DNA of 64,000 nt, from assembly GCA_032622095.1 (NCBI GenBank), contig CP136068.1, forward strand, positions 117,229,509 to 117,293,508. The letters run 5' to 3'. This document shows, one piece after another, positions 1 through 64,000 of this stretch. The DNA comes from Siphonodentalium dalli. Taxonomy: Eukaryota > Mollusca > Scaphopoda > Gadilida > Siphonodentaliidae. Within the stretch, counting starts at the first letter, position 1. Each line of letters opens with the position of its first letter. The translations under genes and the position numbers were made by a program. The notes beneath the pieces are model-generated. The model ran no database searches and was not told the origin of the DNA. It saw only the letters and a list, made by a program, of their open reading frames with translations.

Positions 1-704
1 AGAATCGTAGATTTGTATAAGTGACAGACAGACATACAGAGCCCGACGTTGTCCGGGCTATTCAAAAACCAAATTTAAAGTCGATAGCTCTACCCAGCCC
101 AACGTTGTCCGGGCTATTCAAAAACCAAATTTCACGTCGATAGCTCTACCCGTTTCCGAGATCTCGTCTGCGCATGTGCGAAACTGGCGTCGCACGGGCT
201 CGGCGACCCGATAAAATTCGTATCCGGGGCAAGATACATTCACATAGCAAATTTCAAGTCGATAGCTCCACCCGTTTCCGAGATCTCGTCTGCGCATGCG
301 CGAAGCTGGCGTCGCACGGGCTCGGCGACCCGATAAAATTCGTATCCGGGGCAAGATACATTCACATAGCAGATTTCAAGTCAATAGCTCCACCCGTTTC
401 CGAGATCTCGTCTGCGCATGCGCGAAGCTGGCGTCTCACGTGCTCGGCGACCCGATAAATTTCGTATCCGGGGCAAGATACATTCACATAGCAAATTTCA
501 AGTCGATAGCTCCACCGTTTCCGAGATCTCGTCTGCGCATGCGCGAAGCGGGCGCCGCACGGGCTCGCCAATACGACAACGTCGACCGCCTGGTCAAACT
601 ACACACACGTATCAAGTTTCGTCCCGATCGGTCGAGAATCGTAGATTTGTATAAATGACATACAAACATACATACAAACAGAGTTCTTCAAAATATATAT
701 GAGA
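1..704 (-). mobile_element. Non-autonomous Helitron-like repeat (HINE/pearl-like), family 1
   Basis: Oriented on the minus strand. Its 5' terminus is the TCTCATATAT end, read as ...ATATATGAGA finishing at 704. It carries about four tandem copies of a 122 bp core (phase visible at 174, 296, 418 and 540), each with the CTGCGCATGCGCGAAG motif, then a short GACA/TACA microsatellite near 650-690. The hairpin GCCCGACGTTGTCCGGGC that marks the 3' end is present at about 41-58 and imperfectly again near 97-114, so this copy has a duplicated 3' hairpin region, the same doublet as the copy at 54,186. The left edge runs into the window boundary. Reading frames through it on both strands are translations of the repeat, not genes. 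Helitron-like ends are an established feature; the link to the element at 22,665-31,746 is inferred from shared termini and core. Confidence 0.75.
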
Positions 705-728
705 CTAGCCGATGAGCCCGACGTTGGT
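705..728 (-). mobile_element. Truncated 3' end of a family-1 Helitron-like element
   Basis: CTAG at 705-708 directly abuts the 5' terminus of the preceding copy, followed by CCGATG and the first half of the GCCCGACGTTG hairpin. The sequence then leaves the repeat at about 728. Only the terminal 24 bp survive. Confidence 0.6.
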
Positions 729-1024
729 TTAAACATATTTATTCGCCATATATGCATATAAATACATACATTTGGCAACGGGATTGAAGAACAAGTGCGG
801 GCCACTTATATGCTAATTCTCTCCCGATCACCAGACAATCAAGTGAAAGAAAAAAATGAACATGGCATTGAACAATTATATATGGTATTAAAGTGTATAA
901 TGTTAAAATTTGATTGGTTGCTAGTCTCTCCCAACTTGTTCGAAAGTATCTGGTTACTGTATAGTGTACTGTGCTCATCTATCCTTAATGGTAAGGTGGC
1001 AGGACAGTGCAATATGTTCTTATA
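729..1024. other. Unassigned AT-rich DNA
   Basis: No gene, repeat end or structured element was recognised between the truncated Helitron-like end and the LINE 3' tail. Confidence 0.4.
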
Positions 1025-3216
1025 GAGCGTTTATGACTATATGCCCCTACTCAGAATTATTATTTTTATTATTTTATTTTTTCTTTCTTCCCTAGTAGTC
1101 GTCTGCTGTTGAACTTTGTGTGTTCTCACCCTGGGATGTGTCTCTTATAAAGATTTGGACAGCCTTGAAAATGTCTTCATTATTGGAATTTGATAAGCTT
1201 GGGTCTCCAAATAGTAAAGTTTTTACTGAATAAATATTGAATCGTAGTAGCTTGTTCAGCAAGTCTACTCTTGGAATAATATGCAATTGACATTGGAAAA
1301 AATAATGAAATGCGTTTTCTTCACCATCGCCGCATCTACAGGCTTTGGACACCGCAATATAATTGAAGTATTTATCTGATTGGAGTTCACTGCATTCGCA
1401 CCTGAGTCGACATTGTAAGATATTTAATGATCGTTTCCCTGTAGAAAAATACTTAGGAGGTTTAACCGGATTGGGAATAAGTGATTGTCGAAAACATTCA
1501 TAATTCATGTTTCTTATTTTTTTATCGCGTTTATTCCAGTCATTTATACACTTGGGCATGAAGGTGGACTCTTTTCTTTTGTAATTGCATTTCATAGGGA
1601 TAAAATTTGATGCATTTCTGGTATCATGGTCATTTCGGGCGCTGAATTTGGATGGTATAAGGTCTGTCAAATAGTTAGGTGTTTTTTCGTTTACTATATT
1701 GTGGAATGTCAACACCTGTTTGTAATATCTTCGAGTTTCTAACGTCTCCCAACCTAGTTCGGTCAGAAGTCTAATATTTGGAACTGATCTGGTGCAACCG
1801 GTGACTATTCTAGCTGCTTCGTATTAAACATCTTCTAGATCTTTTAGTAAGTAATCAGGTGCACCAGACCAAACGTTACTAGCGTATTCCATAAGGGATC
1901 GAACATGGGATAAATAGAGGGTTTGAAGTGTTTCACGATTTAGCATTGCTCTTAGTTTACGCAATTGTGACAGGCGTGCGTATGCCCTTGTGCATATATT
2001 ACCAATGTGTGGGTTCCAAGTTAGGTTGTCGTCAATATCCAATCCTAGGTGTTTGTGGCTATTAGAGTATTCTAGGGTTACCCCGTCGAATATGATTGTA
2101 GGTTTAACAACACTTGGCTTGGAAAATAACATTAGATTGGTTTTACTACTATTAAATTGGACACACCAATTTTCAGCCCAGTCTCTGATTTTGTTCATGT
2201 ATCTATTGACTGTCAATTGAAGTTTATACGTATCACTATCGCTGTTGATTAAACATGTGTCGTCGGCATACAGTCTTGTGCTAGATTTAATTCCATCGGC
2301 AATGTCATTAATGTAAATTAAAAACATCAGAGGCCCGACTACAGATCCCTGGGGCACACCAGCTGATATTGAGGAGTACTGCGAAAAGCTTGAGTTGACT
2401 GAAACTCTTTGCTGTCTATTTTGTAAATAGTTTGTCATCCATTTCAGAATATTACCTTTCAAACCATATTTCTCTAATTTTAAAACAAGACCTCGGTGCC
2501 AGACTTTGTCAAACGCTTTGGAAATATCGAAAAATACTGCACAACTCGTTTGGCCCTCGTTGATTGCACAGTGGATATTATGAATGATTTCAATTAGTTG
2601 AAATTCGGTACTATGACCAGGTATAAATCCAGACTGATGCTTATATAAAAGGTTGTGGGTTTTCAAATGGCTTAGAATTTCATTAAAAACTAATCTCTCT
2701 AGTACCTTGCCGACACAACTTATAAGAGATATCGGACGATAATTTAAAGGGTCATGCCTATCACCTTTTTTAAAGAGGGGCATCACATCGGCTTTCTTCC
2801 AAGCTGTAGGGAAACAACAGCTCTTTAAAGATAAATTGAATATTATTTTAAGTGGTTTGCAAACTGAGCCATGTGTTTCCCTTAGCATTTTGTTACTTAT
2901 ACCATCGGGGCCCGTGGCTTTATTTGTGTGTAAAATTTTCAAAATTTTGGATATGTCCTCCTCGGTAGTTTTGATATCTTCTAATTTTTCGGTTGTTCTT
3001 TCTGCAAAATTCGGTAATGTCGATTTTTCATTTTCTAGTGTACTATTTCGCGTGAAAATTGAATTTAAGACCTGTGCCTTTTGATAATCTTCCTCAAAAA
3101 TTCTGTTGTTAAAGTTTAGTGGGGGAATTTTCTCGTCATTGGAGAAATTATTAAGTAATTGTTTAGTGACATGCCAGAATTGTTTTGGCTCATTTACTTT
3201 CAAGTTTTCATCTAGG
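1025..3216 (-). mobile_element. 5'-truncated non-LTR retrotransposon (CR1/Jockey-type LINE)
   Basis: A minus-strand LINE whose remaining part covers the reverse transcriptase and C-terminal region of ORF2. The 3' side ends in an A/T-rich stretch near 1,050-1,091 (minus strand reads as an A-rich tail). The endonuclease and ORF1 are missing because a Helitron-like repeat (3,217-3,613) interrupts the reading frame upstream. No LINE coding sequence could be recognised on the far side of that repeat, so the 5' part was either already lost or deleted. Confidence 0.8.
1092..3216 (-). pseudogene. LINE ORF2 reverse transcriptase, one nonsense codon
   Basis: Encodes the reverse transcriptase of a non-LTR retrotransposon, which copies element RNA at the target site. 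From the N-terminal side the frame shows NKATGPDGISNKML, PLNYRPISLISCVGKVLERL, the palm motif FFDISKAFDKVWH, AGVPQGSVVGPLMF, and the catalytic YADD (about 2,259-2,270), then a thumb-like region ending LMEYASNVWSG. A TAA at 1,824-1,826 interrupts the frame, which continues uninterrupted to 1,092. That C-terminal part (about 240 residues) holds KRSLNILQCRLRCECSEL and a CxCG...HYFFQC zinc-binding-like motif typical of CR1-like LINEs in marine animals. The open frame runs upstream of 3,203 through Leu/Asp/Glu codons to the repeat insertion at 3,217, so no true start is present. Clade (CR1, L2 or Jockey) is not settled. Confidence 0.85.
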
Positions 3217-3529
3217 CTAGCTGTCCTGGCTATTCAAAAACCAAATTTCAAGTCGATAGCTCTACCCGTTTCCGAGATCTCGTCTGCGCATGCGCGAAGC
3301 TGGCGTCGCACGGGCTCGGCGACCCGATAAAATTCGTATCCGGGGCAAGATACATTCACATAGCAAATTTCAAGTCGATAGCTCCACCCGTTTCTGAGAT
3401 CTCGTCTGCGCATGCGCGAAGCGGGCGCCGCACGAGCTCGCCAATACGACAACGTCCACCACCTGGTCAAACTACACACACGTACCAAGTTTCGTCTCGA
3501 TCAGTCTAGAATCGTAGATTTGTATAAAT

Positions 3530-3591
<62 letters not shown>

Positions 3592-3613
3592 GGTCTTCAA
3601 AATATATATGAGA
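3217..3613 (-). mobile_element. Helitron-like repeat (family 1) inserted in the LINE
   Basis: CTAG at 3,217-3,220 is followed by a shortened 3' region (about 15 bp of the hairpin are deleted), one to two 122 bp core units, a long (GACA)n microsatellite at about 3,528-3,588 and the ATATATGAGA 5' terminus at 3,613. The bases flanking the ends are G and A, not the usual A and T, so one or both edges have changed. The insertion truncates the LINE frame. Confidence 0.75.
3529..3588. repeat. (GACA)n microsatellite
   Basis: About fifteen near-perfect tetranucleotide repeats inside the Helitron-like copy. The same microsatellite occupies the equivalent place in the copies ending at 704, 31,746, 32,390, 33,950 and 54,621. 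Confidence 0.9.
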
Positions 3614-3966
3614 ATAAAATATATTGGTTTTGCGAATGACCAACTTAGAATTCCGTTAAAATAACAACAATAACAACCAGCACCTAATTAACGAACCGGC
3701 TGCAGAACGAAAACTGTCTATAAAAGTTGAAATATTTCTTTTATTTGTAAATGACATAGCTTATCACAAACCAAAAATGAACATACATTAATCAACGTTA
3801 ATTAACGACAATAAACGAAATTGAAATTCCCAACTACACCTTTTACCGGTGACCGGCCTCCTAATCGCGCAGTTCGACTTTTAATCATCCCAAAAATTCC
3901 CATTCTATAAATAAAACCTCCATTGATAATGTCAGCGCCCATGTGAAACGATAATCTCTCCACCAG
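3614..3966. other. Unassigned AT-rich DNA
   Basis: No gene or repeat structure was recognised. It does not clearly continue the LINE frame interrupted at 3,216. Confidence 0.4.
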
Positions 3967-4392
3967 TTATACACGCGGCGCGCGTAATAATGAAGTGTCA
4001 ACATCTGCTTTGGACGAACATGCCTGTTGGTAAGCAGTATGCCTACTTTTGGTCGTGATTACAATGGTAGAGTTAATTGATACAGAATGCGAACTGATTG
4101 ATTCCAGAAATGGGTCCTCCTGTTTTAATGAATCCTTGACAAAAATGCAAAAGTAATGGCATTTGTCAGACGTGTGTTGTGCGTATATCTCAAACGCGTG
4201 TGCCATTTTACGCGTGGTTTTGTCCATATTTACCAATTTGTTAGATTCTTTGCATTTGTTTACCAGCCGATTTATTTTGACATCGAATGATTTAGATTTT
4301 AACACCGATTTTGACATTTTTGTGAGCCTGGAGTCCACATCTTTCTTAAGTATTGAATACATCTCTGTGTTGGAATCTATTTCTTCGCTCAT
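3967..4392 (-). CDS. Unrecognised reading frame, possibly a decayed gene fragment
   Basis: A 141-residue minus-strand frame of unknown family. It is Ser/Lys-rich and polar, with a probable helical N-terminal half and no signal peptide or membrane segment. Upstream on the same strand (4,393-4,600) short stretches look coding in shifting frames, with two stop codons after repeated DNA reading ACTGATGAAGGCCAATA/TCTGATGAAGGCCAATA. This suggests it is the tail of a longer, broken gene that also included the frame at 4,833-5,276. It could equally be chance. No function is proposed. Confidence 0.25.
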   Translation of the reverse strand: MSEEIDSNTEMYSILKKDVDSRLTKMSKSVLKSKSFDVKINRLVNKCKESNKLVNMDKTTRKMAHAFEIYAQHTSDKCHYFCIFVKDSLKQEDPFLESISSHSVSINSTIVITTKSRHTAYQQACSSKADVDTSLLRAPRV

Positions 4393-4603
4393 CAGTTTTG
4401 TTTTTGAGCGGATGTTGGTGATTCCAGAACACTTATCGTCGGAAAGTCAGTATTGGCCTTCATCAGAGTCAGTACGCATTATATATTGCTCGTCTCTCAT
4501 GTCGTAAACTTCCTTGGAAACTGAACTGAGTGTCTTTTGAATGTCACTGATTAACTTTGTGTTATTGGCCTTCATCAGTGATTTCTGTTAGCACTTCTGC
4601 TAG

Positions 4604-4880
4604 CGTATCTTGAAGACAAGCCTTGAAATAGGGTGTCTGTCATTTGCAGAATGAGGTCCCCAGAGGGTGAATATAGTGATGCTACCCCGCATAGCGGGCT
4701 AGCATCACCAAATTCACCCTCTGGGAACCTCATTCTGCTGAGGTGTAAGCAGAATGAGGTCCCCATAGGGTGTATTTGGTGATGCTAGCCTGCTATGCGG
4801 GGTAGCATCACTAAATTCACCCTCTGGGGACCTCATTCTGCAAACGGCAGACACCCTATTTCAAGGCTTGCTTGAAGACA
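4604..4880. repeat. Nested palindrome: two 93 bp hairpins inside one larger inverted repeat
   Basis: Two palindromes, 4,646-4,738 and 4,749-4,841, each start GCAGAATGAGGTCCCC and end in the inverse, with a centre near CCCGCATAGCGGG. Both sit inside a larger inverted repeat whose outer arms carry CCTTGAAATAGGGTGTCTG and its complement. The whole could fold as one long hairpin or as two separate ones. It resembles a MITE insertion that has been inverted and duplicated. No target duplication was resolved. Confidence 0.75.
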
Positions 4881-5276
4881 TGTTGAATTACACTGACAGT
4901 TTGTTTGTACTTGATGGTATTGTGATGAACCCGGGGTACATCCAGCCGCAGCCGACTTATGTCGCTGGGCAAACTTGGTGATACTACCGCGGAGATCATC
5001 GAAACAATAAATGTCTTTTGCATATTTTATCGTGATGGAATTCCCAGGGACCCTCTGGACACGACCTTTAGGTCTGTATTCGAGAAGATCGCAACACACA
5101 TTTCTGGCTTGAGTGAACACTTTATTTCTAAGCTCGTCAAGATCCTGGATGACTCGGGTGATTTCGGATATGAATAGGTCTTTTGTTAGATTCAACATAT
5201 CTCGTAGCTGTGGTGAGTCATTGATGCTGAAAACTCCGTTACCATGTGTCATGGGTTGGTTTTGTACATCGGGCAC
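4833..5276 (-). CDS. Unrecognised reading frame, possibly a decayed gene fragment
   Basis: A 147-residue minus-strand frame of unknown family. The centre, with the run DELRNKVFTQARNVCCDLL, looks helical and coding-like, and there is a Cys-containing tail. The last ~15 codons run into the palindrome starting at 4,880, so the true C-terminus was probably lost by that insertion. Taken with the frame at 3,967-4,392 it may be one disrupted gene. Function unknown. Confidence 0.25.
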   Translation of the reverse strand: MPDVQNQPMTHGNGVFSINDSPQLRDMLNLTKDLFISEITRVIQDLDELRNKVFTQARNVCCDLLEYRPKGRVQRVPGNSITIKYAKDIYCFDDLRGSITKFAQRHKSAAAGCTPGSSQYHQVQTNCQCNSTCLQASLEIGCLPFAE

Positions 5277-5280
5277 ATTT

Positions 5281-5796
5281 TTACATTAGGTGTCGACACT
5301 GCCCACACTGGGGTCAGATAGAAATGTGAACTTTCATTGATATGTGGTTCATCTGTAGAAGCTGAGTTATGACGACTCTTAAGTAGTCGAGCTGCCGAAT
5401 ACAGTATTTTTGAATACAAATTGTTTGAAATTTCACACCAACAATAGGTTGAAATTGTTCTCGTAGTTTGATTTTCCAACAGTCTTTTAGTGGAGAATTT
5501 GTAGTTTTAGACCAACATTTGTATATTTTCCTATTATCGTAAACAATTTGGACTGAAATGGCTATCATAAACTGTTGGAAATCTCCCAAACTTTGGGGGT
5601 GTCAGGTCTCAATATTTCCAACAATTGGAAAGCTTGAGGCAGTCTGGATGCTATGATATAGCAAATTTCATGTTCAGATTTCAAAAGTTTCTCACATGGT
5701 CGATCCGGTGTGTCCCGGTCCCTTCCAGTGGCCTGTCAGAAACTGATAATTAATTTAAACGACTAGATATTAATATATTAGGATTTTTAAGGCTCA
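5281..5796. other. Unassigned DNA
   Basis: Nothing recognised. Short frames here overlap on the same strand and carry no motif. Confidence 0.4.
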
Positions 5797-8700
5797 GGGG
5801 CCTGTTTCATGAAGCAATGTCATAAGATTATCTTAAGATGGACTTAATCTAAGATCTAAGGTGGATCTTATGATGTAACTTTTCCGTTTCAAGAACGCGT
5901 TTCACAAAACAAGATTAAGTCCTACTTAAGTAGTAATTTAAGTTCGCGCGCTTTTAGACTGGCTCTCGACAATTTATTACAGCTATGCACAGGAAATGTT
6001 GGTTATGTGTGTGTTATATGCCTCGGTACAGTGTCTGGTGACAGATACTAGGGCGTGTCTAAGAATAATTATGATATTTTAATGCAAGGGCGATAATCAG
6101 TATAATGACTGGTGCATACTTAACTGCACGAGCGCGCTTTTTAACTTTGTTTTCGCGTCAGACCCCATCCACACATAGCTGCATGCTTCCAATGCCAATT
6201 TTATACAAACGTATCGAGCTCAAATATATTATTTCAGTTATTAAAGGGACTTATACATCCTAACTCAGAATGTGAACCTTCACCCATATAACATGCCATT
6301 AAAGCGACGCGAGACATATGTTCGCTCCTTTCAATGCTGATATTAGGTTCTAATACATTATACGTCTTTGAAGCATCTATAATACCAGGAAACCGAATAT
6401 GTCGCCAACACGGCATACACATACAATACACCACAATGGAAGCACTGAGCTAAACGCTCTTTATTGATTGCCAACATTCTTGGAATACTAGCACAAAACG
6501 CTCTTTATTTATATTGCTATAATGTGAATAGGACTTCATATCGTGCTCCAAATAGACTTATTTCCAATCTGAGACATACTTGTAGAAGCCATATATAAAT
6601 GATGTTAGTGCCATTTGCTCTGGTTCTGTTGACAAATGTGCTAAACGCCTGTTATAATTAACAAACTGCGTATGAACTTCGAAAGTACGTTACGTTGAAC
6701 GACATTCTGCATATATGTTTTAATAAAAACCAAATCAACGACTTCTAATAAAGAGCGTTTATAATTAACAACACGCGAACAGACGGTCGGTTCACAGGCC
6801 CCTGGGGAAAATTACTAAATACCAATATAGACTATACCACTGGTATATTCACTGTCGGATACCCGTTTAAGTTCGGACATTCCAAGATGGCGGCGCCAAC
6901 TAAATCAGATAAACGGTAAGTGTATATATTGTCTCCCAGCAGCAATCAACGACATCTTTCGGTGATACACCTTGAAACAGTTATGTAGGAATTTGTATGC
7001 ACAACACATACGTAACACGCCTTTTGCATAACTGGCATGTGAATTGTTGTATTTGGCGTGTCAAGTCGTCATAATTTTTCGAAATTTTATCGAGGCGGCG
7101 AAATGTTTGCTTTTTCGTATTTTTATGGCCCTGGGCTCATGCATCCGCAAATTTATGTATTGTTGTGGATAGATTAGGTCACCACACATCTTCGGAATGC
7201 AAAACCGGCGATATTTTTATTGTCTAACTCCGAAAAACGACCTTTGAAAATTTCAAAATGTTCAGGTTCGGATTCGTAACATTCGCGATGATTTTGTTCA
7301 GGTTCAGACACATTTTTCGTTCAGGTTTGGACAAATATGGTTCAGGTTCGGACAATTTTAGTTCAGGTTCGGACGCATCAAAACCTGACCTATAAATGAC
7401 ATGCCGAGGTGTAGTCTCGATCTTATTGTGCGTGTTATTAACGAACATGCACTGTTAATTTGTTATTTCTAAATATGGCAGCTGAAATTTCCAAATATAG
7501 GTGGTAACTTCTCCGAATTAATGGGATAAAAGCCACAGTTGAATATTCTCGAGCAATGTCTACTATAAACCAGCTAGTGGCAATTATTACATTTTACATA
7601 TGAGCAACAGTGGTATTATACTTATCTTCTGAAATATCGGGGATACATGGATATTTAATACCTGGTTCTCGATTTTGAACCCCGAGGCGGAGCCAAGAGG
7701 TTTCAAAAAGAGACATCCGGGTATTAAATCTCCTAGTATCCCACGATGTTGGCGGAGCTAACGATTTTGTCCCACATCAATAGCTACCATGTGGTGTGCT
7801 TTTTATAGGTTTTTATAGATAAATTCACACCAATCAGCACCAATAAGAATAATTCAGTAGCAGACCTATCGATCCTGTTTTAGGTGACGTCAATTAAGCT
7901 CAGCGCGCTAGAACAATGTCACGATTGGTGAAACTGCTAGTTCAAGGGTAATTCATAACCACGATGTTTCACGTACTTTTATACGCCCACTGTCAAGAGT
8001 TATACGGGACATGGTGCATGACTTAAACGTGACGTTGTTGTCAGTCAGATTGTTAGTTACAACCGGGTGTGGGGACAAGCGCTGTTTGTAAAATGTTTCC
8101 CTATGAAATAGCTGTAATTTTAAATGACATACGATGCGCTCTCTTTCGTCAGGACCTTGGCATGGATAATAATTTTCAAACGTTATCTCACTGTAGATAC
8201 TTCTGTTTAAAAAAGGGTACACAATTATTGACGCGTGTATTATCAATGAAACTACGCGAAATTCCGCGGAAGACTGAAAATAGTTTATTACTGCGATAAG
8301 TTCTAAAGAAAAACGAATGATCCCGTTTTATTACGTATTCATATTTGTTAATTGGGTTTATGTGTGTAATATTTAACCATTGGGTAGGCACTATTCTCTT
8401 AAGCACATGAAGGAAATTTTCCACCAAAATTTTGAGATGCTTAATTAGCCAACGGAACAGCTGATGTTGCTTGCATACGTTTCGCTACTTCGGCGTCTAA
8501 ATTCTTGTTTCGATAAATAAATACTTGTAGTTTTGCAGAATTGCTTACCATAAGCATAACATAAAGAGAACACATATGGTTTCTCGAATAATATATTCCT
8601 GAAATATCGCCGCTCGTGAAGATTCGCATATTGCAGGTATTATTCGGCAAACCATATATAGGTATTCTCTATGTTCGCATAGTGCTGAATAGAACGCAAC

Positions 8701-10737
8701 ATGTTCGGGCTCTAATTAATAGTCCGGCATAATAGTCGTGTCACAAATGGTTAACTTGTAACTGGATTCAACATTTAGAAATGAGGCAAAACACATAAGG
8801 CTTATATTGAAAAGAATATGTTTCGTGTGAATACCCAAATATATCATCCAATTATTGATACAAAATATATATTGTCTATCTATCAGCAAGCATTTATGGG
8901 CAAATTGTGGGAACAGCTATATAATCACATTCATCGTATAAGCAGTCTAACAAAATATAATTACTGTTCGTGGCTCGTTTCTGCGCTTTATGTCTGGGAA
9001 TATATTGTCAATAGAGACTGGGGGATCGCCTCGCGGGGGATACGAGCCTCTACCGGGGCATACCACACATTATCCTCCTCAAAAAGCCGTGTAACTTATG
9101 TTATGGACAGCTATCTGCTCATCGGCGACCTTCGTGGCATCGTATGTGGATGTGGAGGGGAATCACGTTATCGCATAGATCTCACGCGCATAAAATAAGA
9201 AAGTCCGCCCAAATTATTCACGAGTGGGCTAAAACCATGCCTCGTGTTCCCCATTTATCGTTTCTTTTACGAATGGAAGAAAATCAAATGCACAAAAACG
9301 CAATAAGAACGCGACTGTACCTCGGTGTGTCATTTTTATGCGAAGTTTTTGATGCGTCCGAACCTGAACCAAATTTGTCCGAACCTGAACGAAAATTGTG
9401 TCTGAACCTGAACAAAATCATCGCGAATGTTGCGAATCCGAACCTGAACATTTTGAAATTTTCAAAGGTCGTTATTCGGAGTTAGACAATAAAAATATCG
9501 CCGGTTTTGCATTTCGAGGATGTGTGGTGACCTAATCTACCCACAACAATACATAAATTTGCGGATGCATGAGCCCCAGGCCAGAAAAATACGAAAAAGC
9601 GAACATTTCGCCGCCTCGATAAAATTTCGAAAAATTATGACGAATTGACACGCCAAATACAACAATTCACATGCCAGTTATGCAAAAGGCGTGTTACGTA
9701 TGTGTTGGGCATACAAATTCCTACATAACTGTTTCAAGGTGTATCACCGAAAGATGTCGTTGATTGCTGCTTGGAGACAATATATACACTTACCGTTTAT
9801 CTGATTTAGTTGGCGCCGCCATCTTGGAATGTCCGAACCTAAACGGGTATCCGACAGTGATATTGGTATTTTAGTAATTCCCCCAGGGGACTGTGGGCCA
9901 GTTCACAGTGATATTATATGTTCTTTCACGGATCCCGGTGTGCCCGCGTGGTCCGCATACTATATACATGCTATATATCTTTTTATTTCATAGTTAATAG
10001 ATTATGATAATATACATAATAATAATAAAATAACACATATTATGTATTATTATCTTGTTGATATATATACGGGGTACATATACAATACATTTTTACAATC
10101 AAATTATAACATAATAATATAGAAAGGCAAATAAATAATAATAATAATAATAGCTGACATAAGCATTTATAAAAAAACCTGAGTATAAATCATTCACTAT
10201 TATCCTCGATGTGAAAATGTTCGGACTAATTGTCTCAACATGATTATTGTCTACAGTGCGATTGGGTGATTTGAATCGCAAATGATGTTCAACTCTATGT
10301 AAATATATTCTTTTTGTAACAGCAATTAGAAATGTATATATAGTCCGGTCTTGGCGGTTTACAGTTAGTAGCGGACACCCCGCCAATCTTGCAACCACTG
10401 GCCACGTCACTGCTATAGCTTACCAGTTGGTTATTAATTACTACCATTTCTGAAACACCCATCCGTGCTAGCAAGGTGTTATTCAGTTAAATGTGTTTAT
10501 AATAATATATACAAGAACTAGATCCCATCCACATTTCGGACCAACCGCGGGTCACAACGTAGGTCTTAACTTTAAGATTATCTTATGACACCTCTCACCA
10601 GTCTTAAAGTTAAGACCAAAGTTAAGACCATCTTAGGTTAAGACTTTGTTCGTGAAACGCACTTATGACTGAAGTTTGAACTTATGACCATCTTAAGTCC
10701 CAACTATGTCATAAGTTGCCTTCATGAAACAGGGCCC
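5797..10737. mobile_element. Candidate DNA transposon remnant with degenerate inverted ends
   Basis: The left end reads GGGGCCTGTTTCATGAAG and the right end reads CTTCATGAAACAGGGCCC, its near-perfect complement. Similarity continues inward for about 115 bp (AAGATGG, CTTAAG and GCGTTTCAC blocks occur in mirror order on both sides). CAGG lies next to both ends and might be a 4-bp target duplication, but the repeat-like ends make that ambiguous. No transposase frame was found inside. Alternatively the two ends are independent MITE copies in opposite orientation. Confidence 0.5.
6799..9889. mobile_element. Foldback element with ~0.55 kb inverted terminal repeats
   Basis: Arms at about 6,799-7,383 and 9,347-9,889 are near-identical in inverse orientation, beginning CCCCTGGGG and including AAGATGGCGGCGCC. 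The inner end of each arm holds a short tandem repeat built on GTTCAGGTTCGGAC spaced by 25-30 bp. The left arm has an extra ~25 bp near 6,835. The ~1.96 kb between the arms has no convincing coding frame. Type is unknown (foldback, or non-autonomous DNA transposon). It lies wholly inside the outer inverted ends at 5,797 and 10,737. Confidence 0.8.
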
Positions 10738-11344
10738 AGGTCTACATATTTTCTTGTACTGCATGGTCGGCCAGTGGATTATACGACCCCCGACTAGTGA
10801 CAAAAAGACTATTGATTCATTTAGAATATGCTACCATCCAGGCGGTTGTGAGGGACCAGTAGGGAAAAATCAAAGCCCAACCGGGGGGTGCAATTGGAAT
10901 TCAAGGAGTGTAATTAGAAATTCGAAGGTGGACATCCCTTCTAACGCGGAGACCATCTGTAGCCACGCCGCTGCAATGGGAAGAGACGGCGTCTATATCA
11001 CCATCTACTCACTCTATTAACCGCAACCCGCCATTAATGCCGTGAATAAAGTTGTTAGTGAAAAGATCGGCCGGCCTTCCGTATCTATATAAGTGCCAAA
11101 AAGCCGCCTCGAGAATTTGAACATAAAACCTGGCTTAAAATGACAACTTTATCAATGATATTTTCCCATGACATCTTGCAATAAATCGGTTAACGCATAG
11201 CTGATTGGGATTTCGTGAAATTCATTTACCTTTGAGTGAGAAATCGTAGTGAAAGGTTACCGGTCAATGGGACACATCTACCCGTTTCAAATCGCTATCG
11301 CTTTATGTGCTACATTGAAAGTACCCAAGTGACCGTGACGATGT
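10738..11344. other. Unassigned DNA
   Basis: No gene or repeat end was recognised in this stretch. Confidence 0.4.
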
Positions 11345-11875
11345 TCACCGATTTATCCGTACCCGTTCCCGTCGGACGGGTATCGCAAACTCGCTAATAG
11401 CAGAGTTTACTATGTTGTAGAGTTTTGATTCTATGAGTTGTTTTATATGATCTTCCAATTTAGGCAGTGACGTTGTTTCACATATATCAGATAGTTTCTG
11501 TTTACACAAGGAGCTCGCAATATAGTCATGATCATAGTCATGCTGGTGATCACGGTTATATACCAGTGATTTTGATCTATCAGAATAAGCACCGAAGTTT
11601 GAGTCACTATCGTCCTCATTTGAATCAATGTCATTGGTTGAAAATCTTCTTAGTCTTTGTGAACGTTCCAATGGTGATTCATCAACTTTGATTTTTCGTT
11701 TTCGAATTACTATCTTATTTGATTGTGAATTTTCCAGAGTATATTCGGGGGGTTCATACACTTCAGAGTCAGACATGCTTTTATGGTTGTCGGTAGGAAT
11801 TTCAAAGCTTAAATTTTCCGGCACAGGTGTCTGCGATGCCATCGCTGGATCGGTACTATTTATCACGTGTAGCAC
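11345..11875 (-). CDS. Unrecognised acidic/Ser-rich frame
   Basis: A 176-residue minus-strand frame. It has a polar, Ser/Asp/Glu-rich N-terminal half, a basic patch (VIRKRKIKVDESPLERSQRLRR) at about residues 56-77, a His/Asp-rich stretch near 105-116, and a C-terminal segment that could be helical. Composition is more coding-like than its neighbours, but no family was recognised. It could be an exon of a nuclear protein, a transposon-derived gag-like fragment, or chance. The start is uncertain; an internal Met at residue 12 is equally possible. Confidence 0.3.
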   Translation of the reverse strand: MLHVINSTDPAMASQTPVPENLSFEIPTDNHKSMSDSEVYEPPEYTLENSQSNKIVIRKRKIKVDESPLERSQRLRRFSTNDIDSNEDDSDSNFGAYSDRSKSLVYNRDHQHDYDHDYIASSLCKQKLSDICETTSLPKLEDHIKQLIESKLYNIVNSAISEFAIPVRRERVRINR

Positions 11876-13380
11876 GACAATGGGGAAGTTAGCTTACATG
11901 TAATGTTCATGTGGTTTTAGAAATAAAGTTCATCCTTTTGTCGTCAATTGTTCTGTTATTTGTTTAGAATTCAGTCGTCATCATTAATATTTTCGGTTAG
12001 GCGCCAAATAAATGTTTTTATTAGGTTTTTCCACCAAAATCGAGCTCAGGATTTTTCCGACGTCTTACCTGAAGTACGCATCTCGAGCGATGTGGTCATG
12101 ATATGCATATTTTAACTGCTCGGTAAGCTTGTAATCTAATATAAGAAGTGACCCCAATGCCCACCCCCAAATTTGTTGTGGATCATCAAATATAAATAGG
12201 TCTAATTCAACGTCATGATACGTATATTTTAACTGCACGAAAATAGTGCCCCCCCCCCCCAAGTTAAACTTTATCAAAACATACCTTATTTATTGATGTA
12301 GTCACTTAGGTCTAATTAAGAAATACTAAAAAAATAAACTTTCCAACGATACCTCATAAAGTTGGCTGAGGAATTGTTGGAAATATGGCTTTGTGAATAT
12401 CTTGACAGTCAGGAATAATGAATCTCTATATATAAAAGAGTAGGATCTATCTGACCGCCCGCCTGTTTGTCCGCATTTTTCTCCAAGACTGCTGCTCTAA
12501 TTTCAGTCAAATTTTGTGTGGTGCGTCGGGGTACCTGGCGGAGGTTATAGTGACGTTAGTTTTTCAAAATGTTGATTAAAACAATGTTAATTAAATAAGT
12601 AAAAAAGCGACAAATACGCTCATTATGGGCCTATTTCAGCACCAGATGTACGCTCCTTATACATGTGTTTTCACAGCGGCCCGCGCCATCCAACAGAATA
12701 ACGGGTATAAGGCCACTATGGGCTTATATCAGAACCAAGTACATGTAAGTCCAATATGAACCAATGTCAATATTTAGGTCCAATGTGAACCTATTTGCCC
12801 GATGATATATTGAAGTAGCATAATAATAGTATCAATATTTAAGCAGACTTTTTTCGAAAGTGACCACAAACAAATTCATTTGGCCAAACTTTTTTTCCAC
12901 CACAAATGGAGACACGGGTTTCGTGCTTCGGATACGTCATACGATGACAACCCAAATATATTTTGTAAGGGGAGCGTTGACCGAATGGTGATGGTTGTAC
13001 AAAGGTGATTACTAATTGTCAAAAATCTTAATATCTGAACTGGTGATATCATATTTTGTTCATATATTTGTTGTCAGTTACGTGATGTATCGACAATATG
13101 TATCCAACACATCACGATAATAAGCAACAGAACTGTTGTTTTATTTTCGGCGAAAATAGCGATGACAACTAACACACCCCATTACTTGATTAGTTGGCGA
13201 ACATGGTGTCAGCGATGCGACATTGAGTCAGAGTTATATATTAAAAATATATATAATTTAGTCATCAATAATGTGAGCCCAAAAAATGAGGATTTAATTT
13301 GGCCAATTTGTTTAGGCCACAAAAAAATTCATTTGGCCACTTTTTTGGCCAGAAGATTTTCGGTCCAGCGCGAACACTGG
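11876..13380. other. Unassigned DNA with a poly-C run
   Basis: Contains a C homopolymer at about 12,247-12,259. Near 12,425-12,540 there is a stretch (CTATATATAAAAG followed by CTGTTTGTCCGC) that may be a degenerate transposon end, but nothing firm was identified. Confidence 0.35.
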
Positions 13381-13497
13381 AATTAAGAAGGGTGACATTA
13401 GATTTGATTGGGAGTTATTAACTCTACCCACTTGCGCTTGGCGCTCGTGAATAGAGTTAATAGCTCACAATCAAATCTAATGTCACCCTTCTTAATT
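13381..13497. mobile_element. 117 bp hairpin MITE flanked by TTAA
   Basis: The first and last ~45 bp are inverse complements (AAGAAGGGTGACATTAGAT and its complement), with a loop near 13,430-13,450. TTAA occurs at 13,383-13,386 and 13,492-13,495, as expected for piggyBac- or Kolobok-type targeting, although TTAA may simply be part of the inverted repeat. Confidence 0.7.
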
Positions 13498-14291
13498 ATG
13501 AAGACAATCGTTGAGATGATCAATCCAATACATATCCGCGTATAAGTTATGACTATGACCTGAATTATATGATCACCATTGTCCCGCAGTAACATGGCGG
13601 GACTCATACCCGAACCAATGAGTTGTATATACATCGTGTCTGGATTTGTTGCTTTCACATCTGGGTCATTCACCAGTTCGTCGATTTTTGCGAAACAACA
13701 CACTCTTTTATTATACCACAACCTACCAGTATGTGTATGTATTGCTGTATTACTCTTCGAGTATTAATGTGCATTCCGCCTGCATTTCCATGTAAATGTA
13801 TATACACAGCACGATTTATTTAGCAGACACCGCACATGTATTCTCTGTCCTACAACAAACGGCCATCTTCTTTTTTGTTCTCGCATGGACTCTCATTGAG
13901 CGACATGCATACAAGGGTGCAGTTGTGTCGGTCCGTCTGTATGTCTGTATTGAAGTGACTATGTATGTCTGCTTCTATGGCAAGTACCTGATTGTATACA
14001 ACGAAGTGTATGTCGTCATATGCGTGTATAACAAATACCGGTTTGTTATACACTTGTATTGATTCTGAATGACAAAGACCTTTCAATTGGATGTTCTACT
14101 GAGTGTGCACCTGTATGTCATTTATCAATTTTTTCTCCGTTTCAGTAATTATTATACACTACTTGCATGCATGTATGTCCGTCTGATTGTTGTCTACACG
14201 TTTGTATATATATGTATATCTGTTTAGTACATTCCTAAGCCAGTAAGCTATTTCTTCGCTGAGTGACATATATGATTGTGTGTATATATAG
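13498..14291. other. Unassigned DNA
   Basis: No gene was recognised. It is rich in TGTATGT-like simple sequence toward the right. Confidence 0.4.
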
Positions 14292-14339
<48 letters not shown>

Positions 14340-14410
14340 GTGTGTATGTATGTACATGTATATATGTGTGTATTTGTATATGTGTGTATGTGTATGTATG
14401 CATATGTGTA
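14292..14410. repeat. (AT)n microsatellite grading into TGTATG simple repeat
   Basis: About 40 bp of alternating TA followed by TGTGTGTATGTATG-type sequence. Frames through it are low-complexity artefacts. Confidence 0.9.
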
Positions 14411-15059
14411 TAATTATGCAATATATGACTTTTTGCAAACGATACTTCAATATATTTATGTGTTGAAAATCCAACATTAGCTACAGAAATCATGAATAAT
14501 GACATTCAAACTGTTGTGGATTGGTAAAAAAATCGTGGTTATTAAAATTTAATCCTTTAAAAACGGAAGCGTTAAAGACATATTATGGATTTGTTCGGGT
14601 GCGTAAAACTGATAAATTAGTACTCAGGTGCTATGCTAACTGGGGGAATGTAGCATTATACTAACATCGCCCAAAAGTTCAAAGCAATCGACCATCCAAC
14701 TCCATAGAATACACCGTCTGAACTACGCAAAATATTTACATCTCGATTCGGGACGCAACAATCGGCGATAAAAACTAACGCAAATGGTTTTCGCCATCGA
14801 TACTCATTGCATTTAATAAATATATAAGACTGCCGGTGTGTTGTAAATTTGAGTTAATATTCATAAAAATAACTACTTTGAGCAAGATTATTCTCCATTT
14901 CTATTTGATCACTCAGTCGGAGTGTTTCACATCACTTTAATAGTGTCGAGGATGAATTCAGATATTGTCCACCCACCATTAACTATGGCGGCATCGCAAA
15001 ATAAACAACGGATACTGGGAAACTCATATACAAATTATAACCTAAAAGGCCTGGTAAGA
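14411..15059. other. Unassigned DNA
   Basis: No feature recognised. The right end leads into the LINE relic. Confidence 0.35.
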
Positions 15060-15660
15060 GTAAATCATATTTGGAGACATACGTACCGATTGAGCAGGAT
15101 AACACTTGAACAATCCTATTAAAATGTAAGGACCATACTAGAATACGCGTCACCTGTTTGGAATAATATACCAATGTATATAAGAGGGACATAATTGAAT
15201 ATATCCAATATGAGATGGCGACAATTGTTACCGGGGCAACAAGAACTGTCAGTGACAGAATCCAATAATTGAAACCGGTTGAGAAACAAGGAGGCATAAT
15301 CAGCAAATGGTATCATGTTACAAGATGCGTAGAAACCAGGCCCCATCTTATTATTCTAACATGATCCCACCCGACATCGTCTGGATATACTCACAGGCGC
15401 GTAAGTATTCACCCTCCAAATGGTAACATAAATAAATACATCGATACGTTCTTACCGTCAGCAGTACGCGCATGGAATAATATACATGTCTCAATAAAAG
15501 CATCATCAACCGTGGAAGAATTCAAGCGTCTTCTGAATGTCGGTCATACTAATCTAGTTAAGTTTTATTACCATAGTCACTCTCGTAGAGGCCAAGTATA
15601 TCACACTAGAATGAGAATGTGGTGCAGTCATCTGAACAAAGATCTTGTTATATTTACATA
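15060..15660 (+). pseudogene. Decayed LINE reverse-transcriptase C-terminus
   Basis: Plus-strand fragments in shifting frames match the C-terminal region of CR1-like LINE proteins: VRTILEYASPVWNN near 15,130, then YEMATIVTGATRTVS near 15,205, then LPSAVRAWNNIHVSIKAS with a following VEEFKRLL near 15,450-15,540, and MRMWCSHLNKD near 15,615. The order and spacing agree with the intact LINE at 1,092-1,900 (LMEYASNVWSG, then CRLRCECSEL). Several frameshifts and stops show it is long dead. It is a second, older copy in the opposite orientation. Confidence 0.7.
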
Positions 15661-15965
15661 CTGAGTGTGATTACTAGTATCACTAAATCCAGCATTCCGA
15701 TTGGTCGGCGACCACGTGACTAGTTGCAATTATTTCTGGATAAACCTGCAAGAGGTTCATAATGACAACCATAATTACATCGACGCGTCATTGATTTTGG
15801 AGAATAAGAACGCGTAATGTTTTACGCGCATTTGCACTCGCGCAGGATTGACTTAATAAATCATCAGGTTTCAATATAAAGAGCCTCGTTTTGAAATTGT
15901 TCGTGTTAACTTTTGCCAATATAAAATAGATTAAAAACACCTTTGGTGTCACGTAGTATTAACTG

Positions 15966-16655
15966 GTTTTACATACAAGTTGTGACCACTTACCTCACGG
16001 TGACATCTCCATAAAAAACAGTCCACATGACAGTTAATCCTTAAATAGTTTTCATTTGTAGATGCAGGTTAATTTTCCGCTTGTGCAAACTTGTCAGTGA
16101 ACACTGAAATTATTTTTGTTTCCGAATCCAATAAAATTGAACAGTAAATCGGCGTGAAATGTATCCGCATTTATGTTCCAGAATAATGTAGCACATCTCA
16201 TTGTATACTGTTATTGTTCGAACATTGTTGCCAATTGTATTTTGTAAATAAAACAGAAAATAGAAAGAATTTTGATGAAAGTGTTGTCTGCAGGTGAGAG
16301 AATTTGACCGGCTTTCAAAAACACGTCACGTAACAAATGGGAAATTCCGACCAGTCACGTGACAAATGGTACAAAAATAACTTCTCAGCTGGTTTCTGAT
16401 CGGGTGCTATGGGATATTTTGGGCTGGTTTTGTCACGATACACTTTTCGATTTAAATATATTTACAAAAGTGGCCTTTTCGCTAAATGTATATATATATA
16501 AGGATTAACTGTCATGTGGACTGTTTTTATGGAGATGTAACCGTGAGGTAAGTGGTCATAACTTGTATGTAAAACCCTTCGTGTTTTACACAAGTTATGA
16601 CCACTTACCTCACGGTTACATCTCCATAAAACAGTCCACATGACAGTTAATCCTT
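15966..16655. mobile_element. Hairpin element plus a solo arm (MITE/foldback)
   Basis: A near-perfect hairpin has arms at 16,501-16,575 and 16,583-16,655 (AGGATTAACTGTCATGTGGA and its complement). A third copy of the right-hand arm stands alone at about 15,966-16,042 in the same orientation as the right arm. A 0.6 kb inverted-repeat element ending in an internal tandem arm, or two insertions, would explain it. No coding sequence lies inside. Confidence 0.65.
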
Positions 16656-17266
16656 AATTGAATTACGTAAAAGATTCCCCATTGTGCCCTTGTGGATAAT
16701 TTGTAGTTGAATCCGGATACCAATTTCTTTTGAAATGGTTTTGTTTATACCCTAGGCGCAGGTGAATGATGACGTCTTATATTTTTGTATATATGCGATA
16801 AGCCAAATTCTGGCAGGGGTGTCCGAATATTTGTGAAATTAACACGTGACTTCCGGTTAGAAACATTCTGGAGATTGTTAAATTGCGGAATCGACAGTGG
16901 ACCAACGTGATTAATATAGAATTGGCTACTTCACAACTGTCGAAGAATTCCCATGTGATTTAGGCCTAGGTCTATATATTGGTTTGATGTTGACCAATTC
17001 CGTTGGAAAAATTATCTCAATGGCAACAAGCGAATACGGAATGGTACGGTTCTTGATGTCATTTACTTCGTTTGGCTTTGCGACCAGAGTCCAGACAAGA
17101 TATTGCACTTGTCATGTCGTCTCCACATTTTCAACGACTCGGCCTTTCCCGCTTCACTGAAAACATTATACACAGCGATGCGGAGATGGCCGAGTCGTCG
17201 TCTCCACTGCATGTTGTTAACTATAATGCATATGTGATCGCTGGGATGCAATTATATATATTGTAT
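16656..17266. other. Unassigned DNA
   Basis: No gene or repeat recognised. Short frames lack motifs. Confidence 0.35.
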
Positions 17267-17271
17267 AAAAT

Positions 17272-17764
17272 CACGGTGGGGAATCAGTTGGTTTCGTAGT
17301 TGGTGAGTATACCACGCATTCAAAAGGCGAGGACAAACACACAATAACATATTATACGAGGAACTGACACAAAACAACATTTCGACGGTTACGAGTATGT
17401 GTTAATTTATTTGTAAAACAATTTGATAGCTTATTTGTTCCGAAATACTCAGTAGTTTTCTATAACATTCTGACCAAAGTCGCCAGTCGAAGGTTTGTGG
17501 AATACACCAGTCCATACATCTAGGACAATCTTTTGACTGACAAATTTTGGTCCGAATTTAAGAGCAAACAACTGCGTTTGGACACAAATGGGGTATCATC
17601 CGCTTGTTTGAAAAAATAGTATAGAATATGGTCGTAGCTGCCAAAATACTACAAGTAATATTTAATATCATAGTTATTTTTAGCATTTTCCTCGTTTCTG
17701 ATCGCGCTTGCGATCACGTCGGCCATTTTGAATGCGAGTCGAAACCACGTGATTCCCCACCGTG
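17272..17764. mobile_element. 493 bp MITE with ~25 bp inverted ends and candidate AAAAT target duplication
   Basis: The left end CACGGTGGGGAATCA and the right end TGATTCCCCACCGTG are exact complements, with similarity continuing through TGGTTTCG on each side. AAAAT lies immediately outside both ends (17,267-17,271 and 17,765-17,769), fitting a 5-bp target duplication. No coding potential lies inside. The superfamily is not determined; the CAC start would suit CACTA/Chapaev-like ends, but the 5-bp duplication is not diagnostic. Confidence 0.7.
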
Positions 17765-17769
17765 AAAAT

Positions 17770-18775
17770 TTGTGCTGAAAACAGCAAAATTGATGTCAAG
17801 CTGGGTACTCTAAACATATTGGTGTAAAGCAGGGTACCCAACACACCAAAATATGGCGGCAATGATCCCTTAATCGTTATAGTGGTACCACGCATAATTA
17901 CCATCCTATGATTAATGTAATTATATTGAATCACCACCAATTCTGGGGTTGCTCCACTGAGTGTCAGGTACGGCCATATTAAACCAACTGACTAGGTTGT
18001 GATCCGCAAAGTGATTCGTTGCCCTACGCCATGAATTGTAAGTGTTGTATGAAATTTGCTAATACATGTAACATAACATAACATAACACATATGAACATT
18101 TAACACAAGTTTTGAAAATATAGTATAGATAGGTGAGTCGGAAAGACGATTAAACAACAAGCACAGGGGCTTTTATTAAGTTTCTGCTCTCAATCCCATA
18201 TGTGATAGTCTAGGCAAATATGGACATAGGTGTCGCCTGGAGAGGGAATTTATGAGACCTACATTTTTGGTTAGCATGAACACTTAACTTTCGGAATCCG
18301 TATGTTGGATTTGTCAGATAGGCGGACTTTTTTCGCACCGCGTGGTTTTATTGAGGCAACTGGTGATAAAATCGGTCATTTTTTAAATAAAGCGACATAG
18401 TTGACAGAGTATATTCACACATTTTGAGAAGAGATATTCATCCAATTTTGATATATGTGAATGGGGCGATAACCAGAGTAAGGTAATACATGTAACCATT
18501 GAATCTCGGAATGACAGTCATGACGTCATGTGACGTCAAATAATTTTTAGGGTGAGAAGAATATGACGATTCACACAAAGCGTTGTTATCGTTTCTTATA
18601 AAATCAGATGTAAGATAGTTATGCCCAATTATTTTATACCATAGGAAACTACTGCCAATTAGCTACGTTCTAACATATCACTTATCGCCGTTGGTCGCAT
18701 TATTTTTAACCAAAGGCAGAAATATCAACCCTCCCCCTAAATATGAGAGGCGTCAGGCTGTGGTGTAAGGCACAC
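17770..18775. other. Unassigned DNA
   Basis: Nothing recognised beyond short simple-sequence runs such as AACATAACATAACATA near 18,070. Confidence 0.35.
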
Positions 18776-19510
18776 AGAACGCACGATTATGTGCCAAATT
18801 GCGAAATTAACACAACGGCCGTTGATTGACTGCTAAGGTATTGTCTAATAGATATGTATAGGTCGACACAGTCGAGCATTACAGTAACAATATTACATGA
18901 TGTACCTCCTGACTCAATTTTTAAACAAATTTTAGATTTTTCCCCAAAAAGATAATCTAAAATGCATTTTGTCTTCTTCCGGGAGGCAAAAATGAAAATA
19001 ATGTATTAAGGGTGGGGATAATTAGTGTATACGGTAATTTCGTTCCGTCTTGGTTTAAAAACTGGCTTAATAACACAAGATGGCTGCCAATATGGTGGCC
19101 GGTATATAGGTGGGAATTGTGAATTTTGTAAGAACGCACGATTACTTGCCAAAATGGCTTAACTAACACAACGGCCGTTGATAAACTGCTACAGTTTTAT
19201 GTAATATATATATCCCGATCCATCGATTAGAACATTTAAGTGAAACTGGTACACAAAGCACCTCCTGGCCCCAATTTTTTATTAAATATTTAATTAGTTT
19301 AGTCCAAAACTAATCGAAAACCTATTTTTGTCATCTTCTCGAAATGCATGAAGACAATAATGTAGCGTGGGTGGATATAATTTGTATATACGATAATTTC
19401 ATGCCGTCGGCGGTTACTACGTGACATATTAACCCCAAGATGGCTGCCAATACGGTGGCCGGTATGTGTATGGAAATTGTAAAATCTGTCATGCCGCAAT
19501 TAACACCACC
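18776..19510. repeat. Degenerate two-unit tandem duplication, ~357 bp period
   Basis: Blocks such as ACACAACGGCCGTTGAT (near 18,811 and 19,168) and AAGATGGCTGCCAATA (near 19,078 and 19,437) recur in the same order with a spacing near 357 bp. The two units have diverged noticeably, so this is an old duplication. No coding frame. Confidence 0.7.
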
Positions 19511-19912
19511 ATCGCAATGCAATGTCTTATAAAACCAATAGTCCTATTATATTCATATCGTTTTGCAATACTATGACGTAACATTGGTCAGTTCTATTAA
19601 AATGACAACCAGATTGGTACCCACGAGTGAGACGATCGACAAATTTTGCATTAATTCGCGCTCAAGTAAGATATTTTCAACGAAATCGTTGTCATGTCGT
19701 GCAAATTATTTCACAATAAACATGATTGATTTAAGGAAGATGGCTGTATGACTATCTTTGCGAAAAGAATAAGGGAATTATGTAGGTTATTTTAAATCTA
19801 ACACGACATTTAAACATACTTGGCACTCTCTATGGCTATTTGTAACAAAATGCGACCGCCAATAACATAATTAACTAATTAACCAATTCGGATATATCTC
19901 ATCAAATAACTC

Positions 19913-20770
19913 ATGTTGATACGAATCGTTAGTAACCCTCTATCAACGGGGCGTGGTTACAACAACGAAGCTACTGATACATTGGGTCTCGTGTATACCG
20001 TTCTAAAAGTAAGTATAAATGGATCTCATTGCCCAATATCAATTGATACCGTCCACAAGAGGACATATCCAGCAAATTATCAAACCGTCACATCATACAG
20101 GTTCGTTCAGTTTCATCATCACGGAATAGACTCATTGATATTTGTATTCGAACATTTACCAAATTATTTTCCATGACACAGATTTCGCACACAAGGAGAT
20201 GGAAACCTGGTTGATTTTCCTCTTGTGGTGTCAGCTGCTTAACGGGTGGTGGTATTTGCTTGTACTAGCAGTAGATAAGTTGCAAAGTCAATGCTCTAAG
20301 CGACATTTCCAACAACGAAAATACCAGCGATGTGGTAAATCACATACAACTGTCAAACTATGTTCCTATATATTTCGATTGTATGTTACTCTGTATAGTA
20401 TTGCACTGGAGTCTCGTGTCACCCCATATGCATTAACTATACCAAACATTGTTATAGAAAACTTACAGTTTGTTATAATAATGCATACTGAAAATGTATG
20501 GGTTATGAAAGAGCATGTAGTGCGAGTGGGATGTTCGTGGGTGACAGTGTTGATTCGAAAGGGTGTGTATGGATTTCGTATGAGAATTTATAAATCTTTA
20601 AACAGTATTTTGCATGCTATTTGTAACTCAGATCTGATCTATCGGTCTAATTTATTCAATCATTGGAATTAACTTCTTTATATTTAATTTGTAATTATAT
20701 GTTGTATATGTGTGACTATATATGGGCATATCTTGCCTGAAATAAACACAATACAATACAATACAATTCC
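19913..20770 (+). other. Possible retroposed sequence with polyadenylation signal and ACAAT tail
   Basis: A plus-strand frame (20,142-20,672, 176 codons) has no recognisable motif. It is followed by GCATATCTTGCCTGAAATAA and a short (ACAAT)n tail at about 20,747-20,767. The tail resembles the 3' end of CR1-like retroposons. Whether the frame is a gene remnant or chance is undecided. Confidence 0.3.
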
Positions 20771-21175
20771 TGTCAGGGAGTAAAAATTCAAATGAACGTA
20801 TCTGTGCTATTATATTTAGTTATTTTCTATAGAGTTATCCTTCTTGTGTTGTATTGCTTGTATCATTTCATACATTGTTTGTTTCAATGACTCAATATGG
20901 CAGGCGATACGGAAGTACATATTATTCGGCTTCATGAAGTCTGAGAGTAAATTATGAAGTTATCATATATTGTATAGGAGGAGGGTGAACACCAGAGCGT
21001 CTGCACCAGCGGAGTATTGCGCATTTACAGGTTACAATACACACACGCATTACATAGGCCTCGGTGTCAACAAACCGGGCTGGCCTGCATGCATTCTCAG
21101 GAACATGTATAACAAACTTAACCATTTTATGACGGGATCCGGAGCTGCGCTGGTGCAACATTAAATACCCTGTGT
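20771..21175. other. Unassigned DNA
   Basis: No feature recognised. Confidence 0.35.
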
Positions 21176-21242
21176 CAAATGCATTCTCTTATATATGCGA
21201 GTCGACCATATGTCGCCTCGCATATATAAGAGAATGCATTTG
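21176..21242. repeat. Perfect 26 bp-arm hairpin
   Basis: Arms at 21,176-21,201 and 21,217-21,242 (CAAATGCATTCTCTTATATA at the outer side) are exact complements around a 15 bp loop. This is either a MITE core or a recent palindrome. Confidence 0.8.
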
Positions 21243-21480
21243 CTTAACAATTTTTTATCATTTTGTTTATAAATTGTTCTTACATTCTTTAACAATTGTT
21301 ATCATTTGTAAATAATTTTTTCTTACATTCTTTAACAATTTTTACCATTTTTTTTATATTTTGTTCTTACATTCTATAACAATTTTTATTATTTTTTTAT
21401 TATATTCTTTAACAATTTTATAATTTTTTCTTACATCCTTTACCATTTTTATCATCATTTCTTACATTCTTTAAAGGTTT
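21243..21480. repeat. AT-rich degenerate tandem repeat
   Basis: CTTACATTCTTTAACAATTT recurs about every 50-60 bp, four to five times, with decay. Confidence 0.65.
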
Positions 21481-21922
21481 GCTATCCTGGTGAATATAAC
21501 GGAACACTATCGGAATAATCATAATGATCCAAATTAATTAACAATCGCGTAATAAATAAGCGGATAAATAAATAATAATACCCCCCCCCCAACGGTTGTC
21601 GGCTATATCCGTCGCAAATCCTCATATGACGTAAAATGAGTAGACACGGAATTGGAGTCGGAGTTAATTGTGTCTACCTATATGACGTCATCTGACTGGC
21701 GATTTAAAATGCTAATCTACATGAGCAAATGAGTGTAATGGAATTACTGATACTGTGTATACGCGGTGAATTGTCATCGCCCGGTGCGTTATCTTCACTT
21801 GTGATTTGTCATAATTTGTTTGAAAAGTTATTGTTTTAAATGCTGACAAAAATATAGAAGGCCGATTGAGCGGGGTAGATAACACTGTCGAGTAAAAAAA
21901 ATAAAGCTTATAAAACACGAGC

Positions 21923-21953
<31 letters not shown>

Positions 21954-22664
21954 CTAGAAGGTGACCCGACTTCGTCGGGCTTTGACCTTGAATTGTCCAT
22001 TTTGATGGTCAAGTGGGGTCACGATTTGACCAGTCCAAAACACTGCCCGGACAAAAGTACCCGACAAACGTACCCGTCGAAATCCATCCGGTTTTACCCG
22101 ATTTGACCATGAATTGATCATTTTGAATGTCAAGGTCAGGTGGGGTCACGATTTGACCCGTCCAAAACACTGCCCGGACAAAAATACCCGTCGAAATCCA
22201 TCCGGTTTTACCCGATTTGACCTTGAATTGATAATTTTGAAGGTCAAGGTCAGGTCGGGCTCACGACTCGACCCGTCCAAAACACCCAGTGGACAAAAGT
22301 AACCATATGTATAAAATTTCATCGAAATCCCATCAAAATTGGCGATATGACCTTGAATTGACCCGATTTCAAGGTCAAGGTCACGTCGCACGGGCAAATG
22401 AATATTCTTATGAGACTCCCCATACGAAAGTACCCCCACATACCAAGTTTCATCGAAATCCCGTGATATTCGGTCGTTTGACCTTGAAATTACCCGATTT
22501 CAAGGTCAAGGTAACGTCGCACGGGCAAATTAATAGGCCTAATTCACCCCCCGGCCGAAAATACCCCACACGCCAAGTTTCATCGAAATCGGCTCGGCCG
22601 TTTTCGAGTTCATCGCGAACAAACACACACACATACACACAGATCTTCCAAAATATATAATAGA
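21954..22664 (-). mobile_element. Helitron-like repeat, family 2
   Basis: The 3' terminus (minus strand) is CTAG at 21,954-21,957 preceded on the plus strand by A, with the hairpin CCCGACTTCGTCGGG seven bases inside. The 5' terminus is ...ATATATAATAGA at 22,664. The body is four diverged ~120 bp units each holding TTTGACCTTGAATTG and TCAAGGTCAAGGTCA-like blocks. It sits immediately after an (AT)n tract and directly abuts the next element at 22,665. Confidence 0.75.
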
Positions 22665-22735
22665 CTAGCCGATGTGCCCGACGTTGTCCGGGCTATTTCT
22701 CAAAATATAAGAGGGGCTATTTCTCAAAATATAAG

Positions 22736-22885
22736 AGATCAGATATGATCTAGGTCATTTTCGACACCATTATACAGGGTTCTCATCGTTGCCACCAAAC
22801 GTAAACCTATAGATCAGATATGATCTAGGTCATTTTCGACACCATTATACAGGGTTCTCATCGTTGCCACCAAACGTAAACCTAT
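22736..22885. repeat. Two-copy ~75 bp direct repeat
   Basis: The block beginning AGATCAGATATGATCTAGG and ending AAACGTAAACCTAT is present twice in tandem near the Helitron 3' end. The copies are essentially identical, which indicates a recent duplication. Confidence 0.85.
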
Positions 22886-23039
22886 GTCATATTTGACGGG
22901 AGATTTGCAATCGTCCGTAATAATAGTTTAAGTGTGATCCCCTCTGCTTCGGTTCGGGCCTCTGTGTTAGTTGGTAGAGAGTTTAGCTAGTTAAAATCAC
23001 AACAAAGGCCTGAATGTTGTTCGGGCTTGGGACCGACAG

Positions 23040-23850
23040 TGGCAGCATTAGATCAATAAATTAAATAAATAGTATATACAAAATGTACATCAATATACAT
23101 GTTCTCCGGCCCGGCGACCGATCACCGAAGAACATTTCCTGAGATCAATAAATTAAATAAACTATATACACAAGATCATGGAGTAACATCACATGTCACG
23201 AAGAATAGGTTAGTTGGCATGCCCAGCACTCTGATCAGATCAATAAATTAAATAAATATTATGTACAAAATGTTCATCGGTCTGGCGACCAATCACCGAA
23301 GAACTTCACATGAGACCAATAAATGAATGGATAAGTAGTATGTACACAATGGACATATACATGTTCTCCGGCCCGGCGACCGATCACCGAAGAACATTTC
23401 CTGAGATCAATAAGTTAAATAAACTATATACACAAGATCATGGAGTAACATCAAATGTCACGAAGAATAGGTTAGTTGGCATGCCCAGCACTCTGATCAG
23501 ATCAATAAATTAAATAAATATTATGTACAAAATGTTCATCGGTCTGGCGACCAATCACCGAAGAACTTCACATGGGATAAATGAATTGAATGAATAAATA
23601 ATATGCACGCAATGGCAATATTATACATGTTCATCGGCCTGGCGACCAATCACCGAAGAACTTCACATGAGACCAATAAATGAATGAATAAGTAGTATGT
23701 ACACAATGGACATATACATGTTCTCCGGCCCGGCGACCGATCACCGAAGAACATTTCCTGAGATCAAAAAATTAAATGAACTATATACACAATATCATGG
23801 AGTAACATCAAATGTCACGAAGAGAGGTTAGTTGGCATGCCCAGCACTCT
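23040..23850. repeat. Helitron 3' subterminal repeats
   Basis: Units contain TTGGCATGCCCAGCACTCTG (near 23,215, 23,477 and 23,834), GGCGACCGATCACCGAAGAAC or its GGCGACCAATCACCGAAGAAC variant, and AGATCAATAAATTAAATAAA. Spacing is about 260-360 bp. The last unit overlaps the region immediately downstream of the Rep/helicase stop codon. Confidence 0.85.
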
Positions 23851-23852
23851 GA

Positions 23853-26800
23853 TCACATACCAATCTCTGATAACCCGAGGGCCTCCCTGTACACGACATT
23901 GATTGTTGCATTGTCAGGTGCATTGATGTGTAAGTTACCTGGCCAACCAACTCGTGACATGGCAACATAAAGTTGACCGTGAGAGAAACATGGTTCCTCC
24001 AGTTGCAACCCGGCTACTTTAAGTGTTTGGCCTTGTGACTTATTAATTGTCATAGCAAAACTTAGCTTAACCGGGAACTGCAGCCTTCGGAACTCAATTG
24101 GGCTGTCTGTAGGTATCAAAGGAATTCTAGGGATGAACACATATTCACCCTTGCCGCACCCGGTCAAAATCTCGGCCTCAATAAGATGAGGCATTATTTT
24201 CCTGATAAGGAGCCTGGTGCCATTGCAGAGTTTCGGGGGTTCCATATTCCTCAACAACATGATCGGAACACCATCTTTCAGGAAAAGCTCGTGCGGTGGC
24301 ATACCAGGGGGACTCAAAGAATTGAGAAATTCGGTAGGATAGTTGACCACGTCACTTGGATCTGGGATTGAATCTATAGAGTTGGATGCACGGATCTCTC
24401 CAGGCACCATTGCCAGCATATTACGATTGATTGCGTCAACGGTGTCATTCTTAGGAGCGAGAATTGCTCTCTCACATAGCCAGGTGGAATCACTCATGTT
24501 GCTGACCAGATCACCGAAAACTGCCCCAATCAATGCATCACAACTTCCGACACAACAACAGTCGGTGCATTCAGATAAATTTATGCTACCATGAAGTTCG
24601 CCATTTCCAATGTGAAGCAAATCACTTGCAAATGAGGTGGCCATCTCGTCGTTATATGAATGGGCTCTCATGTTGGTTGTCAGGTGCAGAGAGCGAACAC
24701 TCCGCCAAAGATAAGACGACCTGAGAGATGCGCGGACCATGTCAGCCCTCGTTCCCCGAGGAATAACAGGGAGCGTTTGTCTGAAGTCTCCGGACAGGAG
24801 CAAGGTTACACCGCCCATGATCGCATTACACTCACGAATGTCCTGCAATGTCCTGTCCAGAGCTTCGAAAGCATGTTTGTGAGACATGGTGCACTCATCC
24901 CAAACAATCATTACACAACTGCGGAGTAGACGCGCAAGCCCTGTACCTTTTGCTATATTGCACGTCGCCAGGTCATTCACTGTTAAGTTCAACGGGAGTT
25001 TGAATGCCGAGTGAGCAGTCCTACCACCCGGGAGCAATGTCGCAGCGATCCCAGATGACGCAACTGCAATGACAATTTTCCCCTGAATCCGAATCCTGGC
25101 AAGAATTAAGTTTATCAGAAACGTTTTACCAGTACCACCTGGCGCATCTAAGAAAAATATACCACCGGCAACGTTTACAGAACCCATAATTGTGTCAAAA
25201 ACATGCCGCTGTTCTGGCAATAGTTTCGCTTCACTTGAAGCGATGACATCAGCAAGGATATCTCTATCATATGTCGTCTCTCTAAGTATTTCTCTTGGTA
25301 GTTGAACAGTTTCAATCCTGGTAGTTCGGGGAAGTCCGAAAGTGTGTAATTCAAGGCCTCCGTGGGCTAGAATCTTGTCTTCAATAGCCACGAGAGCTTG
25401 ATTGAAGATATCTTCATTGAAGGCGACCTCAACATCTGGGTTGAGCCTCTGCTGTCTCCAGCGGAAGTCTTCAGACATATCCTCTCTGAATTGCATCCAG
25501 AGACCATTGGGATCTGAGACTCCACACATCTGCAACAGAACAGCAAAGAGGCTACGCATACACCTTGGCGTTCTTGAAACAGAAGCCTCGGACAGAGTTG
25601 CTTCCCATTGTCTGTCGTCTTCAATAAGGCCTCTTTGGAGAGCAGACTGGCGGAAAGTCGTGCATACCTCACCATCAATGGTTCTCAGACTTTCAAAAGA
25701 TTCAGGACCCCGAACTTCCAAGAGGAGCACCCTCAAATAAAAACATTCATGCTGAGATGGGTGTACCGTGTACAGTCTGCCCAGGGCCGTGTCCTTGAAG
25801 ACACCAACCTGTCCATCAACTGGTGAACCCCGCTTCCGCCTGGACCATCTGTTGTTCGCCCATGTGTAGTATGCGGGCATTTCAAGGTAGAGAAGACTCC
25901 GAGCAAACTCATCATTTTGACAGGTCGTGAAAAAAGATGTTAAACTCGTTTCCTTTGGTGGAGCAGCAGCTACTTGCTGGGCATTATTCTCAGTGAAATA
26001 CACCCTCTGACCATTTTCGAGATGGACAGCGAGGCGAACTACTGTAGGATGACGGTCATGAATAGGAAAATCAAATATTCTCCAGAACGCCTCGCTTGTG
26101 CTAAGATATCTGCCCATTTGAAACTGGCTGACCTCATCATTCGAGTCTCGTAATGCGAACATGGCAGCATCTGAACCCTTATTTATATACTTGCACACAT
26201 ATTTAATGGACTTGACAGAGCTGCAAAATTCAACATTAATATGTGCATCGAATAACTTCGTCAGAAGAGGACAATAAGGGACAATCCACCTGTTGTCGAT
26301 TTCGAAGTCTCCACCAGTTCTCATTCTTATTTTAGCAGTGAAACCGCCATCTTCTGGTGAACGCCTCCTGTAGAGAGGGTAACCTTCATTAGATGTCTGG
26401 GTCTCTGCTAAAAACTGTCTCGGATATCGCTTCGAGCACTTGCCATCTTTCATGCAAGGCGAGTTGGGATTGATCCGCCCGCATGGTCCGTGGACCATAT
26501 GCGTCTTTACAAAATCATATAGTGTTTGGTCTTGCTCGGGATCAGGCAATTCAGCCGAGATGATGTTATCTATCTGGTCTGCATGACTCTTATCCTGTAA
26601 CCATATGAGGATGTGTGAGTGGGGGAGGCCCCTCTTCTGCCACTCAATGGTGTACATGTCACATAATGATTGCCCGAAGATATGACATTTCTTCACCAGA
26701 AACATGAGTTTCTGAAGTTTCAGGCGGAAAACACGGGCAACCACATCATGTCTGTCCCTTGGTGCCTGGCCCTCGAACAACTCTCTCTTGACCTCCTCCC

Positions 26801-27584
26801 ATTTGGGATTACATGTAAACGTGACAAAGAGATCTGGGCGACCAAAATTCTTCACATACGTCAAGGCGTCCTGGGTCTTCTCTTGCATATATCGTGGACT
26901 TCCCGTGAATGATGACGGAAGTATACAAAGTTGACCATGGCCTTCTGTCTGATCGTTATTGATGCTGTCTCGGAGATGAATGTAGGAATCTGCTCGTAAT
27001 TCATGCTGGTGTGAACGAATGTAAAACAGTCTCTCAGATTCAACCTTAGCATACATGTCGACAGCAAACTGATTGAACAGATTCCTACTCCGATGTAAGT
27101 GGTTGAAAGAATTGCTCCTTACCATGAAATAGTAAGCATAGAAATCATTGCACGAGACATTCTTTCGACCGACAGCATGTTGGATCCCCAAGCGATAGCC
27201 ATCTTCACCACGCACACACAGTAGAGGGTACTGTAGAGGGTCATATGACCTGTGTGTCTCGCAAATCCTCCTGATTGTGTTATCACGGGATTTAATTACT
27301 ATGTCTCGCGCTCCATGTTCTTGCCCGGTCATGACCACTGCAAGTTCATTGCAAGCTGGGGCATTGAACCTGCCACGATGTGCATCTGAAGGCTTTTTAT
27401 CAGCATTGATGACAACATCGAGATTCGGACCGGGATTAGACTCAATGGCATACTTGAAGCTAGTAATGTAAGAGTTGTGCTCGTGCAACATGTCTTGGAT
27501 TGCGGTGATTAGATGAGGTTTAAGGTTATCGGATGCTCGAAGGTTTGCCTGGTCATGGTGGTCATCGATGAAGTAGACTTGCAA
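23853..27584 (-). CDS. Helitron Rep/Pif1-type helicase, main part
   Basis: Rolling-circle transposition protein: the Rep part nicks and joins single strands, the helicase unwinds the element. From the N-terminus: FVTFTCNPKW (about 26,800), the HUH motif GLPHSHILIW (about 26,600-26,630), and the catalytic tyrosine motif KYVCKYINKGSD (about 26,170-26,207). Then comes a Pif1-family SF1 helicase with Walker A DAPGGTGKTF (about 25,119-25,145), Walker B IVWDECTM (about 24,890-24,910), TINKSQGQTL (about 24,025-24,050) and a terminal YVAMSRV motif. No C-terminal endonuclease is seen, so it is a canonical Helitron rather than an endonuclease-bearing Helentron. It is in frame with 27,645-28,832 across a single TAG, so the Met at 27,584 is probably not the true start. 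Confidence 0.93.
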   Translation of the reverse strand: MQVYFIDDHHDQANLRASDNLKPHLITAIQDMLHEHNSYITSFKYAIESNPGPNLDVVINADKKPSDAHRGRFNAPACNELAVVMTGQEHGARDIVIKSRDNTIRRICETHRSYDPLQYPLLCVRGEDGYRLGIQHAVGRKNVSCNDFYAYYFMVRSNSFNHLHRSRNLFNQFAVDMYAKVESERLFYIRSHQHELRADSYIHLRDSINNDQTEGHGQLCILPSSFTGSPRYMQEKTQDALTYVKNFGRPDLFVTFTCNPKWEEVKRELFEGQAPRDRHDVVARVFRLKLQKLMFLVKKCHIFGQSLCDMYTIEWQKRGLPHSHILIWLQDKSHADQIDNIISAELPDPEQDQTLYDFVKTHMVHGPCGRINPNSPCMKDGKCSKRYPRQFLAETQTSNEGYPLYRRRSPEDGGFTAKIRMRTGGDFEIDNRWIVPYCPLLTKLFDAHINVEFCSSVKSIKYVCKYINKGSDAAMFALRDSNDEVSQFQMGRYLSTSEAFWRIFDFPIHDRHPTVVRLAVHLENGQRVYFTENNAQQVAAAPPKETSLTSFFTTCQNDEFARSLLYLEMPAYYTWANNRWSRRKRGSPVDGQVGVFKDTALGRLYTVHPSQHECFYLRVLLLEVRGPESFESLRTIDGEVCTTFRQSALQRGLIEDDRQWEATLSEASVSRTPRCMRSLFAVLLQMCGVSDPNGLWMQFREDMSEDFRWRQQRLNPDVEVAFNEDIFNQALVAIEDKILAHGGLELHTFGLPRTTRIETVQLPREILRETTYDRDILADVIASSEAKLLPEQRHVFDTIMGSVNVAGGIFFLDAPGGTGKTFLINLILARIRIQGKIVIAVASSGIAATLLPGGRTAHSAFKLPLNLTVNDLATCNIAKGTGLARLLRSCVMIVWDECTMSHKHAFEALDRTLQDIRECNAIMGGVTLLLSGDFRQTLPVIPRGTRADMVRASLRSSYLWRSVRSLHLTTNMRAHSYNDEMATSFASDLLHIGNGELHGSINLSECTDCCCVGSCDALIGAVFGDLVSNMSDSTWLCERAILAPKNDTVDAINRNMLAMVPGEIRASNSIDSIPDPSDVVNYPTEFLNSLSPPGMPPHELFLKDGVPIMLLRNMEPPKLCNGTRLLIRKIMPHLIEAEILTGCGKGEYVFIPRIPLIPTDSPIEFRRLQFPVKLSFAMTINKSQGQTLKVAGLQLEEPCFSHGQLYVAMSRVGWPGNLHINAPDNATINVVYREALGLSEIGM

Positions 27585-27644
27585 AAATCGGGGTTGTTGT
27601 TCGGCTGTAGGTAGGAGCGAGCCAATTCTGTGATAGATCTGGCC

Positions 27645-28832
27645 CTAAACCTTGAATGTTGGCATAAAACCACCTTCGGTTATTACATTAGCTCCAAACG
27701 ATGTCATTTGGAAAGCCGAATTATATCGGCGGATGTTGTGGAGGAAATGTTCTGAGTCTGGTGAATCGCCACTAAGTAGGCCTCTCAGGGGCTGTGGTTG
27801 GTCTGGACGAATCGGAAGGGAGACCTTCCCACGAGAACAGCAGAAACCTAAGGGTTCGGTGGGCCACCTCAAAGCAGAGCAGTGCTCACAAACAACCATC
27901 ATTTGGCCAACTCGGAGAGTGTCGTGAGATGTATACTCGATGGATGGATTGTAATTCATGGCTGCTTTTCCCCAACTAATAACGTTGAGACGTTGCTGTT
28001 CTTCTGTGGCATTTGCAGTAGCGACTCGGTCGTTTCGTCGACGCAATTCCGTTTGTGCAACCGTTTCCGACGCCCTGGAAAGGGCCGTCGACTGGCGAAG
28101 GGCATCGAGCCGCAACTGGCGCTGTTCGTGAGTTTCTGACGACCTGGAAAGGGCCGTCGACTGGCGAAGGGCATCGAGCCGCAACTGGTGCTGTTCGTGA
28201 GTTTCTGACGCCCTGGAAAGGGCAGCCGACTGGCGAACGGCATCCAGCCGCAACTGGCGCTGTTCGTGAGTTTCTGACGCCCTGGAAAGGGCCGTCGACT
28301 GGCGAACGGCATCCAGCCGCAACTGGCTCTGTTCGTCAGTTTCTGACGCCCTGGAAAGGGCCGTCGACTGGCGAACGGCATCCAGCCGCAACTGGCTCTG
28401 TTCGTCAGTTTCTGACGCCCTGGAAAGGGCCGTCGACTGGCGAACGGCATCCAGCCGCAACTGGCTCTGTTCGTCAGTTTCTGACGCCCTGGAAAGGGCC
28501 GTCGACTGGCGATCGGCATCCAGCCGCAACTGGCTCTGTTCGTCAGTTTCTGACGCCCTGGAAAGGGCCGTCGACTGGCGATCGGCATCCAGCCACAATT
28601 GGCTCTGTTCATGAGTTTCTGACGCCCTGGAAAGGGCCGTCGACTGGCGATCGGCATCCAGCCGCAATTGGCTCTGTTCATGAGTTTCTGACGCCCTGGA
28701 AAGGGCCGTCGACTGGCGATCGGCATCCAGCCGCAACTGGCGCTGTTCGTCAGTTTCGTTATCACGACAAATCTGTTTCGCACGTGTATTGTTACTCGTG
28801 CGGCCTATGAGCTTCCGCTTTTTCGGGGGCAT
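27645..28832 (-). CDS. N-terminal part of the Helitron Rep/helicase, ended by an in-frame TAG
   Basis: A 395-residue frame beginning MPPKKRKL (a nuclear-localisation-like basic start). It is followed by ten tandem 23-residue repeats of the type EQSQLRLDADRQSTALSRAS (DNA period 69 bp, about 28,055-28,760), and then the conserved Helitron zinc-like segment with CEHCSALRW and FCCSRGK and the block FQMTSFGAN. The TAG at 27,645-27,647 lies where related Helitron proteins continue, and the same frame is open from there to 23,853. The two pieces are therefore one ~1,660-codon gene with one nonsense change (CAG to TAG is the simplest explanation). The high identity of the repeats implies recent unequal exchange. 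Confidence 0.9.
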   Translation of the reverse strand: MPPKKRKLIGRTSNNTRAKQICRDNETDEQRQLRLDADRQSTALSRASETHEQSQLRLDADRQSTALSRASETHEQSQLWLDADRQSTALSRASETDEQSQLRLDADRQSTALSRASETDEQSQLRLDAVRQSTALSRASETDEQSQLRLDAVRQSTALSRASETDEQSQLRLDAVRQSTALSRASETHEQRQLRLDAVRQSAALSRASETHEQHQLRLDALRQSTALSRSSETHEQRQLRLDALRQSTALSRASETVAQTELRRRNDRVATANATEEQQRLNVISWGKAAMNYNPSIEYTSHDTLRVGQMMVVCEHCSALRWPTEPLGFCCSRGKVSLPIRPDQPQPLRGLLSGDSPDSEHFLHNIRRYNSAFQMTSFGANVITEGGFMPTFKV

Positions 28833-28835
28833 TTT

Positions 28836-31260
28836 CTATGTATTATCGAGTCCCTTGCGCTAATAGTGGCCCTCAGAAGGGCCGTTCAAATTATATGAAC
28901 TTCGAGGGAACCGAGATAATACAAAAAACTTCTGAAAAGTTCGAAAATTTCTGAAGATAAATTTGCGTGGGACATTGCCCGACGTCACTTACAATGATGG
29001 GCATTTAAAGTGAAGTTTCGATTCTCTCATGGTGGAATCTCGTCAGGGGCGACCAATCTCGTCAGGGGCGACCAGCAGTTCACACCCGAATAGGGGAAGA
29101 TATGCTTATGATTAATACATTTTGGCAGCGAAAAAAGCCGAAAATGACCTTATTCAAGCCATAAAATGACACAAACTGGATGAATGTTGAGGAAATGTGC
29201 TGTGGTAGTTGGAAGAATTGTCCTTTTTCTGATAACATGAAGTATAAAGTCTTGTCTTTTCTTGCATGTATCGAGGGCTGCCGGTGAATGATGACGGCAC
29301 AATTTCGTTATTATTGACCAGATTTTAGTGGATGAATGTTAGTTGGAAGCCATAAAATGACACAAACTGGATGAATGTTGAGGAAATGTGCTGTGGTAGT
29401 TGGAAGAATTGTCCTTTTTCTGATAACATGAAGTATAAAGTCTTGTCCTTTCTTGCATGTATCGAGGGCTGCCGGTGAATGATGACGGCACAATTTCGTT
29501 ATTATTGACCAGATTTTAGTGGATGAATGTTAGTTGGAAGAATTGTCCTTGTTCTGATAACATAAAGTCTTAGGGGAAGATATGCTTCTGATTAATACAT
29601 TTCAAGTCGATAGCTCCACCCTTTTCCGAGATGTGGAACTGCAATGGTAATCAAGAAATCAGAAAAGATATTCCACGAAGCTCTGATATTCTAATAGAAA
29701 TGCATTTTCACAGTTCACGCCAGAATAGGGGAAGATATGCTTCTGATTAATTAATGGATGAACAAATGCACCCTTTTCCGAGATGTGGAACTCCAATAGT
29801 AATCAAGAAATTAGAAAAGATATTCCACGAAGCTCTGATTCAAGGAGAGTGCATCCCAATAATGTCAACAAATGCACAAAACGTTAGTTCGTGGCGTTTG
29901 GTAGACATACAATTCCTGGATAACATATAAAGAGCGTTATCTGTGAACGGATTCCTGATATGGAAATAATAAAGAGCGTCTATATCATGTTTGATTTTCA
30001 CACAGTTCACGCCAGAATAGGGGAAGATATGCTTCTGATTAATTAATGGATGAATGTTGATGATTACATAAAGTCTTGTGTCTTTTCGTGCATGTATTGT
30101 GAATGATGACGGCACAATTTCGCTGCACATCGCCGAGTTTGTAGTTTGAAATTGAGATTTTTTTTTTTAATTCCTCCTTAACATTCTTGCAGCCATTACA
30201 CTTTACTGGCATGCAATTTAATAAATTAATTATGTCACTTGTATTTCTTTTTTGCAATATACATGAGAGGTATATAGTTTCAATTTTGGCATTTGGTACT
30301 ACTTTTCTCCATTTTACACAACATATCAGAAAAGATATTCCACGAAGCTCTGATATTCTAATAGAAAAACATTTTCACAGTTCACAGTTTACGCCAGAAT
30401 AGGGGAAGATATGTGGATGAATGTTAGTGGGAAGAATTGTCCTTGTTCTGATAACATAAAGTCTTAGGGGAAGATGTGCTTCTGATTAATACATTTCAAG
30501 TCGATAGCTCCACCCTTTTCCGAGATGTGGAACTGCAATGGTAATCAAGAAATCAGAAAAGATATTTCACGAAGCTCTGATATTCTAATAGAAATGCATT
30601 TTCACAGTTCACGCCAGAATAGGGGAAGATATGCTTCTGATTAATTAATGGATGAACAAATGCACCCTTTTCCGAGATGTGGAACTCCAATAGTAATCAA
30701 TAAATCAGAAAAGATATTCCACGAAGCTCTGATTCAAGGAGAGTGCATCCCAACAATGTCAACAAATGAACAAAAACGTTAGTTCGATGCGTTTGGTAGG
30801 CATAAAACTCCTGACTAACATATAAAGAGCGTTATCTGTGAACGGATTCCTGATATGGAAATAATAAAGAGCGTCTATATCATTTAGTGGATGAATATTA
30901 GTGGGAAGAATTGTCCTTGTTCTGATAACATAAAGTCTTAGGGGAAGATATGCTTCTGATTAATACATTTCAAGTCGATAGCTCCACCCTTTTCCGAGAT
31001 GTGGAACTGCAATGGTAATCAAGAAATCAGAAAAGATATTACACGAAGCTCTGATTCAAGGAGAGTGCATCCCAACAATGTCAACTAATGAACAAAAACG
31101 TTAGTTCGTGGCGTTCGGTAGGCATAAAACTCCTGACTAACATATTAAGAGCGTTATCTGTGAACGGATTCCTGATATGGAAATAATAAAGAGCGTCTAT
31201 ATCATGCACAAATGTCGATGAAATGTTCTGATAACATAAAGTCTTGTGTCTTTTCTTGCA
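28836..31260. repeat. Helitron 5' region: long diverged direct repeats
   Basis: Non-coding. Blocks recur several times in the same order: GGGGAAGATATGCTTCTGAT, TTTCAAGTCGATAGCTCCAC with CTTTTCCGAGATGTGG, AGAAAAGATATTCCACGAAG, and ATAAAGAGCGTTATC. Repeats of 150-200 bp near 29,155-29,340 and 29,345-29,530 are almost identical. The CGATAGCTCCACCC block is shared with the 122 bp core of the short Helitron-like repeats, which suggests how those derivatives arose. Confidence 0.75.
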
Positions 31261-31746
31261 TGTATCGAGGGCTGTGCGAAGCTGGCGTCGCACGGGTACA
31301 TTCACATACAAAATTTCCGAGATCTGGTCTGTGCATGCAGTCGCACGGGGACCCGATAAAATTCGTGGCAAGATACATTCACATAGCAAATTTCAAGTCG
31401 ATAGCTCCACCCGTTTCCGAGATCTCGTCTGCGCATGCGCGAAGCTGGCGTCGCACGGGCTCGGCGACCCGATAAAATTCGCATCCGGGGCAAGATACAT
31501 TCACATACCAAATATCAAGTCGATAGCTCCACCCGTTTCCGAGATCTCGTCTGCGCATGCGCGAAGCGGGCGCCGCACGGGCTCGCCAATACGACAACGT
31601 TCACCGCCTGGTCAAACTACACACACGTACCAAGTTTCGTCCCGATCGGTCGAGAATCGTAGATTTGTATAAATGACAGACAGACAGACAGACAAACAAA
31701 CAAACAAACATACATACAGACAGAGGTCTTCAAAATATATATGAGA

Positions 31747-32318
31747 CTAGCCGATGAGCCCGACGTTGTCCGGGCTATTCAAAAACCAAATTTCAAGTCG
31801 ATAGCTCCACCCGTTTCCGAGATCTGGTCTGCGCATGCGCGAAGCTGGCGTCGCACGGGCTCGGCGACCCGATAAAATTCGTATCCGGGGCAAGATACAT
31901 TCACATACCAAATTTCAAGTCGATAGCTCCACCCGTTTCCGAAATCTCGTCTGCGCATGCGCGAAGCTGGCGTCGCACGGGCTCGGCGACCCGATAAAAT
32001 TCGTATCCGGGGCAAGATACATTCACATACCAAATTTCAAGTCGATAGCTCCACCCGTTTCCGAGATCTCGTCTGCGCATGCGCGAAGCTGGCGTCGCAC
32101 GGGCTCGGCGACCCCATAAAATTCGTATTCGGGGCAAGATACATTCACATACCAAATTTCAAGTCGATAGTTCCACCCGTTTCCGAGATCTGGTCTGCGC
32201 ATGCGCGAAGCGGGCGCCGCACGGGCTCGCCAATACGACAACGTTCACCGCCTGGTCAAACTACACACACGTACCAAGTTTCGTCCCGATCGGTCAAGAA
32301 TCGTAGATTTGTATTAAT

Positions 32319-32354
<36 letters not shown>

Positions 32355-32390
32355 TACATACAGACAGAGGTCTTCAAAATATATATGAGA
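31747..32390 (-). mobile_element. Helitron-like repeat (family 1), full length
   Basis: CTAG at 31,747-31,750, hairpin GCCCGACGTTGTCCGGGC at 31,758-31,775, four 122 bp core units (phase near 31,835, 31,957, 32,079 and 32,201), GACA microsatellite, and ATATATGAGA 5' terminus at 32,390. Both neighbours abut it without spacer. Confidence 0.85.
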
Positions 32391-33950
32391 CTAGCCGATG
32401 AGCCCGACGTTGTCCGGGCGACGTTGTCCGGGCTATTCAAAAACCAAATAGCTCCACCCGTTTCCGAAATCTCGTCTGCGCATGCGCGAAGCTGGCGTCG
32501 CACGTGCTCGGCGACCCGATAACATTCGTATCCGGGGCAAGATATCAGAAAAGATATTCCACGAAGCTCTGATTCAAGGAGAGTGCATCCCAACAATGTC
32601 AACAAATGCACAAAACGTCAGATCGTGGCGTTTGGTAGACATATAATTCCTGACTAACATATAAAGAGCGATACCTGTGAACGGATTCCTGATATGGAAA
32701 TAATAAAGAGCGTCTATATCATGTTTGATATTCTAATAGAAATGCATTTTCACAGTTCACAGTTCACGCCAGATTAGGGGAAGATATGCTTCTGATTAAT
32801 TAATGGATGAATGTTGATGATTACATAAAGTCTTGTGTCTTTTCGTGAGTGTATATAGGGGAAGATATGCTTCTGATTAATTAGTGTCTTTTCGTGCATG
32901 TATCGTGAATGATGACGGCACAATTTCGCTGCATCGCCGAGTTTCTAGTTTGAAATTGAGATTTTTTTTTAGTTCCTCCTTAACATTCTTACAGCCATTA
33001 CACTTTACTGGCATGCAATTTAATAAATTAATTATGTCACTTGTATTTCTTTTTTGCAATATACATGGGAGGTATACAGTTTCAATTTTGGCATTTGGTA
33101 CTACTTTTCTCCATTTATTTACATGTTATATTCTTTGTATACAATGTCAACAAATGCACAAATGTTGATGAAATGTTATGATAACATAAAGTATTGTGTC
33201 TGTTCGTGCATGTATCGAGGGCTGCGCGAAGCTGGCGTCGCACGGGTACATTCACATACAAAATTTCCGAGATCTGGTCTGCAATTTCCGAGATCTGGTC
33301 TGCGCACGCTGTCGCACGGGCTCGGCGACCCGATAAAATTCGTATCTGGGGCAAGATACATTCACATACAAAATTTCAAGTCGATAGCTCTACCCTTTTC
33401 CGAGATCTGGTCTGCGCATGCGCGAAGCTGCCGTCGCACGGGCTCGGCGACCCGATAAAATTCGTATCCGGGGCAAGATACATTCACATACCAAATTTCA
33501 AGTCGATAGCTCCACCGTTTCCGATATCTCGTCTGCGCATGCGCGAAGCTGGCGTCGCACGGGCTCGTCGTCCCGATAAAATTTGTATCCGGGGCAAGAT
33601 ACATTCACATACCAAATTTCAAGTCGATAGCTCCATCCGTTTCCGAGATCTGGTCTGCGCATGCGCGAAGCTGGCGTCGCACGGGCTCGGCGACCCGATA
33701 AAATTCGTATCCGGGGCAAGATACATTCACATAGCAAATTTCAAGTCGATAGCTCCACCCGTTTCCGAGATCTCGTCTGCGCATGCGCGAAGCGGGTGCC
33801 GCACGGGCTCGCCAATACGACAACGACGACCGCCTGGTCAAACTACACACACGTACCAAGTTTCGTCCCGATCGGTCGATAATCGTAGATTTGTATAAAT
33901 GACAGACAGACAGACATACAAACATACAAACATACAGAATATATATGAGA
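32391..33950 (-). mobile_element. Helitron-like repeat (family 1), longer internal-deletion derivative
   Basis: Starts with CTAG at 32,391 and a duplicated hairpin half, then one partial core unit. It then continues with sequence matching the 5' region of the autonomous Helitron (CACGAAGCTCTGATTCAAGG, ATAAAGAGCG blocks, 32,545-33,220), then core units and a TACA/GACA microsatellite, ending ATATATGAGA at 33,950. It looks like a deletion derivative of the 22,665-31,746 element that kept both ends. Confidence 0.75.
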
Positions 33951-35621
33951 CTAGCAGGTTAGCCCGCCACTGGCGTGCTTGGTCAGAAACAAGACAATGT
34001 TATATGTATTGTTTGTGTTTTTTAATGAGTTAATATTGGGTTTTTCAATATTTTACCCGATTTGACATTGAATTGATCATTTTCACGGTCAAGGTCATGT
34101 CGGGGTCACAATATATAATTTGTGGGTACCCGTTTGAAGGTTAAGATTGTCCCGATGAAAAATTCCCGCGTTCCTAGGAACGACAGGCATAAGAATGTTT
34201 CACACAATGCGACGTCGACGATCCCCGTGTGTTTTTACACTTACATACGAAGTTTGAGCTCACCTAGGGCGGAAAAACTTACCCGATCCGCGTTCTTAGG
34301 AACACAACACGCTCCGCGTTCTTAGGAACACAACACGCTCATGTATATACACGCCCAGACCCAGAAGAGGTATGATTTTTTTTAACCTGCCCGTGGCCAT
34401 TGAGCAGCCCCTGACAGAGGTTGTCCACCCTTACGAGATGGTCAATAGTCCCCGCAAAGTTAATCCCGTCGTGAACCCCATCCTCGCAAAGAGCGGACAG
34501 TCAATTAATCCCGTCGTGAACGCCATCACGAACGCGACGTAATTTTGTTTGGTATCATGTGTTGCGTTCTAAAAATAGGAAAGCACTTGTTCCCATATAC
34601 GTTTGCGTAAATACGAAATTGTGAGTGTTGGTTTGTAACCGGGATTTATGAGAAGCATTATGCCTATAACTACCCCCCCCCCTAAGCCCTGACCTAAGTA
34701 TCATACATACTATAACAGTGATGTTGTAAGAGTACTATGGCATCCAATAAATCTCCCCGCATAGGAAACCACTCAATGTTCCCTTATATCTCTCTGCAGA
34801 TGCTAATAACGTTGAATGGCAAACAGACGCTCTTTATAGCGATGCGTCAAAAACAAACGCTCATTAAATAATCACTTGATTAACCCACGCCGTGCCTTTG
34901 CGGTGATTTGGGAGTGGATAAAGGGTGCTCTGAGCTTCTCCAAAACGCGACCACGGAGGTGTCGGTGGGATTTTACACTTACATACGAAATTTGAGCTAC
35001 CGGCGGCGTTTGTCCGAAACATGACATATTAATTTTTTAATTTAATTTTTGTTTATATTTTTGAATTAATTTTTGGTTTTTCAATATTTTACCCGATTTG
35101 ACCTTGAATTGATCATTTTCAAGGTCAAGGTCGGGGTCACAATTAAACCCGTCCATGACACATCCGGTAGGTAGCAAGTTTGAGCTCAATCGGTTCCAGT
35201 CTATAAAGGCCACCCACATATATATCATTTGTGGGTACCCGTTTCAAGGTGAAGATCACCTAGGGCGGAAAAACTGACCCGATCCGCGTTCCTATGAAGC
35301 CATAAGTACGTAAGAATCACACAGCACGCTCATGTCTGTATAATGACGCACATGCCCAGACCCAGACGTAAGAATCACATTTACGCACATACGCTCTTTA
35401 TCTACGACACTGCGGATAGGAACGCTATTTAACTATCAACGCGATTAACCCCCGCCGTGCCTTTGCGGTGATTTGGGAGTGGATAAAGGGTGCTCTGAGC
35501 TTCTCCAAAACTCGACCACGGCGGTGTCGGTGGAATTTTACACTTACATTCGAAATTTGAGCTCAATCTGTACACGCGTTTTGGATTCCATGAAGTACCC
35601 ACACACACACACACACACACA
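33951..35621 (-). mobile_element. Helitron-like repeat, family 3, left part (interrupted by the Polinton)
   Basis: The 3' end CTAG at 33,951-33,954 is followed by CAGGTTAGCCCGCCACTGGCG with a small hairpin (CGCCACTGGCG). The body holds TTTGACCTTGAATTGATCAT, TCAAGGTCAAGGTC-like blocks and GATCCGCGTTCCTA. It ends in (AC)n at 35,601-35,621, where the Polinton is inserted. The missing 5' end resumes at 52,670. No coding frame was recognised; the frame near 35,473 runs into the minisatellite. Confidence 0.75.
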
Positions 35622-35830
35622 AGTAGTAATGGGGGGCACTATGGCCCAGTACCCCCCAGTGGGGGGCACTGTGGCCCAGTATCCCCCAGTGGGGGGCACT
35701 ATGGCCCAGTACCCCCCAGTGGGGGGGCACTATGGCCCAGTATCCCCCAGTGGGGGGCACTATGGCCCAGTATCGAATACTGGACCATCTATGGTCCAGT
35801 ATTCGATACTGGGCCATAGTGCCCCCCCAG
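35622..35830. repeat. Polinton left inverted repeat: palindromic minisatellite
   Basis: Five copies of a ~30 bp unit (G-run, CACTATGGCCCAGTA, C-run) are followed by a ~70 bp palindrome centred near 35,793 (CAGTATCGAATACTGG on both sides of CCATCTATGG). The right-hand equivalent (52,258-52,663) has more units and two palindromes, with units in both orientations. Runs of six to seven G or C recur every unit. Confidence 0.9.
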
Positions 35831-35873
35831 TGATGTGATATTTCTGATCGGAAAAAATGAAAATGGACTTAGA
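35831..35873 (+). repeat. Polinton inner terminal inverted repeat, left
   Basis: A 43 bp block starting TGATGTGATATTTCTGATCG is the exact complement of 52,194-52,236. Confidence 0.95.
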
Positions 35874-36258
35874 CATTTTTTCATTACTAATTTTAAAGTT
35901 TGTATAATTCTGACCAGAGATGACACATCGACACGAACAGAATCAATTGGTGGGGATCCTACAGTGAAAACGATTTTGTTGAAATTTATCATTTATTTTT
36001 CAAAAACAAGAACAAGAACAATGAACAATAATATATTATTATACATCAATAATATTAACAAAGAACAATAATTTATGTACAAAACAAGGTCTCAGATTTG
36101 AAGAAACTTAATTGAACATCCTATAACATCCTACAATATCCTACGCTGAATCAATAACAAAAGAGTCTATTTTGTGGAGTTGTTGACACATTCGTTGTTA
36201 TCTGGTCGTCGTCTTCTTTGCGTTGTATGTATATCAGCCGTCGATGTGCTGGTGAAGT
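35874..36258. other. Polinton left non-coding end
   Basis: AT-rich 385 bp downstream of the protease gene. The minus strand has an AATAAA at about 35,992-35,997 that could polyadenylate the long minus-strand gene block. No histone-type stem-loop is present here, unlike the right end. Confidence 0.6.
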
Positions 36259-36732
36259 TTAATTCAACAGCAAATTTGCTTTTCTGTATAATCGACCATA
36301 GTGTTTTCCAAACCATCGAACTATTGTTCTGTCATTCTTGAAGAAATCCCGAGAATTGAATAATCTTTTCATCCTCTTTCCTTTCATCATGTGGTGGAGT
36401 GCGAATATACAATATAATCCACACACATTTGTCGCACGATGTTGATATCGTGTTGTATTCATAGTCCATGCTGATGAGTTCCTTTTTATGAATGGTAACA
36501 TATATCGTCTCGGTGGTGGTAGTCCAAATGAGTCGAAGTATACAGCTGATCTTCCCTTGAATAACATCAAGGTCCAGTGTTCTCCTGGCTGATCCGATGA
36601 GTGCGTGTTCACAATATATGCTTGAATATGTTGTGGTTTCTTCTCTGGTAACAGATCTCTAGCACAAACATATGTGTTAAGTTTACGCAACCAGGAATTG
36701 TCTAGAATATATTGAAGTTCAGCTGTCTGCAT
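36259..36732 (-). CDS. PRO: Polinton maturation protease (adenain/C5-like cysteine protease)
   Basis: A 157-residue homologue of the adenovirus-type protease that processes capsid and core proteins during virion maturation. The catalytic set is visible: His52 in GEHWTLML, Asp67 in VYFDSFGLP, Gln97 in RYQHR, and Cys104 in VCGLYCIF. The spacing of these residues and the FDSFG block are typical of the family, as is the length. It overlaps the upstream gene by 14 bp, suggesting co-transcription within the minus-strand block. It appears intact. Confidence 0.93.
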   Translation of the reverse strand: MQTAELQYILDNSWLRKLNTYVCARDLLPEKKPQHIQAYIVNTHSSDQPGEHWTLMLFKGRSAVYFDSFGLPPPRRYMLPFIKRNSSAWTMNTTRYQHRATNVCGLYCIFALHHMMKGKRMKRLFNSRDFFKNDRTIVRWFGKHYGRLYRKANLLLN

Positions 36733-37177
36733 CGTTGTAATTCTCTTTGACTCGCTGTGACCACATCAGAGTCCACTCTGCATCGAATTTTTTGCGGTTG
36801 AGCTCCAAACTGTTTCTCAGATGATCCCACATAAGGTATGCTTCGAACTTCTCCTTGCAGTGTGGGTTTAACTCCATCAGCTTCGGGAACCATCTTTCCA
36901 TAACATTGTATATGTCAAGTTTAATCAGTGCTAAGTCGATAAACTGGTTTGTCCAATCATCAGTTGTAGAGAACAAACACAGAACATGTTCACGTTGACT
37001 AGGATGTTCTATTTTACATCCTTCACAGTTTGCTGACACTTCCTTGCGAATAATTTCTTGTAGTTCTTCAATCGTAGCGTTGTTGAGTGTGTCCAAGATC
37101 AGTTTTAATCTCGGAGCAACGTGTTGTGAACGTCGGTATTCTTCATAGTAGTTCCATAGCTGTGTTGTGAACTCCAT
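36719..37177 (-). CDS. Polinton conserved CxxC/HPSQ protein
   Basis: A 152-residue protein of unknown function. Residues about 51-67 hold a Cys/His cluster (CEGCKIEHPSQREHVLCLF) that looks like a small zinc-binding site. This motif recurs, from memory, in uncharacterised Polinton proteins next to the protease and capsid genes. The remainder is predicted helical. It overlaps the major capsid gene by 35 bp and the protease by 14 bp. Role in assembly is an inference from position only. Confidence 0.75.
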   Translation of the reverse strand: MEFTTQLWNYYEEYRRSQHVAPRLKLILDTLNNATIEELQEIIRKEVSANCEGCKIEHPSQREHVLCLFSTTDDWTNQFIDLALIKLDIYNVMERWFPKLMELNPHCKEKFEAYLMWDHLRNSLELNRKKFDAEWTLMWSQRVKENYNDADS

Positions 37178-38483
37178 CCAAATAGTCAGTAAGCACTTCT
37201 CTCGAAGCTGTGATCTCTATTTCACTGTCGAATTCAGCATACACCAAAACGTTGACGGCTGTAGTGAGAGCTGTCAAGAACTGAAGCTCCAAACGCAGGT
37301 TCCCTGTCTTTATAGGATGTAGATGTCCCTCGTCGCTTCCTTGGTCCGGTGTCAAGTCGAAACCCCACAAACAATAACCATTCATATATTCTTTTAAATT
37401 AATGCCAATTGATTTGTTAACACCAAACATTCCTAAAGATTGATACAAAGATAAATATGATCTGAGACATTGTTTTGTTGCGAAGTTTGGTTCAAATGGA
37501 CGGTTATGTATTGTATGACCGTCTTGACTAACTTCCAATTTATTCAAACTGAAATGTTTGAAGTGGAATGGATTGGTACCCAAATCTCCATTCATATCTT
37601 TATTTTCGACCAACGCAATAAAAAGTCTCTTTGGTAATTGTCCTTGAAATAAGTGGTCTTCAATTTTTGATCTAAGTCCAGTACTAATTGTGAAAGTTTT
37701 TATTTCTACTCGTCTGATAGGTAGTTTCATTTTTGACTGGGCAATTTCTTGATTTAATTTATTTGAGACCGCTGGAAAGAGACTAACTGTTCTGACATGG
37801 AACACTGCTGATTCGAAAACAATTTGTCCATCCTCGGAGCCAATGAGGCAAAATTTTGATGGTGATCTGTTTAATCTGATACGAATTTCAATTCCATTTG
37901 GTAAATATTTTTCTTGAAGAAACAGATCGGTGTGTAAGCGTCCGCATAGTTCAACAAATTTACTACCAGTGATCAAACTTTCTCTAGAAGTTAATCCAGC
38001 ATTAGCACCACCTTTGGTGCTCTCTTCAAATTGTTCTGCTGTATCGCCATACCACATTTCTAAATTTGCTAATTGATTATCTTTATATTCTTGAGAGTAT
38101 CCCAACAGATTTTCGAAATATGCTCCGTATGGGTAAGTGTCAGAATTCGAAGTTATCAATTTGTTGTTCAAGTAAACATCGATACTGCTGAACATGCTAT
38201 GAAAGAAATTGTTAACAGGTGCTAATTCCGTAGCAGCTACCAAATTAGTTCCATCTTTTTTTGTAATTTTGAATTTCACATAAAGATAAGATTGATTAAT
38301 ATCTGTCCACTTTTCGGTTTGAGATGGTATGACAAACTCTATCGGAGCAGAATTATTCAGCGGTGCAATAGGATGATTTTCGATCCACTGCGATTCTGAC
38401 ATTGTAGCCACCGTTGGTGGAACATGTGTTATATCAAGTTCCGATTTATTGCATTCGCATGATCCATTTACCATTTGTGCCAT
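37143..38483 (-). CDS. MCP: Polinton major capsid protein (double jelly-roll)
   Basis: A 446-residue protein of the double jelly-roll capsid family found in Polintons and adintoviruses; it would form the icosahedral shell. Recognisable segments are VYLNNKLITSNSDTYPYGAY with FENLLGYSQ (about residues 102-132), the GRLHTDLFLQEKYLPNGIEI block (about 180-200) followed by RIRLNRSPSKF, and a C-terminal beta-rich half. A worm protein of this type is catalogued as F54H12.2-like. Starts 2 bp after the stop of the upstream basic protein, with Met at 38,483. No break seen. Confidence 0.93.
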   Translation of the reverse strand: MAQMVNGSCECNKSELDITHVPPTVATMSESQWIENHPIAPLNNSAPIEFVIPSQTEKWTDINQSYLYVKFKITKKDGTNLVAATELAPVNNFFHSMFSSIDVYLNNKLITSNSDTYPYGAYFENLLGYSQEYKDNQLANLEMWYGDTAEQFEESTKGGANAGLTSRESLITGSKFVELCGRLHTDLFLQEKYLPNGIEIRIRLNRSPSKFCLIGSEDGQIVFESAVFHVRTVSLFPAVSNKLNQEIAQSKMKLPIRRVEIKTFTISTGLRSKIEDHLFQGQLPKRLFIALVENKDMNGDLGTNPFHFKHFSLNKLEVSQDGHTIHNRPFEPNFATKQCLRSYLSLYQSLGMFGVNKSIGINLKEYMNGYCLWGFDLTPDQGSDEGHLHPIKTGNLRLELQFLTALTTAVNVLVYAEFDSEIEITASREVLTDYLDGVHNTAMELL

Positions 38484-38485
38484 GA

Positions 38486-38860
38486 TTAATCAAAAATATC
38501 AAGAGCTCGACTGCTAGGATGATTTTTCGACTGACTTTTTCGGCGTTTGACAGCTGAATGATTCATTTTTGAAGTCGCTACTCTTTTTCTAGGTTTTTTT
38601 CTCGAGTTCAAAATTTGATTTTTAGCTTGTGTGCCAAAAGATTTTAAAGCTTTTTTACCTTCAGACATCAACGCTTCTTTCGGACTTTTACCTTGATTAA
38701 TAATTTCATCTGCAACACCAAAAGTGTGTTTTTTCGCAAGTTGTAAAGCTGTCCGACCAAGCGGTTTTAGAAATGGTATAGCAGATCTCATAACTGATTT
38801 GAAAATTGAACCAATACCATTACCATATTGCCGTGGTACGCCTCTATACACGGGGAACAT
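38486..38860 (-). CDS. Polinton small basic core-like protein
   Basis: A 124-residue, strongly basic protein. The N-terminus has the Gly/hydrophobic pattern YGNGIGSIFKSVMRSAIPFL, typical of small Polinton/adintovirus proteins placed between the minor and major capsid genes. The C-terminal half is Lys/Arg-rich (NSRKKPRKRVATSK). By position and composition it may be a virion core or DNA-condensing protein, loosely comparable with adenovirus core peptides; that role is inference. It lies 5 bp from the minor capsid stop and 2 bp from the major capsid start. Confidence 0.75.
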   Translation of the reverse strand: MFPVYRGVPRQYGNGIGSIFKSVMRSAIPFLKPLGRTALQLAKKHTFGVADEIINQGKSPKEALMSEGKKALKSFGTQAKNQILNSRKKPRKRVATSKMNHSAVKRRKSQSKNHPSSRALDIFD

Positions 38861-38865
38861 TGTTT

Positions 38866-39717
38866 TTAGAACTCCTCTCGTTTTCTGAAATGTAGCTTCA
38901 CCAAAGACTTACCACCGATAAACTGAATTGATTTTCCTGTGTCGCCACTTATATTTACACTAATTTTGTCAAAGTATGACTTTGAAACTGGAACATAATG
39001 TAAATTTAAAAATTCATGTTTTACATGTAATCCGTCGATATCTCTTTTACTTCTGAAAGAAACAACTCGTAAAATTTGTACTTCAACATTTCCAACAAAT
39101 GTGTAATCGGCAATATCAGAATAAACAAACATTAGATTATGACCAACATTCAAATCTACACCAAACGGAAATCTATTATTTGAATAAAAATCTTCAGAAG
39201 CGTTTTCAGTTTTGTAACCCAACTTGTGCAAAAGACATTGTGGTAATTCAATTCCTAGTTTTGTGTTACTTAAACTCTTGCGAATAATTTTCACACGTTT
39301 TGTACCTTTTGAGTACCCGATGTGAAATCCGTATTCGTTTTGCATTGCTTCTCCAAGTGTTTCATCAATTACATCTTGCATTGTATCAACTAAATCTGTC
39401 GCAGAGGTATACGAACCATTTTGTATCTGTATTTCAAGTGCATGAACGCCATCAGGTCTCCTAAATATCTTTTCTTCAAAACGATTTTGAAGAACAGACA
39501 GTAATATTGCATCAGTTGTAATCAAATTGAATTTACACGAATCCCCTGTAACATTGTATGTTTCTGAAGGTGTTATCAGTTCGGCTAATGCAACTTCCCA
39601 TTTTTCTTTATCAATTTGAACTGGTTTTGGTAATTGTACAGTAAAACAACATTGAGTATTGTTTGGATACATTACCATCGAACTGTCGCTCGGAATTGTA
39701 ATGTAGAAAGGATTCAT
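38866..39717 (-). CDS. mCP: Polinton minor capsid (penton) protein, single jelly-roll
   Basis: A 283-residue protein matching the Polinton minor capsid family, which occupies the five-fold vertices. The N-terminus FYITIPSDSSMVMYPNN and the segment KWEVALAELITPSETYN (about residues 39-55) are characteristic. So is the C-terminal DTGKSIQFIGGKSLVKLHFR block with FDKISVNISG before it. The ATG overlaps the stop of the upstream membrane protein gene by 4 bp. Intact. Confidence 0.92.
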   Translation of the reverse strand: MNPFYITIPSDSSMVMYPNNTQCCFTVQLPKPVQIDKEKWEVALAELITPSETYNVTGDSCKFNLITTDAILLSVLQNRFEEKIFRRPDGVHALEIQIQNGSYTSATDLVDTMQDVIDETLGEAMQNEYGFHIGYSKGTKRVKIIRKSLSNTKLGIELPQCLLHKLGYKTENASEDFYSNNRFPFGVDLNVGHNLMFVYSDIADYTFVGNVEVQILRVVSFRSKRDIDGLHVKHEFLNLHYVPVSKSYFDKISVNISGDTGKSIQFIGGKSLVKLHFRKREEF

Positions 39718-39977
39718 ACTTTCAAAATTTCTGCCGACTGATTTTTCAAATATTTCAAACGCGGTGTTGGTAAAATGTACCCCAAAGAACTACTGAGTAA
39801 AATTAACCACAGTTCGTTATTTTCACTTTGTAAACTTAAATGAACAATTGCTGTAGCGATTATACCAACAATTATAATAATTTGTGTAAAATATGTTACT
39901 TGATTTTTTGCAATTTTTTCTCCACAGATTTGAAATTGTGATGGAGCATCGAGACCAACTGAACCATTTTGAGACAT
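39714..39977 (-). CDS. Polinton two-helix membrane protein
   Basis: An 87-residue protein starting MSQNGSVGLDAP at 39,977, ten bases past the integrase stop. This start is preferred to an upstream Met inside the integrase gene at 40,112. After CGEKIAKNQVTYFTQ come a hydrophobic helix (about residues 32-48) and a second one (about 58-73) ending LGYILPTPRLK. This arrangement recurs in Polinton small membrane proteins beside the minor capsid gene. Function is unknown; a virion membrane or egress role is only a guess. Confidence 0.75.
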   Translation of the reverse strand: MSQNGSVGLDAPSQFQICGEKIAKNQVTYFTQIIIIVGIIATAIVHLSLQSENNELWLILLSSSLGYILPTPRLKYLKNQSAEILKV

Positions 39978-39987
39978 GTTAAAAGTT

Positions 39988-41082
39988 TTATACCAAATTT
40001 GTGGCAGGTATCCAACTGTCAAATTTTTTAGGATAACCAGCCCAATGAACTTTAATTTCTCTAACTGATTTACCAGCAACTTTTCTTGAACGTTTACCAA
40101 CAACTGATTCAATTTCGTAAACTTTATTATCTTTTATATGTTGAATTTCTTTACCATAAAATGATCCTGCGATGTTTTCACCATCTAAATCTACTAATTT
40201 GTAAGTTAATGGTGTACTTTTACAAACTCTACTAATTTTGAAAATTTCTTTTGTCCAATTTGGAAGATATCCTTTATCAAAAGTTCTCTTTGTTTTATTT
40301 ATTCTAACAAAATCTCCAACTTTCAACATCTTATCTTTTTTCGTTTTTAACTTTCCATAAAGATTTCTGGAAACTTCAATTTCATTTTCTCGAGTTACTA
40401 AAACTGGTGCCATCTTAATACTTCTATGAAAACTTTTGTTGTAAGAATTCACAAAATCGTGCAAAACATCAACGTATTTCAAAGTTTGATTATGTGTAAA
40501 ATATTTCCACATCTTTGTTTTCAATGTCCGTTGAAAACGTTCAACTATACTTGCTTTTGTCTCTGGATTCTCTGTTGTGAAAAAATGAATTTTCTTAGAT
40601 TTCAAAAATTGTAAAAATAATTTATTTTTGAATTCTGAACCTTTGTCAGATTGAAATGAAGCTGGTTTTCGTTTTGATGATTTTAGAATTTTCTGAAATG
40701 TTTTAACTAAAGTTATACCAGTTTTATCTTTAATTTGTTCAACCCATGCAAATTTTGAGAACACATCAATAACACAAAGTAAATATCTGTAATTGTCATT
40801 GTGCTTTTGCAAAGTTTGCAAATCTGCCAGATCAGCTTGCCACTGAATATCAATTCCTGCAACAATAGTTTTACGTCTGCGAAATTTCCGAACAATTGGT
40901 TTGTGCAAAGTATATGTTTTTTGCCATTGTAACCATTTTTTAACATCTGAAAGTTTAATTTTGTTATTTGTTTCTTTTGCATTTTTAAAAAGTTGATTTG
41001 CTCCACTGAAACCACCAACTTCTTTTGGATTGTAGTAAATTTCAGTTAGAAGTTTGTCAAATTTTATGTAAGTGAGGACCAT
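39988..41082 (-). CDS. INT: Polinton integrase (retroviral-type DDE with chromodomain)
   Basis: A 364-residue integrase that would insert the element, producing the 6-bp duplication seen. The catalytic core shows Asp84 in WQADLADLQ, Asp146 in FQSDKGSEF and Glu181 in SIVERFQRTLK. An SH3-like stretch (LKVGDFVRINKTKRTFDKGY) follows near residues 254-273. The C-terminal ~45 residues form a chromodomain (VYEIESVV..., IKVHWAGYPKKFDSWIPATN), common in Polinton integrases and thought to guide targeting. It overlaps the upstream gene by 19 bp. The core is intact by inspection. Confidence 0.95.
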   Translation of the reverse strand: MVLTYIKFDKLLTEIYYNPKEVGGFSGANQLFKNAKETNNKIKLSDVKKWLQWQKTYTLHKPIVRKFRRRKTIVAGIDIQWQADLADLQTLQKHNDNYRYLLCVIDVFSKFAWVEQIKDKTGITLVKTFQKILKSSKRKPASFQSDKGSEFKNKLFLQFLKSKKIHFFTTENPETKASIVERFQRTLKTKMWKYFTHNQTLKYVDVLHDFVNSYNKSFHRSIKMAPVLVTRENEIEVSRNLYGKLKTKKDKMLKVGDFVRINKTKRTFDKGYLPNWTKEIFKISRVCKSTPLTYKLVDLDGENIAGSFYGKEIQHIKDNKVYEIESVVGKRSRKVAGKSVREIKVHWAGYPKKFDSWIPATNLV

Positions 41083-41771
41083 CCTTTCAAAATAGTTTTT
41101 CTGGTTTCTGGTGTTAAAATATCAACTGAACGTTTTCTTGACTTGCCACTGATAGGAGTTGCATGAGGTGTATGAAACTCATCACCAGTGTGACCTTTTA
41201 AATGTCTTTGCATCCACAGCCATCGATCCCTGTTACCTACATAATCTTGTGGTATATTAAGTTCCCCCAATCCACGTAGGAATGTTTCATAACCAACTGG
41301 GTTAAAACCTTTTCGGTGACGAACAACATCGTTTATCAAATCAATTATATTTGATCCAGTAACTGTTTCTGTTCCATAAATTAATTGTCCACGATCATCC
41401 CATCTAAGTTTAGGATTAGTTGACAACAATGATAAAATTTGTTGTGCTTTACCACGAAATTTAGATGGCACACTTTCCAATATATGGTCACTCATTTTCC
41501 CAAAGTTTTCAGATAACTTTTGTTCAGGTAATCTGAATTTTGAATTTAAAGATTTTTGTGAAGTTTTCAATTTGTACAAATTTTCTCCAAATAACTGTGA
41601 CTTTTCTGATTCAGAAATATTTTTATCATAAACTGATTTCAATTCTTTGTAAGAATCTGAAACATTTGAAATTGCAGGATCAGGAGGTAATTGAGGTTTA
41701 TTCATTTCTGACATTTCCCATTGTTTGAAATCTTCCAACATTCTGAATGGTACAATAACCATTTTCTTCAT
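41064..41771 (-). CDS. Polinton conserved protein upstream of integrase
   Basis: A 235-residue protein of unknown function. The C-terminal part contains LRWDDRGQLIYGTETVTGSN with IIDLINDVVRHRKGFNP and a GNRDRWLWMQRHL tail, a pattern met next to integrases in many animal Polintons. The N-terminal half is polar and probably helical or coiled. The 3' end overlaps the integrase start by 19 bp, suggesting translational coupling or a shared transcript. No catalytic motif. Confidence 0.7.
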   Translation of the reverse strand: MKKMVIVPFRMLEDFKQWEMSEMNKPQLPPDPAISNVSDSYKELKSVYDKNISESEKSQLFGENLYKLKTSQKSLNSKFRLPEQKLSENFGKMSDHILESVPSKFRGKAQQILSLLSTNPKLRWDDRGQLIYGTETVTGSNIIDLINDVVRHRKGFNPVGYETFLRGLGELNIPQDYVGNRDRWLWMQRHLKGHTGDEFHTPHATPISGKSRKRSVDILTPETRKTILKGWSSLT

Positions 41772-41791
41772 ATTTATTTGAGATTTAGTTT

Positions 41792-42160
41792 TTACAAAAT
41801 ATTTTTAACAACTGCACCTAATGTTTTGCTAATCAATGGAGCAAGAAATAATAATGGTAAAAAGCCACCTTTTTTATTCAAAATTTTCTTCTTTTGTTGC
41901 AAAGGTTTGTTCTTGTCTGCAAGATATCTGATATGTTTACGCTTCGAATGTAACTTGCGGTTCTGAGCTTCATTCAGTTTTACATTACCTTTTAAAAGAT
42001 TTTGACAACATTCTGAAATGCAATCCATCACTTGTTTCGGAGCATCGTTGATCATTTTCTTTTTATATGCAGATGGAACTTTACTCATTGCAACAATCAA
42101 CTCACCATATTTTTTTATCAGCGGTGCTTTCCGGCTCTTAGTTTTTGAAGGCATCTTCAC
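41792..42160 (-). CDS. Polinton small basic protein with hydrophobic C-terminus
   Basis: A 122-residue protein. The middle is basic with a Cys pair (CISECCQNLL, about residues 47-56) and the LNEAQNRKLHSKRKHIRYLA block. The C-terminus GGFLPLLFLAPLISKTLG (about residues 98-115) is a Gly-led hydrophobic helix. Related small Polinton proteins share the Lys-rich stretch followed by GGFLPLL. A membrane-active or structural virion role is possible but unproven. Either Met1 or Met3 could start it. Confidence 0.65.
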   Translation of the reverse strand: MKMPSKTKSRKAPLIKKYGELIVAMSKVPSAYKKKMINDAPKQVMDCISECCQNLLKGNVKLNEAQNRKLHSKRKHIRYLADKNKPLQQKKKILNKKGGFLPLLFLAPLISKTLGAVVKNIL

Positions 42161-42233
42161 AGTCTAAGTAGTTGTCTCAAAATGAGCAGAAAAATTATAT
42201 GTTTCATCTTTTATCTTTTCGGATTGAACCATT

Positions 42234-42797
42234 CTAAAGCTTCGAATGCAGATTTCGATGCATCAGACAACGGCATAAATTTTGAAAATTCAAGATCAAT
42301 AACTGTTTTTTTTGTAACGGTTGATGTTGAGGGTTCTGCTGAGAAGGTATAGGTGTAAATTTAGAATGTTGATTTTGTTGAGTTTGCATCGGTGTAAACT
42401 TTGAATGATTTAGAGAAAGCTTTGTTTTACGTTTAGATTCTTTTTGATTACCTCTTTGTTGTGTTTGCTTCCGAGTAATCTTTGAACGTTTTGGAGAAAC
42501 CTTTGATTTACTTTTAGATTGTCTACCAGTTTGTTCAAATGAATTTTTCAAAAGACTTCTAATTAAAACTCCTCCAAGAAACCCACTACCACCTCGTTGT
42601 AAAATTAATTTGCGTTTTGTTTCCATATCAGTTGATCGATCAGAGATTTTTTTAAGAACATTTTTATTTCTCTGAAAAAACTTTTTTGTCTGTGATGGTA
42701 ATTTCCAATCATTTTCAAGAAATAATTCAGCTGCAAAAGTGAAGAAATTTATAATTTGTGACAGTTCATCACGACTAAACATCTCGGTGGACGACAT
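42234..42797 (-). CDS. Polinton hypothetical protein with RGG-hydrophobic motif; probable frame slip near the C-terminus
   Basis: Starts at MSSTEMFSRDEL (42,797), clear of the ATPase stop at 42,832; an upstream Met at 42,866 overlaps that gene. The N-terminal half is helical. QRGGSGFLGGVLIRSLL (about residues 67-83) resembles the GGF-hydrophobic motif of the preceding small protein. The rest is Ser/Lys/Gln-rich with repeats of the form SKFTPxxxQQ. After a run of eight A (minus strand, 42,306-42,313) the current frame loses this character. The -1 frame continues the repeat-like pattern for about 29 codons to a stop near 42,218, suggesting a one-base deletion or -1 slippage. Confidence 0.65.
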   Translation of the reverse strand: MSSTEMFSRDELSQIINFFTFAAELFLENDWKLPSQTKKFFQRNKNVLKKISDRSTDMETKRKLILQRGGSGFLGGVLIRSLLKNSFEQTGRQSKSKSKVSPKRSKITRKQTQQRGNQKESKRKTKLSLNHSKFTPMQTQQNQHSKFTPIPSQQNPQHQPLQKKQLLILNFQNLCRCLMHRNLHSKL

Positions 42798-42831
42798 GGT
42801 TCTAAAATGAAAAAAATAACAACAACTGAAT

Positions 42832-43482
42832 TTATACTTTTGAATATATGACAGGACCTCGGTCATTAGCTGTCAACCATTTATGGAAAATATCAGTTCT
42901 AATTCGCAAATAATTTTCTGTTCTAGGATGAAAATCTACTAAAATATATCCATGATTTATTGAAGTTGCATCTTCGTATGCTTGTTTCAAATGATTGGTT
43001 TGCATTTGATGAGCCAAAACTTTTATTTGATTTTTATCTCGAACGCTTTGAAATAAAACCATGTAGTGTGCATTCAAACTTATAGTTCTGCTACTTTTTG
43101 ATTTTTGGAACATGTTTTGAGTAATGTAAATTATTGAAGCATTTCGATGATGACCTTTTCTAGTAAACCAAAGCATTATTTTGTCTTCATCTTGTTCCCC
43201 CATCATGTCATCGAAAACAACAAGATGAGGAAATGATTTATCTGATACAATTTCCTCATCATCGTCTGGAATACCATCGATAAACTTAACGTTATCAATT
43301 TCTTTTATACGATTGTATGTGTCTTGCCATTCTTTGTAACACCAAACTATTTTCTTTGGTGGTGTTTGGAATAAATCGTGTTTAAATTCAATAACTTTTT
43401 TAACAAATTCTGTTTTACCTGATCCACTAGGTCCGCTGATAAAGAAATTACACGGATGTTGGAAAAGTAAAGATTCTTCCAT
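42832..43482 (-). CDS. ATP: Polinton packaging ATPase (FtsK/HerA-like)
   Basis: A 216-residue P-loop ATPase of the A32/FtsK-HerA group, expected to pump the genome into capsids. Walker A is GPSGSGKT at residues 17-24. Walker B is LVVFDDMM at about 87-94. A conserved ITQNMF sensor-like motif lies near 120-125, following HHRNASIIY. Length and motif spacing are normal for Polinton ATPases. It is in the middle of the minus-strand block. Intact. Confidence 0.95.
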   Translation of the reverse strand: MEESLLFQHPCNFFISGPSGSGKTEFVKKVIEFKHDLFQTPPKKIVWCYKEWQDTYNRIKEIDNVKFIDGIPDDDEEIVSDKSFPHLVVFDDMMGEQDEDKIMLWFTRKGHHRNASIIYITQNMFQKSKSSRTISLNAHYMVLFQSVRDKNQIKVLAHQMQTNHLKQAYEDATSINHGYILVDFHPRTENYLRIRTDIFHKWLTANDRGPVIYSKV

Positions 43483-43515
43483 GTTGTCACTTTGATGTCT
43501 AATCAGAGAGTGAAC

Positions 43516-44211
43516 TTAACGACGTGTGAATTTAGTTTTTAAACCGAAATCTCCAAAGCTGTAAATATTTCCATACATTTCAATAATCCAATTATTATAC
43601 TCTTCTATGCTTCTGTTTGTTCTGAAAATAAAAAAATCATCCCCTATAATGTTTTGAATTTTTGCATATGTTGACATTTTTTTTGTTAACAAATACCCAT
43701 CGATCCTAGGAACTGATTTAAAGGTTCCCCCAGCAAGAGGATAATGATCTTCATACTTTGTATAATGAATATAGTCATGTTCATCAAAAGTTTCTAAATC
43801 TAAATGGTGTTGATCACCACCAAATACCCAAAAATCAGATATTTTTTCAATGAGAAAAAATGTTTTGAATTTAATAAATGATTCAATATATTTTTGAGAG
43901 AAATGAGAAGATATTCTTGACTCAAGATAGGCCAATCTCTGTAAACATTCGCCGACATCACAGCATCGTAGTATTGCTTTCTTTTCTCTTTCAAACCAGA
44001 CTTCTTGTAATTCCTTCTTTATCTCTGGAATAAGCGTTGACTGTGCCACCAAATATCCATAAATCTTCTCAGCAATTTCTGGAGGTACTACTCCTGCCAA
44101 CATCTTGACATGAAATGACTCAACATCTCCATCCGTATGGGTATGTATGAATACCATTGACGAGTTTTCGTTTTGTGTACACCGATCTGAAAGTTTTGGT
44201 TTGACACTCAC
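43516..44211 (-). CDS. Polinton-associated hypothetical protein
   Basis: A 231-residue frame of unknown family between the polymerase and ATPase genes. Its first ~30 codons overlap the 3' end of the polymerase gene, so an internal Met (residue 19 at 44,157 or residue 37 at 44,103) may be the true start. Features include PPEIAEKIYGYLVAQ near residues 43-57, a helical middle with two Cys (ILRCCDVGECLQRL), and an aromatic-rich C-terminal third. No catalytic motif was recognised, so no function is assigned. Confidence 0.65.
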   Translation of the reverse strand: MSVKPKLSDRCTQNENSSMVFIHTHTDGDVESFHVKMLAGVVPPEIAEKIYGYLVAQSTLIPEIKKELQEVWFEREKKAILRCCDVGECLQRLAYLESRISSHFSQKYIESFIKFKTFFLIEKISDFWVFGGDQHHLDLETFDEHDYIHYTKYEDHYPLAGGTFKSVPRIDGYLLTKKMSTYAKIQNIIGDDFFIFRTNRSIEEYNNWIIEMYGNIYSFGDFGLKTKFTRR

Positions 44212-44912
44212 TAATCAATTGATGGTTCTTTTGTCTTTTAATTCTGGAAGGATACTCAACAACAGTTTTGAAATTTTCACGATCATTAACACATTGTACC
44301 ATTGTTTCAAAATTAACTTTTTGACTTGTGCTGTAATCAAGAGTGATACCTTTTACCTTACATTTGGTGTATCTTCTCCCATCTTTGATGTATTCATATC
44401 CGTAGTTCTTTGGCCCAAGTCCAACAAATTTGACAATCTTTGCATCTGGATGTTCGTCGCTCCATTTCCCCAATCTTCCTTCGATAGTTTTGATGTTCTT
44501 CTTTGATGGATCACTGACATACATACAGCTGTCTGTATCAAAATACAGCACTCTATCTCCAAGTTTTTCTAAAACTTTATACAATTGTAATCTTGCATAC
44601 GCTGTAACAAAAGAAGCAACAACAACATTTGCTGAATGATGAGGTTCAATATTATCTAAGATGTCAACATAATTTACCAGAATGAATTTGTCACCATCAA
44701 GAAGTGTAACATTTTGAACAATTATATTGTTACTAGTAAGCAATTCAAAATAACGTGATGGTTTATCCACATACTCTGTTTTTGACATAAGATTTCTTTG
44801 TGCATTCTTACCCCATATACAATTAATCATAATTTTAGATATTTGACGTTTTCCTGGATTCTTCTCGATGTTCTCCAATTTTATACCCTCAGCTGCATAA
44901 TAATCCTGTACA
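44120..44912 (-). CDS. POLB: DNA polymerase B, C-terminal part (after a frameshift)
   Basis: Continuation of the Polinton polymerase in a different frame, ending at 44,120. It holds motif B (KIMINCIWGKNAQR, near 44,790-44,850) and the catalytic motif C YFDTDSCMYV (near 44,530-44,560), and a thumb region ending HTYPYGWRC. Its sense frame is open upstream past the Met at 44,878 and takes over from the N-terminal piece around 44,905-44,912. A one-base loss there, or an assembly error, separates palm motif A from motifs B and C, so the gene as written cannot give a full polymerase. Its last ~90 bp overlap the next gene. Confidence 0.9.
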
Positions 44913-47778
44913 AACTTTGTTTCTGTTCTTCTGTCTCAACACCAAATGGATAACCACTACATTCCTGTTTGATCTTTAGATGTTTATCGATATAGGATTT
45001 GTATATTTCATCTGTCCAATCTGTCCAATGCCAAATTTGGTACACATCAAGTATTTTGTAGCCAACATCCATTGCTTTGAATAATTCTGGCGTGGTCCAC
45101 ACTCCGGTTATAGCTCGATCTTCTTCTGAATGGTTACATGCCTCGTTCTCATTGATGGCACAAGTGTTGCACAGAGTAAAAACCATTTTCTTGTTACAAT
45201 GAATCGGTAGAACTGGAATATACAATTTCGATGGTGGTAAAATTGTACATTTAATAAGTCCCGCATAGTCTCTAATGTGTTCTTGATCGATCTGCTCTTG
45301 GCTCAAAATTTCTGGATGTCCAACAGGGTAGAATTTATATTTGTTGCAAAATGGATACAACGAACACACATCGATGAACTTGATTTCTTTTGTGGAATCT
45401 TGATCAATTTCCTCGTACAATTTGATGGCATTTGTACGTCCACCAAACAACGCTTCTCTTGGCAAAATAGGGTCTCGATGTTTGTAGAAAGATTCCATTT
45501 GTTGTTTGAATTTCACATCCGATTTCATTCTTTCGTCGATCTGATGCTCCCAAATTGATTCAACTCTGTAACCAAGACTTTCCAGTTCATCTTTCTTCTG
45601 TTGAGTTCTTGTATATAATTCTTCCATGGTGAGCATCGTATAGGGATTCTTGTATTGTCTGTTGTTGTAACATTTTGGACATCCATGAAACAGACATCCA
45701 TTCATCTCAAAAACTGTTCTTGTGGCTTCCTCATATCCATCGACGTAGTGTCCACCAATCTTGATTTCTCCTCCATTCAAAGCATGCTTGATTGTTATCA
45801 TACGTGACAATGATATATGTTGAAGCCAACGTATCGCTTTCATGGAATAGTTTTTAGCACATGGGTATCCACCATCTGGAATGATTCCAATTGTTTTCTC
45901 TGGCATTGAATTCTTCCTCCATGCCAAATTGCAAACTTGTGCCAATGTTATTGACTCAATGAACGGGTCAATCTGTTCTGTTTCCAATATGTATTTCCTG
46001 AATTTTCCACATCCACGGCGAAGAATATCCACGTCTGATTTGCAGTACTTCTCTATCTCTTCTTGGAAGTTGAATATCGCATAATTTTCTATTTTCTCAT
46101 TGTACCATTCAAAGAATTTCTCTCGATTTTCCACGCTCATCATATCTGGTTTGTAGTAATCACAAGCCAAGTAAGGTCCAATGTAATTTTGAAACTTTGG
46201 TGAATTCGCCCAATGTGGAAAGTGTCCTTTTGCCATCTCATTCAGCTGAAAAGTTTGTGGAAATTTTGAAAGCGGCATCATCAGAAAACTCAGAGAATCA
46301 ATAACTTTCACGCTGTTGCATTTTAAACTGAGAATTTTGTTTCCATTCATGATCAGTTCTGGTTTATGAATTCCACTTTGTATGAGTGCTTGAAGTAGAA
46401 ACTGTGCATCGTATCCCTGAGCATTATGTGCTATTGCAACACATCCTTTGTGATCTTGATGGAATAACCAGTTTGTGAAGTCTGTTAAAACGTTGTCACC
46501 CTTGAATACAAATTCTCTGGAATCCGGTCCGCATGTTTCACATTTTTCTTCGATTGGTTTGCACATGCAATCTCCACAAGCGGTATGTGCAACACAGAAG
46601 TTTGGAATATGAACACCTGTGTCTTGTCTGCATTCAAAGTCAAAGAATACATATGGAATCTTTGCAGGTTTCTTTTCCGGTGATTCATATTTTGGAATGT
46701 AGCACCTGTGATCTGCTTCAACGATTTCTTTGCAATGTTTGCATTTCTTCAACCCCGCACATATATGTCTGTTTGATTTATTGATGAGAAATTCTTCATC
46801 ACAAATGTTGCATAGTTGAACCAAATCACATATTTTTCTTTTCTGTTTTCCTTCCGTCTTCAAATGGTTGTCGAAACAAGATTTACTTCTGAATGATCGT
46901 CGACACGTTCTACACTTCACCAAATTTGTGAAATTACACTGTGTCAATGACCAGCATGCACAAACAAATCTGCATCGATGATCGCCACGACTTTTGAATC
47001 CAATGTCACAGAATTCGCAGTAGTAGCTGGTGCCTAGAAATCCTTTGATTGATGTTATGGTGTCGAAGTGATTGTTGTTGTAGTAGATGTGTACACATTT
47101 GCTCTCCGAACACATTTCTGCAGGTTCAAATAGAAATCCAGCGCCAGCAAATTCATTGTGAATTTTCACAACATATTCTGGATACAATATTTCTTGAATC
47201 TTGTGGAACTCATTGATACTGCAAACTGTATCGTGTGGAATACCAGCACGGTTGAGTAGATTTTTTGCTGCATCTGTTTGTGCTGTGTATATTGATTGTC
47301 TTATTCTTTTCCATTTCTTTGACCAGCACGCAGATCCATCACTATCTGCCTTACACATTCCGACGACAATAGATCTTGCCATACACATAACATCATCAGC
47401 ATTTTCAATCCGGACAATACTTCTTTTCACTTTTGTAAGCTTGTTCTTGTCTGCAAATGGTCCATAATGTAGTGAGTGTCGTGTACCACCTTCCGGAATA
47501 TCTGTAACGAAGATTTCGAAATTGAGTGCACCGTCATGAATTGTAAAGTCTGCATTTGATTGAACCACATTTTGAATATTATCCATGAGTGTCTCACCAT
47601 TCAATTCACTGGCTTTTGTGAATGGAATGAAAATGTTCATATCAAGTCCTGGATGATTTATCGTAACTCTGATTCTTGTCTTCTCATTTGCTGAACATTT
47701 CTGTTTCAATTCTTCTGTCAACTTCTCAAATATCTCTGGAATGTTTTCGATTGGATCTGTAAATTTCTCGAATTTCAC
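44881..47778 (-). CDS. POLB: DNA polymerase B, N-terminal and exonuclease part
   Basis: A 965-residue piece of the protein-primed family B polymerase that replicates Polintons. In order: N-terminal region; a Cys/His-rich zinc-finger cluster (about residues 250-365); exonuclease motif I FFDFECR (about 379); exonuclease II HNAQGYDAQF (about 456); exonuclease III YCKSDVDILRRG (about 582); then polymerase motif A DVCSLYPF (about 806). The frame then runs off at 44,881 just after the segment where related proteins continue into motif B; the next frame carries that continuation. With the C-terminal part the gene would be about 1,215 codons, a normal Polinton length. Confidence 0.93.
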   Translation of the reverse strand: MKFEKFTDPIENIPEIFEKLTEELKQKCSANEKTRIRVTINHPGLDMNIFIPFTKASELNGETLMDNIQNVVQSNADFTIHDGALNFEIFVTDIPEGGTRHSLHYGPFADKNKLTKVKRSIVRIENADDVMCMARSIVVGMCKADSDGSACWSKKWKRIRQSIYTAQTDAAKNLLNRAGIPHDTVCSINEFHKIQEILYPEYVVKIHNEFAGAGFLFEPAEMCSESKCVHIYYNNNHFDTITSIKGFLGTSYYCEFCDIGFKSRGDHRCRFVCACWSLTQCNFTNLVKCRTCRRSFRSKSCFDNHLKTEGKQKRKICDLVQLCNICDEEFLINKSNRHICAGLKKCKHCKEIVEADHRCYIPKYESPEKKPAKIPYVFFDFECRQDTGVHIPNFCVAHTACGDCMCKPIEEKCETCGPDSREFVFKGDNVLTDFTNWLFHQDHKGCVAIAHNAQGYDAQFLLQALIQSGIHKPELIMNGNKILSLKCNSVKVIDSLSFLMMPLSKFPQTFQLNEMAKGHFPHWANSPKFQNYIGPYLACDYYKPDMMSVENREKFFEWYNEKIENYAIFNFQEEIEKYCKSDVDILRRGCGKFRKYILETEQIDPFIESITLAQVCNLAWRKNSMPEKTIGIIPDGGYPCAKNYSMKAIRWLQHISLSRMITIKHALNGGEIKIGGHYVDGYEEATRTVFEMNGCLFHGCPKCYNNRQYKNPYTMLTMEELYTRTQQKKDELESLGYRVESIWEHQIDERMKSDVKFKQQMESFYKHRDPILPREALFGGRTNAIKLYEEIDQDSTKEIKFIDVCSLYPFCNKYKFYPVGHPEILSQEQIDQEHIRDYAGLIKCTILPPSKLYIPVLPIHCNKKMVFTLCNTCAINENEACNHSEEDRAITGVWTTPELFKAMDVGYKILDVYQIWHWTDWTDEIYKSYIDKHLKIKQECSGYPFGVETEEQKQSLYRIIMQLRV

Positions 47779-47787
47779 ACCAAATTG

Positions 47788-48192
47788 TCATGATGCTGAT
47801 TTAAATTTTCTGGAAAATTTCTCCGAGTTCAGCTCCAATTTGAAATATTTTGTTGGATTGAACACAACACGCTCTCTAGCCAGACTTCTCTTTCTCTTCC
47901 CACCAATTTCTCTATTCTGTCTTCGACCGCGTCCAATCTGACCATCACTAGAACTTTCTTCACTTTCGCCTCCATCAGTTTCCATATCGCTCTCTTCACT
48001 TTCTGCCTCATCAGTTTCCATATCGCTCTCTTCACTTTCTGCCTCATCAGTTTCCATATCGCTCTCTTCACTTTCTGCCTCATCAGTTTCCATTTCGCTC
48101 TCTTCAATAACTGCAGGCCTTGGTCTTTTTCTAACAATATCTTCTTCGCTGGCGGAGTCGTCTGAAACAGGTCTTTTGATTCTCTTAAACAT
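47788..48192 (-). CDS. Acidic repeat protein upstream of POLB
   Basis: A 134-residue protein. The first 32 residues (MFKRIKRPVSDDSASEEDIV, then basic RKRPRP) are nearly identical to those of the divergent gene at 48,412. Residues about 33-80 are four tandem 12-residue acidic repeats (ESDMETDEAESE; DNA period 36 bp, about 47,965-48,100). The C-terminus is basic (GRGRRQ, GGKRKRS). It starts 93 bp from a TATAAAAG box (48,284-48,291, minus) and ends 9 bp before the polymerase start. Function unknown; a charged nuclear protein or scaffold is possible. Confidence 0.7.
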   Translation of the reverse strand: MFKRIKRPVSDDSASEEDIVRKRPRPAVIEESEMETDEAESEESDMETDEAESEESDMETDEAESEESDMETDGGESEESSSDGQIGRGRRQNREIGGKRKRSLARERVVFNPTKYFKLELNSEKFSRKFKSAS

Positions 48193-48508
48193 TTTTGTCT
48201 TGAGTTTTTGTCAGCAAAAAATATTGCGACTGGCTTCTTCGGAGTTGAAGTGTAAAGTGTATAATTACACAATTTTACACTTGCTTTTATAGCATTTTTC
48301 ATCGTGACTGCTATAAAAGCAGGTGTTAAAATTGTGTAATTATACACTTTACACTTCAACTCCGAAGAAGCCAGTCGCAATATTTTTTGCTGACAAAAAC
48401 TCAAGACAAAAATGTTTAAGAGAATCAAAAGACCTGTTTCAGACAACTCCGCCAGCGAAGAAGATATTGTTAGAAAAAGACCAAGGCCTGCAGTTATTGA
48501 AGAGAGCT
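48097..48508. promoter_or_regulatory. Palindromic bidirectional promoter with duplicated 5' coding ends
   Basis: Arms 48,097-48,293 and 48,310-48,508 are near-identical complements with a 16 bp spacer. Each arm contains TATAAAAG (minus at 48,284-48,291, plus at 48,312-48,319), a ~90 bp leader and the first 32 codons of the gene it drives. So the two divergent genes share promoter, leader and N-terminus. The arms could also form a very long hairpin. Confidence 0.85.
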
Positions 48509-48987
48509 ATATTGAGCTGCATAAAGAAGAATCTACACTACTACAGACTAGAAAAATTCAAGATAATCTTGTCGAATTGAGACAGATCTCTACTGATTTG
48601 TTTAAATTTTGTAACAAAATGCAATGGCAAGAGAAAAAAGAGAAAAACAAAGCTGATAAAAATTGGAAACCACCATATGGTTACTGTTACAAATGCGGAC
48701 AAGACTCCCATTGGTCCTTCCAATGTAAAACAGATTTCGACGACAAAAAAAATGTGAAAACTATACAAAAAAGTCTACAAGCAGTAACAATACAAGAACA
48801 AAATGCAGTTATCAAAACTGAAGAGATGTCTACAACATCAGATGTTTTCAAACAACCCCGACCTGTTGATCCTACGAATGATTCACAGAACAAATCTGAA
48901 GATAAGCATCCAGATTTTGAAAATTCCAAGAAAACTTCCAAGAAAAAGAAGCTGAGACAATTCTACATTCCAAAAACAGATAAATGA
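48412..48987 (+). CDS. CCHC zinc-knuckle protein of the Polinton
   Basis: A 191-residue plus-strand protein. The first 32 residues duplicate those of the divergent acidic protein. A retroviral-type zinc knuckle CYKCGQDSHWSFQC lies at residues 92-105 (Cys92, Cys95, His100, Cys105), suggesting nucleic-acid binding. The C-terminal half is polar and ends Lys-rich (KKTSKKKKLRQFYIPK). A TATA box lies at 48,312-48,319 and a polyadenylation signal AATAAA at 49,019-49,024. CCHC knuckles of this type occur in gag and in cellular RNA-binding proteins; the exact role here is unknown. Confidence 0.75.
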   Translation: MFKRIKRPVSDNSASEEDIVRKRPRPAVIEESYIELHKEESTLLQTRKIQDNLVELRQISTDLFKFCNKMQWQEKKEKNKADKNWKPPYGYCYKCGQDSHWSFQCKTDFDDKKNVKTIQKSLQAVTIQEQNAVIKTEEMSTTSDVFKQPRPVDPTNDSQNKSEDKHPDFENSKKTSKKKKLRQFYIPKTDK

Positions 48988-49098
48988 ATCGATACAAACA
49001 TTTGAAAATTATATTGTGAATAAATTATGAATTGAACAATCGTGTTTTGTTTTGTTTTTTTCAGCTATGAAAGAGTAACCTTTTTGGGGAATGTGGGT

Positions 49099-49114
49099 GG
49101 CCCTGAAAAGGGCC
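49099..49114 (-). terminator. Histone-type 3' stem-loop (minus strand)
   Basis: On the minus strand it reads GGCCCTTTTCAGGGCC, preceded by AAAAAC and followed by ACCCAC: the six-base-pair stem, UUUC loop and ACC-type flank of animal replication-dependent histone mRNAs. It lies 19 bp past the probable stop at 49,133. Confidence 0.75.
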
Positions 49115-49132
49115 GTTTTTCTTTTCCAGAAT

Positions 49133-49388
49133 TCATAAAAATTCTGCCAAATCAGGATATATCCCGTTGGGATTAATTGTCACAGACCAAGTAGGGTTTG
49201 ATCTGTGCGCCGCAGCAGCCTGAGCGAAGCTGTCAATTGCTGCATTGCACAGATCTTTCTTCGAGATCTGTGACAAGATCTCCACGAGATCAAGATTGCT
49301 TGGTTCTTGATCACATACTTCAGCCGATGGTCGTCGTCGAATCTCTCTTCCTCCATAGCTTCTTGAAAAATTTCTTTAGAGACGGCAT
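49133..49388 (-). pseudogene. Small Polinton right-end gene, apparently frameshifted
   Basis: Probable start ATG at 49,388, giving a basic amphipathic N-terminus (MPSLKKFFKKLWRKRDS). That frame soon stops. A second frame, shifted +1 near the CGACGACGACC repeat (about 49,320-49,345), is open to a stop at 49,133-49,135. It reads protein-like (SNLDLVEILSQISKKDLCNA near the middle) and ends just before the histone-type stem-loop. A third frame (49,180-49,431) starting at ATGTATAAAAAT is longer on paper, but its first codons are the TATA box of the promoter. Either one frameshift broke the gene or the assembly slipped. Function unknown. Confidence 0.5.
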
Positions 49389-49413
49389 AATGAATGAAGT
49401 TCACTGAAAAAGT

Positions 49414-49968
49414 GAAAATATTTTTATACATTTGACACGGGCGGTAGAGAAATCACATGTCGCATTGACGTTAAAATTGACAAATGTTTCCTGGCGTTGT
49501 GTTTTTTCAGAGACGGATCAGCATTCATATTTTTCTTGATCATTATTGCATAGCGATCAAACAAATGTTTTTTATTTCGTTAGATCATTATCTATTATTT
49601 GGTACACATGATTGATATATTTGTTACCTCGTTAGGAAAATATGGAATGTTTTTCTAGTTTTGTTTTTGGAGATGTACATATTTTATACATAAAACTGAA
49701 CACAAGAAAACATACTGAACATTTTTCTTCATCATTACAATCGATAACTTTACTTGGTCATCGTTTATGAACGAAGATGAATTCATATGTTAAAACATCT
49801 TAATTAATTGCATATACTATCATGAATTTAATCTATAACATATCGAAATAGTGAAAACTACAGATAATGCACTGTAAAGAAACACAACGTCAGGAAGCAT
49901 TTGTCATTTTTAACGTCAATGCGACATGTGCTTTCTCTACCGCCCGCGCAATCGTAATATATGTTCAA
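49414..49968. promoter_or_regulatory. Bidirectional promoter repeat, copy 1 (555 bp)
   Basis: Nearly identical to 51,025-51,579. Its ends are themselves inverted repeats: arms 49,439-49,507 and 49,879-49,945 share GGGCGGTAGAGAAA and CATGTCGCATTGACGTTAAA. A minus-strand TATAAAAATA box lies at 49,419-49,428 and a plus-strand AATATATG at about 49,956-49,963. It separates divergent genes (49,133-49,388 minus and 50,005-50,193 plus). Confidence 0.8.
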
Positions 49969-50004
49969 ACACGGCCGTGAACAATTTTTATTCTGCATTC
50001 AAAG

Positions 50005-50193
50005 ATGTCCGAAACCCCCGAACCGTTGATGTCTATACTAAGAGGAACGATAGGGCTAACACCCCAGATAATGCGGGGCGAACACGCAAAAGAAGTAACC
50101 GCCAGTGCAAAACTGGTTATGCAAATATGCAAAAAACAACAGCGTTGGAACAAAAGCAAAAGTCTCAAAAGAAAATCGTGGCGTGAACTTTGA
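50005..50193 (+). CDS. Small basic Polinton right-end protein
   Basis: A 62-residue protein starting MSETPEPLMSIL at 50,005. This start is preferred to the overlapping longer frame from 49,926 because it is preceded by the same TTCAAAG context as the plus-strand gene at 51,612 and sits at the right distance from the promoter repeat. The C-terminus is Lys/Arg-rich (KSKSLKRKSWREL). It is followed after 13 bp by two consecutive histone-type stem-loops. No family recognised. Confidence 0.55.
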   Translation: MSETPEPLMSILRGTIGLTPQIMRGEHAKEVTASAKLVMQICKKQQRWNKSKSLKRKSWREL

Positions 50194-50206
50194 TGCCATA
50201 CAAAAC

Positions 50207-50250
50207 GGCCCTTTTCAGGGCCAAAAACAAAAACGGTCCTTTTCAGGACC
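50207..50250 (+). terminator. Two tandem histone-type 3' stem-loops
   Basis: GGCCCTTTTCAGGGCC at 50,207-50,222 and GGTCCTTTTCAGGACC at 50,235-50,250, each preceded by AAAAC or AAAAAC. The second keeps the stem by a paired change (C to T matched by G to A), supporting selection on the structure. A purine-rich CAAAAAGAAAAACT about 15 nt downstream resembles the histone downstream element bound by U7 snRNA. Confidence 0.78.
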
Positions 50251-50461
50251 AACCAATTTTTTCAAAAAGAAAAACTTTTAGCATTGCTTAATAACTAATA
50301 ATGTTCTTTGTACCCTATGTTTTGTTTTGAAAAAATCACGCCACGAATAATTTAAAACAAAATATACTTGCAAATATTTGTTGTTGAATAAAATATAAAT
50401 TGAACAATCGTGTTTTTGATTTTTTCAGCAATGAAAGAGTAACCTTTTGGGAAATGTGTGT

Positions 50462-50477
50462 GGCCCTGAAAAGGGCC
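50462..50477 (-). terminator. Histone-type 3' stem-loop (minus strand)
   Basis: Minus strand reads GGCCCTTTTCAGGGCC, preceded by TTAAAAC and followed by ACACAC. It lies 23 bp past the stop of the gene at 50,500-50,988. The surrounding ~95 bp (50,383-50,477) repeats 49,013-49,114, including an AATAAA on the plus strand. Confidence 0.75.
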
Positions 50478-50499
50478 GTTTTAAAATTATCATCTGACT

Positions 50500-50988
50500 T
50501 TAACATCGTTTTGTGTTTTTCTTATATCTTGACATATCTTTCCCATGAGAACCAATAGCTTTTGCGAATTCATCACTTTTCTCTGTATCTTTAGATTCTT
50601 TACAAGGAAGACGAAATCTGACTTTTGTCTCAGTAGAAGGCTTCATGATACTTTTAGGTTCTTTTTCTTTCGCCGATAATATTTTTTCTTTTTTGATCTG
50701 TTTCTGTTCTTTCGATCTCTGAACATCATGAACCCTGATTGGTATATCTATCTCTTCTGCAACGAAACGAAGATTCACTTTTACTTCTTGATGCGTTACT
50801 TGTGTTTTCACGTCAATATCCCTGCGAAGACATCTCAGTTCATCTAAAATCGCTTTTAAAATGAGTGTATCTCCACCTATAGTCATTGTCGTATTAGCTT
50901 GGCCTGTTGACTGTGGTGCCGCATATGTATTCTGTACAACAGGATTACTGTATATCTCACTCTGAAGAAATTCTGTTAACGGATCCAT
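50500..50988 (-). CDS. Polinton right-end protein, Lys-rich
   Basis: A 162-residue protein starting MDPLTEFLQSEIYSNP at 50,988, after CAAAG as in the two plus-strand right-end genes. A longer version from 51,042 begins in the TATA box (ATGTATAAAAAT) and is unlikely. Middle residues (LILKAILDELRCLRRDIDVKT) look helical; the C-terminal half is rich in Lys/Glu/Ser. No family recognised. It is driven by promoter copy 2 and ends in a histone-type stem-loop. Confidence 0.6.
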   Translation of the reverse strand: MDPLTEFLQSEIYSNPVVQNTYAAPQSTGQANTTMTIGGDTLILKAILDELRCLRRDIDVKTQVTHQEVKVNLRFVAEEIDIPIRVHDVQRSKEQKQIKKEKILSAKEKEPKSIMKPSTETKVRFRLPCKESKDTEKSDEFAKAIGSHGKDMSRYKKNTKRC

Positions 50989-51024
50989 CTTTGATAGCAA
51001 TGCAATGTAACGTTGATCAAATTC

Positions 51025-51579
51025 GAAAATATTTTTATACATTTGACACGGGCGTCAATGAAATCACATGTCGCATTGACGTTAAAATTGACAAATGTTT
51101 CCTGGCATTGTGTTTTTTCAGAGACGGATCAGCATTCATATTTTTCTTGATCATTATTGCATAGCGATCAAACAAATGTTTTTTATTTCGTTAGATCATT
51201 ATCTATTATTTGGTACACATGATTGATATATTTGTTACCTCGTTAGGAAAATATGGAATGTTTTTCTAGTTTTGTTTTTGGAGATGTACATATTTTATAC
51301 ATAAAACTGAACACAAGAAAACATACTGAACATTTTTCTTCATCATTACAATCGATAACTTTACTTGGTCATCGTTTATGAACGAAGATGAATTCATATG
51401 TTAAAACATCTTAATTAATTGCATATACTATCATGAATTTAATCTATAACATATCGAAATAGTGAAAACTACAGATAATGCACTGTAAAGAAACACAACG
51501 TCAGGAAGCATTTGTCATTTTTAACGTCAAAGTATTATGTGCTTTCTCTACCGCCCGCACAATCGTAATATATGTTCAA
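51025..51579. promoter_or_regulatory. Bidirectional promoter repeat, copy 2 (555 bp)
   Basis: Same length and almost the same sequence as 49,414-49,968. The terminal inverted arms have decayed slightly (GGCGTCAATG replaces GGCGGTAGAG; AAAGTATTATG replaces AATGCGACATG). TATAAAAATA on minus at about 51,030-51,039; AATATATG on plus near 51,567-51,574. It drives unrelated genes: 50,500-50,988 (minus) and 51,612-52,079 (plus). Confidence 0.8.
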
Positions 51580-51611
51580 GACGGATCTTCAGACTTATTC
51601 TACATTCAAAG

Positions 51612-52079
51612 ATGACTGCTGTAAACATAACAGATCTTGACGAGATAATGGTACAGGGGGTATACTGTAAAGCAGTGTGCGGCGGCGAAGAAATATCTCT
51701 GTTTTGGAGGGCACTCAGCGTTGCGGTTTACGGGACGACCGATGGATGGATGGTTCTGAGAGATGCGGCAGTTGACCTGTACTACGCAGAGAGTGACGAA
51801 CTTGGTGCGTCGGCACAAGATTTACGGCGCACACCACTTTTGGCTGAATCAAGATTGATGGTTGAATTAGCGGCCACTGTTATACAGCGACCTATCGTCA
51901 TGTTTGATGCTACCAAAGGCGGCTACAAATCAACACCAAGATTCAAGTCATCAATAACTCTAGTGTGGATCCCACACGTTTGCCACGAGCATTATTGTGA
52001 ATGCGAAATATGGATGAGGCGAGGAGACAAATCAATTGAAGTTTTGGCGAACAAAGAAGTTCAATGTGGCGGATTCTAA
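51612..52079 (+). CDS. OTU-like protein, nucleophile Cys position replaced
   Basis: A 155-residue protein from MTAVNITDLDE at 51,612 (same TTCAAAG start context as 50,005); an in-frame Met at 51,537 lies inside the promoter repeat. Residues 24-36 (GGEEISLFWRALS) and the following VYGTTDGWMVLRDAAV resemble the catalytic-loop helix of OTU-type cysteine proteases, with Ser29 where the Cys would be. A Leu-rich helix, VMFDATKGG near 96-104, and a late His-Tyr (CHEHYCECEIW, 124-134) match the OTU order. OTU enzymes remove ubiquitin; this one may be inactive or use another residue. A histone-type stem-loop follows 19 bp after the stop. The family call is by eye and moderate. Confidence 0.55.
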   Translation: MTAVNITDLDEIMVQGVYCKAVCGGEEISLFWRALSVAVYGTTDGWMVLRDAAVDLYYAESDELGASAQDLRRTPLLAESRLMVELAATVIQRPIVMFDATKGGYKSTPRFKSSITLVWIPHVCHEHYCECEIWMRRGDKSIEVLANKEVQCGGF

Positions 52080-52098
52080 ACTATAACAAAAATAAAAC

Positions 52099-52114
52099 GG
52101 CCCATTTCAGGGCC
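52099..52114 (+). terminator. Histone-type 3' stem-loop with downstream purine element
   Basis: GGCCCATTTCAGGGCC, preceded by AAAAC and followed by ACCAAA. The closing T-A pair of the usual stem is A-A here; the other five pairs hold. GAAAAGAAAAACTC begins 12 nt downstream, again like the histone downstream element. Confidence 0.72.
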
Positions 52115-52193
52115 ACCAAATATTCGAAAAGAAAAACTCTTGATTGCTAATTGATATTTTCCAAAGTGAGATTTTCCTTTTGAAAAAAAAAAT

Positions 52194-52236
52194 TCTAAGT
52201 CCATTTTCATTTTTTCCGATCAGAAATATCACATCA
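52194..52236 (-). repeat. Polinton inner terminal inverted repeat, right
   Basis: Exact complement of 35,831-35,873. Confidence 0.95.
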
Positions 52237-52257
52237 ATGACAGGAATATCTATCCTC

Positions 52258-52663
52258 AGGGGGGAACTATGGCCCAGTACCCATCAGTGGGGGGCACTAT
52301 GGCCCAGTACCCCCCAGTGGGGGCACTATGGCCCAGTACCCCCCAGTGGGGGGCACTATGGCCCAGTACCCCCCAGTGGGGGGCACTATGGCCCAGTATC
52401 GAATACTGGACCATAGATCGTCCAGTATTCGATACTGGGCCATAGTGCCCCCCCCAGTGGGGGGCACTATGGCCCAGTATCGAATACTGGACGATCTATG
52501 GTCCAGTATTCGATACTGGGCCATAGTGCCCCCCACTGGGGGGTACTGGGCCATAGTGCCCCCCACTGGGGGGTACTGGGCCATAGTGCCCCCACTGGGG
52601 GGTACTGGGCCATAGTGCCCCCCCACTGGGGGGTACTGGGCCATAGTGCCCCCCATTACTACT
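52258..52663. repeat. Polinton right inverted repeat: palindromic minisatellite
   Basis: About ten ~30 bp units in two orientations around two palindromes (CAGTATCGAATACTGG pairs near 52,395-52,440 and 52,475-52,525). The outer end CCATTACTACT at 52,653-52,663 mirrors the left AGTAGTAATGG. The right array is about twice as long as the left. Confidence 0.9.
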
Positions 52664-52714
52664 CACACACATATATATATATATATACGGACTTCTCAAA
52701 ATATATAGTATAGA
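52664..52714 (-). mobile_element. Helitron-like repeat, family 3, right part
   Basis: Resumes the element interrupted at 35,621: CACACA target duplication, (AT)n, then ACGGACTTCTCAAAATATAT and the TATAGA 5' terminus at 52,714. Confidence 0.75.
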
Positions 52715-53212
52715 CTAGCAGGTTAGCCCGCCACTGGCGGCAATAGTCAGAAACATGACAATTTTTAAGTTTTAATTAATTTTTTTAATTAATTTTATTT
52801 TGTGTTTTTCAATGAGTTAATTTTTGGTTTTTGTGTTTAAATTTTACGCGATGTTTTTGTTTTTCAATGAGTTAATTGTGCCTTTTTAATTTTGTTTTTC
52901 AATTTTACCCGATTTTTTTTTTTTCAATGAACCCGTCCATGACACTTCCCGTATTTAGCAAGTTTGAGCTCAATCGGTTCGAGTCTATAAAGGACACACA
53001 CATATATATGACACTTCCCGTAGGTAGCAAGTTTGAGCTCAATCGGCATTCCTTGGAATTTCCCAGTCACCAACGCGGCGTAATTTTGGTACATATATAG
53101 AGACCCGGTTGTCATGTGTAGTAAAGATGTCTTATGAGCCGACATTGCCGTGGGGATGCCCGTTCCTACACGCGTTTTCGATTCTATGAAGTACCCACAT
53201 ATATACACACAT

Positions 53213-53282
<70 letters not shown>

Positions 53283-53307
53283 GGAAGTCTCAAATTATAT
53301 ACATAGA
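52715..53307 (-). mobile_element. Helitron-like repeat, family 3, uninterrupted copy
   Basis: CTAG at 52,715-52,718, hairpin CCGCCACTGGCGG, body with AGCAAGTTTGAGCTCAATCG, then CACGCGTTTTCGATTC and ATGAAGTACCCACA followed by a long (AT)n tract (53,217-53,281), and the terminus ...ATAGA at 53,307 followed by T. It abuts the previous element. It gives the unoccupied version of the Polinton insertion site. Confidence 0.8.
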
Positions 53308-54185
53308 TTGGCAGATTCCAGTAGCTTTATAACGGTATATCTGGGGAGAAATCTGATGCTGTATTCGTGATTATCTGGGATGATTTCGGTATATATAAAA
53401 TAATGTAAAAACAAAGCGCGCCATCCGTGCTCGCAGGGTTGGTCAGAAACAAATGTTTTAAAATTTAATTTATGTTCCGTATATCTCTCTGCAGATGCTA
53501 ATAACGTTGAATGGCAAACAGACGCTCTTTATAGCGATGCGTCAAAAACAAACGCTCATTAAATAATCACTTGATTAACCCACGGCGTGCCTTTGCGGTG
53601 ATTTGGGAGTGGATAAAGGGTGCTCTGAGCTTCTCCAAAACGCGACCACGGCGGTGTCGGTGGTATTTTACACTTACATACGAAATTTGAGCTACCGGTG
53701 GCGTTTGTCCGAAACATGACATATTAATTTTTTGTTTATATTTTTGAATTAATTTTTGGTTTTTCAATATTTTACCCGATTTGACCTTGAATTTATCATT
53801 TTCATGGTCAAGGTCAGGTCGGGGTCACAATTTAACCCGTCCATGACACATCCGGTAGGTAGCAAGTTTGAGCTCAATCGGTTCCAGTCTATAAATGACA
53901 CCCACATATATATCATTTGTGGTGGGTACCCGTTTCAAGGTGAAGATCACCTAGGGCGGAAAAACTGACCCGATCCGCGTTCCTACGAAGCCATAAGTAC
54001 GTAAGAATCACACAGCACGCTCATGTCTGTATAATGACGCACATGCCCAGACCCAGACGTAAGAATCACATTTACGCACATACGCTCTTTATCAACGACA
54101 CTGCGGATAGGAACGCTCTTTAATTATCAACGCGATTAACCCCCGTCGTGCCTTTGTGGTGATTTGGGAGTTATCAAAATATATA
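53308..54185 (-). mobile_element. Truncated family-3 Helitron-like copy
   Basis: 53,460-54,165 is almost identical to 34,785-35,490 of the interrupted copy (for example GATGCTAATAACGTTGAATG and GTAGGTAGCAAGTTTGAGCT). The left 3' end lacks CTAG, and the right end is cut to TTATCAAAATATATA before the next element. Confidence 0.7.
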
Positions 54186-54621
54186 CTAGCCGATGAGCCC
54201 GACGTTGTCCGGGCTATTCAAAAAACAAATTTCAAGTCGATAGCTCTACCCAGCCCGACGTTGTCCGGTCTATTAAAAAACCAAATTTCAAGTCGATAGC
54301 TCTACCCGTTTCCAAGATCTGGTCTGCGCATGCGCGAAGCTGGCGTCGCACGGGCTTGGCGACCCGATAAAATTCGTATCCGGGGCAAGATACATTCACA
54401 TAGCAAATTTCAAGTCGATAGCTCCACCCGTTTCCGAGATCTCGTCTGCGCATGCGCGAAGCTGGCGTCGCACGGGCTCGCCAATACGACAGAGTCCACC
54501 GCCTGTTCAAACTACAAACATGTACCAAGTTTCGTCCCGATCGGTCGAGAATCGTAGATTTGTATAAATGACACACAGACAGACAGACAGACAAACAGAG
54601 GTCTTCAAAATATATATGAGA
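54186..54621 (-). mobile_element. Helitron-like repeat (family 1) with A/T target
   Basis: CTAG at 54,186 preceded by A, hairpin region present twice, two 122 bp core units, GACA microsatellite, and ATATATGAGA at 54,621 followed by T. This is the cleanest A^T insertion of the family in the window. Confidence 0.85.
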
Positions 54622-57517
54622 TTTACATAATATACATAATCATCTCCATGATATGGCGCCGATTTCCACCAAATTGATACATATTATTTTCTATGATACG
54701 AGGAATATTGTTTTTTTTTTCATAAATTTTTATTTCAAAAAAGACAAATACATTATGATAATACATGTAGTATATTACAGTTAATGGTTGGTAATAAAAC
54801 AGTTTTTGTCTCATTCGTTTATTTTGTTGAGACTGTAGAAAGGTAGAAGAGAAAAAAGAGTGTGGAGTGAATGGTTTTATGAATGTTGTGTTATTTAGTT
54901 ATATTAAATTTCCATTAGTTATAATAATAAATATAATGAAAATGAAAATATTGGGTATATGTATTATTTATAATTTTTTCTGAGTCCCTCACGTTATTAG
55001 GTATATATATGCTAATTACATAATGCAAAATATTAACATTGAGGGATTGTTAATTAGTGTTAGCATCGAGCTACAGTCTTAAAATTTTGTATATTTATGT
55101 AGCGTGATTATGTACGGCGTGGATTGGTGGTATATATACAATTCATTTTACTCACTATATGATTCAAATAAGTAAGCATACTGTTATGTAAGTCACACAA
55201 CACGACACATGTCTGGTGACCAGACTCTGGTCAGCATTCGTGTTTTAAACACAGTTTTTACAATACTAAATAATATTTACGGAATACTTGTATGCCATAC
55301 ATGTGCAATGTTATGTACTACATTTCCTACATGTAAATATCTATAGTTATGCATGTGCTGTTTTAACTGTAACGGTGTAACAGACCTTTCCATTTATCCC
55401 ACCGAGATTCGAACTCAGTATATGATACGAGGAATATAATCGTGTGATTTAAAGACGCCGCATTGGTGTGAGGGATTGGGGGCATTACATTTGATAATAA
55501 TTTTTTTAGTTGCCGATTACCACCTAACTGATACATAATCACCTCCATGCTATCAGGAATATAATGGACGTGGTTTTAAGTATGCCAACAGTGACATTGT
55601 TCGTGTCATTAACGGAGAGAGTTGGGGCACCAACGCTGATACAATTATGTTTAGCTCTAATTTCCACCAAATTCAGACACGTTCGAGATACGAGAAACTA
55701 AATAGTATGGGATAAAGATGCCACATTTTGTGCTCTTTGGGTCAGGGGTGGCGAGAGGAGGGGCAATAACATTTGTAAGAATGTTTTAGTCGCCGATATC
55801 CACTAAAGTAATATATAGTTATCTCGGGTTGCCGAGTTGACTCGGCTATTGTAACAGCACACCATTATTTTAGTGAGAAAACTCAAAGGATGGGGGCACC
55901 CGGCTAGACGAGTTGCCCCGGCTCATGTAGCAAGCCCCTTAGACTTACGTATAATTTAATGTCATGAGCCTCCGGCCATTCTATATAGTGGTCCGTTTCA
56001 ATTGGAATGACAGATAAGGACCTTAAAGCGTTGACGTGACCACATGATGCGTTGACGTCGACGTATTGGTTACAGTCTCAGACATTGGTAATGTTATATA
56101 GGAAACCACGATCCCGGTTATGTCCCCTATGTAATGTACCCAGTTTTTGTATATAATTTCAAGAGTCCTGCGTTTATGTATGTTGTTGAGTCCACATTGT
56201 TTAATGCCTTTTGTCAGCCACGTGCATCGATTATTTAAGCAGGCCAGTGAGAAGTCGTAGAGCGAACCAACATAAACACTTCTGACATAAGAGCAATCCG
56301 ACTCGAACCGATTTGGCAAAGTATCGATCTGAACAATAACGAATGCTGCTGACGCACTTTTTTGTTCACCACTGTCGCCACTTTACCTCTTTCTTGAACA
56401 ATTAGAGCTGTCCAGCTAACGATTGAAATCACATATTCAGTCCTTCATACTTTATCAATTATATCTGGTTCCCGAGTAAAGCACCACCACCTCCTCGTGT
56501 TCAAATTGAACAAATTAAAAAAAACAACGTAGTGGCACTTATCCAAATCAATGGTATTTGTTTCTGGATATAGCGTGTTGGGGCCGGACCAACCAAGACA
56601 AGTTTCCTTCTCACTTTTCCCACAAGGTTCCACACATTAGCGTAAGAAGATAGCTAGAATCCTTTAAGCTAATTACATTATTAGTATATCAAATCCGGTT
56701 GGTTGGAACCGTAACACTAAAATAAAATATATATTAGCCTTATTTATTTAAAGTTGTGCACATGGCTATGGCGATCAGGCAATCACATTGACTCGTTGAC
56801 GCATAGATGCAAATGGAGAATAATTTATTCACTATGGCTGTTCCAAGCTTGATCATACATTAAACTCTCTTTGTGTGAGCTCAGCGTTTGTTTATATATA
56901 CCGGTACAGCACGTAGAGACTGTGCGAAGAGCAAAACACTCAACTCCGTGGCGATGTTTTTGAGAGAGTGATTCACGGTGACCCATTCAACACCGAAATA
57001 TTGTGCCGAGGATTATGTAGCAGTACACGATTTCACGGCTTGTGGGGGGTCTGAAAAATAGAAAAATAAGTATCAGGTGGCATAACAGCCAGTGTAGCCA
57101 GTGTTAAATGTGTCATTACCGGTTTGAAGGTTTAATTATTTTACAAAACTGGGAAAGTTCTCCAAAAAGTGGAAAATTTGGGTACGCAACAGGATTTTCG
57201 TAGTCAGTGAAGGCCAACTCTGTGTTATTGGTTACAGGAAAACAGCTCGATTTCATTCTCCTGAATTCTGTGATCTGCGCTTGCAAGACATTTTTTTCAA
57301 ATTGATACGATAACTTTTTTCTATTTCAAATATTTCTCAGCTCTAACATAGCTCTATCACGTGGAAGAAGCTTATTTACTGACATTCGCTCTGTCATGGC
57401 CTGTTTTTGGGTTGAAAATAGTCAATTTGAGTTTTAAAAAATTGGTAAAATTGAGCGTTTTGTGTGTGCAAACCAAGGGGCATAACTCAATGACAAACAC
57501 TGCATGAACAGCGAGAT
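54622..57517. other. Unassigned DNA
   Basis: No gene was recognised across ~2.9 kb. A tRNA-like B box (minus strand GAGTTCGAATCTC) lies near 55,400-55,415, but no matching A box or SINE structure could be confirmed. Confidence 0.35.
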
Positions 57518-57528
57518 TTATAAAATAT

Positions 57529-57695
57529 AAATGTTGCATAAATTTAGGACCCTGAATTTATGCATGCATTTATACATATTAAATTCGCATTTATACAAAA
57601 ATATAAATCTCTCATTTATATTTTTAAATCTCGCATAAATGTTGCATAAATTTAGGACCCTGAATTTATGCATGCATTTATACATATTAAATTCA
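57529..57695. repeat. Direct repeat of ~58 bp with ~109 bp spacing
   Basis: The block with AAATTTAGGACCCTGAATTT and TATGCATGCATTTATACATA occurs near 57,529-57,587 and again near 57,638-57,695, essentially identical. Confidence 0.8.
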
Positions 57696-57989
57696 CCTTT
57701 CTTGGAACAGTGTCGGAGGTCAGTAGAGCTATTATGTCGCCAGCGAACATTTATAGCAATGTGGTAAACATTTGATGTCACTTTAACACTATTGAGTCAA
57801 ATGACATGCTGACAACGTTTACCCACAAAAAGCCCATGACTGAAGACCTTTCGCATCAGGTATCCGGACAAAACGCCCTACAGATAAATGTGATATACAT
57901 GTTATACGTCTATAGACACATGTCGTGTTTCTCAAGTAAATGAATTAAATTATTAAAATGATTACAAATAAAGCATATTTGAGCCTCGG

Positions 57990-60024
57990 GTTTCATTCTT
58001 AGTTTGAATGCATGTAAGAAAATTAAAAATATATTAAAATATATTTACATAAATAAATACACATAAAACATAACGTATTCCCAATACGTTGGTGCATAAC
58101 TTCATGATGAAACCTTTCCAATACATGTCAATGTAAAAAGTTAATATGTTTATTGCTTGTTTATTTATATTGTTTCAGTCGTTTCTTGTTTCCATGTTAT
58201 GCAGTGATGTCTTTATTCAATCAAATTTAATATGTTAATTTGAATTATTTCATTATTTATTCATATGCGATCAAAATGGTTGGAAACTAACATGAATTGT
58301 AATCAGATGTAATAAAAAAGTTATCGATTACATTTACTAAAGTAATTGTAATCGTAATCGATTACATTGGAAACAATGTAATCAGTAATCGTAATCGTAC
58401 TCATGTATATAAAAAGTAATTGTAATCGTAATCAATGTAATCGCCCCAACCCTGATTTGAGGTCAGGAATGGGGAATGGGGGTGTCCACTTCGGATATTC
58501 CAACTGCACCCCCCCCCCCCCTCATTGGGGCTAAATTTTCCAATCAATGCTGTAGATTTTCCGACTGAATAATCCCGAAATTCCAAAACATTTAAACTAG
58601 TCACCCACATAGGAGTCAAATGCCAACTAAAACATTAAAATCAGACAAAATTACAGGTAGAAATTTAATAATTCCTACCAAATTCTACCTGGTTTGAAAT
58701 TTCCAAAATTTCGATTTTTGACCTCCGAATTTCTAAATGTTGAAAATTGAGGCAAAAATTGTGGGGGTGTCACACCCTACATACCCTGTAACGTTTTCCC
58801 TGCCCGCACCACCCCACCCACCACCCCACACACACATTCAAAACGTACATGTACCTGACAATTTTGTCGGCACCGCTCTGTATGCGGACATTCAGTTATA
58901 CCAAATCAGGTATCATACTAAATAAATCGAGAACTTCAATGTTGGCCCGGCGATGTACATATACCGAATAACCTCATTAATTTCGCTTATTGCTGTAGCC
59001 GGCCGCGTGTTTCATTCTTAGTTTGAATGCATGTAAGAAAATTAAAAATATATTAAAATATATTTACATAAATAAATACACATAAAACATAACGTATTCC
59101 CAATAAGTTGGTGCATGATGAAACCTTTCCAATACATGTAAATGTAAAAAGTTTATATGTTTATTGCTTGCTTATTTCTATTGTTTCAGTCGTTTCTTGT
59201 TTCCATGTTATGCAGTGATGTCTTTATTCAATCAAATTTGATATGTTAATTTGAATTATTTCATTATTTATTCCTATGCGATCAAAATGGTTGGAAACTA
59301 ACATGAATTGTAATCAGATGTAATAAAAAAGTAATCGATTACATTTACTAAAGTAATTGTAATCGTAATCGATTACATTGGAAAAAATGTAATCAGTAAT
59401 CGTAATCGTACTCATGTATATAAAAAGTAATTGTAATCGTAATCGATTACATTGGCATGTAATCGCCCCAACCCTGATTTGAGGTCAGGAATGGGGAATG
59501 GGGGTGTCCACTTCGGATATTCCAACTGCACCCCCCTCATTGAGGCTAAATTTTCCAATCAATGCTGTAGATTTTCCGACTGAATAATCCCGAAATTCCA
59601 AAACATTTAAACTAGTCACCCACATAGCAGTCAAATGCCAACTAAAACATTAAAATCAGACAAAATTACAGGTAAAAATTTAATAATTCCTACCAAATTC
59701 TACCTGGTTTGAAATTTCCAATATTTCGATTTTTGACCTCCGAATTTCCAAATGTTGAAAATTGAGGCAAAAATTGAGGGGGTGTCACACCCCCACATAC
59801 CCTGTAACGTTGTCCCTGTACGCGCCACCCCACCCACCACCCCACACACACATTCAAAACGTACATGTACCTGACAATTTTGTCGGCACAGCTCTGTATG
59901 CAGACATTCAGTTATACCAAATCAGGTATCATACTAAATAAATCGAGAACTTCAATGTTGGCCCGGCGATGTACATATACCGAATAACCTCATTAATTTC
60001 GCTTATTGCTGTAGCCGGCCGCGG
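57990..60024. repeat. Tandem segmental duplication, two ~1.02 kb units
   Basis: Units 57,990-59,008 and 59,009-60,024 differ by few substitutions and small indels. Each starts GTTTCATTCTTAGTTTGAAT and ends GTAGCCGGCCGCG; the first ten bases recur once more at 60,025. Within each unit is an inverted/direct cluster of GTAATCGATTAC and AATCGTAATCG motifs and a C-run. No coding frame. Confidence 0.9.
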
Positions 60025-60683
60025 GTTTCATTCTCAGCCCATACTTTAATTGTTACCAGAATCGTATCCACAGCAAGCATGCATATGCGAGACCAGTCTG
60101 GAGTAAACTACATACCCACATATAAAAAATAGTGGGTCTGACGACCTTTCGTTCAGTTTTCATTTCCCAAACCCGGGATTCCTTGCAATTACCGCCAATC
60201 AAAACTTAGCTCCAAGAAATGTGTGCCCCAATAAAAAACTAGTAACATGTCACGTGCTCTCGGTGTGGAAATTCCGAAGGTGTGGCTAAATGTTGTTAAA
60301 ATAGTATCCATGACGTCATGTTATACCGGAAGAGAAATTCACAAATCGACTAGATTGTTGACGAGCGGTCGAAAGTTTAAAATCAAGAATCACCGGAATT
60401 TGGATTGCAGGCAACTGTAATTAGGGTACAACTGGCCAATCTTTGGAGCTATTAATACGGCTGTGTAATGTCGGGAGGGTTTCGGTGGGGTTGGTGGTAG
60501 AATTGTGTTGCTCTTCGCTCGTTTTGGCTGCGGTGGTACTACTGCCGGTTCTGGGGAACTGATAGATCGTTTTGTTATGTCATTTAACTGTTTTTTTTTA
60601 GTTCTGTAGTTGTTTTAGCAGATAGTCCCGACATTAATGTATTTTTGATTCGTGGCCGTTGATTTGTGTTATTTTTTGACAAC
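60025..60683. other. Unassigned DNA, possibly a host promoter region
   Basis: The stretch near 60,470-60,560 is less AT-rich than its surroundings, with several CpG, and leads to the possible first exon at 60,684. No defined promoter element was recognised. Confidence 0.3.
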
Positions 60684-60745
60684 ATGGGCGACAAATCGCC
60701 TGGCCAATCTAAAAAAATAATTCGTTCTGAGTCCAAGAGATCCAC
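60684..60745 (+). CDS. Possible first coding exon of a host gene
   Basis: An ATG after ACAAC begins a short basic peptide (MGDKSPGQSKKIIRSESKRS) followed by a usable splice donor AC|GTAAAT at 60,745/60,746 and an in-frame TAA in the intron. The only acceptor-like site seen far downstream (63,945) does not fit the phase directly, so at least one other exon would be needed. Weak evidence; it could be chance. Confidence 0.25.
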
Positions 60746-60747
60746 GT

Positions 60748-62689
60748 AAATTGACATTTTTTATAATTTCAAGAAGATCTGTCTTAGTTATTGTACATAT
60801 TATTTTGGATCGCGGAAGCTAGCTGTTTCCATTTATTGTCAGTAAAACAACCGCCGAACGAAAAGTCACAAACCCTGCAACTATTAATTCCGATTCTTAG
60901 AATCGGCTTCACAGGGTTGAAGCGGCCATGACGGCACTGGCACGTGACCATGTTTACGCCTGTCAATCACAACTAATTTCAGATTTATATTTAGTGCCGT
61001 GTGACGTAATTTGGGGGAAGCCCACTACCGTTCAGAAATGAAAAGTTGATGGGAATGCAATAGACTCAGTATCAGTATGAATCTGAGTGTATGTTTACAT
61101 AGACTGATGCGAGACCTGCATGTGTCAGATAACACAAGCTAGCCGCCGGAGATAGCTTTCTTTTCTCCAACAACGCTACAGTGAAGACGTGTTTCATGGG
61201 TGTGAATGAGAGATTAGAACTCTGAGGCGAGTTAATATACATATGTGCGCAGGGGGGGGGGGGGACACAACGTACCGGGAGGTGGGGGGGTACCTAGGCG
61301 TCAAAAATTTACACGTAAATTTTTTCTTTATTCATTTAGAGGGGGGGGGGGGGTTTGTCGGAAAACATTTGCAAGTAATATTTTTCCAAATATGTATTTT
61401 TAGTCTCACAACTTTAATTTTCTCTCATTTTATAGAATATGGATTAACCTTAATATCCAAATCATATATACATGAGTAGTACAATCCACATAAAACAATT
61501 TTGGATAACCACTGTCTTGGTTTACATGTGATGTTGACCCCATTAACCCTCTTAATAATGCCGACTAGGTCAGTGTCTACCAGTCGAATGCAGAATTCTA
61601 CCCTGCGATCGCTTATCTGGCAAATTTTTACTGCAGAACTATCCCATGTATTAAACAATTTCTCCTCCAATGGTATCAGAAAACAGTTATGTGCTGGTAT
61701 CTCACTCATCTCATTTGCATCTTTTTCAAAGTTGAGGTAATGACTAGTTGTCATTTTTTTAAAGTGCATACAAAGCGTTGCGATCACCAATATACATGTT
61801 TGTACATGTCATGACATCACGAGGTACAAATCTGCGTTCTACTGGTAGACAATGACCATTCTGTGAACTACAGAAAATCACATTCTTAGTGATTCTCCAG
61901 GATTCTCAAACAATTGGTGACTTCTTTTGTGATTATCTCTAAAATGCCAAAGTTCCTGGTTGTGCACATGTTATTATGAATAGTTGAAGGACAGAGTGCA
62001 AAGGCATCAACAATCCATCAATATAGATGTGCACTCAATAGATGTGAGTAACTAATATGTTGCCAGCAGCATTTTGATGCATTTGCCCTCTGTCCTTCGT
62101 AGAAATAATAAAATGCAAACAACAGGAAACTTGACCAATGTTGGAACGGCCTATCAAGTATCAACTTAGTAATCTTATGCCAAACTCATCAGAATAAATT
62201 ACCCAAGCTATGTTGCTATTGTCAGATTTACTGCAGTAGCATGTCCTTAACTTAAAAATAGTGGGTTTTTTTCAATCAGTGTACAATATATGTCTATAAC
62301 ACTATATCAGCTGATAATCGGTATAACAAACATGTTCTATTTTATACATAATTGATCAACCTCAGCTCAAATCAAATTAAGTGAACTCGATTGATAAATT
62401 TCGTATAAAATAGAAACTTTAGTGAGATCCTCTTTATCTCAAACTTGAACCAACTTAATTTCCGGTCAAACAGAGTTGTTGTCCGGCTGCAGCCGGCTGG
62501 GGTAAATTTGATTTTTCTGGGGGGGGGGGGGGTCAATGGTCAGTGGAAAAAAAACTGCAATTTTTGCTGTTTTGGGGGGGGGGGGTACCCAAACCGAAGA
62601 AAACAGTTTTTTCCACCCTGTATCTGCAGTTTTTTTTCCGCCCCCTGATGTGCGCATTAAATTTAGACATAGCTTGCCTTGATCACTTA
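60748..62689. other. Unassigned DNA with G-run islands
   Basis: Contains G homopolymers at about 61,250-61,264, 61,340-61,352, 62,520-62,532 and 62,574-62,585. The frame at 61,425-61,790 has no recognisable motif and is not claimed as a gene. Confidence 0.35.
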
Positions 62690-63850
62690 TTTACTTTAAA
62701 TCTTTTATTATACAGAGACGTCGGAATAAGGTTATTCTATCGCGTGAAAATGTGGTTTTGTAAGAGTGATTTAACCCTTAGCCAGATCACAAATAAAGGG
62801 CCTTACATTACAATTAAATATTTTGCTAAACAGGCTATTATATCGCGCGTAAAATGAGGATTTGGAAGCGTGATTTCACCCTTGGCTATGTCACATATAA
62901 ATAATTCATTGTATAATATATCCATGATGTAATCCTATATTGAAGTTTTAATCGCGTAAAATTGCAATTGTGGTCATGGAAGGTTGATTTCATCCTTTGC
63001 CATTTCACATATAAATTCATTGTACAATATATCCACGATGTAATCCCGTTTTGAAGTTTTAATCGTGTAAAATTGTGATCATGGAAGGGTGATATCACCC
63101 TTTGCCATTTCACATATAAATTCATTGTACAATATATCCATGATGTAATCCCGTTTTGAAGTTTTAATCGCGTAAAATTGCGATTATGGAAGGGTAATAT
63201 CACCCTTTGCCATATCACATATAAATCCATTGTACAGTAAGTCCATGATAGAATCCCGTTTTGATGTTTGAATCGAGTAAAATTGCAATTGTGGTCATGG
63301 AAGGTTGATATCACCCTTTGCCAATATCACATATAAATTCATTGTACAATATATCCATGATGTAATCCTGTTTTGAAGTCATAATCGTGTAAAATTGTTA
63401 TCATGGAAGGGTGATATCACCCTTTGCCATTTCACATATAAATTCATTGTACAATATATCCACGATGTAATCCCGTTTTGAAGTTTTAATCGTGTAAAAT
63501 TGTGATCATGGAAGGGTGATATCACCCTTTGCCATTTCACATCTAAATTCATTGTACAATATATCCATGATGTAATCCCGTTTTGAAGTTTTAATCGCGT
63601 AAAATTGTGGTCATGGAAGGGTAATATCACCCTTTGCCATATCACATATAAATCCATTGTACAGTAAGTCCATGATGTAATCCCGTTTTTAAGTTTGAAT
63701 CGAGTAAAATTGTGGTGATGGAAGGGTGATATCACGCTTTGCCATATCGCATATAAGTTCATTGTACAATAAATCCATGATGTAACACAATTTTGAAGTT
63801 TGAATCCCGTAAAATTATGGTCCTTGAAGGGCGAAATCACTCTTTAGCAG
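62690..63850. repeat. Tandem satellite, ~105 bp unit, about ten copies
   Basis: Each unit contains TGCCATTTCACATATAAATT, CATTGTACAATATATCCATG, then a TAATCCCGTTTTGAAGTTTT block and a CGTAAAATTG, ATGG, AAGGGTGATATCACCC palindromic segment. Units are 104-116 bp and most diverged at the left. Because many units are a multiple of three, long frames on the minus strand are repeat translations, not genes. Confidence 0.88.
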
Positions 63851-63927
63851 AAAACAAAAAATTCTTATTTTAGTTTTAATATTTTATTGTTTATACTTAT
63901 TTTCGATGCGATCACTTAATTATTTAA

Positions 63928-64000
63928 TTTTTATTCTTTATTGCAGAGACTACGAAAATTGACGACGGCAAGATACAAATATAACATGAACCACTTGGAC
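63928..64000 (+). other. Possible splice acceptor and exon start at window end
   Basis: A pyrimidine-rich stretch ending TTTATTGCAG at 63,945 is followed by sequence open in one frame to the window end (reading RLRKLTTARYKYNMNHLD). A similar TTATTATACAG lies near 62,715 at the satellite edge. Suggestive of an intron-exon boundary only. Confidence 0.2.

Follow-up and report, generated by a model that had tools for sequence, protein, structure and literature searches.

The question raised by this locus is why genes in a virus-like mobile element should end in an RNA hairpin that is otherwise found on animal histone messages. The window, i.e., the whole 64-kb stretch of DNA that was analysed, contains a Polinton with four genes at its right end, and histone-type hairpins at the ends of these genes were confirmed (Table 1). 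All five elements claimed in a sequence-only reading of this DNA are present at the places and on the strands where they had been claimed to lie.

Table 1. The Polinton, its right-end genes, their promoters and the stem-loops (positions in the window).
Feature	Position	Strand	Remarks
Polinton	35622..52663		17,042 bases; termini AGTAGTAATGGGGGG / reverse complement
Stem-loop after gene 1	49099..49114	minus	GGCCCTTTTCAGGGCC; ACCCA next; AAAAG 14 nt downstream
Gene 1	49133..49388	minus	candidate ATG 49388, 40 nt past TATAAA at 49428
Divergent promoter repeat, copy 1	49414..50007		inverted 70-nt arms 49438-49507 / 49877-49946, 93%
Gene 2	50005..50193	plus	62-aa basic ORF; TATATG at 49958
Stem-loop 1 of tandem pair after gene 2	50207..50222	plus	no ACC flank; no AAAAG at 12-14 nt
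Stem-loop 2 after gene 2	50235..50250	plus	GGTCCTTTTCAGGACC; compensated pair; AAAAG 14 nt downstream
Stem-loop after gene 3	50462..50477	minus	GGCCCTTTTCAGGGCC; AAAAG 13 nt downstream
Gene 3	50500..50988	minus	162-aa ORF; TATAAA at 51039
Divergent promoter repeat, copy 2	51025..51614		
Gene 4	51612..52079	plus	155-aa ORF; TATATG at 51569
Stem-loop after gene 4	52099..52114	plus	GGCCCATTTCAGGGCC; A.A mismatch at loop-closing pair; AAAAG 12 nt downstream

The Polinton and its right-end cassette

The inverted arms of the element (35622-35666 and 52619-52663) are 100% identical (45/45 nt). CACACA abuts both ends, and because these flanks sit in CA repeats a target-site duplication is not certain. 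Many further inverted repeats were seen at the right end. Analysis with Pfam showed genes typical of Polintons/Mavericks, with matches to PolB (E 4e-36), the rve integrase (E 1.5e-11), the A32 ATPase (E 1.3e-8) and the cysteine protease (E 0.00058; its 20.0 bits are slightly below the Pfam cut-off of 21.3). The element resembles known Polintons/Mavericks in its terminal inverted repeats, PolB, rve-chromo integrase, A32-type ATPase and adenovirus-type protease, and differs from them in having a right-end cassette with histone-type 3' ends. The Pfam scan gave no match for the ORFs 37143-38483 and 38866-39717, which by gene order are candidates for the Polinton capsid genes (double jelly-roll capsid protein and penton).

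The cassette consists of four single-ORF genes arranged as two divergent pairs, with one promoter type common to both. Divergent pairs also occur among animal histone genes, and the cassette shares both this arrangement and its single ORFs with the histone genes of metazoans. Unlike these, all four genes are part of a mobile element, and genes 2, 3, and 4 have no match to any Pfam family, histone or other, up to E 10. The two promoter copies are 96% identical over 594 nt. TGACGT and GGGCGG are both present in each of them, and an exact-pattern search for E2F, CCAAT and octamer sites gave no matches in either. A single LxCxE-type motif was counted in genes 2-4 (LPCKE in gene 3).

Gene 1 has no simple reading frame. 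The frame from its candidate ATG closes at 49320 after 22 aa. A second frame lacks a start and stays open up to a stop whose last base is 49133, which leaves 18 nt to the stem-loop. In the third frame an 83-aa ORF (49180-49431) begins right at the TATA box, with 65 nt between its end and the stem-loop. Judged from these frames the gene 1 copy is probably broken, and since it looks frame-broken the cassette copy may be partly dead.

A resemblance of the gene 4 product to an OTU-type protease without the catalytic cysteine was considered, an assignment that was supported neither by Pfam to E 10 nor by PDB sequences. The best PDB sequence matches of gene 4 (ribosomal protein L3, E 0.05) are taken as chance, its single-sequence structure model has a mean pLDDT of 42.4, which is too low for use, and a PHROGs search run beside these gave nothing under E 0.049.

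Histone-type hairpins at the cassette gene ends

All four cassette genes bear a hairpin at their end in transcript sense. Fifteen other ORFs were examined and none has a hairpin at its end; genes for replication and morphogenesis are without the signal. The distance from the stop codon to the first hairpin is 13 nt for gene 2, 22 nt for gene 3 and 19 nt for gene 4 (18 nt for gene 1, where it refers to the open frame only).

The whole 64-kb window was searched with Rfam, for which the gathering cut-off of the histone stem-loop family RF00032 is 34 bits. Three of the sites were found in this way, at 49074-49119 (minus; 42.6 bits, E 2.9e-9), 50438-50482 (minus; 40.1 bits, E 2.5e-8) and 50230-50276 (plus; 37.1 bits, E 3.4e-7), and these are the sole matches of any Rfam family at gathering. 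A search of positions 34000-54000 below this cut-off recovered the other two, at 52094-52140 (plus; 29.8 bits, E 5.5e-5) and 50202-50227 (plus; 22.2 bits, E 0.037), with no further RF00032 match among the 43 matches listed up to E 5. Scoring with RF00032, as the sequence-only reading had proposed, is therefore passed by three of the five sites at 34 bits. The strict histone stem-loop consensus, GGYYYTTHTHARRRCC, occurs four times in the 64 kb (two on each strand), and when it is relaxed at position 6, a choice made after the sites were seen, it matches exactly the five sites. The relaxed pattern gave a mean of 0.004 and a maximum of 1 match in 1000 dinucleotide shuffles of the element versus 5 in the real sequence, and 0 matches in 1000 shuffles of 48501-52250.

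Folding predicts a hairpin at all five sites (z -2.57 to -4.61). The predicted fold has a 6-bp stem and a 4-nt U-rich loop in 4/5 sites, and a 5-bp stem with a 6-nt loop at 52099. The compensatory change that had been pointed out (GGTCC...GGACC) is present at 50235, but the covariation amounts to this one pair, is reached in 97 of 500 shuffles and is not significant alone.

The AAAAC upstream flank claimed for each hairpin is found at all five. Downstream, AAAAG follows 12–14 nt past the hairpin in 4/5 sites, where the RF00032 consensus becomes A-rich. A purine-rich element had been proposed after the plus-strand sites. It is indeed there at 50235 and 52099, the minus-strand sites have AAAAG too, and the hairpin at 50207 has no downstream element, being followed instead by the second hairpin of the pair. 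The sites resemble metazoan replication-dependent histone mRNA in hairpin sequence and loop, A-rich 5' flank, ACC-type 3' flank, A-rich downstream element at the RF00032 spacing and short 3' UTR, and they are unlike it in that one site is mismatched at the closing pair and gene 2 has two tandem hairpins. What the DNA itself shows is the sequence of the signals, their predicted structure, and where, in which orientation and at what spacing they lie. With transcript sense throughout, an A-rich element at histone-like spacing and three sites at gathering, the description of histone-type stem-loops ending Polinton genes is supported.

The hairpins are not independent events, since they are located on duplicated modules. 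The modules of the minus-strand pair are 87% identical over 120 nt, those of the plus-strand pair 80% over 56 nt, and minus- and plus-strand modules 72–93% over 28–65 nt. When minus- and plus-strand sites are compared without gaps, AAAAC and 14–16 of the 16 hairpin bases are in common, and agreement drops to 6–12 of the 35 bases upstream and to 2–4 of the 8 positions from +6 to +13. As this comparison is ungapped, similarity near indels may be understated.

Proposed processing of the cassette transcripts

The reading that we favour, with a probability of about two in three, is that the cassette is a co-regulated set of genes with histone-type 3' ends, which yield SLBP/U7-dependent S-phase mRNAs. 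Host SLBP would bind the stem-loops, the U7 snRNP would pair with the A/purine-rich downstream element, and CPSF73 would cut a few bases past the hairpin, giving non-polyadenylated mRNAs. These would build up in S phase and then be destroyed, and the cassette proteins would be limited to the period when the host replication environment is open to the PolB-carrying element. The use of SLBP and U7, the absence of poly(A), and the S-phase timing with its benefit are what we infer from these signals, and the earlier view of the hairpins as host histone-processing signals is partly supported. That the cassette is a full histone-mimic regulon, in which four non-histone genes have both ends histone-like, are processed by SLBP/U7 and make their proteins only during host replication, we consider slightly better than an even bet.

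SLBP/U7 processing is favoured by the RF00032 scores, the hairpins at 4/4 versus 0/15 gene ends, the short gaps, the identity of AAAAC and hairpin, the AAAAG spacing and the distance of AATAAA from the minus-strand genes. Against it count the closing mismatch at 52099 with AATAAA nearby, the AATAAA of gene 2, the two sites below gathering, the duplicated modules, the one-pair covariation, the frame of gene 1, the missing E2F, CCAAT and octamer matches and the lack of hairpins on the replication and morphogenesis genes.

The hairpins could also stem from a captured host histone 3' end that was duplicated with the cassette, and would then be true histone elements of little effect, with polyadenylation mainly downstream. 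The duplicated modules fit this, and AATAAA at 52091 (8 nt upstream of the hairpin at 52099) and at 50387 (136 nt beyond the second hairpin of gene 2) could serve the plus-strand genes. However, the minus-strand genes have no close poly(A) signal (the nearest AATAAA downstream is 2316 nt from site 49099 and 469 nt from site 50462), one stem change is compensated, and in the ungapped comparison the identity between strands is centred on the bases that are recognised, a pattern for which passive duplication by itself does not account. We regard this origin as unlikely, at roughly one chance in six.

According to the available text of PMC6723459, a mimivirus-specific hairpin polyadenylation signal ends 16 genes of the Sputnik virophage. 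There too, hairpins lie at gene ends and a small virus borrows the 3'-end machinery of another system, but that signal is described as one for polyadenylation that is specific to the giant virus, and it is not a histone element. A viral signal of this kind, with transcripts polyadenylated at the hairpin, would suit short hairpins that directly follow stop codons, in an element of a related class, and AATAAA precedes 52099. It is made improbable by the fit of the sites to the loop, flanks and downstream spacing of histone elements, beyond that of a mere palindrome, and by the 15 other ORFs examined, which have no hairpins.

Even less probable is a role at the DNA level, in which the hairpins would mark the right end for recombination or replication and their position at gene ends would be a by-product. 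Inverted repeats are abundant there, yet the orientation matches the transcript in 5/5 sites and the loop is conserved though a DNA cruciform would not require it. Chance palindromes, to which we give next to no credence, are rejected by the shuffles and by Rfam E values as low as 2.9e-9.

Related elements and significance

No relatives were confirmed in viral contigs, either by single-protein scans (PolB, capsid-like, ATPase, integrase) or by exact hairpin patterns and a PolB motif pattern; since a scan with one protein finds only close relatives and a pattern has to match exactly, this result tells us little about hairpins in other Polintons. In genome contigs the PolB pattern had one match (L001), in a Planctomycetia genome record, which is presumed to be chance.

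The sequence-only reading knew of no description of such ends in Polintons. This needs amending, as the available text of PMC12220804 counts, in an RNA-gene inventory at Rfam gathering cut-offs, six histone 3'UTR stem-loop matches, presumably to RF00032, in 8300 genomes of Polinton-like viruses (PLV). These concern a related class of element and in that text form a bare count, undiscussed and with no hosts, genes or positions; this PLV listing is the only mention of such elements in the papers that we examined. The words 'histone' and 'stem-loop' are absent from PMC8097293, PMC11071308 and PMC4642659, and in PMC5799277 'histone' occurs solely within a reference title.

If the cassette is a histone-mimic regulon, it would be a naturally occurring case of non-histone genes, carried by a virus-like element, whose 3' ends are governed by the histone pathway. 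A mobile element using this pathway would show that it is open to hijacking and would supply a set of non-histone substrates from nature. How Polintons time some genes to the replication of host DNA would then have an answer that can be tested.

The element and its gene content

By its sequence the element is a Polinton, with Pfam matches to PolB (E 4e-36), an rve integrase (E 1.5e-11, with a chromodomain slightly under cut-off) and an A32-type ATPase (E 1.3e-8), and a marginal match to an adenovirus-type protease. Its capsid genes are candidates only, named by gene order. Since the inverted arms are identical (45/45) and CACACA, within CA repeats, stands on both sides, the element can be bounded at 17,042 bases, and its near-identical ends suggest a recent insertion. 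The terminal repeats are tandem arrays of ~30-bp units (GGGGGGCACTATGGCCCAGTACCCCCCAGT-like) and contain palindromes, one of which has 165-nt arms (100% complementary, spaced 5 nt). PolB is apparently split between a 919-aa and a 236-aa ORF that differ in frame (the longer being the one compared with Pfam), so a frameshift or an intron would interrupt it. Another inverted repeat (arms 189 nt, 98%) sits between a pair of divergent ORFs. Both of their proteins start MFKRIKRPVSD, and no stem-loop follows either ORF.

Features of the element and its right-end cassette (window positions)
Feature	Position	Strand	Stop to hairpin (nt)
Lone palindrome	28868-28883		
Element	35622-52663		
Inverted arms	35622-35666, 52619-52663		
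Terminal repeats	35622-35827, 52259-52663		
Terminal-repeat palindrome	52289-52623		
PolB	44120-47640		
Other divergent pair	47788-48987		
Inverted repeat	48089-48515		
Hairpin-less gene	48412-48987		
Gene 1	49133-49388	-	18 (alternative frame)
Hairpin, gene 1	49099	-	
Promoter copies	49414-50007, 51025-51614		
70-nt elements	49438-49507, 49877-49946, 51049-51118, 51488-51557		
Gene 2	50005-50193	+	13
Hairpins, gene 2	50207, 50235	+	
Gene 3	50500-50988	-	22
Hairpin, gene 3	50462	-	
Gene 4	51612-52079	+	19
Hairpin, gene 4	52099	+	
AATAAA	49019, 50387, 52091	+	

Histone-type stem-loops behind the cassette genes

The sequence-only reading had proposed that genes at the right end of this Polinton end in five histone-type 3' stem-loops. 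Across the whole 64 kb, Rfam at gathering thresholds matched no family except the histone 3' UTR stem-loop (RF00032), and its three matches (42.6, 40.1 and 37.1 bits; cut-off 34 bits) uphold three of the five sites. The other two fell below the cut-off (29.8 and 22.2 bits in a permissive search of 34000-54000). That search contained no further RF00032 match among 43 rows up to E 5; its remaining rows were all under their family cut-offs, many being microRNA models on the terminal repeats. The strict hairpin consensus occurs four times in the window. Relaxed at one position, a choice made after the sites had been seen, it occurs five times, always within 49.1-52.1 kb, whereas 1000 dinucleotide shuffles of the element gave 0.004 occurrences on average. 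A hairpin fold is predicted for 5/5 sites, with an A.A pair reducing that at 52099 to a 5-bp stem and 6-nt loop. One isolated GGCCCTTCTGAGGGCC palindrome lies outside the element; it is not flanked by AAAAC, and RF00032 does not match it at gathering.

The second hairpin of gene 2 begins 28 nt beyond the first. Gene 1 is probably frame-broken in this copy, as the first ATG past its TATA box opens a frame of 22 aa only and the alternative frame, open up to the stop before the hairpin, has no start. No hairpin follows any of 15 other ORFs examined, including the other divergent pair.

The hairpin modules are duplicates, with 87% identity over 120 nt for the minus pair, 80% over 56 nt for the plus pair and 72–93% over 28–65 nt between strands. 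In ungapped comparisons of minus with plus sites AAAAC matches at 5/5 bases and the hairpin at 14–16/16, whereas the upstream 35 bases match at 6–12/35 and positions +6 to +13 at 2–4/8, figures that an indel would lower. Conservation thus coincides with AAAAC and the hairpin, the bases that SLBP recognises, a pattern suggestive of selection but not a test of it. The compensatory change claimed earlier comes down to one covarying pair, not significant alone. AAAAG lies 12–14 nt downstream of the hairpin in 4/5 sites; it fell at 10–15 nt in 1.3–2.1% of shuffles of each downstream 60 nt, a figure to be read knowing that the motif was picked after inspection and the modules are partly duplicates.

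Promoters and competing end signals

The four cassette genes form two divergent pairs, each around one copy of a common promoter (96% identity across 594 nt), with TATA-like boxes 40–51 nt upstream of the start codons (a candidate ATG in gene 1). A 70-nt element stands inverted at both ends of each copy (opposite ends 79–93% identical), so all four genes have one proximal promoter type in common.

Poly(A) signals were sought as AATAAA and ATTAAA only. For the minus-strand hairpins, the nearest downstream AATAAA is 2316 nt from 49099 and 469 nt from 50462; on the plus strand one lies 136 nt beyond the second hairpin of gene 2, one between the stop and hairpin of gene 4, and one just past the hairpin-less gene. 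From these positions, the hairpin appears to be the sole recognised end signal (of these kinds) near the minus-strand genes, gene 2 possibly has a fallback in its AATAAA, and gene 4 is ambiguous between hairpin and AATAAA. According to PMC1924863, poly(A) signals beside histone hairpins are known in C. elegans, where the mRNAs nonetheless end at the hairpin, and PMC2781718 describes the use of cryptic downstream sites in Drosophila Slbp mutants.

Novelty and a possible role of host processing

A search of openly accessible papers found none that describes Polinton genes with histone 3' ends, as the earlier claim had it. That novelty is qualified by six histone 3'UTR stem-loop matches in 8300 PLV and virophage genomes, none in cryptophyte PLVs, listed without discussion in the relevant section of PMC12220804.

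Genes 2–4 had no match in Pfam. Gene 3 encodes an LxCxE-type motif, LPCKE, with several charged residues after it; motifs of this type bind Rb in other DNA viruses. By a rough estimate, about one would be expected by chance in the roughly 4000-odd residues of the element, and we regard it as only a lead.

The signals themselves stand behind the cassette genes. In the best-supported reading of their use, host SLBP/U7 would process the cassette transcripts at the hairpins, and the resulting mRNAs would be without a tail and limited to S phase.
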